NCBI RefSeq assembly: GCF_019635155.1
Contig: NZ_JAHBZY010000013.1
Span: 33,422 to 97,421, forward strand
Direction of reading: 5' to 3'
Length of the DNA: 64,000 bases
Source of the DNA: Nitrosomonas sp.
GTDB lineage: Bacteria > Pseudomonadota > Gammaproteobacteria > Burkholderiales > Nitrosomonadaceae
Position numbers and translations under genes: made by a program. The notes beneath the pieces were generated by a model, which saw only the letters and a list, made by a program, of their open reading frames with translations, was not told the DNA's origin and made no database searches. Every line of letters begins with the position of its first letter. The stretch's first letter is position 1. Shown piece after piece: positions 1 through 64,000 of the stretch.

Positions 1-1006
1 CAACATCATTTTCTATCCAAGGGTTGATCAAATCGTATAAAGCCACGCGCTCTTCGCAGCAGAGTATGCTCGGATCATAGTTGGTAATCAGGATAGGGCC
101 CGGTAACTGCTTGCTTAAGGTATACGTATTTCTTTGTTCGTCATGACTCACTGTGAAATCTTTTTCGATCGCTTGAAACAAACCTTCCGGTGAAATGACG
201 TTTGACGGAATTGTCCAGTTACGCTCGAAAGTCAGCGGTTCAGCATACAGTTGCTTTTGGTTTTGAATAGCCGCTAAGTGCAATACAATTCGTCGGAACA
301 TTTCGTAATCCGATCTATCGGACGGGTTATTGTGATATACGGTTTGTTTTTGATGAATATGTTGTCGACTGCGAAGCCGGTGTTCTTGCTCTTTGGTTAA
401 CTGAATGCCGGGAAGAAACTGTTTATTTCCGGTTTGTTCATTAGAATCCATTACCATGAAACCTGTTGATGCCTTCGGGCCATGATGCGAACGGTGTTTA
501 CGTTTTTGTTTTTCCGGTAATGTATCGCCAGTCATCGCATGGGATTCAATCTGATGCAACTGTACCTCTTGTGCCATCATCCTGAGCAATAAGTCGATAT
601 TGAAATGCTGGCGCAATAGCAACGTTAATTTGTGCTGACTGAAGGGAGTGAGAATACGTTTGGTAAACTCGTCGCCAGCGATCGGATCGATACTGAATGT
701 CGGGTTTTCTGCAACACTCGCGCCGAATACCGGTGCCAGCAAGCCGCCGCTTTCTCCGGTTAATGCAGGGGTTGCACCGGCATTGGCACTGAAATTGAAA
801 GTTGCAGCGATGCTTGAAACGCGCGTGAAATGCAAGGGCTCATGGTGTTGAGCGCGGGCAATGTTGGTGAGTAATTGCCGTGACTCCGCATGAATCGCGG
901 CATTGTCGTAAACTTCGATTGCGCGATTCAGGGCAATGGGGGATACACAACCGGTAACTGAAGAAAAAACAAATAAATTAAGGAAAAACCACGATAGTAA
1001 TTTCAT
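1..1006 (-). CDS. Putative lipoprotein, 3' end beyond window edge
   Basis: The reading frame is open from an ATG at 1006 down to base 1, so the C-terminus is missing. The N-terminus is a lipoprotein signal: Met-Lys, a hydrophobic run, then the lipobox V-T-G-C at residues 17-20, which predicts acylation and envelope attachment. The remaining roughly 315 residues are hydrophilic, with Gln/His-rich stretches and a basic K-R-K-H-R segment near the middle. I recognise no family. The start region lies inside a perfect 43-bp tandem duplication (995-1080), so a second ATG at 1049 precedes the real one in another frame. Envelope location is inferred from the signal; the function is unknown. Confidence 0.6.
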   Translation of the reverse strand, partial: MKLLSWFFLNLFVFSSVTGCVSPIALNRAIEVYDNAAIHAESRQLLTNIARAQHHEPLHFTRVSSIAATFNFSANAGATPALTGESGGLLAPVFGASVAENPTFSIDPIAGDEFTKRILTPFSQHKLTLLLRQHFNIDLLLRMMAQEVQLHQIESHAMTGDTLPEKQKRKHRSHHGPKASTGFMVMDSNEQTGNKQFLPGIQLTKEQEHRLRSRQHIHQKQTVYHNNPSDRSDYEMFRRIVLHLAAIQNQKQLYAEPLTFERNWTIPSNVISPEGLFQAIEKDFTVSHDEQRNTYTLSKQLPGPILITNYDPSILCCEERVALYDLINPWIENDV

Positions 1007-1080
1007 TCTGTTGAGTCGCAGAAATTTGCAAGCAATGTAGTAATTTCATTCTGTTGAGTCGCAGAAATTTGCAAGCAATG
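995..1080. repeat. Perfect 43-bp tandem duplication over a gene start
   Basis: Bases 995-1037 and 1038-1080 are identical. The unit contains the start codon and leader of the minus-strand lipoprotein gene ending at 1006. Because 43 is not a multiple of three, the upstream copy's ATG (1049) opens a different frame of 23 codons that stops just inside the lipoprotein gene. The repeat therefore creates a small overlapping leader ORF. Confidence 0.95.
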
Positions 1081-1087
1081 GTGAAGC

Positions 1088-3346
1088 TTATTGATCGCCC
1101 GAATTATGCAAAAAAGCTTCAAACTTATCGACTGTCAACGGTTTGCTGAAAAAATAACCTTGACCGTAATCGCACCGCATTTCAAGTAACAGTTGTTTCT
1201 GCAACTCTGTTTCCACACCTTCGGCAACGACTCTCATGCCAAGCCGGTGCGCCATTGTGATAACCGCCTCGCACAAAATACGATCATACGATTCGCTGTC
1301 CAAATTTGCGACGAACGATTGGTCGATTTTGAGGTAATCAATATCAAATTTTTTTAAATACGAGAGTGATGAATACCCGGTTCCAAAATCATCGATCGCC
1401 ACTTGTACGCCAGCATCCCGGTAGTTAAGTAATTGTTTTACTACCAGCTCATGTACATCGAGCAATAAATTTTCGGTAATTTCCACAATAATGCTTTTGC
1501 CGCTGATTTTACGTTCATTCAGATGATCGACCCAGTCGCTCATCTTACTGATGAACTGTTTGGGGGATTTATTGATACTGATTTGAAAATCCCTGTTGTA
1601 ATGAGCTTGCCAGTGTGCAACCTGGTCAGCTGCTTGTTTAAAAACCCAATCGCCAATATCAGTGATGAGATTGATTTCTTCAGCAATGGCAACGAATTCC
1701 GCAGGATAAATAACACCACGTTCCGGATGTTGCCAACGGATAAGCGCTTCGGCTTTGTATATCCGGTTCGTCGCAAGTTCGACGATCGGTTGATAGGTTA
1801 AGAAAAACTGCTCAGATCGCAGTGCATGGCGGAGTTCATAGGCTGTTCGCGATCGAATCTCAATGGCGGTGCGCATATTGGATGTGAAACAGTTCCAACA
1901 ATTACGGCCGCTATTTTTGGCGGTATACATGGCTTGGTCGGCGTTTTTCATCAATAACTCGGCATTGTTTGCGTCATCCGGAAAAAAAGTAACACCGATA
2001 CTCGCGGATACATAAGCCTGTTTGGAATTCAAATGAAAAGGTTTTGCCAACTCGACAAGAATCATCTTAATAATCATTTCCGCACAATGCTGATCGCTAA
2101 TTCCATTTAAGATGATGGTGAATTCATCACCGCCCAGACGCGCTACCGTATCGGCTTCGCGCACGCATCGATTAAGCCGTTTCGCTGCCTCGACCAATAA
2201 AGCATCGCCGGTACTGTGGCCGAATGAATCGTTGACTTCCTTGAAACGATCAAGATCGATGAACAATACGGCTAATTTGATGCCAGCGCGCGATGCATTT
2301 TTTATTTCATGATCAAGCCGTTCGTAAAACATATTGCGATTCGGCAACCCGGTTAAGGAATCATAATTGGCTTGCCGCCAAATAATTTCATAGGATTTCT
2401 TTTTGTCGGTGATATCCGAAAAATTGATCAGATAGTAATTAATAACGTGATCCTTACCAAGTACCGGGGTGATGCTGAACCATGCCGGATACTCGAGTCC
2501 GCGTTTATTCCGGCCCCATACCTCGCCTTGCCAATGGTTAAATTGTTTGACACTCAGCCAGATTTTTTGGAAAAATTTTGTACCGTGGCGAATCGAAGTC
2601 ACAATCGATACCGGTTTGCCGACAACTTCCTCCGATGAGTATCCGGTAATCTTGTGCAATGCACGGTTAATGGAAATGATCATTTTGTCGGCATCAGCGA
2701 TCATAATCGCTTCGGGGCTATTCTCAAAGACTTTGCTGGATAGATTTAATTGTTCATTTATTTTTTGTTGTTCGAGTGCAATTCCGATAATAAATGATCC
2801 TATTTCCAATAGCTTACGGTGAAATGAGCTGGGCAATCGACGTTCAAAACTCGAAAGTGCGAATGATCCGACGCATTCACCGCCTTTACTCCGAATCGGC
2901 ATAGACCAGCATGAGAGAATGTTAAAATCAATCGCTAATTGACGGATGCTTTGCCAACGCGGATCATCGAGCGTGCTTTCGATATACACCGGCTCCTGCC
3001 GGAAAACCGCATTGCCGCATGATCCAGCTTCAGGTCCCGGGCGCAAACCATTTAATTTCGTAATACATGCTTCAGGTACGCTCGGTGCTGCAAAAACATT
3101 CATGCATTGTTTTTCCTTATCCAATAGCATGACTGTCGCAACTGCGTTATCCAGCAATTGCTCCAATAGCAAACAAACCGTCTCGCAAACTTCTTTGCAA
3201 TCATCCCCTAAAACGACTAACTGCAGAATTTCTTGTTGAAATTGAAGAATTCTTGCTTGCTCGGCTTTAGTTAGATCGAAATAGTCGGTTGGAGTAAAAT
3301 TTTTCTGGAATAAGTCACTGACAATAGGAATATTGGTATTCATCAC
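1088..3346 (-). CDS. GAF-PAS-GGDEF-EAL cyclic-di-GMP signalling protein
   Basis: A 752-residue soluble protein. An N-terminal GAF-like sensor (about residues 35-195) is followed by a PAS domain (about 205-320), a diguanylate cyclase domain and a phosphodiesterase domain. The cyclase motif R-L-G-G-D-E-F is intact and is preceded five residues upstream by R-E-A-D, the expected product-inhibition I-site (RxxD). The EAL domain keeps E-A-L-I-R-W, D-D-F-G-T-G-Y-S-S and V-A-E-G-V-E-T, so hydrolysis of c-di-GMP is also plausible. There are no membrane segments. It stands alone on the minus strand, with no operon partner visible. Whether synthesis or breakdown dominates cannot be read from the sequence. 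The flagellar cluster 23 kb away is a possible target system. Confidence 0.93.
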   Translation of the reverse strand: MMNTNIPIVSDLFQKNFTPTDYFDLTKAEQARILQFQQEILQLVVLGDDCKEVCETVCLLLEQLLDNAVATVMLLDKEKQCMNVFAAPSVPEACITKLNGLRPGPEAGSCGNAVFRQEPVYIESTLDDPRWQSIRQLAIDFNILSCWSMPIRSKGGECVGSFALSSFERRLPSSFHRKLLEIGSFIIGIALEQQKINEQLNLSSKVFENSPEAIMIADADKMIISINRALHKITGYSSEEVVGKPVSIVTSIRHGTKFFQKIWLSVKQFNHWQGEVWGRNKRGLEYPAWFSITPVLGKDHVINYYLINFSDITDKKKSYEIIWRQANYDSLTGLPNRNMFYERLDHEIKNASRAGIKLAVLFIDLDRFKEVNDSFGHSTGDALLVEAAKRLNRCVREADTVARLGGDEFTIILNGISDQHCAEMIIKMILVELAKPFHLNSKQAYVSASIGVTFFPDDANNAELLMKNADQAMYTAKNSGRNCWNCFTSNMRTAIEIRSRTAYELRHALRSEQFFLTYQPIVELATNRIYKAEALIRWQHPERGVIYPAEFVAIAEEINLITDIGDWVFKQAADQVAHWQAHYNRDFQISINKSPKQFISKMSDWVDHLNERKISGKSIIVEITENLLLDVHELVVKQLLNYRDAGVQVAIDDFGTGYSSLSYLKKFDIDYLKIDQSFVANLDSESYDRILCEAVITMAHRLGMRVVAEGVETELQKQLLLEMRCDYGQGYFFSKPLTVDKFEAFLHNSGDQ

Positions 3347-3669
3347 GTGTTATTAGATAATTTTTATTATGTGAATATTGCATGTCTGGTTATTAACTTA
3401 CTGAAAATAGCATGATAAATCAATCTGATTATGTTGCGTGAAGCATTCTCTTGTTTCAGGATCTATACGAATCGGGAATTTTTTCTGTTTCAAAAAAACA
3501 GTAAGCATAAATTTTAATTAACGCCCGGAATTGGAAGAGGGTTCATTCCAGTAAGAAATATTCATGTCATATTGATTTCGGAAAAAATCTGCACCATCAG
3601 CATGGTATGGGAATTGTCATTTACTGGCATGCTTTGCCGATGAATAATCGGCGATTTGCTGCCAAATTG
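3347..3669. other. Intergenic stretch without recognisable gene
   Basis: AT-rich spacer between the start of the GGDEF-EAL gene and the end of the next minus-strand gene. The only structure seen is a short T-T-T-C-T-G-T-T-T / A-A-A-A-A-C-A-G-type pairing near 3480-3505. No tRNA, convincing promoter or small coding frame was found. Confidence 0.5.
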
Positions 3670-4080
3670 TCAGCGCGTGGCAAAGCCGCTTACCTTGAGA
3701 ATCTCCCATTTAAAGTCATGCACATCGGCCACATCATCGGGTAATGCCATAGATAAAGCACCTTTGCTTGATGGAGGCAGATCGAGATTGATTCGATGTA
3801 TCTTCGGATCGTGCGACATGTTCGGGTGCATGTGCATATGATGATGATCATGAATCGGTGTCATGCTGACAACGAGTTGTGTGATATGGTAATTATCGTT
3901 GCCGTTATAAATCGTACCGCTGAAAATCCCCCAGCCGAATCCGGCATCAATTTGTAGTTTTCGGATGGCTTCTTGCGGTAACTCCACTAAATCACTGGCG
4001 ATTACATGGGGCGATAAAAGCAGCGATGCTAATAATATTCGCAAGCAGGCAAGTTTAATAAATTTCGATGTAGCAATCAT
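3670..4080 (-). CDS. Exported protein with His/Met-rich motif
   Basis: A 136-residue protein with a clear cleavable signal peptide: a basic N-terminus, a hydrophobic core around residues 10-27, then an A-S-D cleavage context. In the mature part a short segment (about residues 77-90) reads H-D-H-H-H-M-H-M-H-P-N-M-S-H, with many possible metal ligands. A periplasmic metal-binding role is therefore possible, but this is inference only. No family is recognised. It is monocistronic on the minus strand and divergent from the DUF1810 gene that starts 112 bp away. Confidence 0.6.
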   Translation of the reverse strand: MIATSKFIKLACLRILLASLLLSPHVIASDLVELPQEAIRKLQIDAGFGWGIFSGTIYNGNDNYHITQLVVSMTPIHDHHHMHMHPNMSHDPKIHRINLDLPPSSKGALSMALPDDVADVHDFKWEILKVSGFATR

Positions 4081-4191
4081 TCAATATCCTTTAAAGTGAC
4101 AGTCAAAATTTGAAATTATGCGGAATTATAAATCCTGTTGTGATGCCACATTATTTTTTCATTGAAATAATAACCGAGCGGGGGGCGTTGC

Positions 4192-4635
4192 GTGATCACT
4201 GATTCGAATGATCCTTTTGCATTGGATCGTTTTGTACAAGCGCAATCACATGCTTTCGAAACCGCTTTAGCTGAAATTATCAGCGGCTGCAAACGCTCGC
4301 ATTGGATGTGGTATATCTTTCCGCAATACGCGGGACTAGGATACAGCGCCTTGTCGCAGCGTTATGCGATCAGCAGTGCCGCAGAAGCGCGTGCATACTT
4401 GGATCACCCAATTCTCGGGCCACGGCTGCTGCGATGCTGCGAAGCGCTGCTTGCAATCGATAATCGCTCGGCGTACGAAATCTTCGATTCTCCAGACGAT
4501 ATGAAGCTGAAATCCTGCGCGACATTGTTTGCCAGCATAACACCGGAAGGGTCGGTGTTCGAGCAATTACTGAATCGATATTTTCAGGGAAATCGAGATC
4601 AAAAGACGCTGGATTTGCTTGGAATCAGCAGTTGA
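4192..4635 (+). CDS. DUF1810 family protein
   Basis: A 147-residue cytoplasmic protein starting at GTG. The N-terminus L-D-R-F-V-Q-A-Q followed by H-W-M-W-Y-I-F-P-Q and G-L-G-Y-S-A-L-S-Q-R-Y-A-I is the hallmark of the DUF1810 (YjiX-like) family, small all-alpha proteins with no established biochemical role. Length matches the family. Its last 11 bases overlap the end of the convergent nnr gene. The short spacer upstream offers no obvious promoter. Confidence 0.85.
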   Translation: MITDSNDPFALDRFVQAQSHAFETALAEIISGCKRSHWMWYIFPQYAGLGYSALSQRYAISSAAEARAYLDHPILGPRLLRCCEALLAIDNRSAYEIFDSPDDMKLKSCATLFASITPEGSVFEQLLNRYFQGNRDQKTLDLLGISS

Positions 4636-6172
4636 ACGGCTGCGATGCGCGTTGGTAAACCCATTCATTCAATAACAAACGTGCTTCTGTAATGATTTCC
4701 GATGCCACCATTCCCAGTTTTCCTTGATGATGGCATACCCAGCGGTCTGCCGCAGCGCCGTGCAAATGAACTGCCAGCAATAAAGCCTGACCAGGGTGTA
4801 AGCCTTGCGCAAGAAGTGCGCCGATGATTCCTGCCAGCACATCGCCAGTACCGGCAGTGCTGAGCGCAGGGTTCCCGCTGGTGTTGAGGTAACGTTCGCC
4901 ATCGGGAAAGCAGCAGATGCTGCCAGCACCTTTCAGAACAACATAGCTGTTGAATTTATGCGCGATTTGTAATGCAGCATGCATGCGATTACTTTGCACG
5001 AGGATGCTATCGGTATTCAACAAGCGCGCGGCTTCGGCAGGGTGCGGGGTTAAAATGCTGACAGCGGTGCGTTGATTCAGTTTTTCGGCTAAATTGGAAT
5101 GTTGAGCAATCAGATTCAATGCATCGGCGTCCAATACGAGCGGGTGTGGACTGCCAAGCACGGCTTCGAGCAACGCCAGTGCCTGCGCCGATTGCCCTAA
5201 ACCGGGACCAGCGATCAAGCAATTCAGTGATTCCAATTCCATTAATGCGGATGGCGGGCGCAACATCAATTCCGGTTGAGAGAAATCGACAGCAGGCGCA
5301 TTTTCAGCCAATAATCCCGCATATACCCGGCCAGCACCCAAATGCAATGCAGCTCGGCCAGCGAGTAATGCTGCGCCAGTCATGCCGGTCGAGCCGCCGA
5401 GGATGGCAACATTGCCGAACGAACCTTTATGGCTATTGGCTGGCCGCGGTGGCGGCAGCAGGGAGGTAACGAACGCGTAGTTCAATAGCCAAGCTTGCGG
5501 TTGTGGTTGTTCCGGCGGTAAATGAACGCCAAGATCGCACAGCACCACTGTACCGCAGCATTCCGGCCCGAAATTAGTATACAGGCCGGGTTTGCGTCCA
5601 ATAAAGGTGACCGTAAGCGTTGCACGAATTGCAATGCCGTAAATGCATCCGTCGTCGCTGCCTAGACCGGATGGAATATCCAGCGCAACAATAGGTATCG
5701 CCATGCGGTTGACAATTTCGATCCAATTCCGATACTGACCCTCAATCGGCCGGTTGCGTGATTGATCCAGGCCGATGCCGAACAATCCATCTACCGCAAT
5801 ATTCCAGCTGCGATCGCCATCGGGGATATCGTGATGGATATCGCCGCCGCAATCCAGCCAAGCTTGCAATGCTTGCTTGGCATCGATTGGAACACAATTG
5901 CGGTCGCCAGCGAAAATTACGGTGACGGCATTACCCCATTCTTTCAAATAACGCGCCACGACAAAAGCGTCGCCCCCATTATTGCCCGGACCGGCAAGAA
6001 CAAGGATCGCTTGATTTGAGCGCTTCAATAGCTGATCGCGAATCACTTGTGCCGCCGCCAAGCCGGCTTTTTCCATCAGCGGCGGCGGATTAGGCAATTT
6101 CAGCGCTTGTTGCTCGATATCGCGGATCTGAGTGGTAAAAAAAATTGGGGCAGCGGCGGGCATAATAGTCAT
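4625..6172 (-). CDS. nnr: Bifunctional NAD(P)HX epimerase / ADP- or ATP-dependent dehydratase
   Basis: A 515-residue YjeF-type repair enzyme. It restores hydrated, inactive NADH and NADPH: the N-terminal half (about residues 10-215, with A-G-P-G-N-N-G-G-D-A-F-V-V-A-R) epimerises R- to S-NAD(P)HX. The C-terminal half (about 235-500) is the carbohydrate-kinase-like dehydratase, with G-S-F-G-N-V-A-I-L-G-G-S, D-A-D-A-L-N and the A-G-T-G-D-V-L-A-G-I motif. Both domains look complete. A second in-frame ATG lies three codons downstream (6163), so the exact start is uncertain. It is divergent from purL, and its end overlaps the DUF1810 gene by 11 bp. Confidence 0.95.
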   Translation of the reverse strand: MTIMPAAAPIFFTTQIRDIEQQALKLPNPPPLMEKAGLAAAQVIRDQLLKRSNQAILVLAGPGNNGGDAFVVARYLKEWGNAVTVIFAGDRNCVPIDAKQALQAWLDCGGDIHHDIPDGDRSWNIAVDGLFGIGLDQSRNRPIEGQYRNWIEIVNRMAIPIVALDIPSGLGSDDGCIYGIAIRATLTVTFIGRKPGLYTNFGPECCGTVVLCDLGVHLPPEQPQPQAWLLNYAFVTSLLPPPRPANSHKGSFGNVAILGGSTGMTGAALLAGRAALHLGAGRVYAGLLAENAPAVDFSQPELMLRPPSALMELESLNCLIAGPGLGQSAQALALLEAVLGSPHPLVLDADALNLIAQHSNLAEKLNQRTAVSILTPHPAEAARLLNTDSILVQSNRMHAALQIAHKFNSYVVLKGAGSICCFPDGERYLNTSGNPALSTAGTGDVLAGIIGALLAQGLHPGQALLLAVHLHGAAADRWVCHHQGKLGMVASEIITEARLLLNEWVYQRASQPFNC

Positions 6173-6249
6173 ACAAATGGGATCGTCAGCGATAAGTACA
6201 TCTTCTCGTGTAAAATTGCAAACTTTTAATCTTCGAACGATTGCATTTG

Positions 6250-9200
6250 ATGCTTCAATTTTGTGGTGGGCGTGCGTTGTCGCCGTTCCGGTTGGATAAA
6301 TTACGACGACAACTCAATGCGTTAAATATTGCGATCGCTGAGATCGATACCGACTACTGGTATTTTTGCTCGGTAACTCGCGATTTACAAAGTGATGAGC
6401 TGACAGCGTTGCGTAAGCTGTTAAATCATCAGCAACCGCTGAACCATTCCTTGCGGAATGATGAATTTTGGCTGGTTATTCCACGACCCGGTACGATTTC
6501 GCCATGGTCGAGTAAAGCCACTGATATCGCGCATCACTGCGGGTTAACGGCGGTTGAACGCATCGAACGGGGCATCGCCTATTACATTCAATCCACATCG
6601 CCTTTATCAACTACCGATAAAGCTCGACTGAAACCGTTGCTATACGATCGCATGACTGAAGCTGTGTTTGCGTCGATGGGTGATGCTGCGCGGTTGTTTC
6701 AACACTTTCCATCCAAACCGCTCAATACGATCGATATAATCGGTGGCGGTATCGATGCGTTGCAGCAAGCGAATCAAGCAATGGGGTTGGCGTTGTCGGC
6801 GGATGAAATCGATTATTTACAGCACCACTTCCAGCAAATGCAACGCAATCCGACCGATGTTGAATTGATGATGTTTGCGCAAGCGAACTCTGAACACTGC
6901 CGTCACAAAATTTTCAATGCGGATTGGGTTATCGACGGCAAGCCGCGCAATTATTCGCTGTTTGCGATGATTCGCAACACTCACCAAACGCATCCGCAAG
7001 GCACTCTGGTGGCGTATGCCGACAATGCCAGCGTCATCGAAGGCGCGGATATTGCCCGGTTTTATCCTGGCGACAAGCAAATTTACGGTTACGCTCGCGA
7101 AAAAACGCATGTATTGATGAAAGTGGAAACGCATAACCATCCGACTGCCATTTCACCGTTTCCTGGTGCTGCAACCGGTGTCGGCGGAGAAATCCGGGAT
7201 GAAGGTGCAACCGGACGAGGTGCAAAACCGAAAGCCGGGTTGTGCGGTTTTTCGGTATCCAATTTGAATATTCCGGGCTTCGTGCAGCCTTGGGAAATTA
7301 ATCAATTCAATGAACAAACGCCGTATGGTAAACCGGAACGTATCGCATCAGCGCTGCAAATCATGCTGGAAGGTCCGATCGGCGGCGCTGCGTTCAATAA
7401 TGAATTTGGCCGTCCGAATCTGGCGGGATATTTCCGTACCTATGAGGAACGTGTCGGCGGTGAAATGCGCGGTTATCACAAACCGATCATGTTGGCTGGC
7501 GGTATTGGTCAAATCACGGATGCACATGTGCGCAAGGAAAAATTCCCATCGGGTGCGTTGCTGATTCAATTGGGCGGACCTGGCATGCTCATCGGTTTGG
7601 GTGGCGGCGCGGCTTCCAGCATGGATACCGGCGTCAATACCGAGGCATTGGATTACGATTCGGTACAACGTGGCAACCCGGAAATGCAACGGCGTGCGCA
7701 AGAAGTAATTGACCGCTGCTGGCAGTTGCAACGCTGCGGCATGGAAAATCCAATTCTGTTCATTCATGATGTCGGCGCGGGTGGTTTATCCAATGCATTT
7801 CCGGAATTGGTGCATGACTCCGGCCGGGGCGGGCGTTTCGATTTACGCGCTGTGCCTTCGGAAGAAACCAGCATGTCGCCGATGCAAATCTGGAGCAACG
7901 AAGCGCAAGAACGCTATGTACTGGCCATCAAGCCGGAATCATTGGCGTTGTTTCAGCGCATTTGTGAGCGCGAGCGTTGTCCGTTTGCGGTAGTGGGGGA
8001 AGCCACTGCCGATGAAATATTACGAGTGACCGATCCGCAATCGCCGGTTCTGCCGGTCGATATGCCATTGCCGGTGTTGCTCGGCAAACCGCCAAAAATG
8101 ACGCGTGATGTCATGCACGATTGCCGGGTATTACCGGCGCTTGATTGGAGCCATATCGAATTAACCGATGCGGTTTATCGCGTTTTGCGATTGCCTGCGG
8201 TTGCCGATAAAACTTTTTTAATTACCATCGGTGATCGTAGCGTGGGCGGATTGTCGGTGCGCGATCAAATGGTGGGGCCATGGCAGATTCCGGTGGCCGA
8301 TGTCGCGGTAACCAGTATGGGTTATCAGACAGTATTGGGGGAAGCTTTTGCGATCGGCGAGCGCACGCCATTGGCGTTGATCGACCCGAAAGCGGCTGCG
8401 CGGATGGCAGTCGGTGAAGCGATTACCAATATCGCTGCGGCGGCGATTGAAGGCATTGAAAGCGTTAAATTATCGGCCAACTGGATGGCAGCAGCCGGTC
8501 ATCGCGGTGAAGACGCCGGATTGTACGATGCGGTGTATTCCGTTGGCATGGAATTATGCCCGCAACTCGGTATCAGCATTCCGGTCGGGAAAGATTCGAT
8601 GTCCATGAAAACCGCATGGGAAGACTCGGGAGAACACAAGGAAGTAATCGCGCCACTATCGCTGATTATCTCGGCTTTTGCGACAGTTTCCAATGTGCGT
8701 CAGACACTGACGCCGCAATTGCGCACCGATCGTGGCGAGACCGAATTGATCCTGATCGACTTAGGGCGGGGATTAAACCGTCTCGGCGGTTCCGCTCTGG
8801 TGCAAGTTTACAAGCAAATCGGCAACTTGGCGCCGACGATCGACGGTGAATTTGGTGCTGCCCGGTTGAAAGCTTTTTTTACGGCGATTCAACACCTCAA
8901 TCGAGCCGGGAAGCTGCTGGCGTATCACGATCGTTCCGATGGCGGTTTGCTGGCTACCTTGTGCGAAATGGCGTTTGCCGGACATACAGGGCTGACGGTC
9001 AACTTGGATCAACTGTGCTTCGATCCGCACAGCAGCGATATCGACGGACTGGAAATACGCTCCGAGCAATTAAGCGGACGCTTTTGGGATCGTTTATTGG
9101 CGGTATTGTTTAATGAAGAATTGGGTGCAGTGATACAAATTGCTGCCACAGAACGCAATGAAGTCGTGCAAATCTTGAATGATGCCGGATTGCGCGATCA

Positions 9201-10239
9201 TAGTTTTATCATCGGTCATTTGAATCAAATCGACGAAATCCGTTTGATGCGCAACAACAAACCGGTTTTGTCGGAAAAACGAGCCGATTTGCAGCGTGCT
9301 TGGTCGGAAACCAGCTATCAAATGCAAAAGTTGCGTGATCATCCGGTTTGTGCGCAACAGGAATTTGATCGTATCCTCGATAGTGAGGATCCCGGTTTGA
9401 AGATTGCGCTTAGCTATGAAGCAAGCGACGACATCGCCGCTCCGTTTATTCAAGCCGGTGTGCGTCCGTCTATCGCGATTCTGCGGGAACAAGGCGTCAA
9501 CGGTCATGTCGAAATGGCGGCAGCATTTGATCGTGCCGGTTTTTCCGCGATCGATGTACATATGAGCGACATCATCGCCGGGCGGATATCGTTGAAGGAT
9601 TTTCACGGTTTTGTCGCTTGCGGCGGATTTTCTTATGGCGATGTGCTTGGCGCCGGCGAGGGCTGGGCCAAGTCGATTTTGTTCAATCCGCGCGCGCGCG
9701 ATGAATTCGAAGCATTTTTTCGACGATCCGATACCTTCGCATTGGGTGTATGCAATGGTTGCCAAATGATGAGTAATTTGCAGGAAATCATTCCAGGTGC
9801 AACGGCATGGCCGCGATTTAAACGCAATTTGTCGGAACAATTCGAGGCGCGTTTGGTCATGGTGGAGGTACAACAGAGTCCATCACTGTTTTTTGAAGGC
9901 ATGACTGGAAGCCGTATGCCGATCACGGTGGCGCATGGCGAGGGGAAAACGGAATTTACGTCTACAGAGCAATCGCGGCAATCGGCAAGTCTGGTGACAC
10001 TGCGATATATCGATCATCGCGATCAAGTGACGGAAATTTATCCGTATAATCCGAATGGTTCGGCGCAGGGAATCACCGGCTTAACGACACCGGATGGACG
10101 TTTTAATGTATTGATGCCGCATCCGGAAAGGGTGTTCCGCGTAACGCAGCATTCCTGGCATCCGGATTTACGCGTTGACAATGCCGAAGATGGCCCCTGG
10201 ATGCGTTTGTTCCGTAACGCGCGCAAATGGATCGGGTAA
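6250..10239 (+). CDS. purL: Phosphoribosylformylglycinamidine synthase
   Basis: A large single-chain PurL of 1329 residues, the usual size in Beta- and Gammaproteobacteria. It converts FGAR, glutamine and ATP to FGAM in purine synthesis. Visible features are the N-terminal PurS-like domain, the central ATP-binding repeats ([18 protein letters not shown]), D-V-G-A-G-G-L-S-N and [10 protein letters not shown]-terminal class I glutamine amidotransferase has the nucleophile in G-V-C-N-G-C-Q near residue 1167 and the M-P-H-P-E-R-V-F end motif. I chose the ATG at 6250 rather than the in-frame TTG at 6241, because [11 protein letters not shown] fits the family N-terminus. It appears to be transcribed alone. 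Confidence 0.97.
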
Positions 10240-10277
10240 TTGTAAATGCCTATTAACTCACTGAAAGAACAATTCAA

Positions 10278-11507
10278 ATGGTAAATTTTCTTGACAATCG
10301 CGGTAACCGCATTCTAGGACTCGTGGTCATGGTGCTCGGGCTGGCGATGAATCCAGCGTACGCAATGATCACGCCGTCAAAAAAACCGGTTTCGAATCGG
10401 TGCGTGCCGCTGGGAGACTGGGTAGTGCCGGGCTCCGGCAAGGTTTCGCAACAGCAGGTAATCGCTCGCGCCGCTGAGGCGGAAGTGGTGTTGTTAGGTG
10501 AAACGCACGTCAATGCCGATCATCATCGCTGGCAATTACAAACACTGACGGCGCTGCACGCGCAGCGTCCGAATATGGTGATCGGTTTTGAAATGTTTCC
10601 GCGCCGGGTGCAAGGCGCATTGGATCGATGGGTTGCAGGCGAACTGACGGAGCAGGAATTTCTACGCGCATCCGATTGGAATCATGTATGGAATACCGAT
10701 CCGAATTTGTATTTGCCATTGTTTCATTTTGCCCGCATGAATCGGATTCCAATGTTGGCATTGAACATTGAAACAAAATTGCGCCGCCAGGTGGCGGAAA
10801 AAGGTTTTTACGGCGTATCGTTGGAAGAGCGTGAAGGTTTGACGCGCCCAGCCGAACCGAGTCAAGCTTATTTGGATTATTTAATGCCGATTTATAAACA
10901 GCATGACCGGAAGAATAAACCGGCAGGGGAGATCTCTCAACACGACCCGGATTTCCGCCGGTTTATCGATGGTCAATTGTTGTGGGACCGGGCTATGGCG
11001 CAAGTATTGCAGCAAGCAGTCAACGATTCCGTCGCATCAGGTAAACCGCTAGTGGTCGGTGTGATGGGCTCCGGTCATGTGTTGCACGGTTTCGGCGTAC
11101 CGCATCAGCTGCATGATTTGGGGATCAAAAACGTTTCAGCATTGTTGCCGTGGGACAATGATAAATCTTGCAAGCAACTGGTAGCCGGTGTCGCGGATGC
11201 GGTTTTCGGCGTGTTGCCGCATGTTCCGGAGCTATTCCGCCCGCAATTTCAGCGGCTTGGAATTCGTTATGAGATGGGGCGGGGCGGAGCAGTGGTTTTA
11301 CAAGTTGAAAAAAACAGCGTTGCCGAGGCTGCCAATCTGATGGATTCCGACGTTATTGTGGAAATGGCCGGCGTATCCATTAAGGCAACAGACGACGTGA
11401 TCAATGTGGTCAAACGGCAAGCGCCGGGAACCTGGCTGCCGATCAAAATTAAACGCGATAATCAGGATATGGAAATTATCGCGAAATTTCCACCAATCAA
11501 AACTTAA
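10278..11507 (+). CDS. ChaN-like haem-binding/Tiki-fold protein with C-terminal PDZ domain
   Basis: A 409-residue exported protein: the signal peptide runs to about residue 28 (A-Y-A-M). The body (about 65-290) belongs to the ChaN/DUF399 family, recognisable by V-V-L-L-G-E-T-H-V-N-A-D-H-H and G-F-E-M-F-P-R-R-V-Q. Those motifs line the ligand- or metal-binding cleft in ChaN, an iron-regulated outer-membrane lipoprotein. There is no lipobox here. The last 80 residues look like a PDZ domain (V-L-Q-V-E-K-N-S-V-A-E-A-A-N-L then D-V-I-V-E-M-A-G). It lies 38 bp after purL and 18 bp before a metallopeptidase gene, with which it probably forms an operon. Iron or haem handling is inferred from the family only. 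Confidence 0.82.
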   Translation: MVNFLDNRGNRILGLVVMVLGLAMNPAYAMITPSKKPVSNRCVPLGDWVVPGSGKVSQQQVIARAAEAEVVLLGETHVNADHHRWQLQTLTALHAQRPNMVIGFEMFPRRVQGALDRWVAGELTEQEFLRASDWNHVWNTDPNLYLPLFHFARMNRIPMLALNIETKLRRQVAEKGFYGVSLEEREGLTRPAEPSQAYLDYLMPIYKQHDRKNKPAGEISQHDPDFRRFIDGQLLWDRAMAQVLQQAVNDSVASGKPLVVGVMGSGHVLHGFGVPHQLHDLGIKNVSALLPWDNDKSCKQLVAGVADAVFGVLPHVPELFRPQFQRLGIRYEMGRGGAVVLQVEKNSVAEAANLMDSDVIVEMAGVSIKATDDVINVVKRQAPGTWLPIKIKRDNQDMEIIAKFPPIKT

Positions 11508-11525
11508 TATTCTGTTTTTAACTCT

Positions 11526-13565
11526 ATGACTTTGTTGGCATTACTCAGAAATACTTTGTTGCTGATTTTGCTGGGTATCGGCTGCAATAACGTCTTGGCT
11601 CGCCCTGCACCGTTTCAATTCAATCAGATCGAATACGACATGACGGTGACCATCGATCCCGTTAAACGCACGCTTGAAGGTGTCAGCATGATTACCGTGG
11701 AGCGCCCGCGGGAATTGCAATTGCTGCTGGATGGCGCGTACGAAGTCACTCAGGCTGAATTCAACGATGGTCCGCTCGGGCAAGGGCGTGAGCAAGCCGG
11801 TCAACCGCATATCTGGAATATTCCCTTTCATTTCCGCCAGAAAATGCAATTTTTGATCCGCTGGCACGGTGTTCTGGATACGCTCGATACATCATTGGAT
11901 CATCACCAAACACTGGGAAAACCGATCGCGGTCAGTGGCGCGGATGGCATTTTTCTGCCGGATGGCTCGAACTGGTACCCACGCATAGCCGGTGAATTGG
12001 CCAAGTATAAGGTTAAAATCGAACTGCCACCCGGCTACAAAGGGTTAGTTGCTGGCCGTTTGGCCGAGGAATCCGATACCGATCAAGGCTATCACGCATC
12101 GTTTGAATTTTTGCAACCTGCCGAAGGCATCGATTTGATGGCCGGGCCGTACGTGATCGAAACGCAAATGTATCGCAATATCAAGCAAAAACCGGTTCAA
12201 TTGCGCACCTATTTTCATCCCTCAATCCGCGATCTGGCAGATGATTATCTGGAGGCAGTTAAACAGTATTTGGCACGCTATGAAACGCAAATCGGCGAAT
12301 ATGCTTACTCCGAATTCAGCGTGGTATCGAGTCCGACACCGACCGGGTTCGGCATGCCAACCTTGACATATTTGGGTATCGATGTGCTGAAACTGCCGTT
12401 TATCCGTCATACTTCGCTGGGTCATGAGGTGTTGCATAACTGGTGGGGTAACGGAATTTATCCGGATTATCGCAGCGGTAACTGGTCGGAAGGTTTGACT
12501 ACGTTCATGGCCGATTACGCTTATCAGGAAGATCAAAGCGAAGAAGCCGCGCGGGAAATGCGCCTGGGATGGTTGCGGGATTTTGCTGCGTTGCAGCCGG
12601 GGCAGGATCAACCGCTCACCGCATTTACTTCGCGCACGCACGATGCTTCAAAGATTGTCGGTTACAACAAGGCAGCGATGTTGTTTTTCATGTTACGCGA
12701 TCAACTCGGGCCGGCGATGTTTCAACGGGGTCTGCAGGGTTTATGGACCACGCATCGATTCAAGATCACGCCATGGAGTGATTTGCAAAAGATGTTCGAA
12801 ATCGTATCCGGACAATCGTTACAGCCATTCTTCTCACAATGGCTCGAACGCGCCGGTGCGCCGGCTATTGCAATCGCTTCAGTGGCAAACGATGTATCGG
12901 ATAACGGTTATGAATTAACGCTGAATCTGACGCAATCCGAGCCAGCTTACCAATTACAAGTACCGGTGGTGGTTGAAACCGATCAAGGACCGACCCCGCA
13001 TCGGCTCGATTTGCAACAAACACAACAAACCTTCAATTTGAAACTTGCCGGAAAACCGCAAGCCGTATTGCTTGATCCGGATGTGCGTCTATTCCGCCGA
13101 TTGGCATCGCAGGAAGCACCACCTATCCTGCGTGATGTGATGGTGCATCCGGCAACTGAAACGCTGATTCTGTCGGATAAAAACGATATCCGGCAACTTG
13201 CTGCAACGCTTGCGGAGAGACTGCAACGCCGGACGCCGAAATTGCTCACGGATGCCCCAGCATTTTCCGGCGCTCCGACTTTGATCATCGGTTTGCAAAC
13301 GGATGTCGAACGCTGGCTATCTAAGCAAACACTTCCTCCGATTCCACATACAATCGCCGCAAACGGCAGTGCAAAAGTGTGGACTGTCGCAAGACCCGAA
13401 GGCGCAACACTTGCGATTGTCTCCGCAACAGACGCCGCTGCGCTCGAAGCGCTACTGCGTCCGCTGCCGCATTACGGACGGCAAAGCTACCTGGCTTTCG
13501 ATGGGCGGCAAGTAATCGAAAAAGGTATCTGGCCGATGCAAGTGCAACGCACAATGGTGGAATGA
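11526..13565 (+). CDS. Exported M1-family (gluzincin) metallopeptidase-like protein
   Basis: A 679-residue protein with a signal peptide (hydrophobic residues about 3-20, cleavage near L-A-R). The zinc site of the M1 aminopeptidase family is present: H-E-V-L-H-N-W-W-G near residue 300 and the third ligand Glu in N-W-S-E-G-L about 20 residues on. The N-terminal all-beta domain is typical. The G-x-M-E-N exopeptidase motif is not seen; G-F-G-M-P-T-L-T-Y occupies that place, so substrate choice may differ from classical aminopeptidases. The C-terminal 150 residues are a separate domain that I do not recognise. It lies 18 bp downstream of the ChaN-like gene in the same direction. Confidence 0.85.
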   Translation: MTLLALLRNTLLLILLGIGCNNVLARPAPFQFNQIEYDMTVTIDPVKRTLEGVSMITVERPRELQLLLDGAYEVTQAEFNDGPLGQGREQAGQPHIWNIPFHFRQKMQFLIRWHGVLDTLDTSLDHHQTLGKPIAVSGADGIFLPDGSNWYPRIAGELAKYKVKIELPPGYKGLVAGRLAEESDTDQGYHASFEFLQPAEGIDLMAGPYVIETQMYRNIKQKPVQLRTYFHPSIRDLADDYLEAVKQYLARYETQIGEYAYSEFSVVSSPTPTGFGMPTLTYLGIDVLKLPFIRHTSLGHEVLHNWWGNGIYPDYRSGNWSEGLTTFMADYAYQEDQSEEAAREMRLGWLRDFAALQPGQDQPLTAFTSRTHDASKIVGYNKAAMLFFMLRDQLGPAMFQRGLQGLWTTHRFKITPWSDLQKMFEIVSGQSLQPFFSQWLERAGAPAIAIASVANDVSDNGYELTLNLTQSEPAYQLQVPVVVETDQGPTPHRLDLQQTQQTFNLKLAGKPQAVLLDPDVRLFRRLASQEAPPILRDVMVHPATETLILSDKNDIRQLAATLAERLQRRTPKLLTDAPAFSGAPTLIIGLQTDVERWLSKQTLPPIPHTIAANGSAKVWTVARPEGATLAIVSATDAAALEALLRPLPHYGRQSYLAFDGRQVIEKGIWPMQVQRTMVE

Positions 13566-13945
13566 ACTTTATTACTGGAAGCAACATCATTTGCGACAGA
13601 ATTTACTGCGAGAGTATTCAAGAAAAGATTACTGAAAATAATTGCCAATGAATAAATAAGGTAATCCCCCGACATCTTGAAAGATTTTTTAACTACGTTA
13701 GAAAAAAATATTTCGAGTCACATGAGTAATCAAGCCACCGGCACTCTAGTCAATGCAACGGCCTGATCGAATTGGATTGTGACTACTGCAGATTATTGAG
13801 CAGAAAGAGATTTCAAAAAATAGAATTCCAGGCTTTTCTGCATTCTTGCATTTTTATGTCACCATAAAAAGCAAATCTCTCTTGTATAACATACACTTGT
13901 TTGTTTAATCAAAACACCGACTGTTTGCGATCGCTATTAGTTGGA
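13566..13945. other. Non-coding remnant DNA left of the island
   Basis: AT-rich DNA with no open frame worth reporting, between the metallopeptidase stop and the integrase tail at 13946. Because an integrase tail and an att copy follow, this is probably what remains of an older integrated element, but no att sequence marks its outer boundary. Confidence 0.4.
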
Positions 13946-14059
13946 TGTTTAATCCGCACGCTGGCTCTCTCATCAATTGAGGATGGATGCGAAGGAGATG
14001 GGGGGGATATTGTGAATCTGTCACGTTCAAAAAGAAAAAAGGGATTAGTGTTTAACTAA
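13946..14059 (+). pseudogene. 3' tail of a second tyrosine integrase gene
   Basis: The frame ending at the TAA of 14057-14059 reads S-I-E-D-G-C-E-G-D-G-G-D-I-V-N-L-S-R-S-K-R-K-K. This matches the C-terminus of the intact island integrase (R-I-E-D-G-R-G-G-N-V-V-N-L-S-R, ending at 20449). DNA similarity continues through the stop into the hairpin at 14035-14063 and the att core. The catalytic domains are absent. Since new elements insert between the tRNA and older ones, this is best read as the end of an earlier island that used the same site and was later deleted. Confidence 0.75.
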
Positions 14060-14068
14060 CCCCTTACT

Positions 14069-14118
14069 ATTTGGTAGGTCGTGGCAGATTCGAACTGCCG
14101 ACCAACGGATTAAAAGTC
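14069..14118. repeat. Distal attachment site (50-bp copy of the tRNA-Lys 3' half)
   Basis: Bases 14069-14118 are identical to 20472-20521 and contain the 3' half of tRNA-Lys from the anticodon stem to the CCA end. After 14118 the sequence diverges from the tRNA. This is the duplicate left by integration into the tRNA gene and marks the left limit of the island. Confidence 0.95.
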
Positions 14119-14150
14119 ATTATAAATAATTGTTTTTATTAATATAATTC

Positions 14151-14190
14151 TCGCCAGTGTTCGCTAATGCTCGCTAGCAATCGCCATATT
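14151..14190. repeat. Four helically phased 10-bp repeats near the left att
   Basis: Four consecutive 10-mers begin TCGCCA, TCGCTA, TCGCTA and TCGCCA (starts 14151, 14161, 14171, 14181), exactly one helical turn apart. The motif TGTCACGTT follows at 14191-14199 and also occurs at 20409-20417 and 20420-20428 beside the right att. This suggests recombinase or excisionase arm sites. The rest of 14119-14597 is AT-rich and shows no gene that I can support. Confidence 0.6.
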
Positions 14191-14597
14191 TGTCACGTTT
14201 TCAATTTTTAGAGAAACTAATTACCTGCGACCTGTGATTCACAGTCTGTCCTAATTCTGTGTATAAGAGCGAAGCTTTTGTACCTATAGTAATTTTGAGA
14301 AATTGATCTAATGATTACTGAGCGTAAAAACAGTGTCATACAACTACATACCGTGACGTTTTTGTGTACTTTTGTACAAATTTGGCACAATCTTTCACCA
14401 TTTTTGAAATGTTTTTTTACAAGATAACAAGATATGAAATGAGTTTTTAGTGTCAATTATCAATGATATTTTATAATTGTGATATTATCACTGCTAGTGG
14501 AAAGTTTTTAACATCATGCAATTACGTATCAGCCACAATATTTGTGGATTTGAAGAAAACATACCCAATAGTATTTAATTCTGTCTTATTGTTATAG

Positions 14598-15410
14598 ATG
14601 GCGGATAAACACCCTCAAGAAAATGCATGGTTTTACCGCGGAAATATTACATCAATTTCCGCAGCAGTTATTATTGCTATTGCTGGGTCAGCATGGGGAG
14701 CATTAAATTGGGAAAAATTCACATTAGCTGAGAAAACTATACTGATTGTTCTGGTTATCAGCGTTGTAACTATAATTGGAATTCTTGTTTATTATTTTTT
14801 TTGCTTAAAAAAACAATTCGATGTAATTAGCAAGAAACTGGAATCTGTAGAAGAACCCCGCAGATATGATAATTGGGATCAAGTTCAGCCTCGAATACGT
14901 GAACTTATCTCTGATAGCTTCATTCATTCAGAATTAACCGAGCTTCAATGTGTTGGGGTGGCGCTCCATGTATCATGGAAAACTGTTCGTGAATGCCTAG
15001 AGAATCATTTGGAAAAGTATAAAACATATCCCAATGTAAAAATTTGTTTGAAAGTACTCAGAAAGGATAGTGTGCACTGGGAAAAAATGGGGGTTGACTG
15101 GAAAAGACGAAATAATAGTTTTTATGATGGTGCTAATCTATTTTGCAATCAAATTAAAGGCGTTCCAAATGTATCGCTCCATGTTTATGACTATGAATAT
15201 ACTCCAAATTGGCACGGAGTACTTATTAACAAGAGTCATTTATTTCGATCAAGCTGTTTATACCGAAATAACGAATTTACCGTTCACAAAAATCCATACG
15301 TTTATTTTCTGGCTGGTGCAAACAATTATTCCAACATGCAAATTGATGAGTTTCAGTACTGGTTTCAATTTGGTTCGCGAGAAATAATCAAGAATTATTC
15401 ACATGAATAG
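14598..15410 (+). CDS. Membrane protein: two TM helices plus cytoplasmic domain (island cargo)
   Basis: A 270-residue protein. Two transmembrane segments lie at about residues 15-35 and 47-70, followed by a short linker and a soluble domain of about 180 residues. The domain has alternating strands and helices, and a late G-V-L-I-N-K-S-H-L-F-R-S-S. That pattern recalls phospholipase-D-like sensor domains of the DUF5919 type without the catalytic H-K-D motif, a tentative resemblance only. The gene is AT-rich compared with the chromosome and convergent with the ankyrin membrane protein next to it. Anchored single-gene modules of this shape in tRNA islands are often defence or stress effectors; that is inference. 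Confidence 0.6.
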   Translation: MADKHPQENAWFYRGNITSISAAVIIAIAGSAWGALNWEKFTLAEKTILIVLVISVVTIIGILVYYFFCLKKQFDVISKKLESVEEPRRYDNWDQVQPRIRELISDSFIHSELTELQCVGVALHVSWKTVRECLENHLEKYKTYPNVKICLKVLRKDSVHWEKMGVDWKRRNNSFYDGANLFCNQIKGVPNVSLHVYDYEYTPNWHGVLINKSHLFRSSCLYRNNEFTVHKNPYVYFLAGANNYSNMQIDEFQYWFQFGSREIIKNYSHE

Positions 15411-15493
15411 TATACTTTTAACAACGACTCTTTATTTAGATAATTTTTGATTTTTTCTCTACTATACTAGGGATAGAATCAACTATTTTTTGT

Positions 15494-16780
15494 TTATTTA
15501 TCTTTATCGATCCAGCTAAGATTCTTTATCAAATTTGTTTTGTCTTCAGGTCTAGTATCGTCAAGCTTTAGCATGTGTGTTCTAAGTAATTTTGCGACCT
15601 CTCCTTGTTTAGATTCCATGGCTATATCTAGTGCTGTTTTGTTTTCTTTGTTTTTGTATGTCACGTCCGCCCCAAATTCGACGAGTAGTTTTACAACTTC
15701 TAAATGGCCTTTGTCAGCTGCTGCTGATAAAGGAGTGAGATCAGTAAAACCGGAGATATTTGGAGTAGCTTTATTTTCGAGTAATACTTTTGCGATTTCA
15801 TAGAATCCATAATTTGCAGCATACATAATTGCTGATCTTCCAAGGTAGTTAACAATATTGGGGTCAGCCCCGTATTCGAGAAGTAGCTTGACAATATCAA
15901 TATGCTTTTCTGCTGTTGCATACATAAGAGGACTCCACCCGCGTGGATCTTGAGAATTGGGATCAATACCGCTCAATAAGAGTTCTTTTACTTTTTTAAG
16001 TTCTCCATTCTTTGCAAACGCACAAATCGGAATTATTTCATAGTTTTTAAGATTTTCAATTCCAATGAATTGATAATGCATTTCATGTAAATCTGTGGCT
16101 TTACGAAACCTTCTCAGCTTATCCAAAGCTTTCTTTCGTATTTTTTGTGGTCCGAGACAGAGTAACAAATTTAAGAAATTGCTAGTATTAATAAGAATTG
16201 TGGGAATTATAAAAATAGTAATCCAATGATTATTAGGTGATATTATTGGTAATAAATGCTCATACTTAATGAGAGAGATGATAATGCCGACATTGAGTGG
16301 AATCAGGAGAAATAAACTCCTAATGAGAGCTTTTGATGCTGAAGGAACTCTTCCAAGTCCCATTTTTTTCATTTCTTCTACGGATCTCAGACTAAATAAA
16401 ATGAATATTATAAAGTCAACTGTAATAGCCAAGAGAAAACCCAATAACAGTACAGTAATTACTGTAGTAATTACTTTCCAGTCAAGTGGATAGTTTTTAA
16501 AATAATCGTAAAGAACTGGAGAAATTGCAAAAAATGCTATGACGATAGCAGTTATGAATTCAAATAAACTCCTATCACTTTTTTGTGTTAGCCAATAGTA
16601 AACAAACTGTACGCCAAAGAATAATATTAATACTATAAATATAAAAGGGATACTTGCGTGAGAGGAAACTCTCACTTGGGTGAATGGAATATTGCCATCA
16701 AGTTCCAATCCAAAATATTGAAACCCAATAAGTATTGCTGAAAAAATTAATAAGTATTTCCTATTGTTGTCAGCTTTCAT
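15494..16780 (-). CDS. Polytopic membrane protein with C-terminal ankyrin repeats (island cargo)
   Basis: A 428-residue protein. The first 220 residues hold about six hydrophobic helices (near 8-26, 41-62, 73-93, 101-130, 150-172 and 185-210). After a basic stretch come four to five ankyrin repeats (about 245-410), with typical G-W-S-P-L-M-Y-A-T, D-I-V-K-L-L-L-E-Y-G-A-D-P-N and L-T-P-L-S-A-A-A-D-K-G-H signatures. The ankyrin part should face the cytoplasm and bind a protein. The gene is AT-rich, unlike the flanking chromosome, and lies alone on the minus strand between two plus-strand genes. Neither function nor partner can be told from the sequence. Confidence 0.75.
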   Translation of the reverse strand: MKADNNRKYLLIFSAILIGFQYFGLELDGNIPFTQVRVSSHASIPFIFIVLILFFGVQFVYYWLTQKSDRSLFEFITAIVIAFFAISPVLYDYFKNYPLDWKVITTVITVLLLGFLLAITVDFIIFILFSLRSVEEMKKMGLGRVPSASKALIRSLFLLIPLNVGIIISLIKYEHLLPIISPNNHWITIFIIPTILINTSNFLNLLLCLGPQKIRKKALDKLRRFRKATDLHEMHYQFIGIENLKNYEIIPICAFAKNGELKKVKELLLSGIDPNSQDPRGWSPLMYATAEKHIDIVKLLLEYGADPNIVNYLGRSAIMYAANYGFYEIAKVLLENKATPNISGFTDLTPLSAAADKGHLEVVKLLVEFGADVTYKNKENKTALDIAMESKQGEVAKLLRTHMLKLDDTRPEDKTNLIKNLSWIDKDK

Positions 16781-16865
16781 TTTTGAATTTTAAGATAAAG
16801 AATTTATTAATTCTGGCGTAATTAATAAACATTTTCTAATATTTGCTCCAATCTTAAACAGAAAT

Positions 16866-17603
16866 ATGCTTGTGCATGTCAATACTTTATCCTTATGGGA
16901 AATTGCTCATTACTGGCATGATTGTGATCCAAGACTGTCCAGTACTCATCAAATTCCATTAGAAGTTCGCGACACTTTATTGGTACTTATTAAAACTCCT
17001 AGTAAGAAATTTAGTGTATATGTAGAGAAGCGCAATGCGTATTTATTTAAAATTTTTCGCTATATACAAGAAGTTTGTACTGAAAGTTTTTTGCAGAACT
17101 TACAAAAATCTATAGATAACAAGCTGTTCGATAAGAGACTTTTCAATAGCATGCTTATAACTCGTAATACATTAGCTTGTTGGTGCATCGAGAATAATGA
17201 GCCATTACCTAAATTCTGGTTTCCCGATAATGACATGTATCCGTATGATTTAGAGAATCAGGAAATGGAAGGTGCTGATCGTTATGAGTTCTTAATGGTA
17301 TATGATGGAGTGAGAAAAAGGGACTCAGAATCAGAGGTAAAGCAATCAGTTTCCTTGTCGGTTAGTAGCAATGCTATTAAAGCCGCAAGGGTTAAGCATG
17401 CACCAAGAAATGCTGTTAAAGATCGATTCATTGATTACTATTTTGCTGAAGGCAGTAAACATTCTAGCAAAGCAGCAGCGGCAATACAGTTCTTCTGTAC
17501 TCTGGATAAACGGGAGCAATTACTTTTTGATACTCGTGAAACAGCTACACGCACTCTTTTGAATGCTCTGAGAAAACACGGTAAGCAAACAAAATCTTAT
17601 TAA
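16866..17603 (+). CDS. Uncharacterised island protein
   Basis: A 245-residue soluble protein without signal peptide or membrane segment. The N-terminus L-S-L-W-E-I-A-H-Y-W-H-D-C-D-P resembles small hypothetical proteins near replication and integration genes in proteobacterial islands. The C-terminal 70 residues are basic and helical and could bind DNA. It is the first gene reading toward rep, xis and int but is separated from rep by 166 bp that contain repeated TGCATGCAG motifs. A regulatory role is possible; nothing in the sequence proves it. Confidence 0.6.
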   Translation: MLVHVNTLSLWEIAHYWHDCDPRLSSTHQIPLEVRDTLLVLIKTPSKKFSVYVEKRNAYLFKIFRYIQEVCTESFLQNLQKSIDNKLFDKRLFNSMLITRNTLACWCIENNEPLPKFWFPDNDMYPYDLENQEMEGADRYEFLMVYDGVRKRDSESEVKQSVSLSVSSNAIKAARVKHAPRNAVKDRFIDYYFAEGSKHSSKAAAAIQFFCTLDKREQLLFDTRETATRTLLNALRKHGKQTKSY

Positions 17604-17617
17604 TCTCAATATACATA

Positions 17618-17704
17618 TGCATGCAGATGTATGGCTAAATGGATTTAAATATATAGGCAATTAAATCGCTGTTTTTGTGTAGGCGTATTTGCGTTTGCAT
17701 GCAG
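17618..17704. repeat. Directly repeated TGCATGCAG motifs upstream of rep
   Basis: The 9-mer TGCATGCAG occurs at 17618-17626 and 17696-17704, in the non-coding DNA just before the replication initiator gene. Both copies contain the palindrome TGCATGCA. They are candidates for an initiator or repressor binding site; no other function is indicated. Confidence 0.45.
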
Positions 17705-17769
17705 CCGTAATAGTCAATAAAGTCAAGAAACAAGATATTGCTTCCTTCATTTAACTTATGGAGGCAGTA

Positions 17770-19170
17770 ATGAAATTCAATAAACAATCTGAAACTGAGA
17801 ATAAATCTTCGATATTTGAAGTTGGACTAGCAGAAAGCTACCAATCCGCCGAGCCAACGCAGAAGACGACGAGCTTCAGCGAGGAGGAGAGATGCGAGGG
17901 CGAGGTGGAAAAGGATTGGACGGATGCATTACATCTGTCAGATTCATCCCCACAGGGTACGCCCCCTAGTAACACAGTACCCAATAACTGCAATAGGGAG
18001 TATTTCAAGCTTTTAAGATTTGGGGTTGATAGTCTTTATTTATCCTATCCAGGTGAGTTATTGCCGGAAGTGGATGAAGAGTTAAAAGAGCTAAAGCAGG
18101 TTGCGCAGTCGCCTGAGTTGCATGAACAAGCGCTTGCTCAGTACCCAATAAATGAGCATATCTTTGAAGTAAAAAGTAGCGGCAAAGGTTTCTTTCCTTA
18201 TGTGCTGAAAGATAATGCCTTTCACATTCAATTATCCCGTAGCCGGTCTATTCCGTTTGCCTATGTGCAGCTTTCCAGCCAATACCTGACGCATAAGGCC
18301 CCATTGGATGCGGAAAAATATTTGCAATTTGTTCTAAAGCGGCTTGGAACAATCGAAGAATCCGCCAATGTCAGCCGGATCGACCTGTTTGTAGACTTTG
18401 TCACTTCGGAAAATATGGAAAGCTGGGATCGTCATGCCTGGGTCACGCGTGCAGCAGCTATCAATACTTATTCGGTTGAACGGGAATTCTCCGGCTGGAT
18501 GATCGGGGCGGGAGGCGTTATCAGTTGCCGTTTGTATAACAAGACACTGGAGATAAAACAATCCAAGAAAGCTTATTTGCTAGAACTATGGCATAAAGCC
18601 GGGTGGAATGGATACGATCCGGTTTGGCGGCTTGAATTTCAATTAAAACGGGAAGTACTCACCCAAAAGGGATTAGGCAAGCTTACCGAGGTGATTGATA
18701 ACCTCAACGGCTTGTGGAGCTATGCCACCACCGAATGGCTGCGGTTAACGCTGCCCAATCCAGAAGATAAAACCCGTTCACGCTGGCCAATTCATCCATT
18801 ATGGGGCTATTTATCATCAGTGGATTGGCAAACCGATAACAATCCCTTATTGCCGCGTTTCAATTCTGCACGGATTCCCAGCAATGAAATGATTTTTCGT
18901 GGCGCATTGAGTTCTCTTGTTTCCTTCATGGCGCGCGAGCAAATCACAAACTTCGATCATGGGTTTGCTGCCTATAAATTGGCTTTCTGTCAGCATTTCG
19001 AAGAAAAAAGCTTCAATCTAGGATTGTCTTTCGATGATTTCATCAAAGAAAAGGTGGCCATCAAAGTGCGTCAATTCAATACCATCCTGAATCGTTCTAT
19101 CGAAGCGGAAGAAAAAGCCAAGCTGGATAAATCTGCTGCTGAGTACCGGAAACAGTCAGACGGCGAATAA
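17770..19170 (+). CDS. Replication initiation protein (Rep_trans-like)
   Basis: About 466 residues. I use the ATG at 17770 because GGAGG lies six bases upstream; the ATG at 17758 is also in frame. After a polar N-terminal region of 80 residues, the catalytic domain shows L-L-R-F-G-V-D-S-L-Y-L, then S-R-I-D-L-F-V-D-F (metal-site acidic residues). C-R-L-Y-N-K-T-L-E-I follows, the likely nicking tyrosine with its neighbouring Lys and Glu, as in replication initiation factors of the Rep_trans family. It should nick an origin and start rolling-circle synthesis of the excised island. It ends 2 bp before the xis-like gene, so the two are probably co-transcribed. Confidence 0.8.
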   Translation: MKFNKQSETENKSSIFEVGLAESYQSAEPTQKTTSFSEEERCEGEVEKDWTDALHLSDSSPQGTPPSNTVPNNCNREYFKLLRFGVDSLYLSYPGELLPEVDEELKELKQVAQSPELHEQALAQYPINEHIFEVKSSGKGFFPYVLKDNAFHIQLSRSRSIPFAYVQLSSQYLTHKAPLDAEKYLQFVLKRLGTIEESANVSRIDLFVDFVTSENMESWDRHAWVTRAAAINTYSVEREFSGWMIGAGGVISCRLYNKTLEIKQSKKAYLLELWHKAGWNGYDPVWRLEFQLKREVLTQKGLGKLTEVIDNLNGLWSYATTEWLRLTLPNPEDKTRSRWPIHPLWGYLSSVDWQTDNNPLLPRFNSARIPSNEMIFRGALSSLVSFMAREQITNFDHGFAAYKLAFCQHFEEKSFNLGLSFDDFIKEKVAIKVRQFNTILNRSIEAEEKAKLDKSAAEYRKQSDGE

Positions 19171-19172
19171 CA

Positions 19173-19520
19173 ATGGATAAAGTTAGTCTGCCACTGCCTG
19201 CCATTCGATGCTTATCCAAAGAAGAAGCGGCGCAATATCTCGGTATTGGCGTTACATTGCTGACAGAATTGGAGATTCCTTATATCAAGCTGGGTCGTCG
19301 TTGTTTATACGACAGGGTTGACCTGGATGCCTGGATAGAAGAATATAAGCAAGGCGAGCACGGGCGGGCTAAGAAGGAGGCAACATGGCCCAAACCCAAG
19401 AAGGAGTCTACCGGAGACAAGATTCTCGCTTCTGGTGGATTGCAACAACGCTCCCAAACGGCAAAAGAATACGCCAAAGCGCTGGGACTGAAAACCGGCA
19501 AGATGCCGAAGCACTGCTAG
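19173..19520 (+). CDS. Excisionase-like helix-turn-helix protein
   Basis: 115 residues as an open frame. The N-terminal 60 residues carry a MerR/AlpA-like winged helix: C-L-S-K-E-E-A-A-Q-Y-L-G-I-G, then I-P-Y-I-K-L-G-R-R-C-L-Y-D-R-V-D-L-D-A-W. This is the layout of the helix-turn-helix proteins that direct excision or regulate the integrase. The last 45 codons overlap the integrase gene by 136 bp in another frame and are lower in complexity, so the functional part is probably the first 70 residues. It lies between rep and int in one operon. Confidence 0.75.
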   Translation: MDKVSLPLPAIRCLSKEEAAQYLGIGVTLLTELEIPYIKLGRRCLYDRVDLDAWIEEYKQGEHGRAKKEATWPKPKKESTGDKILASGGLQQRSQTAKEYAKALGLKTGKMPKHC

Positions 19521-20449
19521 CCAAAATACGGCTGGAAGCGTTCCGGGAACATCATTTCGGATTCAAACCCCAACGCTCATGGCAAGAAGCCGTAGTACGG
19601 TATCTCACGATTAAAGTGAATTTGCGAAGCTTTGATGATGTTCAGCGCATTTGCCGCAAGCTTGATCCTTTTTTAGGTCACTTATTTTTAGATCAAATTA
19701 CCGGTGATGTGATCTGGTCTGTTATACAAGGTGTACTTGCCAAAGGAAATAAGCCAGCTACAGTAAATCGTTATCTGGCGTTAATTCGTAGCTTGTTACG
19801 TATGGCTCGAGATGAATGGCAATGGATTGAAACTATGCCAAAAATTCGCTTTTTAGCAGGTGAGATGGAACGTGATCGATGGTTAACAAGAGAAGAAGCT
19901 AATCGGTTAATAGCCGTTAGTCCTCCTCATCTAGCAGCATTGATCCGTTTTGCTCTTGCTACTGGCTGCCGTGCTAGGGAGATTACTGGTTTGGAATGGA
20001 ATCGGGTTGATTTACAACGTAAAACGGCCTGGCTTAACCAAACCAAGAATGGAACACCGCGAGGTGTGCCGCTTAATTACGATGCTATCGCTGTTCTTGA
20101 AGAGCAACTCGGAAAGCATGAGCAGTTTTGTTTTACCTATCAAGGTAAGCCGATTCTCTGGGAAATTACGAACAGTGCGTGGCATACCGCTCTAGCTAAA
20201 GCAGGATTGGAGGATTTCCGGTTTCATGATCTCAGGCATACTTGGGCCTCATGGCATCGTCAGGCTGGCACGAGCTGCGATGAACTGAAGGATTTAGGCG
20301 GCTGGAAATCCAGGATCATGGTGGATCGCTATGCGAAGTATGCTACTGAGCATTTACGGGTTGCAGCGGCTAGAATCGAGGATGGACGTGGCGGGAATGT
20401 TGTGAATCTGTCACGTTTTTGTCACGTTCAAAAAGAAAAAAGGAGTTAG
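19385..20449 (+). CDS. Tyrosine recombinase (island integrase)
   Basis: A 354-residue phage-type integrase. The start is supported by AAGGAGG six bases upstream, although it lies inside the previous gene. The N-terminal part has an arm-binding look (G-V-Y-R-R-Q-D-S-R-F-W-W) and is followed by a core-binding SAM-like domain. The catalytic domain keeps Arg in T-G-C-R-A-R-E-I-T-G-L (about 195), H-D-L-R-H-T-W (about 280), G-G-W-K-S and the nucleophile Tyr in V-D-R-Y-A-K-Y (about 315). It directly abuts the reconstituted tRNA-Lys, as expected for tRNA-targeting islands. A second, truncated copy of its 3' end lies at the other att site. Confidence 0.95.
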   Translation: MAQTQEGVYRRQDSRFWWIATTLPNGKRIRQSAGTENRQDAEALLAKIRLEAFREHHFGFKPQRSWQEAVVRYLTIKVNLRSFDDVQRICRKLDPFLGHLFLDQITGDVIWSVIQGVLAKGNKPATVNRYLALIRSLLRMARDEWQWIETMPKIRFLAGEMERDRWLTREEANRLIAVSPPHLAALIRFALATGCRAREITGLEWNRVDLQRKTAWLNQTKNGTPRGVPLNYDAIAVLEEQLGKHEQFCFTYQGKPILWEITNSAWHTALAKAGLEDFRFHDLRHTWASWHRQAGTSCDELKDLGGWKSRIMVDRYAKYATEHLRVAAARIEDGRGGNVVNLSRFCHVQKEKRS

Positions 20450-20464
20450 TGTTTAACTAACCCC
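20435..20464 (-). terminator. Rho-independent terminator behind tRNA-Lys
   Basis: On the minus strand an 8-bp stem (20457-20464 with 20442-20449, one G-U pair) and a 7-nt loop are followed by six to seven T residues (20435-20441). It lies 10 bp beyond the tRNA CCA end. A near copy is present at the old att (14035-14063). The int stop codon overlaps the stem, so it may also end int transcription from the other side. Confidence 0.7.
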
Positions 20465-20471
20465 TTATTCA

Positions 20472-20521
20472 ATTTGGTAGGTCGTGGCAGATTCGAACTG
20501 CCGACCAACGGATTAAAAGTC
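20472..20521. repeat. Proximal attachment site (att core within tRNA-Lys)
   Basis: A 50-bp segment identical to 14069-14118. It covers the tRNA-Lys 3' end up to the anticodon loop and marks the right limit of the island; the tRNA gene stays intact because the element supplies its 3' end. Confidence 0.95.
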
Positions 20522-20550
20522 CGCTGCTCTACCGGCTGAGCTAACGACCC
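20475..20550 (-). tRNA. tRNA-Lys (anticodon TTT)
   Basis: A 76-nt cloverleaf on the minus strand with an encoded CCA end. The acceptor stem GGGTCGT pairs with ACGACCT, the D arm contains AGCTCAG and GGTAGAGC, the anticodon loop is CTTTTAA, and the T arm contains GTTCGAATC. All stems are complete. It serves as the integration target of the island. Confidence 0.98.
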
Positions 20551-20560
20551 AAAGCGGTGC

Positions 20561-20589
20561 ATTATACCGATTAGACCGTCGTAATAAAA
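20561..20589 (-). promoter_or_regulatory. Probable promoter of tRNA-Lys
   Basis: On the minus strand a perfect TATAAT (20561-20566) lies 10 bp before the tRNA, with a weak TTTTAT -35 element 17 bp further upstream. The GC-rich bases between the -10 box and the tRNA suit a stringently controlled stable-RNA promoter. Confidence 0.55.
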
Positions 20590-20719
20590 GACCTAACCGC
20601 GGGAATGATTCGATTACAGAGTGATAGAATACGTCAGGTTGCAGCATAGAGTTTTAGTAAAGACTCTAATTAACTTGTATAATTTCCTATTTATAAAAGA
20701 AATTAGCCAATAATTATTA

Positions 20720-20833
20720 TTGGAATTGAATGCAATCGGTGTTCGTAATTTCAGCGTCAATCAAGTTACTGCATTCGATTTTTATCGGGATAACCGGAGT
20801 ATTGCCACGGTCAACATATCCGCGCCGTCATGA
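20720..20833 (+). pseudogene. Probable 3' remnant of a gene translationally coupled to cysC
   Basis: A 37-codon open frame without a good start ends in the TGA of an ATGA overlap with the cysC start. It encodes L-E-L-N-A-I-G-V-R-N-F-S-V-N, then A-F-D-F-Y-R-D-N-R. The composition is protein-like and recalls the C-terminal strands of histidine-phosphatase proteins, but that is a guess. Upstream in-frame stops begin at once. Either a larger gene lost its 5' part near the tRNA, or this is a short leader that opens cysC translation. Confidence 0.35.
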
Positions 20834-21396
20834 AAAAACAAAAAACATTTATTCTTTGGCTTACAGGCCTATCAGGTAGCGGCAAGTCGACGATCGCCAA
20901 GTTATTGGAAAAAAAACTGCATGCAATGGGTAAGCATACTTACTTGTTGGATGGGGATCATATCCGCCGGGGTCTCAGTAAGGATTTAGGATTTACCGAC
21001 GCCGACCGGGTTGAAAATATGCGCCGTGTCGCAGAGGTTGCGAAGTTGATGATCGATTCCGGACAAATCGTGTTGGTATCCTTGATTTCTCCATTTACTG
21101 CAGAACGCCGGATGGCCCGGGCGCTGGTAAAAGATGGTGAGTTTTTTGAAATTTTCGTGGATACGCCTTTACATATGGCGGAACAACGCGATCCCAAAGG
21201 ATTGTACCGAAAGGCGCGCCAGGGCGAATTAAAAAACTTTACAGGCATTGATTCTCCGTATGAAGTTCCGCTAAATCCTGAAATTCATATCAACACCTTG
21301 CGACAAACACCCGAGCAAGCGGTTGAGACGATTATCACTTATATTTCACAAGTAGGAGCGCTGGATAATGCGCCGACCGACTATGTCGATTCATAA
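20830..21396 (+). CDS. cysC: Adenylylsulfate (APS) kinase
   Basis: A 188-residue cytoplasmic enzyme that phosphorylates APS to PAPS. The P-loop is G-L-S-G-S-G-K-S-T (residues 11-19), followed by [17 protein letters not shown] and I-S-P-F-T-A-E-R. The substrate lid [13 protein letters not shown] and F-T-G-I-D-S-P-Y-E are also present. Length is normal for a stand-alone CysC. No sulfate reduction genes are nearby; galE and galU follow, so PAPS for sulfation of a surface glycan is conceivable. Confidence 0.95.
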
Positions 21397-21743
21397 ATTC
21401 CGCCAAAGCAGGTTATGGTATCGATTCAGCAAGCTGTCATCGGGGAAAAGTGCGTCATATTTGCATTTTACCTTGCGAAACTTTGTGAGATAATGTAAAA
21501 ATAATCGGTAATTCTTTGTATCTTATAAATAACTTAAAACTTAAGAAAATTTATAAACTAGCGGCAAGATATTAAAACATCCGCTACGAGTAAATGTAAT
21601 TCATGTTGTGATCTCAGATTAATGTATTACATCACTTTGTCATAATTTTTAAGCATTATTTCAACGCTTATTAATATCTAAGTATCAAGTAGATTGAGCA
21701 AGATGTTCAATTGCGATCATCAATCGTTCTTATTGAATTTATT
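21397..21743. other. Intergenic region upstream of galE
   Basis: 347 bp of AT-rich DNA without a coding frame. TTGCGA (21473-21478) and TAAAAA (21496-21501) with a 17-bp spacer form a possible weak promoter for galE. Nothing else is apparent. Confidence 0.3.
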
Positions 21744-22778
21744 ATGATTTTTGTCACGGGTGGAGCAGGGTATATCGGGTCGCATATCTGCGTCGAATTG
21801 TTGAACGCGGGCTATGATGTCACGGTTTTCGATAATTTCAGTAACAGCAGTCCGGAAGCACTTGTTCGCGTGCAGCAGATTACCGGCAGGAATTTGCAGG
21901 TTATCCGGGGCGATTGCCGGGATCGTGATGCTCTGATCACCGCATTGCAGCAGAGTCAAACCAATGCTGTGATTCATTTCGCAGGTTTAAAGGCTGTTGG
22001 TGAATCGGTGTCTAAACCGCTTAATTATTACGATCATAACGTGGTTGGCACATTGCGGTTATTGGAAGCTATGCAGGTGTGCCATATCCGAACGATCGTT
22101 TTTAGCTCATCTGCAACAGTGTATGGTGATCCGGTGCATTTGCCCATTACGGAGGATCATCCGTTATCGCCTACTAATCCTTATGGTCGCAGTAAATGGA
22201 TGATTGAAGAAATTCTTCGCGATGTTTACCGCAGCGATCCTTCGATACGGATTTGCATATTGCGTTATTTTAATCCGGTAGGTGCGCACGACAGCGGATT
22301 GATCGGCGAAGATCCGCAAGGTATCCCGAACAACTTGGTGCCTTTCATCGCTCAAGTCGCGGTGGGGCGAAGAGAGCGACTGAATATCTGGGGTAATGAT
22401 TATCCAACACCGGATAGAACTGGCGTACGTGATTATATTCATGTGGTTGATTTGGCCATCGGACATCTTCAGGCACTGGCGGTTTTAAAAAATATCGATC
22501 ACGAGCGAAATGATCAATCTTTCGGTTGCATGACCGTAAATCTAGGCACCGGGCAAGGTCACAGCGTATTGGATGTCATACATGCTTACGAGAAGGCATG
22601 CGGACATTCCATTCCATACCAAATGGCTCCGCGCCGTTCCGGTGATATTGCAGTTTGCTACGCAGATCCTCAATTTGCATACAAAATACTCGGCTGGAAA
22701 GCGCAATTAAGTTTAGAAGCCATGTGCAGAGACAGTTGGCGCTGGCAGAGCAGGAATCCCAATGGTTATCAGAAGTGA
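21744..22778 (+). CDS. galE: UDP-glucose 4-epimerase
   Basis: I choose the ATG at 21744 (344 residues), since the sequence from there, M-I-F-V-T-G-G-A-G-Y-I-G-S-H, is the Rossmann NAD-binding start; a TTG frame opens 11 codons earlier. The catalytic Y-G-R-S-K (YxxxK) follows V-F-S-S-S-A-T-V-Y-G. Further family motifs are R-Y-F-N-P-V-G-A-H and D-Y-I-H-V-V-D-L-A. It interconverts UDP-glucose and UDP-galactose for surface polysaccharide. It is followed 68 bp later by galU, the preceding step in UDP-sugar supply. Confidence 0.96.
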   Translation: MIFVTGGAGYIGSHICVELLNAGYDVTVFDNFSNSSPEALVRVQQITGRNLQVIRGDCRDRDALITALQQSQTNAVIHFAGLKAVGESVSKPLNYYDHNVVGTLRLLEAMQVCHIRTIVFSSSATVYGDPVHLPITEDHPLSPTNPYGRSKWMIEEILRDVYRSDPSIRICILRYFNPVGAHDSGLIGEDPQGIPNNLVPFIAQVAVGRRERLNIWGNDYPTPDRTGVRDYIHVVDLAIGHLQALAVLKNIDHERNDQSFGCMTVNLGTGQGHSVLDVIHAYEKACGHSIPYQMAPRRSGDIAVCYADPQFAYKILGWKAQLSLEAMCRDSWRWQSRNPNGYQK

Positions 22779-22846
22779 TTACGAGAATGATTGTTTGGTT
22801 AATGAATTTCTTATCCTAACTGATTCAATATAAAGGAGAGCAATCA

Positions 22847-23740
22847 ATGAAAGCGATTAAAAAAGCGGTTTTCCCTGTTGCCGGGTTAGGAACACGTTTC
22901 TTACCCGCCACCAAGGCAAACCCCAAGGAAATGCTGCCCATTGTCGATAAGCCATTGATCCAATTTGCTGCGGAAGAAGCCGTTGCCGCAGGTATTGATG
23001 TGTTGATTTTTATTATTGGCAGAAATAAAAATTCAATTCCGGATCATTTTGATAAGGCATTTGAATTGGAAGCAAAGCTGGAGGGGGATAGTAAGTGGGA
23101 TATGTTGAATGTGGTTCGTGACATTCTACCGTCACGCATTGATTGCATTTATATCCGCCAGGCTGAAGCGCTAGGCTTGGGGCATGCGGTTTTGTGCGCG
23201 CAATCGGTAGTCGGCGATGAACCTTTTGCGGTTTTGTTGGCTGATGATTTGATTAAAGCGGGTGAACGTTGTTGCTTAAGTCAAATGGTCGATATTTATA
23301 GCCAACATCATTGCTCGATACTAGGTATTGAGCGAGTACCGAATGATACAGTTCATCGGTATGGAATTATCGATAGCTCAATCATGGCAAAGAATCTATC
23401 GAAAGTGAATGCCATAGTCGAAAAACCGGCGATTGGCACGGCGCCTTCCAATTTGGCGGTTGTGGGCCGGTATATCCTAACGCCGCGAATTTTCAAGTTA
23501 CTGGAACAAACAGAGCGCGGTGCTGGCAATGAAATCCAATTAACCGATGGAATCGCGAAACTGTTGAAGGATGAAACAGTATTGGGATATGAGTTTGCCG
23601 GAAAACGGTATGATTGCGGTAGTAAATCGGGTTATCTGCAAGCAACAGTGGAATTTGCTTTGCAGCACCCGGAACTAAAAGACGATTTTGAGTTGTATTT
23701 GCATGATTTTGTAAAGAAGAACCCCATTAAACCCACTTGA
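22847..23740 (+). CDS. galU: UTP-glucose-1-phosphate uridylyltransferase
   Basis: 297 residues with an AAAGGAGAG ribosome site before the ATG. The nucleotidyltransferase signature A-V-F-P-V-A-G-L-G-T-R-F-L-P-A-T-K and P-K-E-M-L-P-I-V-D-K-P is complete, as are L-L-A-D-D and G-N-E-I-Q-L-T-D-G-I. It forms UDP-glucose from UTP and glucose-1-phosphate for envelope polysaccharides. It sits directly after galE, most likely in one transcript. Confidence 0.97.
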   Translation: MKAIKKAVFPVAGLGTRFLPATKANPKEMLPIVDKPLIQFAAEEAVAAGIDVLIFIIGRNKNSIPDHFDKAFELEAKLEGDSKWDMLNVVRDILPSRIDCIYIRQAEALGLGHAVLCAQSVVGDEPFAVLLADDLIKAGERCCLSQMVDIYSQHHCSILGIERVPNDTVHRYGIIDSSIMAKNLSKVNAIVEKPAIGTAPSNLAVVGRYILTPRIFKLLEQTERGAGNEIQLTDGIAKLLKDETVLGYEFAGKRYDCGSKSGYLQATVEFALQHPELKDDFELYLHDFVKKNPIKPT

Positions 23741-23826
23741 TGCAATAAAACCTTACATGCGGCTATCGCCTATACTATAGAATTTGCAATTCGTGCGAAG
23801 ATATTGATAGACGTGAAATGTAATCA

Positions 23827-26235
23827 TCAATTAATTGGCAGCAGCTTCAGTTGCCGTTCAACAATACCAGGAAGAAGTGGCGTCGGTTTTCCTCGAACCC
23901 AATTAGCATGCCCGCTGCCGTAATAGGGTGAAAGCGGATGGCCGCTTTGCCCTCCTGGCATATCGAAATAACTTTGCTCTTCCTGTCCTGGAGCGATTAC
24001 CGAACGTTGCGAAGCGCCAAAATTTGGTGACTGTACACGTGGCATATTATGATCGCCGGGCAGCGGATCATTGGCCATATCCAACCACCGCGCTATCCAA
24101 TCCGGAAGCTGCCGACTAACCGGATGTTTGATCTGCGCGGCATTGACCGTGCCCCACTTTTGTATAGTGACGCGGCCATCTTTATTCATTCGTGAGGTGA
24201 CTGTTTGCAGACAATGGAACAGTAGATCATTCCAGTTTCGATGCGGTGAGGGAAGCAAGTGTCGCGGTTGTTGCTCGAGTAATTGCCATACGATCCATTC
24301 CGTTTGGCTAAGACGGGGAGACTGGAACCCCGCATCGCTTTGACGTATGGGTGACATAAAACCGTTCAAGATAGTATCGATGACTTCGTATCGAAATGCA
24401 TGAGCAAGGTGATATGCCGCTGAATCGATTGATGCTTCGCCGGTCCAATCCGCCAACGCTGCTTTGATCGGATGCAGCCACATCTCGCCAGCGTCAATTG
24501 ACCCTATGGTTTCTAATAATAGTTCATACCAGCGGGTTAACAGTATCGCGTGATCGTCCAACTGAATGGCCTGCAGGTCTGCAATGGAGAATTGATCATG
24601 CGCAAATAACCGATGACGAATTTGCGTCGCTCTCGCACCCAAATCGTAACCGCCGTTGCCTATTCGTTTGAGCTGTTCACCTGAAACAGTGCGTGAATTG
24701 GCGGACCATAACCGCCCCGAGCTTGGATTGTGAAGCAGCGGATACAAATCATAATCCAGCCAACCGCGCCACCCGGTGCCGGGTAACGACCAATCCGCAG
24801 AGGCTTGCGGGTCATAATCGGAGAATCTATCGGGAATGCGGCCAGCCAGTGTCCAACTGATATTGCCATCGCGATCGCCGGCGATGAAATTTTGCACCGG
24901 AATGCCAAATTGGCGCGCGAGGTTGGCAGCTTGTTCAGCCGTTGTAATTTGTTCCAATTCCAGCAATTTGAGATTGATTGCTTCAGGGTGCAGCGCGGTC
25001 CATGCCAATGCAAGCGGTGTTTGATCATAGTCTTGCTTAATAAGCGGACCCCATTCGGTCTCAGAAATCATGAGTTGTTCATCGGGCGCGTTTTTGATTC
25101 GAATCGTTTCGTTAAAAGTTTGAATTGGCTGCCAGCCTTTGGAATTGCGATATTGCATACGATTGTCTTCGTTGATGCTAATTCGCACCCAGTCTGAAAA
25201 ATCGCCATGACTATTGGTAAAACTCCAGGCGATATGCCGATTTGAACCGACCACGATAGAAGGAACGCCAGGTAAGCTAATGCCGGTAACGTCGTGAATC
25301 CGGTCTGATGCTGCATCCGGATAAATCAAACGCAATCGGAACCAGGTATTGGGCACACGTAACTTTAAATGCATGTCATTTGCGACGATTGCAGCGCCTC
25401 CCGATAATTTTCCCGATACTGCAAAACTGTTACTGCCAGGCGATTGTTCTGTCATGAAAAAATCACTCTGGGGTGTCGGCTCCTTCATCGTTTGCAAGTT
25501 AATATCCATTGCGGATGGTAATCGCGGTAACTGCACCGGTTCATCGATCAAGGGTGCATCCCAGTTTCCTGCAGGCGACGTGAGAAATTCGTAAACAGGT
25601 TTAGGTAATACGGCGCGCATGCTGGAAAGCGCCAGCTCGCGGCTAAAATTTTCTTCATTCAAAGTCAGAAACATGGCCAGAATGACCAGGATGCTGTCTT
25701 CGTTGCGCCATGGAACAGGGTGTGTTCGGGTGAGCAAGTAAGGAAACGGGCGTACTGCCAACGCTTGCAATCCGCGGTTGACGCCCATCCGATAAGCATC
25801 CAGCAGTTGCGTTTGATCGCTCGGCAATTGCTGTAATACCGCAGTGGCGCGAGTACGAAGCCGCAGCAAACGGATCTTCCGATCGTGAGATATTGCATTG
25901 ATACCAAACAACTCGGCTAATTCACCGGCAGCCTGGCGTCTCATCAAGTCCATTTCGAAAAAGCGCTCCTGTGCATGCACATAGCCCATCGCCATCGCGA
26001 GGTCTACGCGATTCCCGCCTTTCAAAGTGACGCTTCCTAATGCATCTCTTTCACTAATAACAGGCGCAATTAAACCAGGCAGTGTGGCTTCGCCATCGTA
26101 TTGAGGCAGGCTGCCGCGTAACAGCAAGCCGGCAGCTATGATCAAAAAGACCGGAATTATTAAGCTTATTAATAAGATGGAGCGAAGAAGATTTACTGTA
26201 AATTTTCGAGTAAATAAGCGTGCAGCGAGAGTCAT
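23827..26235 (-). CDS. Penicillin-acylase family Ntn hydrolase
   Basis: An 802-residue precursor. An N-terminal hydrophobic helix (about residues 17-40) anchors or exports it. The alpha-subunit region has G-Y-V-H-A-Q-E-R-F-F-E-M-D. The autoprocessing site is S-P-G-S-N-S-F, where Ser268 would become the N-terminal nucleophile of the beta subunit after spacer cleavage. The later F-I-A-G-D-R-D-G-N-I and G-H-P-L-S-P-Y-Y-G-S-G are typical. Relatives cleave amide bonds in beta-lactams or acyl-homoserine lactones, so quorum quenching is one possible role. It is monocistronic and divergent from the flagellar cluster. Confidence 0.92.
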   Translation of the reverse strand: MTLAARLFTRKFTVNLLRSILLISLIIPVFLIIAAGLLLRGSLPQYDGEATLPGLIAPVISERDALGSVTLKGGNRVDLAMAMGYVHAQERFFEMDLMRRQAAGELAELFGINAISHDRKIRLLRLRTRATAVLQQLPSDQTQLLDAYRMGVNRGLQALAVRPFPYLLTRTHPVPWRNEDSILVILAMFLTLNEENFSRELALSSMRAVLPKPVYEFLTSPAGNWDAPLIDEPVQLPRLPSAMDINLQTMKEPTPQSDFFMTEQSPGSNSFAVSGKLSGGAAIVANDMHLKLRVPNTWFRLRLIYPDAASDRIHDVTGISLPGVPSIVVGSNRHIAWSFTNSHGDFSDWVRISINEDNRMQYRNSKGWQPIQTFNETIRIKNAPDEQLMISETEWGPLIKQDYDQTPLALAWTALHPEAINLKLLELEQITTAEQAANLARQFGIPVQNFIAGDRDGNISWTLAGRIPDRFSDYDPQASADWSLPGTGWRGWLDYDLYPLLHNPSSGRLWSANSRTVSGEQLKRIGNGGYDLGARATQIRHRLFAHDQFSIADLQAIQLDDHAILLTRWYELLLETIGSIDAGEMWLHPIKAALADWTGEASIDSAAYHLAHAFRYEVIDTILNGFMSPIRQSDAGFQSPRLSQTEWIVWQLLEQQPRHLLPSPHRNWNDLLFHCLQTVTSRMNKDGRVTIQKWGTVNAAQIKHPVSRQLPDWIARWLDMANDPLPGDHNMPRVQSPNFGASQRSVIAPGQEEQSYFDMPGGQSGHPLSPYYGSGHANWVRGKPTPLLPGIVERQLKLLPIN

Positions 26236-26301
26236 GAGAATTTAGATAAGCAATGAAATCGAACGAAATTATCTAATAATAAATTGAAATTAAAGTAATT
26301 A

Positions 26302-26356
26302 TTGGAATAAATCAGATCGACTTGCAATTAAAGGCATGATTCCTTCTTTATTCCAA
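26302..26356. repeat. Inverted repeat between acylase and flhB genes
   Basis: TTGGAATAAA (26302-26311) and its exact complement TTTATTCCAA (26347-26356) are separated by 35 bp in the divergent promoter region. The spacing suits either two half-sites of a regulator or a stem-loop. No consensus flagellar sigma-54 element was found here. Confidence 0.4.
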
Positions 26357-26412
26357 CCATTGAATCGAGATCAACGCAATGATAATTCATTTGTAGAAAT
26401 TTGGAGCTTGTC

Positions 26413-27552
26413 ATGTCGGAAGAAAGTGATTTAGAACGTACCGAAGAGGCCACGCCGAGGCGCATAGAGAAAGCGCGCGAGGAAGGCCAAGTTGCGCGTT
26501 CACAGGAATTGACGACATTTACAGTGCTGTTGGCGGCGGCGGCGGGTGTTTTGTTTTTGGGTGCCGGATTAATGGATAAGCTGCTGAAAATCATGCAAGC
26601 AGGCATGGTCGTTGAACGCGAGCTGGCTTTTCAACCGCAATTAGCGCTCGTGCGGTTTTATCATCTGGCCGTTGAAGGCCTGATATCAATGGCGCCTTTA
26701 TTGTTTCTGCTGTTGATTGTTGCACTTTTCGCACCGATGCTATTAAGCGGTTGGATGTTTAGCGCCCAGGCATTGATTCCTAAATTTGATCGTATCAATC
26801 CCATGAAGGGATTGGGTCGGATTTTCTCGGTCAATAGTTTGATCGAGTTAGTAAAAGCGATCCTTAAGACATTGGTTATCGGTGGCGTTGCGGCATTGGT
26901 TATTTGGTCAAACAAAGACACTGTGATGGCATTAATGACTGTTCCGATCGACCTCGGGGTTAGCCGTACCGGCGATTTTCTGACCATGAGTTTCCTATTG
27001 ATCATTGGCGCGATGATTCTGATCGTTGCGATCGATGTTCCCTACAAAATTTGGGAACATGCAAAACAATTGCGTATGACCAAAGAAGAGATACGTAAAG
27101 AACATAAGGAAAGTGAAGGCGATCCATTTGTAAAAGCACGTGTCCGTGGCCTGCAACGTGAAGCTGCGCGCCGCCGCATGATGGCGGAGATTCCTAAAGC
27201 GGATGTGATTGTAACCAATCCGACGCATTATGCCGTGGCATTACGTTATCAAAGCAACATGCGTGCGCCTAAAGTGGTTGCAAAAGGCGTGCATTTATTG
27301 GCCGCCCGGATCCGTGAAGTGGCCGAAGAATATCGCATACCGATTCTTGAAGCGCCACCGCTTGCACGCGCTTTATATCACCATACCGAACTGGAAAGCG
27401 AGATCCCGGAAAAACTGTATACGGCGGTCGCTGAAGTTCTGGCGTATGTGTTTCAACTCCGGCGATATCACGAATATGGTGGAACGGCGCCAACACCGCC
27501 GGTTGATGTGCCAGTACCGCCGGAATTGGATCAGGTGCAATCCGTTGTTTAA
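26413..27552 (+). CDS. flhB: Flagellar export switch protein FlhB
   Basis: 379 residues from the ATG at 26413, chosen because GGAG lies seven bases upstream; a TTG opens four codons earlier. The N-terminus S-D-L-E-R-T-E-E-A-T-P-R-R-I-E-K-A-R is canonical, followed by four membrane helices. The cytoplasmic domain has the self-cleavage site N-P-T-H at residues 269-272. FlhB sets substrate order in the flagellar type III export gate. It is the first gene of the flhB-flhA-flhF-flhG-fliA-motCD run. Confidence 0.97.
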   Translation: MSEESDLERTEEATPRRIEKAREEGQVARSQELTTFTVLLAAAAGVLFLGAGLMDKLLKIMQAGMVVERELAFQPQLALVRFYHLAVEGLISMAPLLFLLLIVALFAPMLLSGWMFSAQALIPKFDRINPMKGLGRIFSVNSLIELVKAILKTLVIGGVAALVIWSNKDTVMALMTVPIDLGVSRTGDFLTMSFLLIIGAMILIVAIDVPYKIWEHAKQLRMTKEEIRKEHKESEGDPFVKARVRGLQREAARRRMMAEIPKADVIVTNPTHYAVALRYQSNMRAPKVVAKGVHLLAARIREVAEEYRIPILEAPPLARALYHHTELESEIPEKLYTAVAEVLAYVFQLRRYHEYGGTAPTPPVDVPVPPELDQVQSVV

Positions 27553-27594
27553 AAGTGTTTATTTCGATCATTTTGTATTTAGGTTTAAATAATT

Positions 27595-29676
27595 ATGAAT
27601 GGTGCAATGTCAGTGTCATCGTTGATCGATACGAATAATTTCAAGACCTTGGCTGGTCCTGTCTTGATCATCATGATTTTGGCCATGATGGTACTGCCGC
27701 TACCGCCTTTTATATTGGATTTGCTATTTACTTTCAATATTGCGGTATCGATTATCGTGTTAATGGTGAGTCTCTATACCCGAAATCCGCTAGATTTCGC
27801 AGTGTTTCCGACCATTCTGTTGATTACCACATTACTCAGACTCTCATTGAATATCGCATCCACACGTGTTGTTTTACTGGATGGACATACCGGTCCGGAT
27901 GCTGCGGGGAAAGTTATTGAAGCTTTCGGTCATTTTTTGGTCGGTGGTAATTATGCGGTCGGGCTTGTGGTGTTCATTATCTTAGTGGTCATTAATTTTG
28001 TTGTGATTACTAAAGGCGCCGGACGGATTGCGGAAGTTAGCGCTCGTTTTACCTTGGATGCGATGCCGGGCAAGCAAATGGCGATCGATGCCGATCTGAA
28101 TGCCGGATTGATCGGTGAAGATGAAGCGCGGAAACGCCGGGAAACCATTTCCAGGGAAGCTGATTTCTACGGATCAATGGATGGTGCCAGTAAATTTGTA
28201 CGCGGCGATGCCATTGCTGGCGTATTGATTATGCTGATCACCATCGTCGGGGGATTGATAGTCGGAGTACTGCAACATGACTTGGAATTAAGCATAGCCG
28301 CAAAAAATTATACGTTATTGACGATTGGTGACGGCCTGGTTGGTCAAATTCCATCGTTGGTTATCTCCACCGCAGCCGGCTTAGTGGTAAGCCGGGTTAC
28401 AACTGACGAAGACCTCGGCGAACAGGTCTTAAGTCAACTGTTCAATCAACCGCATATTTTGATTATTACCGCTGCAATCCTAGGTGTCATGGGATTAATT
28501 CCCGGGATGCCGAATTTTGTTTTTCTGCTAATCGCTGCAATTTTAGGAACACTGGCTTACCTAAAGCAAAAAAGCTTGGTAGTACAACCGTCTGCTCCTG
28601 TGCCTGTGGAAATTCCGTCGCTGGAACGAGCGGATGCCAGTTGGGAAGATGTCACACCGATTGATACGCTTGGACTCGAAGTTGGTTATCGCTTGATTCC
28701 TTTGGTCGATAAAAACCAGCAAGGTGAATTACTTAAAAGAATTAATGGAATACGGAGAAAATTTGCTCAGGAAATCGGTTTTCTTCCGCCAGTCATTCAT
28801 ATTCGCGACAATCTGGAATTGCGGCCCAATGCGTACCGGATCACGTTAAAAGGCTCGGTAATTGGTCAAGGAGAATCTTATTCCGGTATGTATCTGGCCA
28901 TTAATCCCGGGAGAGTGACGATGCAGTTACCTGGCACCGTTACCAGCGATCCCGCTTTTGGACTGCCGTCCGTGTGGATCGAATCATCATTGCGTGAACA
29001 AGCGCAGCTTAATGGTTATACCGTTGTTGATGCAAGTACTGTGGTTACGACTCATATCAATCACTTGATTCATGCGCATGCAGCCGAGCTTCTCGGCCGG
29101 CAGGAGCTACAGAAATTATTTGATCATCTCAATGTGCAATTTCCTAAGCTTATTGAAGATCTGGTCCCCAAATTACTGCCGTTATCGACAGTACAGAAAG
29201 TTCTGCATCATTTGCTGGAAGAAGATGTTCACATCCGGGATATGCGAACCATCATTGATGTATTAACCGAGCAGGCGCCAAAAACTCAAGATGCTATTGA
29301 GCTCACTGCTTTTGTCAGATCGGCGCTCGGTCGCGCCATCGTCGATCAATACTTCCCTGCAGAATCTGAAGTGCAAGTCATGAGCCTGCATCATGAATTG
29401 GAAAACTTGCTGACCCAAGTGATGCAAAGTAATGGAACGCAAGGACCCGGAATCGAGCCCGGGCTTGCGGATACATTGTTGAATGAAGCTCGCATTGCTG
29501 CTCAACAGCAGGAAAAATTAGGACTTCCAGCGATATTGCTGGTGCCCGGAAGTATTCGGTTTTTAATGGCAAAATTTTTACGCCGCGCGTTGCCGCAGTT
29601 ACGCGTGCTAGCGCATTCTGAAATTCCCGATTCAAAGAAAATCAAAATCACTTCCCTTGTTGGAGGTAATCAATGA
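27595..29676 (+). CDS. flhA: Flagellar export gate protein FlhA
   Basis: 693 residues, typical for FlhA. The N-terminal half has about eight membrane helices (L-P-P-F-I-L-D-L-L-F-T-F-N-I and S-T-R-V-V-L-L-D-G-H). It also has the conserved cytoplasmic loop D-A-M-P-G-K-Q-M-A-I-D-A-D-L-N-A-G. The C-terminal half is the nonameric ring domain that docks chaperone-substrate complexes. It overlaps flhF by 4 bp (ATGA), so the two are translationally coupled. Confidence 0.98.
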   Translation: MNGAMSVSSLIDTNNFKTLAGPVLIIMILAMMVLPLPPFILDLLFTFNIAVSIIVLMVSLYTRNPLDFAVFPTILLITTLLRLSLNIASTRVVLLDGHTGPDAAGKVIEAFGHFLVGGNYAVGLVVFIILVVINFVVITKGAGRIAEVSARFTLDAMPGKQMAIDADLNAGLIGEDEARKRRETISREADFYGSMDGASKFVRGDAIAGVLIMLITIVGGLIVGVLQHDLELSIAAKNYTLLTIGDGLVGQIPSLVISTAAGLVVSRVTTDEDLGEQVLSQLFNQPHILIITAAILGVMGLIPGMPNFVFLLIAAILGTLAYLKQKSLVVQPSAPVPVEIPSLERADASWEDVTPIDTLGLEVGYRLIPLVDKNQQGELLKRINGIRRKFAQEIGFLPPVIHIRDNLELRPNAYRITLKGSVIGQGESYSGMYLAINPGRVTMQLPGTVTSDPAFGLPSVWIESSLREQAQLNGYTVVDASTVVTTHINHLIHAHAAELLGRQELQKLFDHLNVQFPKLIEDLVPKLLPLSTVQKVLHHLLEEDVHIRDMRTIIDVLTEQAPKTQDAIELTAFVRSALGRAIVDQYFPAESEVQVMSLHHELENLLTQVMQSNGTQGPGIEPGLADTLLNEARIAAQQQEKLGLPAILLVPGSIRFLMAKFLRRALPQLRVLAHSEIPDSKKIKITSLVGGNQ

Positions 29677-30959
29677 AAGTAAAACGGTATATTGCGTCGA
29701 CATCGCGTGAAGCATTGCGGCAAGTCAAGGAAGAGCTTGGTGAAGATGCTGTTATCTTATCCAATCGAAAAATCAGAAACGGCGTGGAGATTATGGCATT
29801 GGCCGATTCGGAGATGTCCAATTTAGTTCGTGAGGAAACGCCGCCGCCATCATTACCTTCTTTTGCCAAGCAATACGAATCGCAAAATGAATTTGCAGCG
29901 TCGGAAGTTTATTCAAAGAAAACATTTGAAAATGACCTGCAACAACCATTGCCACCAGTCAATGAGACGATTTCCGCAACGTTTGCTCGCGACATTATCG
30001 CTGAGATACAAGCGATGCGAAATACCTTGGAAGATCAAATGGCAACCGTCGCTTGGGGAAATTTCACACAGCGCCGGCCCGATAAAGTAAAACTACTGAA
30101 GATTCTATTGGATTCCGGTTTTAGTCCCTTACTGGTGCGCCACTTGATCGGTAAATTATCCGACGAATTGGACTTTGAACAAAGCCTAAAGCAAGCAACG
30201 TCAATTCTGACGACCAATCTTCGAACAGCGGCAAGTGATGACATGATTGAGCAAGGCGGCGTTTATGCGCTGGTCGGGCCGACCGGTGTCGGCAAGACTA
30301 CAACGACCGCGAAATTGGCGGCTCGCTGCGTTATGCGTCACGGTGCCGATAAAGTTGCATTACTTACCACGGACAGTTATCGAATCGGTGGTCATGAACA
30401 GCTCAGAATCTACGGGCAATTATTAGGAATACCTGTTCGTAATATTAAAGACACCGAAGACTTGCAATTAACGCTATCCGAATTGCGGAATAAACATATG
30501 GTATTGATTGATACCGTGGGTATGAGTCAACGCGACCGGATGGTGATGCAGCAGATAGCGATGTTCAGGGATTGCGGGGTGGAAGTTAAACGTATTCTCA
30601 TGCTAAGCGCCACCTGCAATGGCAAAACATTGGATGAAATTATTTCAGCCTATCAAGAGAGCGGCATATCCGGTTGCATTATTACAAAAGTTGATGAAGC
30701 TGCGAGCCTGGGCGTGGTATTAGATGCGGCAATACGCCGGAAATTATTGCTGCATTACGTCGCAAATGGACAAAAAGTACCGGAAGATATTCATGTCGCG
30801 CACTCCCGCTACTTACTGCATCGCGCTTTCAAGTCGACTTCTAAGGACTCCGCATTTACCTTGCAGGATGCGGAATTCGCTTTAATCATGGCGACAAAAG
30901 GCGAAGCGGGAACCATGCAAGATTTTGATAAATCATTCGCAGGCTTGGCATATGACTAG
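29673..30959 (+). CDS. flhF: Flagellar placement GTPase FlhF
   Basis: 428 residues of the SRP GTPase class. The N-terminal B domain begins M-K-V-K-R-Y-I-A and is low-complexity to about residue 110. The NG domain has the P-loop G-P-T-G-V-G-K-T-T-T-T-A-K-L-A, the DTVG-type G3 (L-I-D-T-V-G-M) and T-K-V-D-E-A at G4. FlhF recruits the first basal-body components to the pole and works against FlhG, whose gene overlaps it by 8 bp. Confidence 0.96.
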   Translation: MKVKRYIASTSREALRQVKEELGEDAVILSNRKIRNGVEIMALADSEMSNLVREETPPPSLPSFAKQYESQNEFAASEVYSKKTFENDLQQPLPPVNETISATFARDIIAEIQAMRNTLEDQMATVAWGNFTQRRPDKVKLLKILLDSGFSPLLVRHLIGKLSDELDFEQSLKQATSILTTNLRTAASDDMIEQGGVYALVGPTGVGKTTTTAKLAARCVMRHGADKVALLTTDSYRIGGHEQLRIYGQLLGIPVRNIKDTEDLQLTLSELRNKHMVLIDTVGMSQRDRMVMQQIAMFRDCGVEVKRILMLSATCNGKTLDEIISAYQESGISGCIITKVDEAASLGVVLDAAIRRKLLLHYVANGQKVPEDIHVAHSRYLLHRAFKSTSKDSAFTLQDAEFALIMATKGEAGTMQDFDKSFAGLAYD

Positions 30960-31848
30960 GTTTATTTTACAAGACCAAGCCGCGGGATTACGCCAGCTTG
31001 CCGGTTTGCGAGCGCTGGATACCGGACGGGTCTTTACGATTGCCGGAGGAAAATCACGCGTGGGTAAAACCAGTGTGATCGTCAATCTGGCATCCGCATT
31101 GGCTCAAAATGGGCAACGTGTGCTTCTGATTGATGAGAATCCTTGTCATAACAACATTTGCACGAGTTTTGGCATTAAAGCCCGGTTCGATTTATTGCAT
31201 GTCATCCACCGTGATAAAAGTCTGGATCAAGTGATTCTGCGTGGTCCCGACAATATCTCCATTTTGTCTGCAATGCGCGGTATTCAGGCTTTGAGCAAAC
31301 TTGATCCTTTGGAACAAAATTGGCTGATCAAGAGTTTTTCGGAACTTGCCGATACTGTTGATATTGTATTGATCGATACTGCAATGACCGGCACAACGCA
31401 TGTTTTACCACTCAGCCTAGCATCGGAACAGATTCTAATTGTGATCTCCGGGTCAGCCGCATCACTGACCGGTGCATATGCACTTATTAAAATCATGAGT
31501 CAGGAATACTCTCGGCAACACTTTTTAATTTTAGTGAATAAAGTCGATTCCGAGACCGAGTCTCTAGCAATTTACCAAAATTTATTCAAAGTCGTACGAC
31601 AGTATCTCTCCGCATCACTTGAATATGTCGGTTATATACCAAATGATGAAAAGCTGCATCAGTCGACACAATTGTGCAAATCAGTATTGTCAATATTCCC
31701 GAATTCCCAAGCTTCCACCTGTTTTAAATATATTGCCCAGAACATTTTGCGTTCTGCGTGCCCGGATAGGTATGACGGAGGAGTGGATGATTTTATGCAA
31801 CGCTTAATTCGAACAAGCCTTTTAAGTATGGATAATTTTACGGTGTAA
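30952..31848 (+). CDS. flhG: MinD-like flagellar number ATPase FlhG/FleN
   Basis: 298 residues from the ATG at 30952 within the end of flhF. The deviant Walker A is G-G-K-S-R-V-G-K-T-S, preceded by the D-Q-A-A-G-L-R-Q-L FlhF-activating motif at the N-terminus. L-L-I-D-E-N-P and V-L-I-D-T-A-M-T-G complete the nucleotide site. The switch I region reads N-P-C-H-N-N where most homologues have D-A-D-L-G-L-A-N, an uncommon variant of the family. It limits the number of flagella. fliA starts directly at the next base. Confidence 0.93.
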   Translation: MTRFILQDQAAGLRQLAGLRALDTGRVFTIAGGKSRVGKTSVIVNLASALAQNGQRVLLIDENPCHNNICTSFGIKARFDLLHVIHRDKSLDQVILRGPDNISILSAMRGIQALSKLDPLEQNWLIKSFSELADTVDIVLIDTAMTGTTHVLPLSLASEQILIVISGSAASLTGAYALIKIMSQEYSRQHFLILVNKVDSETESLAIYQNLFKVVRQYLSASLEYVGYIPNDEKLHQSTQLCKSVLSIFPNSQASTCFKYIAQNILRSACPDRYDGGVDDFMQRLIRTSLLSMDNFTV

Positions 31849-32571
31849 ATGACTATGTATACTGCGACTGGAACCAAAGCAATTGATAAAGAACAATTTA
31901 TCGTCGAATTTACACCGTTGGTGAAGCGAATTGCTTACCACATGATGACTCGATTACCTGCGAGCGTGCAAGTCGACGATCTTATTCAAGCTGGGATGAT
32001 TGGCCTTTTAGATGCGATCAATCGATATGAAGGTTCTTACGGGCGTCAATTTGAAAGCTATGCTGCACAACGTATCCGGGGATCCATTCTGGATGAGTTA
32101 CGCGAAGCGGATTGGTTGCCTCGAAGTATCCGGAAAAAAATGCGAAGAATCGAAGCGGCTGTTAACTTGTTGGAACAGCGCAATGGCTGCGCACCCAGCG
32201 AACAAGATTTGGCTACCGAACTCGAAATGTCTCTCGATGAATATCACGAAACTTTACAAAGCGCACGTGGTGCGCAATTAATTTATTACGAAGATTTTCA
32301 ACAAGATGATGAAGAACCATTTTTAGATCGGTTATTTGTTAACTCGGAAGGAGATCCTTTAAATGCACTATTGGATGATAATTTTCGTAGCCTCTTGATC
32401 GCAGCAATTGATAACTTGCCTCCAAGAGAGAAACAGGTTATGGGTATGCATTACGAGCAAGAGATGAACTTAAGAGAGATTGGTGAAGTGCTTGGAGTGA
32501 GTGAGTCTCGAGTTTGTCAATTACATACGCAGGCTATTGCACGGTTACGCGGTCGTTTAAGAAATCTTTGA
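31849..32571 (+). CDS. fliA: Flagellar sigma factor 28
   Basis: 240 residues. Region 2 reads V-D-D-L-I-Q-A-G-M-I-G-L-L-D-A and F-E-S-Y-A-A-Q-R-I-R-G-S-I-L-D-E-L-R; region 4 has L-R-E-I-G-E-V-L-G-V-S-E-S-R-V-C-Q-L-H. FliA directs late flagellar and chemotaxis promoters and is held by FlgM, whose gene lies 2.1 kb downstream. Its start codon follows the flhG stop with no gap. Confidence 0.97.
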   Translation: MTMYTATGTKAIDKEQFIVEFTPLVKRIAYHMMTRLPASVQVDDLIQAGMIGLLDAINRYEGSYGRQFESYAAQRIRGSILDELREADWLPRSIRKKMRRIEAAVNLLEQRNGCAPSEQDLATELEMSLDEYHETLQSARGAQLIYYEDFQQDDEEPFLDRLFVNSEGDPLNALLDDNFRSLLIAAIDNLPPREKQVMGMHYEQEMNLREIGEVLGVSESRVCQLHTQAIARLRGRLRNL

Positions 32572-32612
32572 ATTGTTGAGTCGGTTATTCAGTGAAATAA
32601 ATTGGATTCACA

Positions 32613-33371
32613 ATGAATAAAAAAACAAAGATGGATTTAAACAGTATTGGCGGCATCGCCTTGGCGTTTGTTGCAATCGTGGGTGGACAAATTCTTGAGG
32701 GAGGACATGTTGGTTCATTATTGCAACTTGCAGCTTTTTGTATTGTTGCAGGAGGTACGATAGGTGCGGTTTTATTGCAAAGCCCCATGAAAATTTTTAT
32801 CAATGGAATAAAAATGAGCGCTTGGGTTTTTTATCCTCCTGAATTTTCACCACAAAACCTAATTAAGCAAATTGTTAATTGGTCGCATATTTCAAGAAAA
32901 GAAGGATTGCTGGCATTGGAATCATATGTATCGACCGTTAAAGATCCATTTACAAAGAAAGGATTACAGTTATTAGCGGATGGAAGCACTCCGGAAAAAT
33001 TAAGAGAAATTTTAGAAATCGATATTTTGGCTTTAGAAACGCATCAACGGCAATCCGCTAAGATTTGGGAAGCTGCAGGCGGCTACGCTCCGACGATTGG
33101 AATATTGGGCGCCGTGCTGGGGTTGATCCACGTGATGGAGAATTTATCGGATCCCAGCATTCTGGGAACCGGTATTGCAGTTGCTTTTGTAGCGACTATT
33201 TATGGAGTTGGCCTGGCGAATCTGATTTTTTTGCCAATCGCTAATAAGCTCAAAAGTATTATTAACGAACATGTAACTATGCATGAATTATTGGTGGATG
33301 GTTTTGTCGCTATCGCCAATGGAGAAAATCCACGATTTATCGAGAATCGCTTAAAAGGATATTTTGTTTGA
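32613..33371 (+). CDS. motC: Flagellar motor stator protein, MotA family (MotC type)
   Basis: 252 residues with four membrane helices (about 8-25, 32-52, 150-170, 182-205). The conserved cytoplasmic loop lies between helices 2 and 3, and G-G-Y-A-P-T-I-G-I-L-G-A-V-L-G-L-I marks helix 3. The position directly after fliA and before an OmpA-type partner is that of the motCD pair in Betaproteobacteria and Pseudomonas. It forms the ion channel with MotD. Confidence 0.93.
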   Translation: MNKKTKMDLNSIGGIALAFVAIVGGQILEGGHVGSLLQLAAFCIVAGGTIGAVLLQSPMKIFINGIKMSAWVFYPPEFSPQNLIKQIVNWSHISRKEGLLALESYVSTVKDPFTKKGLQLLADGSTPEKLREILEIDILALETHQRQSAKIWEAAGGYAPTIGILGAVLGLIHVMENLSDPSILGTGIAVAFVATIYGVGLANLIFLPIANKLKSIINEHVTMHELLVDGFVAIANGENPRFIENRLKGYFV

Positions 33372-33392
33372 GTCTCTAATTTTAAATTTAAT

Positions 33393-34190
33393 ATGGTAAA
33401 GAGAAGGGCGGGTAGAAACGAAGAATCGCAAGATAATCATGAGCGATGGCTTGTGTCATATTCTGATTTTATTACGCTATTATTTGCTTTCTTTGTGGTT
33501 ATGTATGCTGTTTCATCAGTTAACGAAGGTAAATATCGTGTATTAAGCTCTTCTTTAGTCAGTGCATTTAAAACTAACAATCAATCTGCATCGGTTGCAT
33601 CGACACAGCCAGCCAAATTTTCCGCTTTGCAAAATCAACACTCAAATTCAGGCACCCCAATTAAACTGGTTGACCATCCCGACGTGAATAAAGAGAGAAA
33701 GCAAGAAAAAATGAAAGGGATGGCTAAAGACATCCTCAGTGCTTTAGAGCCTTTAATAAAAGACGGACAGGTTAGAGTAACTCAAAGCTCTTTGGGAGTT
33801 ACGGTTGAAATTAATGCAAGTGTACTTTTTTCGCCGGGGCAGGCAAAACTAGCCGAAAGCTCAAGCTTGTCACTTCAAGCTGTTGCAAATGTCATTAAAG
33901 AACACGAACACGACATTCGTGTCGAAGGACATACCGACAATGTGCCGATCAATACTGAAAATTTCCCATCAAATTGGGAATTGTCATCAGCTCGCGCTAG
34001 CAGTGTAATTCGATTGTTTATTGAGAAAGGTGTGGAAGCACACAGACTGACGGCAATTGGCTATGGTGAAAATAGACCCATTGAAAGTAACGAAACACCG
34101 GAAGGTAGAAAAAGAAATCGGCGCGTTACAGTAACGATTTTATCAGCAGATCCAGATAAGGTTACTGAAATACCGATTGTCGAACATTAA
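33393..34190 (+). CDS. motD: Flagellar motor stator protein, MotB family (MotD type)
   Basis: 265 residues. A single N-terminal membrane helix carries the ion-binding Asp in S-Y-S-D-F-I-T-L-L-F-A-F-F. After a plug and linker region, the OmpA-like peptidoglycan-binding domain shows V-E-G-H-T-D-N-V-P-I and W-E-L-S-S-A-R-A. It anchors the MotC channel to the cell wall. It is 21 bp downstream of motC and convergent with flgN. Confidence 0.95.
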   Translation: MVKRRAGRNEESQDNHERWLVSYSDFITLLFAFFVVMYAVSSVNEGKYRVLSSSLVSAFKTNNQSASVASTQPAKFSALQNQHSNSGTPIKLVDHPDVNKERKQEKMKGMAKDILSALEPLIKDGQVRVTQSSLGVTVEINASVLFSPGQAKLAESSSLSLQAVANVIKEHEHDIRVEGHTDNVPINTENFPSNWELSSARASSVIRLFIEKGVEAHRLTAIGYGENRPIESNETPEGRKRNRRVTVTILSADPDKVTEIPIVEH

Positions 34191-34205
34191 CCGCTAAGAA
34201 AGAAA

Positions 34206-34667
34206 TCAAATATAAGCCTGGCCTTTAGGTCCATAGCAAGAAACATTGCCGGCCGCACTGTGAAGTGCAGCCAAGGCTCGTTGGTGATGTTGTAGTCTAG
34301 ATGCGATGATTAAACCATTTGAATGATTTTGCTGGCGAACGGTTCTAGCAAGGTTTAATAAGTCGTTCCATGCTTCTTTAGTACTTAGCTGATCGGAAGG
34401 CTGTTTTTCCAACCAACTATTGATGCTATTTTCATCCAAATTAATGCCTTGCCCTTTTAGATACTCATCACGTTGATTACTCAGTTGAGTTAGTACTTCA
34501 ATTAAACGAAGCTTATCAGAGGAATATAAGTCAATTTCTTCTATTCTGCCACCTATAAGTGCTTGCTCTTCTTTTCTGAGAATATCGATAAAAGAATGCA
34601 GTTCGTTAATTTCTTTCAATAAAAGATCATTTAATATTGGGAAAAACGATTTCAGACTTGATGACAT
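34206..34667 (-). CDS. flgN: Flagellar export chaperone FlgN
   Basis: About 153 residues from the ATG at 34667, one base after the flgM stop; an alternative in-frame start at 34682 would overlap flgM. The protein is almost all helical, with heptad-like N-terminal segments (L-L-L-K-E-I-N-E-L-H-S-F) and a C-terminal Q-R-A-L-A-A-L-H-S-A-A-G, as in FlgN. It chaperones the hook-filament junction proteins FlgK and FlgL. Identification rests on fold-like features plus coupling to flgM. Confidence 0.85.
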   Translation of the reverse strand: MSSSLKSFFPILNDLLLKEINELHSFIDILRKEEQALIGGRIEEIDLYSSDKLRLIEVLTQLSNQRDEYLKGQGINLDENSINSWLEKQPSDQLSTKEAWNDLLNLARTVRQQNHSNGLIIASRLQHHQRALAALHSAAGNVSCYGPKGQAYI

Positions 34668-34668
34668 G

Positions 34669-34974
34669 TTACGCTGCACCATTTCTGGAATGAATTAGCT
34701 CTTTAACGGTTTCAAGTAAACGATCGGCAACCACTTCAGGGTTAATTTGAAAATTACCCTCACTAATTGCTTGTTTAATTTCTTGAACGCGCGCGGTATT
34801 AACTATTGATCCTGATGCAGAATTACTGTCAATGCCTTGCAGTTTTGCAATATTGGAACTCAAATGCACATTATTTTCTTGTTCAACATTTGTATTTGGA
34901 GTGAGGTCCGTGCGCCTTTTACCATCACTAACAGATACAGTTGAAACTGGCTGTAATGATTTATCAATTTTCAT
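34669..34974 (-). CDS. flgM: Anti-sigma-28 factor FlgM
   Basis: 101 residues with the disordered polar N-terminus and the C-terminal helical sigma-binding part (I-K-Q-A-I-S-E-G-N-F-Q-I-N-P-E-V-V-A-D-R-L-L) that define FlgM. It sequesters FliA until the hook is finished and is then exported. A strong sigma-28 promoter (35009-35035) places it under control of its own target, giving feedback. Confidence 0.93.
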   Translation of the reverse strand: MKIDKSLQPVSTVSVSDGKRRTDLTPNTNVEQENNVHLSSNIAKLQGIDSNSASGSIVNTARVQEIKQAISEGNFQINPEVVADRLLETVKELIHSRNGAA

Positions 34975-35008
34975 TTTTTTATCCTCATAATGAAATTTTC
35001 TGAATTTT

Positions 35009-35035
35009 GTATCGACCGTTTTATATAGAACTTTA
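35009..35035 (-). promoter_or_regulatory. Sigma-28 (FliA) promoter of flgM-flgN
   Basis: On the minus strand TAAAGTTC, an 11-bp spacer and GTCGATAC lie 35 bp before the flgM start. The consensus is TAAAGTTT-N11-GCCGATAA, so 13 of 16 positions match at the exact spacing. Confidence 0.85.
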
Positions 35036-35212
35036 GTTTTCAGCTCTTTAAAATAAAGAGAGTATTAAACTCCCGCATAGGTGTTGTTTACGTTAGAATT
35101 GAGATTAAATTTAGTTGTAAGAGAATATTTTCATTATTTTATTGGTTGATCTATTTGTTATCCAACTATTCTCACATCAGAAATAACCATCAATAACTTC
35201 AATCAGAACGAA

Positions 35213-35944
35213 ATGTCCTTTGTAACCAAAGCAATTGTAAGTGCATTTCGCGATTTGGTGCGTTTTAAAATCGCGTGGATTATTTTATGGCCAATTATAG
35301 CTTCAATTCTATTTTGGTTTTTTGCCGGATATTTTTTTTATGATACTTTTTCTACATGGATCCATCTTTTTTTAAATGAAACAAAAATTTTTGAATGGAT
35401 AATCAGTTTACAATCAGATTGGTTAGAATCTTTTATTCTTGGACTTATTGACGTTGTTGTATTCATTCCGCTTGTAGTCATTACAACACTAGTGTTAACA
35501 GCTATTTTTGTAATGCCCGCATTAATAAAAATTGTTGCAAAACAATACTATCCTGATCTTAAACGTGAGTATGGAGGAACGATAAGTGGAAGTATCGTTA
35601 ATGCTATAGTTGCAAGTGTGGGATTCATCGCTATATGGGTGATAACTTTACCGCTGTGGGCAGTTGGTGCTGGAATTATTGTTCCCATTGTGGCTGCTTC
35701 ATTTATGAATCAACAATTGTTTCGATATGACGCATTGTCGGAGCATGCGAATAAGTTTGAATTTGATAGAATTTGTTCAGAAAACAGATATTCTTTATGG
35801 AGTCTGGGGTTGTTCACAAGCTTAATACAGTTCATACCATTCTTAAATCTGCTTGCTCCGATTTTTACAGCGCTGGCATTTATTCATTTCGGGTTAGATC
35901 ATTTACAGATATTACGAACTGATAAAAATAAAGCGCTTAATTAA
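35213..35944 (+). CDS. EI24 domain (CysZ-like) inner-membrane protein
   Basis: 243 residues with four to five long hydrophobic segments (about 20-42, 76-100, 128-160, 195-225). The N-terminus F-R-D-L-V-R-F-K-I-A-W-I-I-L-W-P and a central P-A-L-I-K-I-V-A-K-Q-Y-Y-P are typical of EI24-domain proteins in Betaproteobacteria. The family includes the sulfate transporter CysZ, but transport function here is not shown. It precedes a DUF3025 gene by 21 bp, a pairing frequent in this class. Confidence 0.8.
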   Translation: MSFVTKAIVSAFRDLVRFKIAWIILWPIIASILFWFFAGYFFYDTFSTWIHLFLNETKIFEWIISLQSDWLESFILGLIDVVVFIPLVVITTLVLTAIFVMPALIKIVAKQYYPDLKREYGGTISGSIVNAIVASVGFIAIWVITLPLWAVGAGIIVPIVAASFMNQQLFRYDALSEHANKFEFDRICSENRYSLWSLGLFTSLIQFIPFLNLLAPIFTALAFIHFGLDHLQILRTDKNKALN

Positions 35945-35965
35945 ATTCTCAATCAACATTCAGTA

Positions 35966-36784
35966 ATGCAGCGCTGGGATTCAAATTTTCTGAGCCGATC
36001 TCCGCTACTTAATCCCTTTTCATGTTTCAGAAAAAATTTCATTGATTTCGAAAGCTGGCCATCCATAAGTGATCTGAATAGATTATGCGATTTGAGAAAT
36101 TCAGCAATTATTACTCGTTCAGGGGAATCCGTTCGGTTTGTCCCTCAAATTATTGATCGATTAAAACAAGAACAGAAGTACGAGTCGAGAATCTATCTAT
36201 CAGGGCAAATTCAAACAAGAATTAAAAATTGGCATGATTTTTTTAATGCTCTAGTATGGCAAGTGTTTCCGCATTCAAAATCCGAACTTAATCAACTTCA
36301 TTTCCTGGCTCAGCTATCAGAGTCAAAAAATAATATTAAAAATCGTTGCGCGATTAGAGATGCAGTAACATTGTTCGATGAATCGGGAGTAATCGTAACA
36401 TGTAGCAATAACCTACTGATTCAGTTATTAGAAAATTTTGAATGGAAAGAATTATTTTGGAAACATCGCAAATGCGTGTTGTCATCAATGCGTTTTTTTA
36501 TATATGGGCATGGATTGTATGAGAAAGCTTTAAATCCATATACAGGCATGACTGGAAAGGGAATAATTTTTAACGTTAATCGCGATTTTTTCTCTAAAAC
36601 TTTATCGGATCAACTATTTTCTGTTGATACAATGCTTGAGTCTTATTTGTCGCAGAATTTGTTGTCAAGCTCCAACCTGACACCGATACCACTTTTAGGC
36701 TACCCTGGGTGGATTCGCGATAATGAAAGCGAAACATATTATGATAACAAAGCATATTTTCGTGACAGGCGAATCATTAACTAG
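35966..36784 (+). CDS. DUF3025 family protein
   Basis: 272 residues, soluble. It has the N-terminal W-P-S-I-S-D-L-N motif, R-F-V-P-Q followed by the central N-W-H-D-F-F-N-A-L-V-W-Q-V-F-P-H-S-K, and the late P-L-L-G-Y-P-G-W. These are characteristic of DUF3025, which is conserved in Betaproteobacteria and has no assigned reaction. It lies between the EI24 gene and the rhodanese gene with short spacers, suggesting one operon. Confidence 0.82.
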   Translation: MQRWDSNFLSRSPLLNPFSCFRKNFIDFESWPSISDLNRLCDLRNSAIITRSGESVRFVPQIIDRLKQEQKYESRIYLSGQIQTRIKNWHDFFNALVWQVFPHSKSELNQLHFLAQLSESKNNIKNRCAIRDAVTLFDESGVIVTCSNNLLIQLLENFEWKELFWKHRKCVLSSMRFFIYGHGLYEKALNPYTGMTGKGIIFNVNRDFFSKTLSDQLFSVDTMLESYLSQNLLSSSNLTPIPLLGYPGWIRDNESETYYDNKAYFRDRRIIN

Positions 36785-36792
36785 AAAATCAT

Positions 36793-37272
36793 ATGGCTAA
36801 ATACTTGCTCTCAGCAAAGATTGATATCAATAATCAAAAAACGTCTCTTAATAAATCCATCCTATATCTGTTATTACTGATAACAAGCATTCAAGCAGAT
36901 TGGACCCAGGCTAACACTGAGGCTCCCGAATTTATAGCGGGCGCTCGCACAATCGGTACAGAAACAGCAAAATTACTCCTTGATAAAGAATATTATTTTA
37001 TTGATGTTAGAGGGCGCGAAGACTTTAATGCCGGACATATACCCGGAGCATTTCATCTTCCGGTTAAAAGTGATTTTAATGAACAGAATTTAATTGCGAT
37101 TGCGGAAAAAGCACAACCGCTTGTCATTTATTGCAATGGAATTTCGTGCCTAGGCAGCTCCGCTGCAACTACAAAAGCAGTGGAATGGGGATGGATTAAT
37201 ATTTTCTATTACCGGGAAGGTATTCCGGGTTGGCGTCAGCACGGCTATCCACTTCATACATCGACTCCATAA
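36793..37272 (+). CDS. Exported rhodanese-domain protein
   Basis: 159 residues with an N-terminal hydrophobic helix (about 24-40) that probably directs export, then a single rhodanese domain. Visible are F-I-D-V-R-G-R-E-D-F-N-A-G-H-I-P-G-A and the active-site loop V-I-Y-C-N-G-I-S-C, with Cys in the catalytic place. G-I-P-G-W-R-Q-H-G-Y-P ends the domain. Sulfur transfer or redox relay in the periplasm is the family-level expectation. Confidence 0.85.
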   Translation: MAKYLLSAKIDINNQKTSLNKSILYLLLLITSIQADWTQANTEAPEFIAGARTIGTETAKLLLDKEYYFIDVRGREDFNAGHIPGAFHLPVKSDFNEQNLIAIAEKAQPLVIYCNGISCLGSSAATTKAVEWGWINIFYYREGIPGWRQHGYPLHTSTP

Positions 37273-37337
37273 TGCTTTCTCGGTACATAGGGAGGGTGAT
37301 TGAATTGAATAGAATCTTGCCAGGTACGCTGACGTTT

Positions 37338-37367
37338 TTGCGGATTCAGAGTGGATTTTGTTAAAAT
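37338..37367 (+). promoter_or_regulatory. Possible promoter of ndk
   Basis: TTGCGG (37338-37343) and TAAAAT (37362-37367) with an 18-bp spacer lie 35 bp before the ndk start; TCTGGAG precedes the start codon as ribosome site. Confidence 0.45.
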
Positions 37368-37402
37368 AGCGTTTTTAATTTACTAATTTTCTGGAGAATT
37401 TA

Positions 37403-37828
37403 ATGGCAATTGAAAGAACGCTATCAATAATCAAACCTGATGCAGTCGCAAAAAATGTAATTGGTCAGATATATTCACGTTTTGAATCAAACGGCTTAAA
37501 AGTAATTGCAGCTCGGATGGTACATTTATCACAATCCGATGCCGAGCAATTCTATGCGGTGCATAAAGAGCGTCCTTTTTTTCGCGATCTTGTCAATTTT
37601 ATGATTTCCGGTCCAATCATGGTGCAAGTGCTGGAAGGGGAAGATGCCATTAAAAAAAATCGGGATTTGATGGGCGCGACAGATCCCCAAAAAGCAGAAA
37701 AAGGAACAATCCGTGCTGATTTCGCTGATAGTATTGATGCTAACGCAGTTCACGGTTCAGATGCGTCGGAAACGGCTGCAATTGAAATTGCTTGTTTTTT
37801 CCCAGCTTTAAATATTTATTCCCGCTAA
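37403..37828 (+). CDS. ndk: Nucleoside diphosphate kinase
   Basis: 141 residues, the normal bacterial length. It balances nucleoside triphosphate pools through a phosphohistidine intermediate. [12 protein letters not shown] opens the protein, and the catalytic His is in N-A-V-H-G-S-D-A. It starts the conserved ndk-rlmN-pilW-rodZ-ispG-hisS series. Confidence 0.98.
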
Positions 37829-37856
37829 GAATAACTTTCCCATTCGTGACGCAATA

Positions 37857-38957
37857 GTGACAATCAATTTATTAAACTATGACAGTCAAGGATTGACTGA
37901 TTTTTGCATGAAAATTGGTGAGAGACCATTTCGTGCGAAACAGTTACTTCGGTGGATTCATCAATTCGGTGCGGCAGATTTCGCCGTAATGAGTGATTTA
38001 ACCAAAAGCTTGCGAGAAAAATTATCAACTATTGCAGTGATTGAATTACCTCGGATTATTGCGGACCATGTTGCGGAAGACGGAACAAGAAAATGGCTGT
38101 TATCAGTTGGAGCGGAAAACGGCATTGAGACGGTTTTTATTCCGGAAGCCAGTCGTGGCACCTTATGTGTCTCAAGCCAAGTTGGCTGTGCCTTGGCTTG
38201 TACTTTCTGCGCAACTGGAAAACAAGGTTTCAACCGGAATTTGACGGTTGCCGAGATCATTGGACAATTATGGATCGCAAATAAAACACTTGCGACAGTA
38301 AATGACGGTGATTTGGTTCAAGTCAATAAATCTGTTACTAATGTAGTCATGATGGGTATGGGCGAACCTTTGGCCAACTTCGAGAATGTTGTAACTGCGC
38401 TTGATTTGATGCTGGATGATCATGCCTATGGGCTTTCGCGACGCCGGGTTACTGTGAGTACTTCAGGATTGGTACCTGCAATGGACCGGTTGCGTGAACG
38501 TTGCCCTGTTGCTCTGGCTGTTTCGTTACATGCACCGAACGATGTGCTACGAGACCAGTTGGTGCCAATTAATAAAAAATACCCGCTAAAAGAATTGCTC
38601 GCAGCTTGCCAACGCTATTTACCTGCTGCTCCCAGGGATTTTATTACTTTCGAGTATGTCATGCTAAATGGCGTGAATGATAAAATCACTCATGCGCGTG
38701 AGCTGGTGAAATTAGTACAAGATATTCCCTGTAAATTTAATTTAATTCCATTTAATGCATTCTCAAACTCAGGTTTTACGCGCTCGACTTCAGAAGCGGT
38801 GCGTAATTTCCGGGATGTGTTAATGCAAGCCGGATTTGTTACAACAATAAGGAAAACACGTGGTGACGACATTGCGGCAGCTTGTGGCCAGCTCGCCGGA
38901 CAAGTAAAAGACAAATCAAAACGCACTGCTCGATCAATGATTGAGGCAGCTCAGTGA
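37857..38957 (+). CDS. rlmN: 23S rRNA A2503 / tRNA A37 methyltransferase RlmN
   Basis: 366 residues beginning with GTG. A radical-SAM enzyme: the iron-sulfur motif is [11 protein letters not shown] (CxxxCxxC). The resolving Cys near the C-terminus lies in D-I-A-A-A-C-G-Q-L. It methylates C2 of A2503 in 23S rRNA and A37 in some tRNAs. It overlaps the next gene, pilW, by four bases (GTGA). Confidence 0.97.
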
Positions 38958-39739
38958 AGCATATTGTTGTTTTGGTTTTCTTATTCTTTATGATTGCGTG
39001 GCTTGGCGGTTGTGTGCAACAGCCGATTGAAGGCGGATTAGTGGTGCAGAACAACTCAGCCAGAGCTGTTCAGAGCGCGAAAATACATACGGAACTTGCT
39101 GCCGAGTACTTTCATCGAAATCAGTTCGATATTGCGATTGAAGAAATAACTGAAGCGCTTAAGGCGCAGTCAAATTATGCACCTGCCTATAACGTCCTTG
39201 GTTTGATCAATATGACGTTGAATGACAACAATAAAGCTTTAGAGAGTTTTGAACGCGCCATCCGGTTAGCGCCAAAAAATTCAGAGATTCATAACAACTT
39301 CGGTTGGTTCTTGTGTCAACGTTTACCTGCGCGTATGGATGAAGCCATCAATTATTTCATGAATGCGGCGAATGATCCTCTGTACCCAACACCTGAAATG
39401 TCTTACACCAACGCAGGAGTCTGTGAACTAAAACGCCAAAAATATAAAGAGGCAAGATCGTTTCTCAATAAAGCATTATCCCTTCAAACTGATTATTTGC
39501 CTGCCGCGATTGGGTTAATCGGTCTTGATTTGCAAAGCGGCCACTTAACAGAGGCAAAGACAAAGCTTTCGCTGATGCTACAAAATAATGCACCCGCTCC
39601 TGAAATATTACTGATGGCGGTAAAGTTCGAACAGGCTATGGGTAATCAATTGGCGGCGGATAGCTACTCTTATCAATTACAGAAGCATTTTCCGGAATCC
39701 AAGGAAGCAGCAGCAATTCGGGAGGGTAAGCTAAAATGA
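38954..39739 (+). CDS. pilW: Type IV pilus biogenesis lipoprotein PilW/PilF
   Basis: 261 residues starting at GTG. The signal ends in a lipobox (L-G-G-C at about residue 20). The rest is a series of tetratricopeptide repeats ([16 protein letters not shown] and N-V-L-G-L-I-N-M-T). The outer-membrane lipoprotein helps assemble or stabilise the PilQ secretin. Its position between rlmN and rodZ is the standard one. It overlaps rodZ by ATGA. Confidence 0.93.
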
Positions 39740-40902
39740 CCAATATTAGGGATCAAAAGCTCAATATTTCAGATTACGATTCTGAAGAAGATAGGAATCA
39801 ACTTGCTTTAGAAAAGAATGAATTTGTCAACATCACGGAAGAACAAGCTATGAATGTTAACTCATTGCCATCCGATTTAAACAAAGAAGTTGAGAATAAT
39901 AAATCAATAGAGGCTTATCACGATCAACCGGAAGCGCGTAGTAATAATTTTGATTTCCAACAATCATCTGCGAACTCAGGCAATATCAATACAGCAAACT
40001 CGCTCAATAGTGTTGGACATTCACTTCGCAATGCAAGGTTAGCAAAAAAATTGAACGTGGAAGATGTTGCGCGACAGTTGCGGCTCTCCGTTCAGCAGAT
40101 TGAGGCTATTGAAAGAGAGGATTTTGAGAAATTACCTGGTCGGACATTTTTACGCGGTTTTATCCGGAATTATGCGAATCTGGTTCAGCTTGATCCATCG
40201 CCGTTACTGAAAATGCTGCCTGCACCAACCCGTGTCATATCAACCCATGAAAATACGCCATTCAAGAATACGCAAATATCATTTTCTTCTCAGCGAAAAA
40301 GCGCTAGAAATAATTCTTTAACCATTATCAGCATTGTTTTTATCGTAATCGTAGGTATTTATTTCTTATTTGGAAATAACTTTCTCATAAATAACGAACT
40401 CAATAATAAGGATGTTGTAAGTGATGTTAAGATTGATTCAGAAACTGCTACTGTTGACATCCCACTAACCTTACCGGCGGTTACAAAATACGAAACCATT
40501 CCCGTAGTTAAACAATCACCGGAATTGGATGATAGTGGAAATAATCAAACTCTTCTTAACCCTGCGTCAGAAGCAGAATCAGAGCCACCGCCTCCGGCGA
40601 GTGTTTCTGAAGAAAAACCAAATGCACCCGAGGTAAAAAAACCTGCCGCGCTTCCAGATGGTAAAGATCATCTATTTTTCACCTTTACAGAGGATTCGTG
40701 GATTAAAGTTGTTGATGGGTCGGGGGCTTCTTTATTTGAGCAACTCAAAAAAGCGGGGAGTGAACAGGCTATCGCCGGGAAAAAGCCTTTCTCTATCGTG
40801 ATTGGCAATGCATCAGGTGCTAATCTAACCTATAATGATAAAGAAATCGATATTTCTACTTATAAAAGACGAGACGGAACGGCGCGATTTAAACTCGAAT
40901 AA
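39736..40902 (+). CDS. rodZ: RodZ-like cytoskeletal regulator
   Basis: 388 residues. A long polar N-terminal extension (about 90 residues, longer than in E. coli) precedes a Cro/C1-type helix-turn-helix (S-L-R-N-A-R-L-A-K-K-L-N-V-E-D-V-A). One membrane helix follows at about 195-215, then a Pro-rich linker and the C-terminal DUF4115 domain (F-T-F-T-E-D-S-W-I-K-V-V-D). RodZ links MreB to the wall synthesis machinery. Confidence 0.92.
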   Translation: MTNIRDQKLNISDYDSEEDRNQLALEKNEFVNITEEQAMNVNSLPSDLNKEVENNKSIEAYHDQPEARSNNFDFQQSSANSGNINTANSLNSVGHSLRNARLAKKLNVEDVARQLRLSVQQIEAIEREDFEKLPGRTFLRGFIRNYANLVQLDPSPLLKMLPAPTRVISTHENTPFKNTQISFSSQRKSARNNSLTIISIVFIVIVGIYFLFGNNFLINNELNNKDVVSDVKIDSETATVDIPLTLPAVTKYETIPVVKQSPELDDSGNNQTLLNPASEAESEPPPPASVSEEKPNAPEVKKPAALPDGKDHLFFTFTEDSWIKVVDGSGASLFEQLKKAGSEQAIAGKKPFSIVIGNASGANLTYNDKEIDISTYKRRDGTARFKLE

Positions 40903-40938
40903 ACCTTATTGATAATAAACTGATTACATTTCTTCAAA

Positions 40939-42177
40939 ATGCCTGAAAATAGTTTTTCGATAACCCGTCGCTCCAGTGTAGGTGTTCGGGTTGGTAATAT
41001 TATGGTCGGTGGTAGAGCGCCGATTGTGGTGCAATCCATGACCAATACTGACACGGTCGATGAAGTTGCAACAACTGAGCAAGTTGCCCAATTAGCGCGC
41101 GCTGGTTCCGAGCTGGTCCGTATCACTGTCAACTCGATGGAAGCAGCGAAAGCGGTAGCTGGAATTCGTATGCGACTTGATGATATCGGGTGTCATGTGC
41201 CATTAGTCGGTGATTTTCACTTTAATGGTCATAAATTGCTGACCAGTTATCCCGAATGCGCAAAAGCATTGGCAAAATTCCGAATCAACCCTGGGAATGT
41301 CGGTCATGGCAAGAAGCGTGACGAACAATTCGCTACTCTGATCGAAACAGCTTGTAAATTCGATAAACCGGTACGTATCGGCGTTAACTGGGGTAGTCTC
41401 GACCCCGAAATGCTTGCAAGAATAATGGATGAAAATGCAGCTTCGGATGATCCGCAAGATGCAAAATATGTCATGCGGGAAGCATTGATTACCTCCGCAC
41501 TCGAAAGCGCAGCGAAGGCGGAAGAAATTGGCTTGACCCGGAATAAAATCATACTGTCATGCAAGGTAAGCGGGGTGCAGGATTTGATTATGGTATACCG
41601 CGAATTGGCTACCCGTTGCGACTACGCATTGCATTTAGGTTTGACAGAAGCCGGCATGGGGTCCAAAGGTATTGTGGCATCGACAGCGGCATTAGCGGTG
41701 CTTCTACAGGAAGGTATCGGCGATACTATTCGCATTTCATTAACGCCTGAGCCGGGTGGAACTCGTTCTCGAGAGGTGATTGTTGCACAAGAGATTCTGC
41801 AAACGATGGGGCTTCGTGCGTTTGTGCCATTAGTAGCCGCATGTCCGGGATGCGGTCGCACCACGAGTACATATTTTCAGGAATTGGCTGAGAGTATTCA
41901 AGCTTATGTACGCGATGAAATGATCACCTGGCGCGAGCAATATGACGGCGTGGAAAATATGACGTTGGCTGTGATGGGTTGTGTGGTGAATGGTCCCGGC
42001 GAAAGCAAGCACGCCAATATCGGTATCAGTTTACCAGGATCCGGTGAAAATCCGGTTGCACCGGTTTTTGTGGATGGGCAAAAAACGGTGACATTAAAAG
42101 GGGATAACATCGCCAATGAATTCCGTGCAATTGTCGATCAATATGTCAGCGAAAAATATCCAAGAAAAGCTGTCTGA
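40939..42177 (+). CDS. ispG: 4-hydroxy-3-methylbut-2-en-1-yl diphosphate synthase
   Basis: 412 residues. An iron-sulfur enzyme of the MEP isoprenoid route that reduces methylerythritol cyclodiphosphate. The cluster cysteines are in A-C-P-G-C-G-R-T and [10 protein letters not shown]. The barrel domain has V-Q-S-M-T-N-T-D-T. The stop overlaps the hisS start by one base (TGATG). Confidence 0.97.
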
Positions 42178-43451
42178 TGGTTAATGGTATCAAAGCAATC
42201 CGCGGGATGAACGACATCCTGCCGCATGAATCCTATTTCTGGTCACATTTTGAAATGAAGATGCAGCAATGGCTGGCTGCATACGGTTATCGCAATATCC
42301 GTACGCCGATCGTTGAGCAAACTGATTTGTTTATTCGGTCTATCGGTGAAGTAACCGATATTGTCGAAAAAGAGATGTATACTTTCGTCGACCATCTGAA
42401 CAATGATAGCCTAACGCTGCGCCCGGAAGGAACCGCTTCATGTGTTCGGGCTGTTATCGAGCATAATCTTTTATATTCCGGACCCCAACGGCTTTATTAC
42501 GCCGGTCCGATGTTTCGCCATGAACGTCCGCAAAAAGGCCGTTACCGCCAATTTCACCAAGTGGGTGTCGAAGCACTGGGATTCGCAGGGCCTGATATCG
42601 ATGCCGAATTAATAATCATGTGTTCACGGTTTTGGCAATCATTAGGGATTTCTGGTTTGCGATTGGAAATCAGTACCTTGGGAAATGCCGAAACGCGCGC
42701 ATTATATCGTACGCGGTTAATTAAATATTTTGAACAGCACCGTGAAGCGCTTGATGAAGATGCACTAAGACGTATGCATTCCAACCCCTTGCGTATTCTG
42801 GACAGTAAAAATCCAGGCATGCAAGCGATCATTGAAAATGCACCGAAGCTAATTGACGATTTGGATGTTGAGTCATATGATCATTTTGAATCATTGCAAG
42901 GCATACTTCGGGAACAAGGCATCAATTTTCAGATCAATTTGCGTCTGGTACGTGGGCTTGATTACTACAATCGCACGGTATTCGAATGGGTTACTGACAA
43001 ACTGGGCGCGCAAAGTACGGTTTGTGCCGGAGGGCGCTATGATGGACTAATAGCGCAAGTCGGGGGGAAATCGGCGCCAGCTTGCGGATTCGCCATGGGG
43101 GTAGAGCGGTTGCTTGCTTTAATGCAAGAAACCGGCAACCCTGTAAAACAACCTGTTCCCGATATTTACGTTGTTCATCAAGGTGAACAAGTTGCGAATT
43201 ATGCATGGAAATGTGCGGAGCTTCTTCGCGATGAGGGCTTCGACGTTGTCTTGCACTGCGGAGGAGGTAACTTCAAAGCCCAAATGAAAAAAGCGGATGC
43301 TTCGGGTGCGTCTTATGCCGTGATAATAGGCGATGAAGAGTTAAAAACAGAAGAAGTGACTCTTAAACCGTTGCGCGAGCCTGTAAAACAAGCAAGCGTC
43401 AAATTGATCGATATAAGCGAAATTATCAGAAAAGAACATTTAAAGAGTTAG
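42177..43451 (+). CDS. hisS: Histidyl-tRNA synthetase
   Basis: 424 residues, class II. Motif 1 is near [10 protein letters not shown], motif 2 is [14 protein letters not shown], the His-binding signature is L-V-R-G-L-D-Y-Y, and motif 3 is G-F-A-M-G-V-E-R-L. The C-terminal anticodon domain is complete. It is translationally coupled to ispG. Confidence 0.98.
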
Positions 43452-43460
43452 GAAAATCGA

Positions 43461-44096
43461 ATGGCTACTCATCACGAAGATCAGGAAAGAATCGAAGGAC
43501 TCAAAGCATGGTGGGGACAATACGGCACCATCATTATTGTTGTTTTAACTGTCGCTGTCGCGACAATGGGCGCCAATAAGGCGTGGAATTACTATCAACA
43601 GCAGCAATCACAACAAGCAGCGGATCTTTATGCATTATTAAAACAAATCCAGGAAACGGAAGACGCCGGAAAAATTAATGATGCGGCGGAGTTGTTAACG
43701 GCAGGCTATTCTTCCAGCGGCTATGCCTCCCGTGCGGCGCTTATAGCGGCGTTGGCGGATACGCAAGCCGGCAATTACCCGCGCGCCATAAAAAATCTGC
43801 AATGGGTGATTGATCATGCAAAAGAAACGGAACTCCATGACTTAGCACGTCTTAGAATGTCAGGAATATTGCTGGATGAAGAAAAATATGATGAAGCTCT
43901 GCGCATTCTTAATGCCGGGCATAGCGAAGCGTTTGCCGGATTGTATCTGGATCGCAAAGGCGATATTCAGGCTGCCGCTCAGAAAATTTCTGAAGCTCGG
44001 CTTAGCTATCAAGCTTCAATCGACAAGCTGAGCAAAAGTAATAATTATTACAATATCGTGCAAATGAAATTGGATGCATTGGGTGAATCCGAATAA
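43461..44096 (+). CDS. yfgM: YfgM-like tetratricopeptide membrane protein
   Basis: 211 residues. A short cytoplasmic N-terminus (E-D-Q-E-R-I-E-G-L-K-A-W-W), one membrane helix (about 24-43), then TPR-like helices with Q-Q-S-Q-Q-A-A-D-L-Y-A-L-L. The family is the ancillary SecYEG translocon subunit that hands exported proteins to periplasmic chaperones. It lies between hisS and bamB, as in most proteobacteria. Confidence 0.92.
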   Translation: MATHHEDQERIEGLKAWWGQYGTIIIVVLTVAVATMGANKAWNYYQQQQSQQAADLYALLKQIQETEDAGKINDAAELLTAGYSSSGYASRAALIAALADTQAGNYPRAIKNLQWVIDHAKETELHDLARLRMSGILLDEEKYDEALRILNAGHSEAFAGLYLDRKGDIQAAAQKISEARLSYQASIDKLSKSNNYYNIVQMKLDALGESE

Positions 44097-44104
44097 TCAT
44101 CATT

Positions 44105-45334
44105 GTGACTGTTTTATTGAATTTCACTAAGCGCTGGCTGCGATCTATCTTTTGCTCATTATCGATAGCGGTATTAACCACCGGTTGTGGCAGCATGATC
44201 AACCCGTTCAATACGCGCCTTATCGAGGATATAAGCACGGGAATATCGGACATGTTTGTCGAAAATGAAGTAATCGTTTATGACAAAGAAGAACTCAACG
44301 CATTAAAAGCCACCGACAAAATTCCGGCAAAATGGAAAAATAAAGTCAGCGAGAATGAGATCGCCGCTTTTTATCCGGCATATGAAAACGGCGCTGTATA
44401 CATTGCGGATGAAAGTGGCAAGTTAACAAAATATGAAGCGGCAACCGGAAAACAGCTTTGGCAAATTAAAACCCAAAACAAGTTTTCTGCGGGTGTCGGT
44501 ATCGGTGAAGGCATTATTCTGGTTGGAACATTCAAAGGCGAAGTGCTCGCCTACAACGAATCAGGCCATATGTTATGGCAAGCGACAGTTACCAGTGAAA
44601 TTCTAAGCCCGCCGCAGATACAAAATAGCATTGTTGTGGTACGCACTGTCGATGGCCGAATTTTCGGGCTTGATGCAGTCGATGGCAAGCGTAAATGGAT
44701 TTATCAAGGCGCAACACCACCACTAACAGTGCGCAGCACTGCCGGAATTACGCTCGCGCATGGCGCGGTTTTTGCTGGCTTTCCCGGTGGAAAAATGATC
44801 GCCATGAGTTTGTTTAATGGCAATATCGGATGGGAAGTAACCGTTTCACAACCCCGCGGTGTAACCGAGCTTGAGCGGATGACGGACATTACCAGCTCGC
44901 CGGTGGTTAATAATCGGCTTGTCTGCGCAGTTGCTTATCAAGGCCGCTTGGCATGTTTTGCAATCAATGACGGAACGCAAATTTGGTCACGTGAATCATC
45001 CAGCAGCGCCGGTTTAGCGATGGATAATGACTATGTCTATGTAACGGAAGATAAAGGAGTTGTTGCCGCTTATGATTTGCTTAGTGGCGCCAGCATGTGG
45101 AAACAAAGCCGTTTAGGCAGCAAAAAACTGACCAGGCCAATCATCAAAGGTCAGTATATCGTGGTTAGCGATGACAAAGGCTTTGTAAACATCTTGCGAA
45201 ATTATGACGGCTTATTGATCGCGCGTTCCGCGACAGATGGAAGTATGATTCATAATTCCGCCAGTCAAATGCCGGATGGTGTTGTGGTTCAAACTGCGAA
45301 AGGCGGAATCTACGCATTTAGCGAGCAATTCTAG
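44105..45334 (+). CDS. bamB: Outer-membrane assembly lipoprotein BamB
   Basis: 409 residues starting with GTG. Signal with lipobox L-T-T-G-C-G-S near residue 28, then an eight-bladed PQQ-type beta propeller (repeated A-A-T-G-K-Q-L-W, V-D-G-K-R-K-W-I-Y, N-G-N-I-G-W-E). It supports BamA in inserting beta-barrel proteins. Confidence 0.96.
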   Translation: MTVLLNFTKRWLRSIFCSLSIAVLTTGCGSMINPFNTRLIEDISTGISDMFVENEVIVYDKEELNALKATDKIPAKWKNKVSENEIAAFYPAYENGAVYIADESGKLTKYEAATGKQLWQIKTQNKFSAGVGIGEGIILVGTFKGEVLAYNESGHMLWQATVTSEILSPPQIQNSIVVVRTVDGRIFGLDAVDGKRKWIYQGATPPLTVRSTAGITLAHGAVFAGFPGGKMIAMSLFNGNIGWEVTVSQPRGVTELERMTDITSSPVVNNRLVCAVAYQGRLACFAINDGTQIWSRESSSSAGLAMDNDYVYVTEDKGVVAAYDLLSGASMWKQSRLGSKKLTRPIIKGQYIVVSDDKGFVNILRNYDGLLIARSATDGSMIHNSASQMPDGVVVQTAKGGIYAFSEQF

Positions 45335-45417
45335 AGACACTGATTTTAGGTCGTCAAGGCTTACACTGCCATTTTTAAACACACATCATGCTGTGTCATT
45401 ACATACAGCAAAGAATC

Positions 45418-46815
45418 ATGAAACCTACACTTGTCTTAGTTGGCCGTCCAAACGTTGGAAAATCGACGCTCTTCAATCGATTAACACGAACGCGTGATGC
45501 GATCGTGGCCGATATTCCCGGCTTAACGCGAGATCGTCATTATGGAACTGGCCGGGTAGGCGATAAGCCGTATTTAGTGATGGATACCGGCGGTCTTGAA
45601 CCAGTGGCGAAAGATGGCATTATGCATGCAATGGCCAAGCAGACGTTGCAAGCAATTGACGAAGCCGACAAAGTATTGTTTATCGTTGATGGCCGTCAAG
45701 GGGTTACGGCGCATGATCGTATGATTGCAGAGCAATTACGCAAATCCGGCCAAAAAATATTGCTGGTGGTCAATAAAACGGAAGGTATGGCCACCGCCGT
45801 TGTTACAGCGGAATTTCATGAATTAGGATTAGGGGATCCTTGCGCCGTATCGGCAATGCATGGCGATCATATCCGGGAATTGGCGGATTTGGCGCTCATG
45901 GAGTTTCCGGATGTTGAGGAAGAGCATTCGAAAGAAAAACATCCAAAAATCGCGATTGTTGGCCGCCCGAATGTTGGGAAATCAACGCTCATCAATTCAC
46001 TGCTCGGTGAAGAACGCGTCATAGCATTCGATCAGCCCGGCACCACGCGTGATAGTATTTATATTGATTTCATACATCGAAACAAGCAATACACACTCAT
46101 TGATACGGCGGGATTACGCCGCCGCGGACATGTTCATGAAGTTGTCGAAAAATTCTCGGTCATCAAAACTTTACAAACGATTGAAGACGCCAACGTAGTG
46201 ATCCTGGTGTTAGACGCGCGCCAGGAAATTTCCGATCAAGATGCACATATTGCGGGATTTATTTTGGAGACAGGCTGCGCATTGGTTATTGCCGCGAATA
46301 AATGGGATGGACTTGATGAGTATCAACGCGACAATATCAAACGTGAAATCAATCGGAAACTAGGATTCTTAAGTTTTGCGGAGTTGCATTATATTTCGGC
46401 GCTGCATGGTACCGGTATCAAAAAATTAATGCCTGCAATCGACAAAGCCTATGCAGCTGCCATGGCGGATTTATCAACACCTAAGCTGACACGCGCTTTA
46501 ATTGCGGCGGTTGAGAAACACCCACCACCACGCGGCGGGATGTCGCGTCCTAAATTGCGTTATGCGCACCAGGGCGGCTCCAATCCGCCGCTGGTAATTG
46601 TACATGGCAGTATGCTCAATCATGTGCCGGAAAGTTATCGGCGTTACTTGGAAAATACTTTCCGGGAGGTTTTTCAACTGCATGGCACGCCGTTACGCGT
46701 TGATTTCAAAATGGGAACCAATCCTTATGCTGACAAAAAACCGGCGCCGCCAACGGAAGAAGAGCTTCGCCGCGCGCATAACCGTCGCCGCCGTAACCGA
46801 AAGAAATACGGGTAA
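45418..46815 (+). CDS. der: Double-GTPase ribosome assembly factor Der
   Basis: 465 residues from the ATG at 45418, where [16 protein letters not shown] begins; an upstream in-frame ATG at 45388 would add ten atypical residues. A second GTPase domain starts at [11 protein letters not shown] about residue 180, and a KH-like C-terminal domain follows. Der is needed for 50S subunit assembly. Confidence 0.97.
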
Positions 46816-46831
46816 CATTTCATAACATAGG

Positions 46832-47494
46832 ATGCCGCACGATTCATTGATGGATATTATCGACTGTCAACAATGCGAACGTTTATACAATTTCTTGCGA
46901 TCGGTTAAATCCAAACATCCGGATTATCATGCACGCCCGGTCGCAGCTTTTGGTGATGTCACAGCGAAATTGCTAATTGTCGGTTTGGCACCCGGAATGC
47001 ATGGGGCAAATCGAACAGGGCGGCCATTCACCGGGGATTATGCGGGGGTTTTATTGTATAAGACCCTACACCAATTCGGTTTTGCAACAAGCCCGGAATC
47101 AGTTTCAGCAGTCGATGATTTGCAATTGATCGGTTGCCGTATTACGAATGCAGTCAAATGCTTACCTCCTGAAAATAAACCGATTCCTGAAGAAATTAAG
47201 CAGTGCAATCGCTATCTGTCTACGGAGTTACGGCAATTTACGAAAAACGGCGGAACCGCCGTGCTGGCACTAGGTACCGTTGCACATCGAGCGGTGTTGA
47301 TGGGGTTGCAGTTGAAAGCAAAGGATTATCCATTCGCACACGGCGCAGTGCATTCGTTGATTCAAGGTCATCAAAACGGGAAAGGATTACGACTTTATGA
47401 CAGCTATCATTGCAGCCGCTACAATACGCAAACCAAACGCTTGACCGCGGAAATGTTTGAGCACGTGTTTTCGCGGATTGCCGCTGATTTTTAA
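46832..47494 (+). CDS. Family 5 (UdgB-type) uracil-DNA glycosylase
   Basis: 220 residues. Motif A reads G-L-A-P-G-M-H-G-A-N-R-T-G-R-P-F-T-G-D, characteristic of iron-sulfur UdgB enzymes that lack the usual Asp in this motif. Motif B is S-Y-H-C-S-R-Y-N-T-Q. Cysteines at the N-terminus (C-Q-Q-C), in A-V-K-C-L-P-P and in E-I-K-Q-C-N-R could hold the 4Fe-4S cluster. It removes uracil and related lesions from DNA. It lies 16 bp after der. Confidence 0.88.
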   Translation: MPHDSLMDIIDCQQCERLYNFLRSVKSKHPDYHARPVAAFGDVTAKLLIVGLAPGMHGANRTGRPFTGDYAGVLLYKTLHQFGFATSPESVSAVDDLQLIGCRITNAVKCLPPENKPIPEEIKQCNRYLSTELRQFTKNGGTAVLALGTVAHRAVLMGLQLKAKDYPFAHGAVHSLIQGHQNGKGLRLYDSYHCSRYNTQTKRLTAEMFEHVFSRIAADF

Positions 47495-47524
47495 GCTTAC
47501 AATCACTTCAAAGGAGAATTTTCA

Positions 47525-47713
47525 ATGCCGTACGTCAATATTCGCGTGGCTGGAACATTAACACGCGAACAAAAACAGCAAATTGCGACAGAGATTACCG
47601 ATACGCTTGAACGCATCGCAAAAAAACCGAAATCTTATACGTATATCTGCTTCGATGAGCTTCCGGATGAAAATTGGGCCGTTGCCGGAAAACTGCTGAG
47701 CAACGAGGATTAA
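47525..47713 (+). CDS. 4-oxalocrotonate tautomerase-like protein
   Basis: 62 residues with an AAGGAG ribosome site. Pro follows the initiator Met (M-P-Y-V-N-I-R-V-A-G) and would be the catalytic base after Met removal. Length and fold pattern match the tautomerase superfamily. The natural substrate is unknown; it sits between a uracil glycosylase and uvrC. Confidence 0.88.
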   Translation: MPYVNIRVAGTLTREQKQQIATEITDTLERIAKKPKSYTYICFDELPDENWAVAGKLLSNED

Positions 47714-47718
47714 ATAGT

Positions 47719-49536
47719 TTGAGCAGCGCCGGCTTTAACGCCAAAGAATTTTGCGCAAATTTGCCGCTGCAACCCGGTGTTTATCGCATGATTAACGCCA
47801 AAGGGGAAGTTATTTATGTCGGCAAAGCTGTCAGTCTCAAAAAGCGCGTTTCCTCATATTTTCAGAAAACCAATCTAGCGCCGCGAACGCAGTTGATGGT
47901 ATCAAACATCGCTGCAATTGAAACCACCGTGACCCGCTCGGAAGCCGAAGCGCTGTTGCTGGAAAATAATCTGATTAAGAGCCTGAAGCCGCGCTATAAC
48001 ATTCTTTTCAGGGACGACAAGACTTATCCGTATGTCATTTTGAGCGGACATGATTTTCCTCGTTTGGGCTTTTATCGCGGCACGCTGGATAAAATGCATC
48101 AGTACTATGGGCCTTATCCCAATGCCGGGATCGTACGTGAAAGTATTCAATTATTGCAAAAAATTTTTCGATTGCGCACCTGCGAAGACAGCGTATTCAA
48201 TAACCGAACGCGGCCTTGTTTGCTGTTCCAAATTAAACGCTGCAGCGGCCCGTGTATCGGTCAAATTGAGCAACAAGCTTATCAAGTCGATGTCAAGAAT
48301 GCCGCCTTATTTTTACAAGGCAAGCAAACCGAAGTGATGGAAGTTATTCATGACAAAATGCTTCAGGCATCTGAACAGATGGAATTTGAGCAAGCAGCGG
48401 TTCTGCGGGATCAAATTCAAGCATTACGCCGGATTCGCGAAAAGCAATTTGTCGATAATGGCAAAGCATTGGATGCGGATGTCGTAGCCTGTACGGTATC
48501 GCCGGATGGATCCGGGAAAGTTTGCGTTAATCTGGCGATGATCCGGGGAGGGCGACATTTGGGCGATAAGAGCTTTTTCCCGCAAAACGCCGATGATTAC
48601 ACCGCGAGTCATGTGGTTGAAGCTTTTCTTGCGCAGCATTATTTAAATCGCGCCGCACCGCCTTTGATTATCTTGAGCGAAAATATTGAACGGGATGCAC
48701 TGCAACAATTGCTCACCGAACAATGCGGACATAGAATCGTCATGCAGTTCAATCCTGTCGGTGAAAAACGCGCGTGGCTCAATATGGCGACCGAGAATGC
48801 GCAACTGGCATTAAAGCAAATGGTGAATCGCCAAGCCAGCCAGGAAAAACGTTTGCACGCGCTGCAACAAGTCTTGCAAATGCCGGGAATCCAACGGATC
48901 GAATGCTTTGATATCAGCCACACATTGGGAGAAGCGACAGTGGCCTCATGTGTTGTCTATGATAATTGCGCTATGCGCAATAATGAATATCGGCGTTACA
49001 ATATCGAGAACATTACGCCAGGTGACGATTATGCCGCGATGCGCGAAGCGCTGACACGGCGGTATCAGAAAATTGTCAGCGGCGAAGGGCAACTACCGGA
49101 TCTGATTTTGATTGATGGCGGCAAAGGCCAAGTCACAGTGGCTTTGGAAGCATTGCAAGAATTGGGTATATCCGATGCGAATCTGGTTGGAGTCGCCAAA
49201 GGGGAAGAGCGGAAACCGGGCCTGGAGCAATTGATTTCTCCGCTATTTGAAAAGCCGTTACAATTGCCTATTGAACATGCTGCGTTGCATTTGATTCAGC
49301 AGATTCGCGACGAGGCGCATCGCTTTGCAATCCAAGGGCATCGCGGACGGCGGGCGAAAGCCAGAACGAATTCCAGTTTGGAAAATATCGAAGGCGTTGG
49401 CGCTAAGCGCCGGCAAAAATTGCTGGGCCGGTTTGGCGGCTTAAAAGGCGTTCTGACTGCAAGTATTGAAGAATTACAAAAAACGGATGGCATCAGTCGC
49501 AAACTAGCCGAAAAAATCTATCGAGAACTGCATTGA
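47719..49536 (+). CDS. uvrC: Excinuclease ABC subunit C
   Basis: 605 residues from a TTG at 47719, with GAGG ten bases upstream; a longer in-frame start would overlap the tautomerase gene. GIY-YIG nuclease domain (Q-P-G-V-Y-R-M, E-V-I-Y-V-G-K-A), UVR motif (M-E-F-E-Q-A-A-V-L-R-D-Q-I), RNase-H-like second nuclease (E-C-F-D-I-S-H, D-G-G-K-G-Q) and C-terminal helix-hairpin-helix pair. It makes both incisions in nucleotide excision repair. Confidence 0.97.
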   Translation: MSSAGFNAKEFCANLPLQPGVYRMINAKGEVIYVGKAVSLKKRVSSYFQKTNLAPRTQLMVSNIAAIETTVTRSEAEALLLENNLIKSLKPRYNILFRDDKTYPYVILSGHDFPRLGFYRGTLDKMHQYYGPYPNAGIVRESIQLLQKIFRLRTCEDSVFNNRTRPCLLFQIKRCSGPCIGQIEQQAYQVDVKNAALFLQGKQTEVMEVIHDKMLQASEQMEFEQAAVLRDQIQALRRIREKQFVDNGKALDADVVACTVSPDGSGKVCVNLAMIRGGRHLGDKSFFPQNADDYTASHVVEAFLAQHYLNRAAPPLIILSENIERDALQQLLTEQCGHRIVMQFNPVGEKRAWLNMATENAQLALKQMVNRQASQEKRLHALQQVLQMPGIQRIECFDISHTLGEATVASCVVYDNCAMRNNEYRRYNIENITPGDDYAAMREALTRRYQKIVSGEGQLPDLILIDGGKGQVTVALEALQELGISDANLVGVAKGEERKPGLEQLISPLFEKPLQLPIEHAALHLIQQIRDEAHRFAIQGHRGRRAKARTNSSLENIEGVGAKRRQKLLGRFGGLKGVLTASIEELQKTDGISRKLAEKIYRELH

Positions 49537-49566
49537 CTTCATTGACCCAATTTTAAGTTTCAATCC

Positions 49567-50145
49567 ATGCCGTATAATTTACCCAATCTGTTAACTTGGT
49601 TACGTATTCTTGCCATTCCATTATTTGTCGGCATCTACTATATGCCACACACGTGGTTAACGCCCGGTCAACAAAATCTTGTCGCGACTCTGATTTTCGC
49701 CGGAGCAGCAATTACCGACTGGCTTGACGGTTATCTTGCGCGTGTTTTAAATCAAGCTTCCGCTTTTGGAGCGTTTTTGGACCCGGTAGCAGACAAATTA
49801 ATGGTATCCGCCGCACTCATCGTATTAGTTTATTTGGGCAGGCTGGACGCGCCGATTGCTTTAATTATCATCGGACGCGAAATCACCGTTTCGGCATTAC
49901 GCGAATGGATGGCACAGATCGGGCAATCGAAAAGCGTTGCCGTTTCATTTCTAGGAAAAATCAAAACCACATCGCAAATGATTGCGATTCCATTACTGCT
50001 GTATCATGAAACGATCGGAGAGCATTTTGATTCGCAAGAAATCGGCACATGGTTGATTTATATCGCAGCGTTATTGACACTCTGGTCAATGTTTTATTAC
50101 CTGAAGGCTGCAATGCCACAAGTACTGAAGAATCAGGAGAAATAA
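49567..50145 (+). CDS. pgsA: CDP-diacylglycerol-glycerol-3-phosphate phosphatidyltransferase
   Basis: 192 residues with several membrane helices and the CDP-alcohol transferase signature D-W-L-D-G-Y-L-A-R followed by G-A-F-L-D-P-V-A-D-K. It makes phosphatidylglycerol phosphate. It is the last chromosomal gene before the mobile region; only 121 bp separate it from the first dif-like site. Confidence 0.97.
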   Translation: MPYNLPNLLTWLRILAIPLFVGIYYMPHTWLTPGQQNLVATLIFAGAAITDWLDGYLARVLNQASAFGAFLDPVADKLMVSAALIVLVYLGRLDAPIALIIIGREITVSALREWMAQIGQSKSVAVSFLGKIKTTSQMIAIPLLLYHETIGEHFDSQEIGTWLIYIAALLTLWSMFYYLKAAMPQVLKNQEK

Positions 50146-50266
50146 ATAATTTGAATATGCTGTTTTCTGTTCACACGTTGGAATACGCACGCAGAAAAAC
50201 GTTTATTGACATATCGCACCAGGACGATAACAAGCTTCGGAAAGCCTGGAAAAATTTTACCGCCCA

Positions 50267-50294
50267 ATTGCGTATAATTTGTACGGAGTAAAAT
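50267..50294. other. Hybrid dif-like site (left boundary of Xer element)
   Basis: The XerC arm ATTGCGTATAA and centre TTTGTA are identical to the complete site at 52432, while the XerD arm is degenerate (CGGAGTAAAAT, 6 of 11 identical). Including two flanking bases, 19 bp are exactly repeated (50265-50283 and 52430-52448). This is the pattern expected at one end of an element inserted by XerC-first recombination. Confidence 0.75.
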
Positions 50295-50527
50295 CCAAAA
50301 AAACGGAAAATTTTGCAAAAATTAATAAAATTTTTTCTTGCTAGTTCCGAACACCGATAAGCGCGGAAAAGTTTTCACCTCCAAATTCAATAACAAAAAC
50401 ATTCTATTCCTCAAAAACATGCCTTTTCATTCTCTCGTTGTCTCAACGATCACACCCTCAATGCCGCCTTGCGGTGACTTCCCAGTCATGCGCTTAGCTT
50501 AGCAATGGGGCGGGGTTGAGACTGGCA

Positions 50528-50782
50528 GCGGCTTCGCAAAACAGCCACACAAGGAACATACCCGCTTACGCCGACTTGAGAACCCCTACGTTTTGCGGCA
50601 AGCCGCAAAGCCTCGAGGCCCCCTTTCAAGATCGGCTGCTAGTGAAAGTCATTTTTTTAACTTCCAAGCATGCAACAGTCAGAGACGGTAAGAAAAGAAT
50701 ACCCCGCCCCCCGCGCAGCCCAGCCACAGGCTTGGGCTTGCGCTCGGGCGGGGACAGGCAAAACCGGCAGCTTGCAGCTGCC
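50528..50782. repeat. Cluster of three strong hairpins in non-coding DNA
   Basis: Three inverted repeats follow one another. The first pairs 50528-50542 with 50590-50606. The second is a GC-rich hairpin with 24- and 25-nt arms and a 3-nt loop (50702-50725 and 50729-50753). The third is a perfect 7-bp stem (50766-50772 and 50776-50782). No gene is supported in 50295-50828. Such clusters mark the intergenic region of filamentous phages (origin, packaging signal); that role is inferred. Confidence 0.7.
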
Positions 50783-50828
50783 AGCCTGCCCCGACATTCC
50801 AACCAACCCAACCACATACCCCCACACA

Positions 50829-51056
50829 CTAACCCCCCAAACGCTCCAGGTGAATCAGCAAATCATCCTCAATGCGAATAATGCGCGGTGTCGAGACATC
50901 GACGCCCAAAACCGCCTTAATCGCTCTACAGTGACTTTTAAACTTCCGAGAGGGGTAGAGCATGGATAAATCACTTCCACGCAGCCAGAGACGATATGCA
51001 ACAGCGTGATAAGGGTCTAAATCAGAAACGACACCCATGTTTTTCTCGAGGTTCAT
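50829..51056 (-). CDS. Small uncharacterised protein of the Xer element
   Basis: 75 residues, cytoplasmic, Leu- and Arg-rich (D-P-Y-H-A-V-A-Y-R-L-W-L-R-G-S-D-L and I-R-I-E-D-D-L-L-I-H-L). The composition is protein-like and it ends next to the hairpin region. The start ATG is part of an ATGA overlap with a frame from upstream. A 23-codon frame (51067-51138) fills most of the gap to the helix-turn-helix gene. No family is recognised. Confidence 0.5.
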   Translation of the reverse strand: MNLEKNMGVVSDLDPYHAVAYRLWLRGSDLSMLYPSRKFKSHCRAIKAVLGVDVSTPRIIRIEDDLLIHLERLGG

Positions 51057-51149
51057 TCCAGTACCCTCAGAGCGCGCACATGCCGGTAATGAAACAAAGT
51101 GCCAGCTGGTCGCATTCTTCCTCGTTCCTCGTCATCATGCGCCAGCTGT

Positions 51150-51377
51150 TCACTTGCCAACAACCTTAAATTGCCGTGGTTGAAGCTTCCTGACAGCATA
51201 GCTGCGCAAATCAGGGCCGCGTTTACCTGGCTTGATGTTAAGAGGGCAGGCAATGCGCCAGACGTTGGAATCATCCCTATAGCCATCAATACGCCCCTGA
51301 GAAAGCAGTGTCCTTACTCTGCGCTCAGAAACTTCAAGAAAATCAGCCACGTCAGAAACGCTTAAAAATTGTGTCAA
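51150..51377 (-). CDS. Excisionase-like helix-turn-helix protein
   Basis: 75 residues from a TTG at 51377 that is preceded by AAGGAGAG; a GTG at 51407 is the alternative. The fold signature is F-L-S-V-S-D-V-A-D-F-L-E-V-S-E-R-R-V-R-T-L-L-type followed by G-R-I-D-G-Y and V-W-R-I, i.e. a MerR/excisionase-class winged helix. The Xer element has no integrase of its own, so this protein is more likely a regulator than a true Xis. Confidence 0.65.
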   Translation of the reverse strand: MTQFLSVSDVADFLEVSERRVRTLLSQGRIDGYRDDSNVWRIACPLNIKPGKRGPDLRSYAVRKLQPRQFKVVGK

Positions 51378-51500
51378 AAATCTCTCCTTTTTCGAGTCTA
51401 AAAACACCCCGCAAACCCATTGAACTGGTGCGGAATAGTATTTTGCCTAATAATTAAGCAAAAAAGTGATCTAAGTCATTGAAACTTTAAAATTGATCAC

Positions 51501-51528
51501 AAAACAATAAAAGTCTCAAATTGAGACT
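51501..51528 (-). terminator. Probable terminator after the HTH/VC1465-type gene
   Basis: A 7-bp stem with 3-nt loop (51512-51528) is followed on the minus strand by a T-rich tract (51501-51511). It separates the upstream gene pair from the helix-turn-helix gene at 51150. Confidence 0.5.
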
Positions 51529-51544
51529 GAACGGCATAGTGTTA

Positions 51545-51988
51545 CTAGCCGATTGATGAATTTTTTTTCCTCCCATTTTTTGGCCGGACAAAGGGCAGCA
51601 AATTCGATCTTTCTGGAGGTAATCCGGATTTGCGTTTTTCCTCCCGTTCGAGCCGCCATTGATTAGCCATTGCAAAAGTAAGTGAAAGGTAATTTAAATC
51701 GGGTGCAGTGAATTTTTTCCCCTCGGGTGACCATAAGGCATCACCCGAGAACCTCCAGCCCCGCCAAGCGTCGCTAGGAAGCTCGTAACCTGTTAGAATG
51801 TGCAGAAGCTTAAAAGCCGCATAGGGCACTTGAATCCGGCCAGATTCCCAATTGTGCAGTGTGCGGTAAGTCACTCGAAGCATTTCAGCCGCTTCCTTCT
51901 TGCTAAGCCCTGACAAAATGCGGGTTTCACGTAGTTTTTCATGACTGACAGGTCTGTAAGGTTTGCGTCGATTCCTGCATTTTTTCAC
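51545..51988 (-). CDS. XRE-type regulator, phage VC1465-like family
   Basis: 147 residues starting with GTG that overlaps the previous stop (GTGA). A helix-turn-helix spans residues 18-65 (R-I-L-S-G-L-S-K-K-E-A-A-E-M-L-R-V and L-H-N-W-E-S-G-R-I-Q-V-P). P-S-D-A-W-R-G-W-R-F and F-T-A-P-D-L follow, as in regulator-like proteins encoded near filamentous phages. It may bind the GCGGAA-type repeats nearby. Confidence 0.7.
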   Translation of the reverse strand: MKKCRNRRKPYRPVSHEKLRETRILSGLSKKEAAEMLRVTYRTLHNWESGRIQVPYAAFKLLHILTGYELPSDAWRGWRFSGDALWSPEGKKFTAPDLNYLSLTFAMANQWRLEREEKRKSGLPPERSNLLPFVRPKNGRKKNSSIG

Positions 51989-52170
51989 CTAATCAACAAT
52001 TTACAGGGTGGATAAACGACCCATTGCCATAGATGCCGGTCAAAGCGAGCGCCGGTAATCTTCCCGGTTCTACAGTAGTGAATGAATTGGCCAACACTTA
52101 AGCCATGACTGGCAGCAAAGCTACGAGCAAGAACAGGGCGGCCGGATTGGGTCTCATGCGTTTTTTTCAT
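51985..52170 (-). CDS. Small HTH-like protein coupled to the XRE gene
   Basis: 61 residues from the ATG at 52170, which lies one base after the stop of the upstream gene and behind GGTGAA. A-R-S-F-A-A-S-H-G-L-S-V-G-Q-F-I-H-Y-C and K-I-T-G-A-R-F-D-R-H suggest a short winged-helix or helix-turn-helix unit. It overlaps the next gene by four bases, so both should be made together. Confidence 0.55.
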   Translation of the reverse strand: MKKTHETQSGRPVLARSFAASHGLSVGQFIHYCRTGKITGARFDRHLWQWVVYPPCKLLIR

Positions 52171-52171
52171 T

Positions 52172-52360
52172 TCACCGGTTCCTTTGCTCGTCGCAGTGTT
52201 CAAGATAATTTTCTAAAGACCCATATTTGAATTTCAATTCAAGCAGAGCCAGCTTGACCGGAAGCCAAAGAAAAACATTTATCCAGAAACTATTGAATCC
52301 GAGAAATCGAAGCAGATTCATGTAGTGCAAAGAATGCACATTTACAAAATAACAAAACAT
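52172..52360 (-). CDS. Small membrane protein, first gene of the Xer-element operon
   Basis: 62 residues with GGGAG seven bases before the ATG. One hydrophobic helix (about residues 15-38) is followed by a charged tail (L-E-N-Y-L-E-H-C-D-E-Q-R-N-R). Its stop lies one base before the next start, which supports real translation. A similar small membrane protein is coupled to zot at 62037-62225, although the sequences are not clearly related. Confidence 0.5.
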   Translation of the reverse strand: MFCYFVNVHSLHYMNLLRFLGFNSFWINVFLWLPVKLALLELKFKYGSLENYLEHCDEQRNR

Positions 52361-52379
52361 TTTTAACTCCCAAAAAGAG

Positions 52380-52416
52380 CAAAACTGTTCCGCCTTTAAT
52401 CACAAAACTATTCCGC
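52380..52416. promoter_or_regulatory. Repeated operator-like motif before the Xer-element operon
   Basis: CAAAACTGTTCCGC (52380-52393) and CAAAACTATTCCGC (52403-52416) are tandem copies 23 bp apart. A related copy in the other orientation lies at 51430-51445 (GCGGAATAGTATTTTG). They flank the operon that encodes three small DNA-binding-type proteins and end 16 bp from the dif site. Confidence 0.55.
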
Positions 52417-52431
52417 AAAAAGTATAAAGCA

Positions 52432-52459
52432 ATTGCGTATAATTTGTATTATGTTAAAT
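52432..52459. other. dif-like XerC/XerD recombination site
   Basis: XerC arm ATTGCGTATAA, 6-bp centre TTTGTA and XerD arm TTATGTTAAAT. The XerD arm is identical to that of E. coli dif and the XerC arm matches at 8 of 11 positions. It may be the chromosome dimer resolution site itself, which would place the window in the replication terminus region, or a copy carried by an element. Confidence 0.85.
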
Positions 52460-52573
52460 CGTAGGGGTAAACTGCGCCGGAAATCAGATCGGCTCGCTGA
52501 CAGCGGACAATTACTTTGAAACATTGGGACAAATGATTTGAAACACAAGAAAATAAATACATATGTAAATGCT

Positions 52574-53212
52574 TCAGTGATCTCGATACATGTATTCAAT
52601 CAAATCGCGGACTATTTCTAACAGACTTCCAATTGCTAAACCATCGAAAGGATCACCGTGAGCCAGTGAATTTCTAAAGCTCACAAGAGTATCACTTCGT
52701 TTTGTACCGTTTTGTTCTTTGTCATCCGAAAAGAAATTAGCAATTACCGAACCTCCCGATTTATTATAAATTTGAAGCTTCTCATCGTTGAGTCCGTCAT
52801 AATCAACCATAAATCTTAATCCAGCTGATAAGAAAGAATTCACACCATTTAGCATGTACTTTGGAACACTTTTCTTATCCTTTTTCAGCAACTCTTTCCT
52901 TTTATCCTGAAACTCACACCAATACCGATCTCTAAGTGCTAATTCCAGTGCCGCAAACGCCGCTAATTCACCAGCTTTGATTACATCATAGCGAATCCAT
53001 GCCATTAAGTATAAAGCTTGCGCTCTTTCATATTTAACGCTTATTGCTTGCGGGATTTTTTTATTCAGCGGGAATCCAGAAATGAATTGATCCCAATCAG
53101 AGTAATAATGAAACGCATGAGGTTTAGAAGGATTTCCGGGACTTGCCCAACATATGCAAAGTGGATACTCTCGGGTTTCAGCTATATTCAGCAAATCTAA
53201 GCCGTGCATCAT
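52574..53212 (-). CDS. HEPN-motif candidate next to dif
   Basis: A 212-residue soluble protein of no family I can name. Two features stand out: a helical centre A-A-L-E-L-A-L-R-D-R-Y-W and, near the C-terminus, F-R-N-S-L-A-H-G-D, an R-x4-H motif like the catalytic motif of HEPN ribonucleases. HEPN proteins are common in toxin-antitoxin and abortive-infection systems. The gene is AT-rich and stands alone between the dif site and the Mu-like element, with no obvious antitoxin. Confidence 0.55.
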   Translation of the reverse strand: MMHGLDLLNIAETREYPLCICWASPGNPSKPHAFHYYSDWDQFISGFPLNKKIPQAISVKYERAQALYLMAWIRYDVIKAGELAAFAALELALRDRYWCEFQDKRKELLKKDKKSVPKYMLNGVNSFLSAGLRFMVDYDGLNDEKLQIYNKSGGSVIANFFSDDKEQNGTKRSDTLVSFRNSLAHGDPFDGLAIGSLLEIVRDLIEYMYRDH

Positions 53213-53552
53213 TATTCATCCAATAACATAACGATACATTATATAGTACCAAATAACGCGAAAATTTAACGCTTGCCACAAATAAAAAATGAACCGCTGC
53301 AACCATGTCGCCTACATGGCAGTGGAACGGTTCCGTTCATCAGAATAGCAATTCAGAAACTTTCCCCGGATTCTGAATTACTTCCATGAATCCATGACAA
53401 ACCATAACGGATTGATCGGTAGTAAACGAAAATGGAAGTAACCATTTACTACCACCTACCATAAGCTTTTTCTATATCTATGGTTTGTCTATCTCGATAT
53501 AGAATTTTGCAAATGATAGGAACCATCAAGCTTCGCTTGAAGACTTAAAATA
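53213..53552. other. Structured non-coding region, possible left end of Mu-like element
   Basis: 340 bp without a supported gene but rich in inverted repeats. CCATGT/ACATGG lies inside a larger hairpin (about 53290-53340). GACAAACCATA (53396-53406) pairs with TATGGTTTGTC (about 53480-53490). GGTAGTAAA (53429-53437) pairs with TTTACTACC. A 24-codon frame on the minus strand starts at 53340. The terminal bases of the transposable element are expected somewhere here, but I could not fix them. Confidence 0.4.
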
Positions 53553-54167
53553 TCATTCACTTAATGCATGCAGCTTCTGAACATTAGCGCCTTTCTTGAG
53601 TTCAAGCTCTTGTATCTTTGCTTTAATTACTTGAATCATTTCGCGGCGTTCTTTTAAGCCAGGCCCGATTTCACTTGGCATGATTCGGGCATAGCCAAAC
53701 TCTTCGGGTGTCATTTTTTCCATGATGCTGCGTATAGTCGGCTCTATCGTCTTGAAAAGCAGCGCCAGAAATACCCGGTCATCGCTTTGCGATTTATTCG
53801 GGGTAAAGATTTGGCATGCCGGATAATCCCCCAATTTGCCTGAAAAAACATTTTCAATTGTTTGGTATTTCAGTGGATATCCATGTTCGCCCGCCATGCC
53901 TTGCCAAGCGGTGTTAGTAGCCAAGCCAGCCAATGCGGGACGGATAGCTCCCATTTCATAATTTTCTGCACCAAGGAATAAAATTTTCATGATGCCGTCT
54001 TTCAAATCTTCCAGCGGTAAGTAAGATGTTAGCAACCAGTCAAGTTCCCTCTTGGCTTCGGCAATTTCAACATCTATCGCTTCATTCTCGGATTTAAGCG
54101 TTTGCTTAAGTATCTTGATATTTTCATAAGCAGATATAGCGTCATCAAATTGATTTCCGTTTTTCAT
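53553..54167 (-). CDS. Uncharacterised coiled-coil protein of the Mu-like element
   Basis: 204 residues, soluble. Both ends are predicted helical or coiled coil (I-K-I-L-K-Q-T-L-K-S-E-N-E-A and I-Q-V-I-K-A-K-I-Q-E-L-E-L-K), with a globular centre. It lies 17 bp downstream of the Mor-type gene in the place where transposable phages begin their lysis and head genes. It is not similar to any such gene that I recognise. Confidence 0.6.
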   Translation of the reverse strand: MKNGNQFDDAISAYENIKILKQTLKSENEAIDVEIAEAKRELDWLLTSYLPLEDLKDGIMKILFLGAENYEMGAIRPALAGLATNTAWQGMAGEHGYPLKYQTIENVFSGKLGDYPACQIFTPNKSQSDDRVFLALLFKTIEPTIRSIMEKMTPEEFGYARIMPSEIGPGLKERREMIQVIKAKIQELELKKGANVQKLHALSE

Positions 54168-54184
54168 TCATAAATCCTTGTTGT

Positions 54185-54565
54185 TTATGATTCATTGATA
54201 ATTCGCCTTACTTGGCGATCTGTCAGATCGTATTTCATGGCAATATCCCTATGGCTCATGCCTTTTTTGGCATCTTCGATAATGGCCTGACGCCGCTTTT
54301 TGATTTCAAGGCTTGAGAGCATGGGTAAAGTCAATGCCACGCCATCGAAATGGAATATCATTTTCTCGGCATTTTCTTCACCGACAATGATATTCAGCCG
54401 CTTGCGTGACCTATCGCTGTTTGAAACATGTAGTCGCGTGCCGCCAAAAACCGTGCATAGCCGGGTAAAGGCATCATCGCCGATCAGGTTCAGCAGCTCT
54501 TGATTCTCGTTGTTGTCGTTTACTGGCATATCAGCTTGCATTTGTAAATGTGGAACATTGTCCAC
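54185..54565 (-). CDS. mor: Mor-family transcription activator
   Basis: 126 residues. L-N-L-I-G-D-D-A-F-T-R-L-C-T-V-F-G-G-T-R-L-H-V-S matches the dimerisation half of the Mor/C family, and K-G-M-S-H-R-D-I-A-M-K-Y-D-L-T-D-R-Q-V its helix-turn-helix. In phage Mu, Mor activates middle transcription. Here almost nothing lies downstream for it to activate except one gene. Confidence 0.8.
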   Translation of the reverse strand: MDNVPHLQMQADMPVNDNNENQELLNLIGDDAFTRLCTVFGGTRLHVSNSDRSRKRLNIIVGEENAEKMIFHFDGVALTLPMLSSLEIKKRRQAIIEDAKKGMSHRDIAMKYDLTDRQVRRIINES

Positions 54566-54668
54566 TGCATAATGCCAAACTGAACGAATTGAATTAAGGC
54601 GGAAAGCTTTCCGCTCCTTTGTTAAAGCCGAATATTTGTTAGTGATTTAAAAAAGAGTAAACTTAAAA

Positions 54669-55125
54669 AGCGGGTGCGACACGGTAATATTCTCCCGGCC
54701 GTAGCACGGCAGCAATGCCGGAGCGATATGTGAGGTTTCCAGGAAACTGGGTTGGGGGGCCTCACCGCCCGCCCATCAATCATATTTCATGATTCAATGC
54801 TGCACGTGCCGATAAAACAAAGAGCAAAACCGGCGCCGGATTCGAACCGGATCATAGCGGCCTTTCGACCCCCAACCATTCCCATTGGAAACAACCGGCT
54901 TTGCTCAAAACTGCAACGGGTGGGAGGCCGGACATCCCTCCATCCAGGATCACTCAAGTAACCAAGCCTGTGGACTCCGAAATTTCCACAGCTCACCCGT
55001 AAATCTTTGAAAATACTGCGCGGGTGGTGGGGCCCCCCAGTCCGGTTTCCCGGCAACCCCACATATCACTCCGGCATTACTGCCGTGTTACGGCCGGGGG
55101 AATATCACCGTGTCACACCCGCGCT
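54669..55125. repeat. Large imperfect inverted repeat (arms about 105 nt)
   Basis: The left arm (54669-54772) and the reverse complement of the right arm (55018-55125) align over nearly their whole length with scattered substitutions, about 80 % identity by eye. Each arm also contains smaller palindromes around CGGCCGT...ACGGC and GCAATGCCGGAG. The 245 nt between them hold a further 12-bp inverted repeat. A transcript in either direction would form a very long hairpin. The layout recalls the leader of ash/icd-like genes of phages, which I cannot confirm. Confidence 0.85.
54822..54906 (-). repeat. Inner stem with tRNA-like T-arm
   Basis: Arms 54822-54833 and 54895-54906 pair over 12 bp with one G-U. 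On the minus strand the enclosed 61 nt contain CCGGTTCGAATCCGG, a perfect T-arm look-alike, but no proper D or anticodon arms. This is not a standard tRNA. Confidence 0.6.
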
Positions 55126-55196
55126 TTTCATTCTATACTCTACTTTGACTTACTTCTATATATTTCATAATAGGCATTGGATTCAATGCCTTGTCA

Positions 55197-55505
55197 TTAT
55201 ACTGCATCATCATTATCGATGATTGGTTTCATATTACGGTTGATATCGCCGTACCGATAGGCCATGTTTTTAATCGCGGCCGTCATGAACTTGGCCAATA
55301 CTTCCGGCCTGAACTCGACTTTTTCATTCAAATGCTGAAGTACCTTTTCTTCGTTCGTCATAAATTCATCGTCCGACAGCGGCTCAATGTATACACCGCC
55401 ATCGCGGCCGAACGTGACCAACCAGCGGGAACCAGGTAGGTTTCTCATGGTTTCCGAATCGATACGGATTTCGGGATATTTTTTCTCTTTCGCTTTAGCG
55501 ACCAT
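55197..55505 (-). CDS. Uncharacterised small protein of the Mu-like element
   Basis: 102 residues from the ATG at 55505, chosen because GGAGGG lies five bases upstream; an ATG four codons earlier is also open. Charged and soluble (Y-P-E-I-R-I-D-S-E-T-M-R-N-L-P-G-S-R-W and Y-I-E-P-L-S-D-D-E-F). It overlaps the end of a 42-residue gene upstream. The function is unknown. Confidence 0.6.
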   Translation of the reverse strand: MVAKAKEKKYPEIRIDSETMRNLPGSRWLVTFGRDGGVYIEPLSDDEFMTNEEKVLQHLNEKVEFRPEVLAKFMTAAIKNMAYRYGDINRNMKPIIDNDDAV

Positions 55506-55623
55506 GACGCCCTCCAATTACTTGGACGAGTTTGAGCAATTGGCCGGGTACGAATTGCTGAGTCGATTCCTTGCCGGATGGCTGGCTCAATCGAAATGAG
55601 ACGGGATAAAAAATTTGCTGCAT
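55495..55623 (-). CDS. Short gene (42 residues) with strong ribosome site
   Basis: A frame too short for usual size cut-offs. AAGGAG lies seven bases before its ATG at 55623, and its end overlaps the start of the next gene by 11 bp, a typical coupled arrangement. The peptide begins M-Q-Q-I-F-Y-P-V-S-F-R-L and ends V-I-G-G-R-H-G-R. No similarity is recognised. Confidence 0.5.
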   Translation of the reverse strand: MQQIFYPVSFRLSQPSGKESTQQFVPGQLLKLVQVIGGRHGR

Positions 55624-55780
55624 GGTGTTACTCCTTGTCTAACGGTTAAATTACCGCTGCCCTGCTTCCAAACAGGGAGGCGGAACTGTGCAGGTTGGAA
55701 GACCGGGACAAGGTTCCGGCGAGCCTCTCGGCTCCCCGCACAGCCCGCCAAAAACTGGCTAGCCATGCTTGATGACGGAC

Positions 55781-55803
55781 AAAAAAATAACCGCTTTAGC
55801 GGC
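55781..55803 (-). terminator. Probable terminator between the gemA and 55.2-55.6-kb units
   Basis: On the minus strand CCGC-TAAA-GCGG with flanking weak pairs is followed by a run of seven T (55781-55787). It lies within 55624-55994, a 371-bp stretch with no gene and with several CGCGTTA repeats near 55870-55950. Confidence 0.5.
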
Positions 55804-55994
55804 TTGTCCGCCTTGTCTTCGGGCTTCCAAACCCGGCGCGGTGTTTGGCCGCGACTTTTTTCACTCTAACGCGTCATTAATGACTCGTCAAGTTGAAGTT
55901 CTGCTATTTCGCGTTAAAAACTATTCAAACTAGCTGCTACGCGTTAAATATCTTTCGCGCGTCCTTCCCTATTCATTTTCTTTTTGATCGAAAT

Positions 55995-56477
55995 TTAACG
56001 CACGTTTAACGGTGTTTTTGCGGCATGTTTATTCATGCCGTGATTGTCATTTTTCTGTTTTTTATATTCTGACCATTTCTCCAAGCCGATAATGACCTTA
56101 GAAATCGATTGCCGGGTTAAAAATCGCGGGCTTTCCAGTTTGGTAATGCGCTTAACAAAAGCCGCGAATTGCGGCGTCATGGCATTGCCAAAACCCAACC
56201 GCCGCGCAAGTATCTCCATCTTGCGCCATTGAATTTGCGTTGGCCGGTTTGGTGCACTCCCGGTAGCCTTACGCTCCAAGCAACCTTGCTGCCTGAGTAA
56301 AGCGACTAGCTCCCGTAATTGCTCATCCGTTAAATCCTTACAGCTCGTCTTGCCGGTCAAATTTTGCAACCATGTACGGTATTCAATGCTGCCATGTTCA
56401 ATATTAAGCTGCTGCGCGGCAATATGAACCATAGCCATCAGCTTATGGCGCGGCGTTGGCTTCCATGTTTGTTTCAA
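55995..56477 (-). CDS. gemA: GemA family regulatory protein (Mu gp16-like)
   Basis: 160 residues. The N-terminus H-K-L-M-A-M-V-H-I-A-A-Q-Q-L with S-I-E-Y-R-T-W-L is typical of GemA/DUF1018 proteins of Mu-like phages. So are the central T-G-K-T-S-C-K-D-L-T-D-E-Q-L and the C-terminal R-Q-S-I-S-K-V-I-I-G-L-E-K-W. In Mu, the gem products change host DNA topology and gene expression. It follows the MuB-like gene by 16 bp in the early operon. Confidence 0.85.
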   Translation of the reverse strand: MKQTWKPTPRHKLMAMVHIAAQQLNIEHGSIEYRTWLQNLTGKTSCKDLTDEQLRELVALLRQQGCLERKATGSAPNRPTQIQWRKMEILARRLGFGNAMTPQFAAFVKRITKLESPRFLTRQSISKVIIGLEKWSEYKKQKNDNHGMNKHAAKTPLNVR

Positions 56478-56493
56478 ATCATTTGTCCGTATA

Positions 56494-57621
56494 TTATACT
56501 TTTTTGTAAAACATTAAGCTATCATGATTGATTTTCCCGAAATCATACAATGAGTTTTTAAATGCTTTAACCAAGGTGCGTAACCCTCCTTCCCCCATAC
56601 CCACCTTTAAACACCATTCAAGTTCCTTTTTACCTGATACCCCCCAGCTTTGCATAAACAGCAAAATATCATTGTCGGTCAGCTTGATGGGCTTTTCGCA
56701 GGTAATTCTGCTGGTAATTTGAATACTTTTTAGTTCTCTTGCACGCTGGAGCATTTCCCCGTTACTCAAAAGAGCAATTCCAAATAGCTTACGATCAATG
56801 AATGTTCTCAAGGCATTTGCAATCGTTCCCCCTGAAGACCTTGTAATTCCGATAAACCGGCCAAGATGATTGGCTTCATCAAAAATAAACACTCCACCCC
56901 GGTGATAAATAGCCATGCGCTCTATCAATTTTTCCAGCATATCAATTTCTATTTTTTCATTGGGTTCAATTACATCACCATTGAACTTCCCGCTTGCGTA
57001 TATTGCGCAAGCCATTTCAAGAAGGATAATTTTTAACGTCAGATTTGTTTCACGCAAAGTGATTGCCCACACTGGGGCGTCAAATCCTTCAGATTTCCGA
57101 CATTGCAATTGATATTGTGCAATTGCACTGGTTTTTCCATGTCCAGGCGGCGATGGGATTTCAATCAAATCCTGCATGACACGGGCTTTATGAATTTTTT
57201 CCATAATATTTGCAGCAACACTCGTTGCAACAAAGCATGGCTCATTAAATTTATTATTCTGTTCATTATCTTGAGCATCAAGCCATTTTTCTAACTGTGA
57301 TTCAATCGTTTTTGCTAAGGGTTCCTGATTCCAATGGCGGCCGGGCTCGCGGAATTTAGAACTGTCTTTTATCCATCCTTCTATACAGGCTTTCCAAGTT
57401 TCAACAGTATTATAATTTCGCCTTGTTCCGTCATCTTGGGGCATAGTTTCAATAGCAATCTGAAGCAAAGTAATACTGCTTGAAGCCATTTTTTCCAATA
57501 CCCGATTTCTCAACGCTTCCCATTGGGTTTTATCAAAATTTGTTTTGTCTGGATGGCACTCTAATGGTTCAAACGTATTGGCTTCTAAATCATCAGATAA
57601 ATCGATTGCTTGCGTGGTCAT
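56494..57621 (-). CDS. AAA+ transposition ATPase (MuB/TnsC-like)
   Basis: 375 residues from the ATG at 57621, which overlaps the transposase stop as ATGA and has AAAGGAG seven bases upstream. Walker A P-P-G-H-G-K-T-S, Walker B G-V-F-I-F-D-E-A-N-H and sensor-like L-L-S-N-G-E. It should bind target DNA and activate the transposase, as MuB does. It has no recognisable N-terminal DNA-binding extension of the TnsC type. Confidence 0.9.
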   Translation of the reverse strand: MTTQAIDLSDDLEANTFEPLECHPDKTNFDKTQWEALRNRVLEKMASSSITLLQIAIETMPQDDGTRRNYNTVETWKACIEGWIKDSSKFREPGRHWNQEPLAKTIESQLEKWLDAQDNEQNNKFNEPCFVATSVAANIMEKIHKARVMQDLIEIPSPPGHGKTSAIAQYQLQCRKSEGFDAPVWAITLRETNLTLKIILLEMACAIYASGKFNGDVIEPNEKIEIDMLEKLIERMAIYHRGGVFIFDEANHLGRFIGITRSSGGTIANALRTFIDRKLFGIALLSNGEMLQRARELKSIQITSRITCEKPIKLTDNDILLFMQSWGVSGKKELEWCLKVGMGEGGLRTLVKAFKNSLYDFGKINHDSLMFYKKV

Positions 57622-59744
57622 ATTTTTTCTCCTTTTACTTGGTTTTGCCTCATCCATTCAGGTAAGTTTTCCTTTTGCTGTTCTAATCTCAGCTGTTCTA
57701 TCTCTTTTCCGGTCGAATCCGAAGCTGCACTAAAAGGCTTAAACTTAGGTTCAGATTTGATAGTTATTTCACCGGTTTGAGTGTTTAAGATGCTTCCATC
57801 TTCTTGAATTCTGATGTGATCGTCCGGCTCAAGCTGTTTTTCTGGTGGTAGCTTAATGATGTTTTCAGCCTGTGGAAGGGGCGGTAATGTGGTTTGTCCA
57901 CTCGGTAAAACTGGCAAGATGGGAAGCTCTCCTTTAAAGATTTTAAGGCGCTTGCGGTTTTGTTTGATTGTGTTAGAGCGTTTTTTTGGGGTTTCTCCCC
58001 ATGCCTCTTGATCATCAAATGTGGTAGGCCATATATAACTTGCTTCACCTAAATAACGCTCACCATCGAAAACAAGAGCCGGGGCAGTCGGATCAGCATT
58101 ATCCGGCAGCACGTCATATTCATAAGTACGGGTCAATTTAAGCTCTTCAGGCGGTTCATAACGAACTTCGCCAAACCCCTTTAATTTAAACGAAAAAAAG
58201 TATTGCGAGCGTAATTTAACCCGGAAGGCGTAAGGTCGCATTGCGGCCAATTGAAGCTTGTCTGGTTTGTTTGGCGTATATTCCTTCGAAAGCTCTTCAT
58301 AGAGTTCTATCGGTGTTTTGCCAAACATGCCTTGGCCGCCGTGCGGCGTGTTGTGAAACTCATGAATCCCCTGAACCAAACGTTCGGCAAATTGCGCGAT
58401 CGGAATAGCATGTTCTGGGTCGCATTCTTCCGGTTTTTCTACAGTATTACGACCGGTATATGCTTTTTGGAAAAGACAGTCTACGGACTTTGCCAATTTG
58501 CCCCAAAATGATTCAATGGGTTTGGATGCGCCATGATATGGGGTTGTCCAATGAACTTTAACGCCTAGCCTAGTTAGCGCTCCAATTGGTTCGTTTTCTT
58601 TGATGGTGAAGCGATAGCGGGTTTTCTGCCCGCCCGTAAATGACTTATTGGCGTATCCTCTACCATTGTCTATGATGACACCTACTGGAATAGTGCCCGC
58701 ACGACGCAATGCAGATTCAAATGATTCCATTATAATTTCGCCATTCTCGACATGATAAATGCGAACTGATAGTACAACGCGAGTCCTTACTTCACGCCAC
58801 ATGACTACAAACGGACGCCTAACCGTCGTACCATCTGGCCACCGGCAAAGAACATCAGCTTTCCGTCCGTCTGATTCCCACCGTTGATGAAGGTTTAGTG
58901 CTGTGTAATCACGCCATTGATGAGGTAGCTTTTGTTTAAGTGCTGTCGGCCCATCGCGCCCCAATATGCGAAGATTCTCGGGTATATCATCTTTGATGCG
59001 TCTCAGGAATGTTTTGTAACTAGGCAATTCACCCCAGTTTTGTGCCTTCGCTGCTTTGAGTGTCCCGTTATAGATCACTGAAGCATCGGGTTTGTTTTCG
59101 GATAACCAATTACCCGCAAAAAAATTCCAAGCGGGTTCAGGTATTTCAGTTTTAGAACGCCCTTGATAATCAGCTGCAAGCAAGAATTCCCAGTAATGGC
59201 GCGGATGTTTATCGATTCTTTTCACCAAGCGGTACAAAGTTGCTCTTGATAATTTTTTGTAACGCTCACTGAGGATATTTAACGCTGATTTTTGTTTGAA
59301 ACCTGCCTGTAATAGCTGAAAATACTCATCTAATATAAGTAGACGCCTTTGTGCCTCAGCTTTGATACTTGGTGCTTTTCTGTTGTAGTTATCAGCCAAA
59401 ATTTCATACGTCTCATGATCGAATTGCAAGTTTTGGTTGTTTTCATAAACCACCGGCAAATCGGATTGCTGTGTTTTGTGATGCTCTAACCAGTACTTGG
59501 CTTGGATTGGTTCAGGTAGGCTGGATAAAAGGATTTCATATTGCTTTCCCCCGTTACCACTGATCGAGCGAAATTTATATTGCCCATCTTTATAGCGCCC
59601 TTCTTTTTCACCACATGTCTTTCTGATTGCTTGAGCACTGACTCCACGCAGCTCAGCAACCTTCTTAATGGGAAGCCAAATAAGGTGATTGGTGGTTGCT
59701 ACCTTTTCAATTTCTCTTGAATTATCTGCTTTATTCTCAATCAT
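57618..59744 (-). CDS. MuA-like DDE transposase
   Basis: 708 residues. An N-terminal Mu-type DNA-binding domain (W-L-P-I-K-K-V-A-E-L-R-G-V-S-A-Q-A-I and F-R-S-I-S-G-N-G-G-K) is followed by helix-turn-helix segments. The RNase-H core carries catalytic Asp about 292 (W-E-S-D-G-R-K), Asp about 359 (V-I-I-D-N-G-R-G-Y) and Glu about 411 (K-P-I-E-S-F-W-G). A Mu C-terminal beta domain and tail end the protein. All catalytic residues are present, so it may be active. Coupled to the MuB-like ATPase. Confidence 0.95.
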   Translation of the reverse strand: MIENKADNSREIEKVATTNHLIWLPIKKVAELRGVSAQAIRKTCGEKEGRYKDGQYKFRSISGNGGKQYEILLSSLPEPIQAKYWLEHHKTQQSDLPVVYENNQNLQFDHETYEILADNYNRKAPSIKAEAQRRLLILDEYFQLLQAGFKQKSALNILSERYKKLSRATLYRLVKRIDKHPRHYWEFLLAADYQGRSKTEIPEPAWNFFAGNWLSENKPDASVIYNGTLKAAKAQNWGELPSYKTFLRRIKDDIPENLRILGRDGPTALKQKLPHQWRDYTALNLHQRWESDGRKADVLCRWPDGTTVRRPFVVMWREVRTRVVLSVRIYHVENGEIIMESFESALRRAGTIPVGVIIDNGRGYANKSFTGGQKTRYRFTIKENEPIGALTRLGVKVHWTTPYHGASKPIESFWGKLAKSVDCLFQKAYTGRNTVEKPEECDPEHAIPIAQFAERLVQGIHEFHNTPHGGQGMFGKTPIELYEELSKEYTPNKPDKLQLAAMRPYAFRVKLRSQYFFSFKLKGFGEVRYEPPEELKLTRTYEYDVLPDNADPTAPALVFDGERYLGEASYIWPTTFDDQEAWGETPKKRSNTIKQNRKRLKIFKGELPILPVLPSGQTTLPPLPQAENIIKLPPEKQLEPDDHIRIQEDGSILNTQTGEITIKSEPKFKPFSAASDSTGKEIEQLRLEQQKENLPEWMRQNQVKGEKI

Positions 59745-59827
59745 TGATTAATAATTAAAATATTGAATCCAAGCAAAATAAAATGGTTGCGACCTTAGTT
59801 GCTACCTTTTGCGTAAAAGGTAGCAAC

Positions 59828-60043
59828 TTAATCACCAACGATTTCACCTTCTTTAATACCCAATAAAACAGCGATTTTGTGAGATTTACCGAAGCGACAA
59901 CCAATCCTTCCACTCAAAACACCACTTACAAGTGATGGAGTGAAGCCATTTTTTATGGCCCAAGAGCGTATGCTCATCCCGTTTTTATCAAGATTCACTT
60001 TAACTTCTTGCGCAGAGAGCATTTTTCGTGTTTTCATTATCAT
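59828..60043 (-). CDS. BcepMu gp16-type DNA-binding regulator
   Basis: About 71 residues; the start may be 60043, with AGGA just upstream, or 60037. G-M-S-I-R-S-W-A-I-K-N-G-F-T-P-S-L-V-S-G-V-L-S-G-type motif and H-K-I-A-V-L-L-G-I-K match the small regulator between repressor and transposase in BcepMu-like phages, functionally like Ner of Mu. It would shut off early transcription. Confidence 0.8.
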   Translation of the reverse strand: MIMKTRKMLSAQEVKVNLDKNGMSIRSWAIKNGFTPSLVSGVLSGRIGCRFGKSHKIAVLLGIKEGEIVGD

Positions 60044-60058
60044 AATTCCTATTAACAA

Positions 60059-60117
60059 TTAATAATAATTGTGCATTATGCACTATTTTGTGTGCATTTT
60101 GAACATATTTAAGTGCG
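60059..60117. promoter_or_regulatory. Divergent operator region of the transposable element
   Basis: The short space between the gp16-type gene and the divergent repressor holds GTGCATTATGCAC (60071-60083, palindromic) and a second TGTGCATTTT copy about 18 bp on. These are probable repressor sites that overlap both promoters. Confidence 0.6.
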
Positions 60118-60519
60118 ATGAAAACTGGCGATAGATTAAGAGCTGAACGAGAACGCTTGGGACACTCCCAAGATCAATGGGCATCGGTCACCGGTATTCA
60201 TCGAAATACACAAGTAAAATACGAGAAGGGGGAAGGCTCGCCAAATGTTGAATATTTGGCAGCTATTGAAAGCATAGGTGCGGATATTGATTTCATTATT
60301 ACTGGAGAGAAAACTGTGTATAGAGAATCCTCTCCAGATTATGAGTGCCCAATAATTTCAAAGATTGTTGAGCAGTTAGAGGCAGTTCTTAATAAGAATA
60401 ATCAAGTGCTATCTCCTCAGAAGAAAGCCCAGGCTGTAGTAATTCTTTATCGGCTTGCTTATCCGAACAAACAGGTTACTGAGAAAATGGTGAAAGAGGT
60501 AATTGAACTTGCGGAATAA
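60118..60519 (+). CDS. XRE-family repressor of the Mu-like element
   Basis: 133 residues. Helix-turn-helix at residues 5-60 (D-R-L-R-A-E-R-E-R-L-G-H-S-Q-D-Q-W-A and H-R-N-T-Q-V-K-Y-E-K-G-E), then a helical tail. It is divergent from the early operon over a palindromic operator, as a lysogeny repressor would be. It reads toward the outer end of the element. Confidence 0.85.
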   Translation: MKTGDRLRAERERLGHSQDQWASVTGIHRNTQVKYEKGEGSPNVEYLAAIESIGADIDFIITGEKTVYRESSPDYECPIISKIVEQLEAVLNKNNQVLSPQKKAQAVVILYRLAYPNKQVTEKMVKEVIELAE

Positions 60520-60788
60520 TGCTTTAAGAAAAGGGAGGATTTTCATGTTATTTGGTATAAAAATGTTACCTCTTAACAGTTCAACAGATTTCTTCGTTAA
60601 GTGATTGGAATAATTTATAAAACCGACCTATCTCATAAAAAACTCATTCCCATATCATTTTTGTTTCATTTCTTCTGACTTTTGTATCGTTTTTTTGCAA
60701 AATGTTGCAAATCTAAATTTCCGGTCAATTTCTCTGAAACCTAGTGCTGATAATGTTTATCGGCTTATTTTTTTCTTTTCTTATTGTT

Positions 60789-60974
60789 TCAGAATGATAG
60801 TCCCCCCTCAGACAGATGTCGACATAAAAGCCTCAATTCTTCCTTATCAATGCCTGCTTCAAGCAGGCGCTTTTTTTCTTTCGCTACTCGTCTGTAATAT
60901 TTACGCTTCACTGATCTAATTCGCGTGTACCTGATAAACCAATAAAGGTTATGAAGTTCAGAAAAATCAGTCAT
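60789..60974 (-). CDS. Small basic inovirus-type protein, possibly cut at its 3' end
   Basis: 61 residues with GGAAG eight bases upstream of the ATG. Highly basic (R-S-V-K-R-K-Y-Y-R-R-V-A-K-E-K-K-R-L-L) with D-K-E-E-L-R-L-L-C-R-H-L. The last residues may come from the adjoining transposable element, because the gene ends close to where that element should begin. A terminator-like hairpin of the other strand lies inside it. Confidence 0.45.
   Translation of the reverse strand: MTDFSELHNLYWFIRYTRIRSVKRKYYRRVAKEKKRLLEAGIDKEELRLLCRHLSEGGLSF
60852..60877 (+). terminator. Rho-independent terminator on the plus strand
   Basis: A perfect 8-bp stem (GCCTGCTT with AAGCAGGC, 1-nt loop) at 60852-60868 is followed by seven T at 60871-60877. 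It could stop transcripts running out of the repressor gene into the inovirus genes. Confidence 0.65.
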
Positions 60975-61056
60975 GAGGAAACTTCCCTGGTGATGAAATA
61001 AGAGTTAAGCGGCAAGCGGCCGCAAATATAAACCAGTTTAGCAATATGGGGAAGTC

Positions 61057-61140
61057 AGGAACGAAGTTCCTTCGGGGGTTGGGTTCGGCACAGCATGCGC
61101 GGCTACGCCGCTCATGTGCCTCGCGCCGGTCGACGGCGCG
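61057..61140. repeat. Three adjacent hairpins, inovirus intergenic region
   Basis: AGGAAC/GTTCCT (61057-61071), a long stem with small bulges (61087-61120) and CGCGCCG/CGGCGCG (61122-61128 with 61134-61140). They lie in non-coding DNA after the last phage gene, comparable to the hairpin cluster at 50528-50782. Origin or packaging functions are inferred. Confidence 0.65.
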
Positions 61141-61161
61141 ACCCATGGAAGTACGGCGTTT

Positions 61162-61446
61162 TTAGCCGGATGTCTTTACAAGCGCGGTGAAGTCAGACCA
61201 CTGCTCGATACGAAACGCGCGGATGTCACGGACGGATTGAGGAAACCAAGGTTGGGAGCGCAGAGATTGGATAGCTAGAAACAAGTTGGCCATGTCTTCG
61301 TTGTCATTGATGTAAAGGCTACCTTGAACGCGTTGAAATCCATAGTCAGACAGAATAGCGCCAATTTCAGCATAGGCTTGCGTGACGCCTTTGGGGTGAT
61401 ATTTTTCCGTATCGGATACAACAAGATCAAAGGCAACGGCGTACAT
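61162..61446 (-). CDS. vapD: VapD-family endoribonuclease (toxin-like)
   Basis: 94 residues. M-Y-A-V-A-F-D-L-V-V begins a ferredoxin-like fold related to Cas2; Y-A-E-I-G-A-I-L, G-F-Q-R-V-Q-G-S-L-Y and S-V-R-D-I-R-A-F-R-I are VapD signatures. The Asp after A-F is the usual catalytic residue. Its start overlaps the stop of the preceding gene (TAATG), the normal toxin-antitoxin arrangement. Confidence 0.88.
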   Translation of the reverse strand: MYAVAFDLVVSDTEKYHPKGVTQAYAEIGAILSDYGFQRVQGSLYINDNEDMANLFLAIQSLRSQPWFPQSVRDIRAFRIEQWSDFTALVKTSG

Positions 61447-61643
61447 TATTGAGCTTCCGGGTCATTCATTAAGTGTGTCAAACGATATTCGGTCTTTTCA
61501 CCAGTTTCAATCAGGGTGATTTCAATCAGCCAGTCGCCGTCATCGAGTTGACGCAGCGCTTGGCCTATTTGGTATTTGGGGCCGATAGAGCCAAAGCTTT
61601 TAATTGTGCCAATAGGTAATTCAGGTTGTGTGGTAGTTTGCAT
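61446..61643 (-). CDS. DUF5397-like VapD partner, putative antitoxin
   Basis: 65 residues: P-I-G-T-I-K-S-F-G-S-I-G-P-K-Y-Q-I-G and D-G-D-W-L-I-E-I resemble small proteins encoded directly before vapD. Coupled by TAATG overlap. The antitoxin role rests on position and family. Confidence 0.7.
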   Translation of the reverse strand: MQTTTQPELPIGTIKSFGSIGPKYQIGQALRQLDDGDWLIEITLIETGEKTEYRLTHLMNDPEAQ

Positions 61644-61648
61644 AATAA

Positions 61649-61918
61649 TCAGTTTGTAAGATAAGAATCCAGAGCAATGATATTGAAACCAACATCTTCC
61701 AAGGCTTTAACAGCGGCGTCGAGTGTTTTAAAAAGACGTGGTTCCTTAGTACGGGAATCGACTAGATAACCATGTGTTTCACCATAACCAAGGGAGATGT
61801 GCCAACGTTTCTCCCAGCTACCAGATAACATCAATTCAGGCGCTTTAATAATTCGATATTGCTTCAAATAACCCATCATAAAATCACGCTTGGCAATGTT
61901 CATTGTGTACTTAACCAT
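61649..61918 (-). CDS. Uncharacterised protein upstream of the VapD pair
   Basis: 89 residues from the ATG at 61918 with GGAG eight bases upstream; a GTG at 61927 is open too. W-H-I-S-L-G-Y-G-E-T-H-G-Y-L-V-D and R-L-F-K-T-L-D-A-A-V-K-A-L form a compact alpha-beta unit seen in plasmid and phage accessory genes. It ends 5 bp before the DUF5397-like gene. The function is unknown. Confidence 0.6.
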   Translation of the reverse strand: MVKYTMNIAKRDFMMGYLKQYRIIKAPELMLSGSWEKRWHISLGYGETHGYLVDSRTKEPRLFKTLDAAVKALEDVGFNIIALDSYLTN

Positions 61919-62036
61919 TCGCAGCACTCCGGATGTTTAATATGACGGTATTGTATCAACAATAATACATTTTTGTAAATGCATGAAATAATATTTGTTG
62001 TGTTGTAAATAGAGTTATGTAATAACAATTATGCTA

Positions 62037-62225
62037 TTAAGTTGGAGATTTAATGCGTGAATGCTTATCGACATAAGCAAAAAAGCGCCGGCGAAATCCA
62101 TCGTTATCAATAACGCGGAAAACGCGAAGAATAAGAAGCCAGAAAAAATATAAAAAGGCGCAAAAGTCAGAAAACAAAGAAATTAAGTAATTTTTGATTT
62201 TCATAATTAAATAGACGAAGTTCAT
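62037..62225 (-). CDS. Small membrane protein coupled to zot
   Basis: 62 residues with one long hydrophobic segment (about residues 10-38) and a basic tail (F-R-R-R-F-F-A-Y-V-D-K-H). Its ATG overlaps the zot stop as ATGA. It may be a small inner-membrane part of the phage assembly complex; no family is recognised. Confidence 0.5.
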   Translation of the reverse strand: MNFVYLIMKIKNYLISLFSDFCAFLYFFWLLILRVFRVIDNDGFRRRFFAYVDKHSRIKSPT

Positions 62226-63229
62226 GAAGATTCAGGCAGTGAATAACGTTTAGGTGTGGAAGATTTAGAAGAAGGCCATCCGTGCTTTATAGCAGCTTCG
62301 CAGATTTCAAGAGGAACAACGAGCCTTTGGGCGCTGTAGCCATAACAAATACAGCCATTAGCCTTACTTTGCATGCATGCAGAGACTTCAGACCAGTCGT
62401 AATCTGATGGTACGACAGAATCAAATTTGACAAGTGTCTGTAAGGCTGAAGATTCCTTTACAACTTGAATGGTAGAAACCGAAGGTAATTTATTTGATAA
62501 TTTATCAAGATAATCGGAGGAATCTGAATCATTTGAATTAGCTTCTATAGTCGGTTCATCAGATAAGTACTTTGAGTTGAAGTTATTATAAAAACCATAA
62601 ACAAAGAAAGGTAAAAAAAGAAAAAGAGCAATTGAGACATAAAGGCTAAAAGGTTTCTGTTGCTTAAGTTTTGCATGAAATTGGCCTGAATGATAAAGCG
62701 GCCAGGCTTGTGTGCGAGGTTTAAAGGGTATCTTTATTGCATCATTACGATTGCTTTTAGCCGTTGGATTCTGGCAATACTCAGGCCATTCAAGGAGCCA
62801 GTGACCAGACCACTTTTGAAGTATGTGCTTATGGCAACTCACTTGTGCAAGTACCGCAGTATGCATTAAATGAGGTTTTTGAGTAATCAGGAGAAAATCA
62901 ATTCCGTAATGACCATGCATTGCAAGGTGTTGCACAGATTCAGGAGCTTTCGCAATTCCACCGGCAGGCCAGACTTGCCAGGCTTCATCGACTACGATTA
63001 AAGCACCTTTGGGGATGTTAAGAAGCTTGTCTTCTTCGATATCGGGGTCATACGCTCTTTCATGCCAAGAATAAAGAAATTCCTTGTCAATCTTAATATG
63101 AGGTAATGAAAGCTTAGGAATCCCAATAACATAAACAGGACGATTAGAATCAAGAGCAGGTTTAATATAGTCCCAAACAGCGTAAGAAGTCTTGCCAGTA
63201 CGTGGTACGGCAGTAAGTAAGGTAATCAT
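62222..63229 (-). CDS. zot: Zot-family phage assembly ATPase (pI-like)
   Basis: 335 residues. Walker A A-V-P-R-T-G-K-T-S (residues 7-15), Walker B L-I-V-V-D-E-A-W (77-84), then T-Q-K-P-H as the sensor. One membrane helix lies at about 194-214 and a periplasmic tail of 115 residues with two Cys follows. It drives extrusion of filamentous phage through the inner membrane. It starts immediately after the DUF2523 stop. Confidence 0.95.
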   Translation of the reverse strand: MITLLTAVPRTGKTSYAVWDYIKPALDSNRPVYVIGIPKLSLPHIKIDKEFLYSWHERAYDPDIEEDKLLNIPKGALIVVDEAWQVWPAGGIAKAPESVQHLAMHGHYGIDFLLITQKPHLMHTAVLAQVSCHKHILQKWSGHWLLEWPEYCQNPTAKSNRNDAIKIPFKPRTQAWPLYHSGQFHAKLKQQKPFSLYVSIALFLFLPFFVYGFYNNFNSKYLSDEPTIEANSNDSDSSDYLDKLSNKLPSVSTIQVVKESSALQTLVKFDSVVPSDYDWSEVSACMQSKANGCICYGYSAQRLVVPLEICEAAIKHGWPSSKSSTPKRYSLPESS

Positions 63230-63517
63230 TTAAGAAACAAGCCGAAGAGCTTTACCGCTCATGAAAGTGGCACGAAATACCAAAGCAGCGGCAATGATGC
63301 CCATTGCCTCCCCTGCCCCGGCGATGGCTAATAACGAAGAAGCGATACCGGTTATAGATGAATAATTGCTCTGAGCAATCGAAAGTAACTGATTCAATGT
63401 CGTAGTAATTACTCCGAAAGTGACAATACCGAAACCGAGAGAGACAAGAACTTTACGAACGATGGGCGCGGCGATGGATTCAAGAAAAGAACCCATTGGT
63501 AAAAGTAGTTTTGGCAT
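63230..63517 (-). CDS. DUF2523 minor coat protein (pVI-like)
   Basis: 95 residues, very hydrophobic, with three helices (about 18-45, 50-68, 68-90). Its size and place between the attachment protein and Zot match the DUF2523 minor coat proteins of inoviruses, which cap the virion end. Confidence 0.85.
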   Translation of the reverse strand: MPKLLLPMGSFLESIAAPIVRKVLVSLGFGIVTFGVITTTLNQLLSIAQSNYSSITGIASSLLAIAGAGEAMGIIAAALVFRATFMSGKALRLVS

Positions 63518-63679
63518 ATTAGAATCCTGTATTAATTAAAGAATCACAAGTGAAGCACTGCATTTAATTCCTTCAAGCTATTAGAATTCTTGTAATCACT
63601 CAGCGCTTTCAGCCTTCGGCTTCAAGCGAAATTCGTTCTTAAAAAATTCTAAGCAATCAGTCATAACATTCCGCTTGAC

Positions 63680-64000
63680 CTAATCCGAGCCGCGTGTACG
63701 AACACCCAGAGCAATACCGGCAGCGGATAAAGAGGCAAGAACAAGAATTAATGGACGGAATGTTTCCGCAGCATCACAAATGGGAGCTGTACGAATGACG
63801 AGATTTACACCACGAACGGTAGTCGTAAGGTCCGGTGGACATGATGCTGAGGATCCCCAGGAAACAGGATTAAAGTCAGCGGAAAATTCAGAAGTAGGAA
63901 GTTCAGTATCAGAAACAGTGTCAAATTCAGCCTGGTAATCAGGGAAATCGATTTTTTGAGGTTCGGTTTGTGATTGTGTGAATCGCCCCGGGTTTTCCGG
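63680..64000 (-). CDS. TspB-like attachment protein, C-terminal part only
   Basis: The frame is open to the right window edge, so only the last 106 residues are visible. D-F-N-P-V-S-W, then C-P-P-D-L, A-P-I-C-D-A-A-E-T-F-R-P-L-I-L and a C-terminal membrane helix match the end of neisserial TspB and pIII-type phage attachment proteins. The C-terminal helix would hold the protein in the inner membrane before assembly. Confidence 0.7.
   Translation of the reverse strand, partial: PENPGRFTQSQTEPQKIDFPDYQAEFDTVSDTELPTSEFSADFNPVSWGSSASCPPDLTTTVRGVNLVIRTAPICDAAETFRPLILVLASLSAAGIALGVRTRGSD

Follow-up and report, generated by a model that had tools for sequence, protein, structure and literature searches.

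A probable Rep-less, Xer-integrated satellite of filamentous phages at the dif site of a Nitrosomonas chromosome

TLCphi of Vibrio cholerae is a satellite integrated at dif through Xer, its attP matches dif in the XerC arm and centre and diverges in the XerD arm, and it is devoid of structural and morphogenesis genes, all of which appears to apply to the element described here; the TLCphi initiator (pfam05144/05155) belongs to the same family as that of the likely helpers of our element (PMC4246890, PMC5357621, PMC4439123). TLCphi is described as possessing an autonomous replication module, whereas the element studied here is without a catalytic Rep and seems to use an origin borrowed from a helper. 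RS1 of CTXphi is also a small satellite of a dif-integrating filamentous phage carrying a regulator, but in RS1, a Vibrio element, this is an anti-repressor, and our element has neither a Rep nor a recognised anti-repressor. RS2 encodes RstA. RS2 is the replication part of CTXphi, and RS1 is described as essentially identical to RS2 (PMC4439123). In laboratory phagemids and the Ff microphage (f1 origin plus packaging signal), the Rep of a helper works on a borrowed origin and packaging through a cis signal follows (PMC4403547); these are man-made, and have no dif-type integration or regulators of their own. The Shewanella inovirus satellite pDolos likewise uses an inovirus for its spread (PMC13230959, PMC11389934), but it is a plasmid, autonomous according to the title of its description, while our element is chromosomal and Rep-less. 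The gonococcal genetic island (GGI) has the same type of attachment site, with the XerC arm and centre matching dif and the XerD arm divergent (PMC5357621). It differs in its size of 57 kb and in its type IV secretion genes. We know of no phage signals in GGI. No Rep-less dif element was found in the part of the literature covered, which included papers on TLCphi, RS1 and pDolos; this does not prove absence.

The window analysed is a 64,000-nucleotide stretch of a Nitrosomonas sp. contig (NZ_JAHBZY010000013.1). In this window an element of 2165 bp lies between a half-dif and dif, with the following features:

50265..50295, plus strand: left attachment site, a half-dif of the TLCphi/GGI-like type (XerC arm and core intact, XerD arm degenerate)
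50561..50643, plus strand: conserved structured block of 83 nt, also present in inoviruses, putative packaging signal
50829..51056, minus strand: E1, 75 aa, accessory gene, similar to the X domain at the C-terminus of the replication protein G2P
51150..51407, minus strand: E2, 85 aa, HTH_17 or excisionase-like DNA-binding protein (PF12728, 4.2e-6; phrog_2907 excisionase, 3.3e-5; alignment)
51513..51551, plus strand: putative rolling-circle plus origin, type A, hairpin GTCTCAAATTGAGAC followed by hairpin CGGCATAGTGTTACTAGCCG, with the GTGTTACT core at 51539-51546
51545..51988, minus strand: E3, 147 aa, XRE-type HTH plus DUF3653 phage regulator (PF12375, 1.7e-12)
51985..52203, minus strand: E4, 72 aa, conserved basic protein (alignment; found at 8 loci in genome contigs)
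52172..52360, minus strand: E5, 62 aa, conserved hydrophobic small protein (alignment; median dN/dS 0.15)
52432..52459, plus strand: perfect chromosomal dif, ATTGCGTATAA-TTTGTA-TTATGTTAAAT

A complete dif at 52432-52459 and a half-degenerate copy to its left had been proposed in the original prediction, and both were borne out. The right site is a full dif and the sole match at up to three mismatches in the 3.09-Mb, 49-contig assembly; it is read as regenerated by the insertion. The left copy agrees with dif over 19 exact bases, comprising the XerC arm and the core, and then diverges, with CGGAGTAAAAT in place of TTATGTTAAAT. When the 17-nt half-site was searched for in the window at up to three mismatches, two matches were obtained, both exact, against an average of 0.35 in shuffled sequences. 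Half sites with matching geometry were present at loci L034, L036, L038, L039, L042 and L044. Cumulative GC skew, calculated for the window only, peaked at 50 kb, dropped to 60 kb and then rose slightly, a course that agrees, as expected, with a nearby terminus. The element is flanked at the chromosomal dif by dif and a dif-like attachment site, as are integrative mobile elements exploiting Xer (IMEX).

All five small minus-strand ORFs that had been listed are present. Those for E2, E3, E4 and E5 have homologues at dif in relatives and are under purifying selection (median dN/dS across E2-E5 of 0.09-0.21, with individual values up to 0.5 for E4 and 0.86 for E5); the position of E5 is taken by a different small ORF in some elements (L038, L039 and L049). 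E4 gave nothing convincing against Pfam, and by eye its sequence resembles a small winged-helix/excisionase protein. E1 has fewer relatives than E2-E5. In phmmer searches of a small pool, E1 matched the G065 Rep (1e-8) and RepA (8.7e-5); against PF05155 it reached only 0.25, and its homologue in G083 reached 0.013. The claim that the element has no integrase, coat or Zot gene held in Pfam and PHROGs scans: no integrase was recognised among the five ORFs, and neither these scans nor the ORF list contained coat, assembly or Zot genes, so that the Zot/pI, coat and Rep set of a complete inovirus is absent from the window element. The further claim of no visible replication protein was right for the catalytic part and has to be amended for E1; what the element has is an X-domain-like fragment only, and not an initiator of its own as in satellites of the TLCphi/RS1 type. 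PF05144 and PF02486 had no matches inside any of the 16 element loci described below, tblastn of two Reps found nothing in them, and with five Zot proteins as tblastn queries the only match, at L036, was in the flank left of the element. E3 had no match in the phage collection or in viral contigs, and tblastn against plasmids yielded one weak match, in Vibrio; E4 had no match in viral contigs.

In order to be counted as an element, a locus had to show an E3 match at least as strong as 1e-20. Such a homologue was found in 16 of 125 family genomes, the own genome included, and all 16 are at dif; among the 48 genomes with an E3 match, 32 had only weaker ones and were not counted. At class level, 80 of 369 genomes had an E3-profile match, and most of these matches span the HTH part only. 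The compact, similar gene set at dif spans at least two genera, and seven of the 16 elements, with lengths of 1.7-2.3 kb, are bracketed by a half-dif and dif, the left site being recognised in only 7/16 loci. The original prediction named two findings that would speak against it, the five genes as a constant component of some bigger inovirus genome and the left copy in genomes free of the element. Neither was encountered: at seven loci a half-dif and dif of its own enclose the block, and a half site in the 3 kb to the left of dif occurred at 7/16 element loci versus 1/52 loci without the element (element-free loci with less than 2 kb of left flank were left out).

Empty sites, the search for which in Nitrosomonadaceae had been suggested, were present in sister genomes for two bracketed relatives of the element (those in G122 and G043); for the left flank of the window itself, the search gave no empty counterpart. 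Compared with the G122 element, the empty site of G118 matched the left flank up to dif at 94% over 2995 bp and the right flank at 95% over 38 bp, and that of G119 matched at 89% over 2996 bp on the left and, after a 220-bp offset, at 88% over 372 bp on the right. The empty site of G042 matched the flanks of the G043 element at 85% over 280 bp on the left, and at 85% over 100 bp and, after a 2-kb offset, 97% over 776 bp on the right. Together with the dif position of 16/16 elements and a tandem array of elements in G090, the empty sites supported the predicted Xer-exploiting integration. Between the origin loop and dif, 919 of 923 bases (4 differences) are the same as in another species, and the chromosomal DNA of these two species is 83-86% identical; the near-identity of this stretch across species reflects a recent transfer.

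The conserved two-hairpin origin is an addition to the features initially listed. Type A origins numbered 25, spread over 20 of 125 genomes (none in the reversed control), of which 10 are in elements and 15 elsewhere; 14 of these 15 adjoin a gene for a RepA-type G2P (PF05144), and one is without a recognised inovirus gene. Type B is common to elements and RepB-type inoviruses, and the two origin types pair with the two Rep types. An origin was recognised in 13/16 element loci and not in the other 3/16. In G040 the element has a type A origin and the resident inovirus a type B origin. The G041 element contains origins for the two Rep types together. PF02486 proved not to be the Rep family of the likely helpers.

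A cluster of three hairpins had also been predicted. The hairpins are present, but single-sequence folding was unremarkable (z about -1), and the structure emerged from cross-genome covariation: in the structured block, 12 of 20 pairs had changed on both sides (0/500 shuffles). The alignment contained 13 of 19 extracted block sequences (4 from elements, 9 from inoviruses or inovirus remnants); the remaining copies, in L038 (three), L111, the L042 element and L117, were excluded as divergent, and extraction did not extend to weaker matches in L041, L044 and L126, so that the pair counts are those of the better conserved copies. The block is 88% identical over 98 nt to a G089 inovirus. A total of 36 matches was found in 24/125 genomes. 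Six of them belong to elements, 22 lie no more than 2.4 kb from a Zot gene or its remnant, 2 adjoin other inovirus genes and 6 have nothing recognised next to them. It was detected in 7/16 element loci and not in 9/16. Origin and block have the same relative orientation in the element as in phages. Based on these sequence comparisons, the block is likely a packaging signal.

The link to a helper rests on sequence, because the origin and the structured block are shared by the element and local inoviruses, and outside elements they occur mostly in inoviruses from this bacterial family. The helper dependence originally deduced from proximity is now suggested by these signals. A helper role is not established for the partial inovirus to the right, since its visible part is without origin and block and a Mu-like prophage lies in between. 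No cognate inovirus G2P gene was recognised in the own assembly, where the PF05144 match is weak and falls inside a Rep_trans gene on contig C29. Contigs C28 and C29 were rejected as helpers (Rep_trans-type genes, other ORFs not inovirus-like). A resident G2P was found in 6/16 element genomes, counting this weak match, and in 18/109 others, a difference that is not significant (Fisher p 0.08).

Like filamentous-phage satellites, the element has no coat or assembly genes and carries cis signals of a helper. We consider it highly probable that it is a Rep-less, Xer-integrated filamentous-phage satellite whose attachment site is of the TLCphi kind and which amounts to a natural phagemid. That it is instead the decaying remnant of an integrated inovirus, immobile after loss of its structural and replication genes, would fit the signals shared with inoviruses, the resemblance of E1 to a Rep fragment and several decayed-looking relatives (E3 broken into frames in L040, L042, L043 and L047; left site unrecognised in 9/16). 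This is very unlikely, given that 16 genomes from two or more genera carry the compact, similar gene set at dif, that attachment sites close it in seven, that median dN/dS is low, and that the empty sites and the near-identical stretch in two species show movement. An Xer-mobilised module, similar to pdif modules, spread unpackaged by plasmids or DNA uptake and retaining the common signals as relics, seems most improbable. TLCphi-type sites do suffice for DNA of non-phage origin, GGI for example, to be integrated by Xer (PMC5357621), and the co-occurrence with G2P genes falls short of significance; against such a module, the orientation of origin and block is kept as in phages, block pairing is maintained, the two origin types follow the two Rep types, and plasmids gave the single weak E3 match from Vibrio.

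A separate alternative concerns the block alone, which might be a complementary-strand origin or a regulatory RNA in an element that hijacks replication and is packaged via other features. Its position and covariation fit a DNA or an RNA function alike and nine elements have no detected block, but no Rfam family matched the element, and in many inoviruses the block lies closely downstream of Zot, like the packaging signal of Ff. In Ff this signal sits beyond the assembly genes. We regard this alternative function as unlikely.

For the Rep-less satellite, we infer a circular form, replication by a helper, and packaging. XerC and XerD would recombine the circular form with dif, the attP consisting of the XerC arm, the core and a degenerate XerD arm. 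With an active helper inovirus, the nick made by its G2P Rep would fall in the GTGTTACT loop of the second hairpin of the element origin and lead to rolling-circle replication of the element. The single strand would then fold the packaging-signal-like block, be taken up by the Zot/pI machinery of the helper and exit in short filaments. E2, E3 and E4, which are DNA-binding or DNA-binding-like, probably hold the element quiet or set excision, and the X-domain fragment E1 may adjust the action of the helper Rep or compete with it. We judge evenly balanced the broader proposal of a lineage of dif-integrating natural phagemids of 1.7-2.3 kb that would keep their hold on helpers by mimicry of two non-coding signals and swap modules at the nick site, with G041 carrying two origin types and E1 being a freed Rep X domain that modulates helper replication.

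The filamentous-phage satellites TLCphi, RS1 and pDolos, as far as the parts of the literature covered describe them, bring their own replication functions. Satellite finders based on protein genes would probably overlook elements such as the one described here. For one group of inoviruses, the pairing of origin types with Rep types, together with the covarying block, provides testable definitions of the origin and packaging signal. If true, a Rep-less satellite in nitrifiers would show how small the DNA requirement of a satellite can be and offer a direct test of what the inovirus Rep and packaging machine recognise.

The assembly containing the window (G000:C5:33422-97421; 3.09 Mb, 49 contigs) has a perfect dif, unique at up to 3 mismatches, that was read as the chromosomal dif because the cumulative GC skew within the window reaches its maximum at 50 kb, drops to 60 kb and rises slightly beyond. 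As originally predicted, this dif and a half-degenerate copy bracket five small minus-strand ORFs (E1 to E5):

50265-50295: left site (half-dif), XerC arm and core the same as in dif, XerD arm degenerate
between the two sites, minus strand: E1 to E5
52432-52459: perfect dif

E3, which codes for a regulator with DUF3653 and HTH domains, had matches in 48 of the family's 125 genomes, and in 16 the match was strong (E <=1e-20, own genome counted). All 16 strong genomes carry one copy within about 1 kb of dif and on the opposite strand to it; a second copy lies in tandem in G090 and close to a contig end in G067. The dif pattern was found in 95/125 genomes (single in 93, double in 2). A half-dif closes seven elements (2165, 1764, 1846, 1832, 1810, 2273, and 1690 bp), and G083 shows a half site, the structured block described below and homologues of E1 and E2 before the contig ends. 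A half site, whose presence in element-free genomes would have spoken against the prediction, was found within 3 kb left of dif at 1 of 52 loci without the element versus 7 of 16 with it. A search of genome contigs with E4 gave eight loci, seven bearing the title Nitrosomonas or Nitrosovibrio and one titled Proteobacteria.

E2 is HTH_17/excisionase-like, E4 is conserved but matched no family convincingly, and E5 is a small, hydrophobic protein. Median dN/dS was 0.21 for E3 (16 of 21 pairs usable, highest 0.28), 0.09 for E2 (17 of 21, highest 0.29), 0.18 for E4 (26 of 36, highest 0.5), and 0.15 for E5 (11 of 21, highest 0.86); the one pair for E1 gave 0.34. Searches with PF05144 and PF02486 had no match inside any element locus, and to that extent the element has no visible replication protein, as had been claimed; the claim needs qualifying in that E1 is similar to the X domain at the C terminus of the inovirus replication protein G2P (phmmer in a small pool, 1e-8 against the G065 Rep and 8.7e-5 against RepA; PHROGs replication protein at 0.034 and 0.0045; weak Pfam match at 0.25, 0.013 for the G083 homologue). 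The elements of G090 (L042) and G082 (L037) have a related 151-156-aa ORF between E2 or E3 and the left end, apparently an accessory slot.

Empty sites in relatives, a proposed check, were recovered for the elements of G122 and G043, but a search with the window's own flank gave none. In G118 and G119 the sequence that flanks the G122 element on its left runs on into dif (94% over 2995 bp and 89% over 2996 bp, respectively); on the right, G118 matches at 95% across 38 bp and diverges beyond, and G119 at 88% over 372 bp past a 220-bp offset. The G043 element is missing from the corresponding locus of G042, which matches its left flank at 85% (280 bp) and its right flank at 85% (100 bp) and 97% (776 bp) past a 2-kb offset. 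Since the XerC arms of the half site (ATTGCTAATAA) and the full dif (ATTGCCGATAA) differ in G122, this element apparently carried in an XerC arm of its own. Compared between origin loop and dif, the elements of the window and of G043 show 4 differences in 923 positions, one within the XerD arm; identity drops to 74% (432 columns) directly left of the loop. Set against the 83-86% identity of uvrC/pgsA-region chromosomal DNA between these genomes, this suggests that one module, bordered by dif and the likely nick site, was transferred recently between species, judging from this one element pair.

When 16 elements were compared by blastn with 14 inovirus stretches, the matches were chiefly a putative origin and one further region. 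The origin is a two-hairpin motif of two types: type A, a variable hairpin (in the window GTCTC..GAGAC) followed by TGAACGGnnTAGTGTTACTAnCCG, and type B, TAACTTTACGTGTnAnTGGnACGTAAAGT. Type A was found 25 times in 20/125 genomes (never with the reversed control), ten of these copies being in elements. At 14 of the 15 other places, all except the one in G075, a RepA-type G2P gene lies alongside, its tblastn match beginning about 50-110 bp off. Type B adjoins RepB-type genes in L044, L036 and one G089 locus. RepA and RepB types share about 33% identity; the former are PF05144 matches in the genome census, and both of the scanned RepB-type proteins belong to PF05144/PF05155. The 16 element loci have type A (11) or type B (3) origins, one of these having both, and three have neither; L042, L047, and L045 carry type A with 1, 2, and 3 mismatches, respectively. 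GTGTTACT is present in type A copies and in three of the six type B copies seen, in agreement with CTXphi, where the nick is described as falling in the second hairpin's loop, between G and T (PMC4439123).

The further region is a structured block (window 50561-50643), which matches a G089 inovirus in the same relative orientation (88% over 98 nt). Across 13 sequences, 98.8% of cells were paired, with both-sided changes in 12 of 20 pairs; none of 500 shuffles matched the observed values, except for the further-pair-type count (2/500), and sliding the structure lowered pairing to 23-58%. A covariance model found 36 copies in 24/125 genomes: six belong to elements, 22 lie no more than 2.4 kb from the assembly gene Zot or a Zot remnant (two remnants shorter than 25 residues), two, both from G065, are next to other inovirus genes, and six are beside no tested gene. 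In phage Ff the packaging signal sits past the assembly genes, much as the block lies past Zot in these inoviruses; by this analogy the block may be a packaging signal, which is the weakest link of the model. Three stretches of the block alignment (A5 columns 23-24, 69-70, and 73-74) covary in most rows (CC/GG/CC, TT/AA/TT, CT/AG/TC), which exceeds one simple helix and perhaps reflects two alternative pairings.

Inoviruses also occupy dif, to its left in L100 and L120 and to its right with an end site whose XerD arm is intact and XerC arm degenerate:

L044, +6394: right-side inovirus end site
L036, +10148: right-side inovirus end site
L133, +6453: right-side inovirus end site

The 10.1-kb inovirus of L036 contains, at 3099-6253, what looks like unusual cargo for an inovirus: a 151-aa ORF and a gene of 907 aa that matches ATPases weakly. 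Near dif, the origin type fits the Rep type in G014 (B/B) and in G034, G035, and G041 (A/A), G035 also having RepB-type sequence and the G041 element a type B origin; the two disagree in G040. G2P genes were found in 6 of 16 element genomes (weak own match counted) versus 18 of 109 others (p 0.08); as a satellite can outlast its helper, this co-occurrence speaks neither for nor against the model.

The partial inovirus in the window carries a Zot gene with an inovirus-type neighbour, and is incomplete because the contig ends with the window. A HEPN gene and part of a Mu-like prophage separate it from dif. The HEPN-domain gene (52574-53212) lies immediately right of dif, with a homologue about 1.5 kb off on the same side in G043; the prophage part (53553-60519) encodes a Mu transposase and MuB-like, GemA, and Mor proteins, with no structural genes seen among the listed ORFs. 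Cas2/VapD-like and DUF5397 genes (61162-61643) adjoin the partial inovirus, and in L058 their homologues have the structured block and an inovirus Rep as neighbours. Neither block nor type A origin was found in the visible part of the window's inovirus, and no cognate G2P gene in its assembly. The proposal of a helper-dependent Xer satellite gains from the att sites and the shared origin and block, but not from the nearest inovirus.

Elements of this kind possibly arose in an independent lineage: L222 (G249, 7430-10660), from another family of the class, has two tandem elements after dif (1582 and 1605 bp). Both carry an HTH gene matching the E3 profile together with another ORF, which in the first element is 238 aa long, and their half sites share the geometry seen above, with XerC arm and core intact, then GACTCGTAAGG. 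In L223, L224, L225, and L226, likewise from distant genomes of the class, an E3-like gene is no more than about 0.2 kb away from a dif-like site (loose pattern, up to 3 mismatches), making five of the seven distant loci examined; L221 and L227 had no such site by this pattern. DUF3653-type regulators may be widespread markers of dif-integrated elements. L221 (G231, 6845-9614), from another family of the same taxonomic order, carries a DUF3653-type gene in two tandem copies (300 and 277 aa) about 1.4 kb apart, with a partner of 121-124 aa.

The att type of the window element is that of TLCphi and the GGI (PMC4246890, PMC5357621). TLCphi is described as having an autonomous replication module (PMC4246890, PMC5357621) with an initiator similar to pfam05144/05155 (PMC4439123), whereas the window element has no initiator of its own; it was accordingly filed as an integrative mobile element exploiting Xer and a probable filamentous-phage satellite, and not with TLCphi or RS1. 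Its mode of working would resemble that of a phagemid (PMC4403547). Roux et al. (2019) list Nitrosomonas among inovirus hosts, and the word 'satellite' is absent from their main text (PMC6813254). As sequence facts, the element, its att sites, the empty sites of relatives, the shared signals and selection are solid, and they strongly suggest that a helper would drive replication and packaging of the element.
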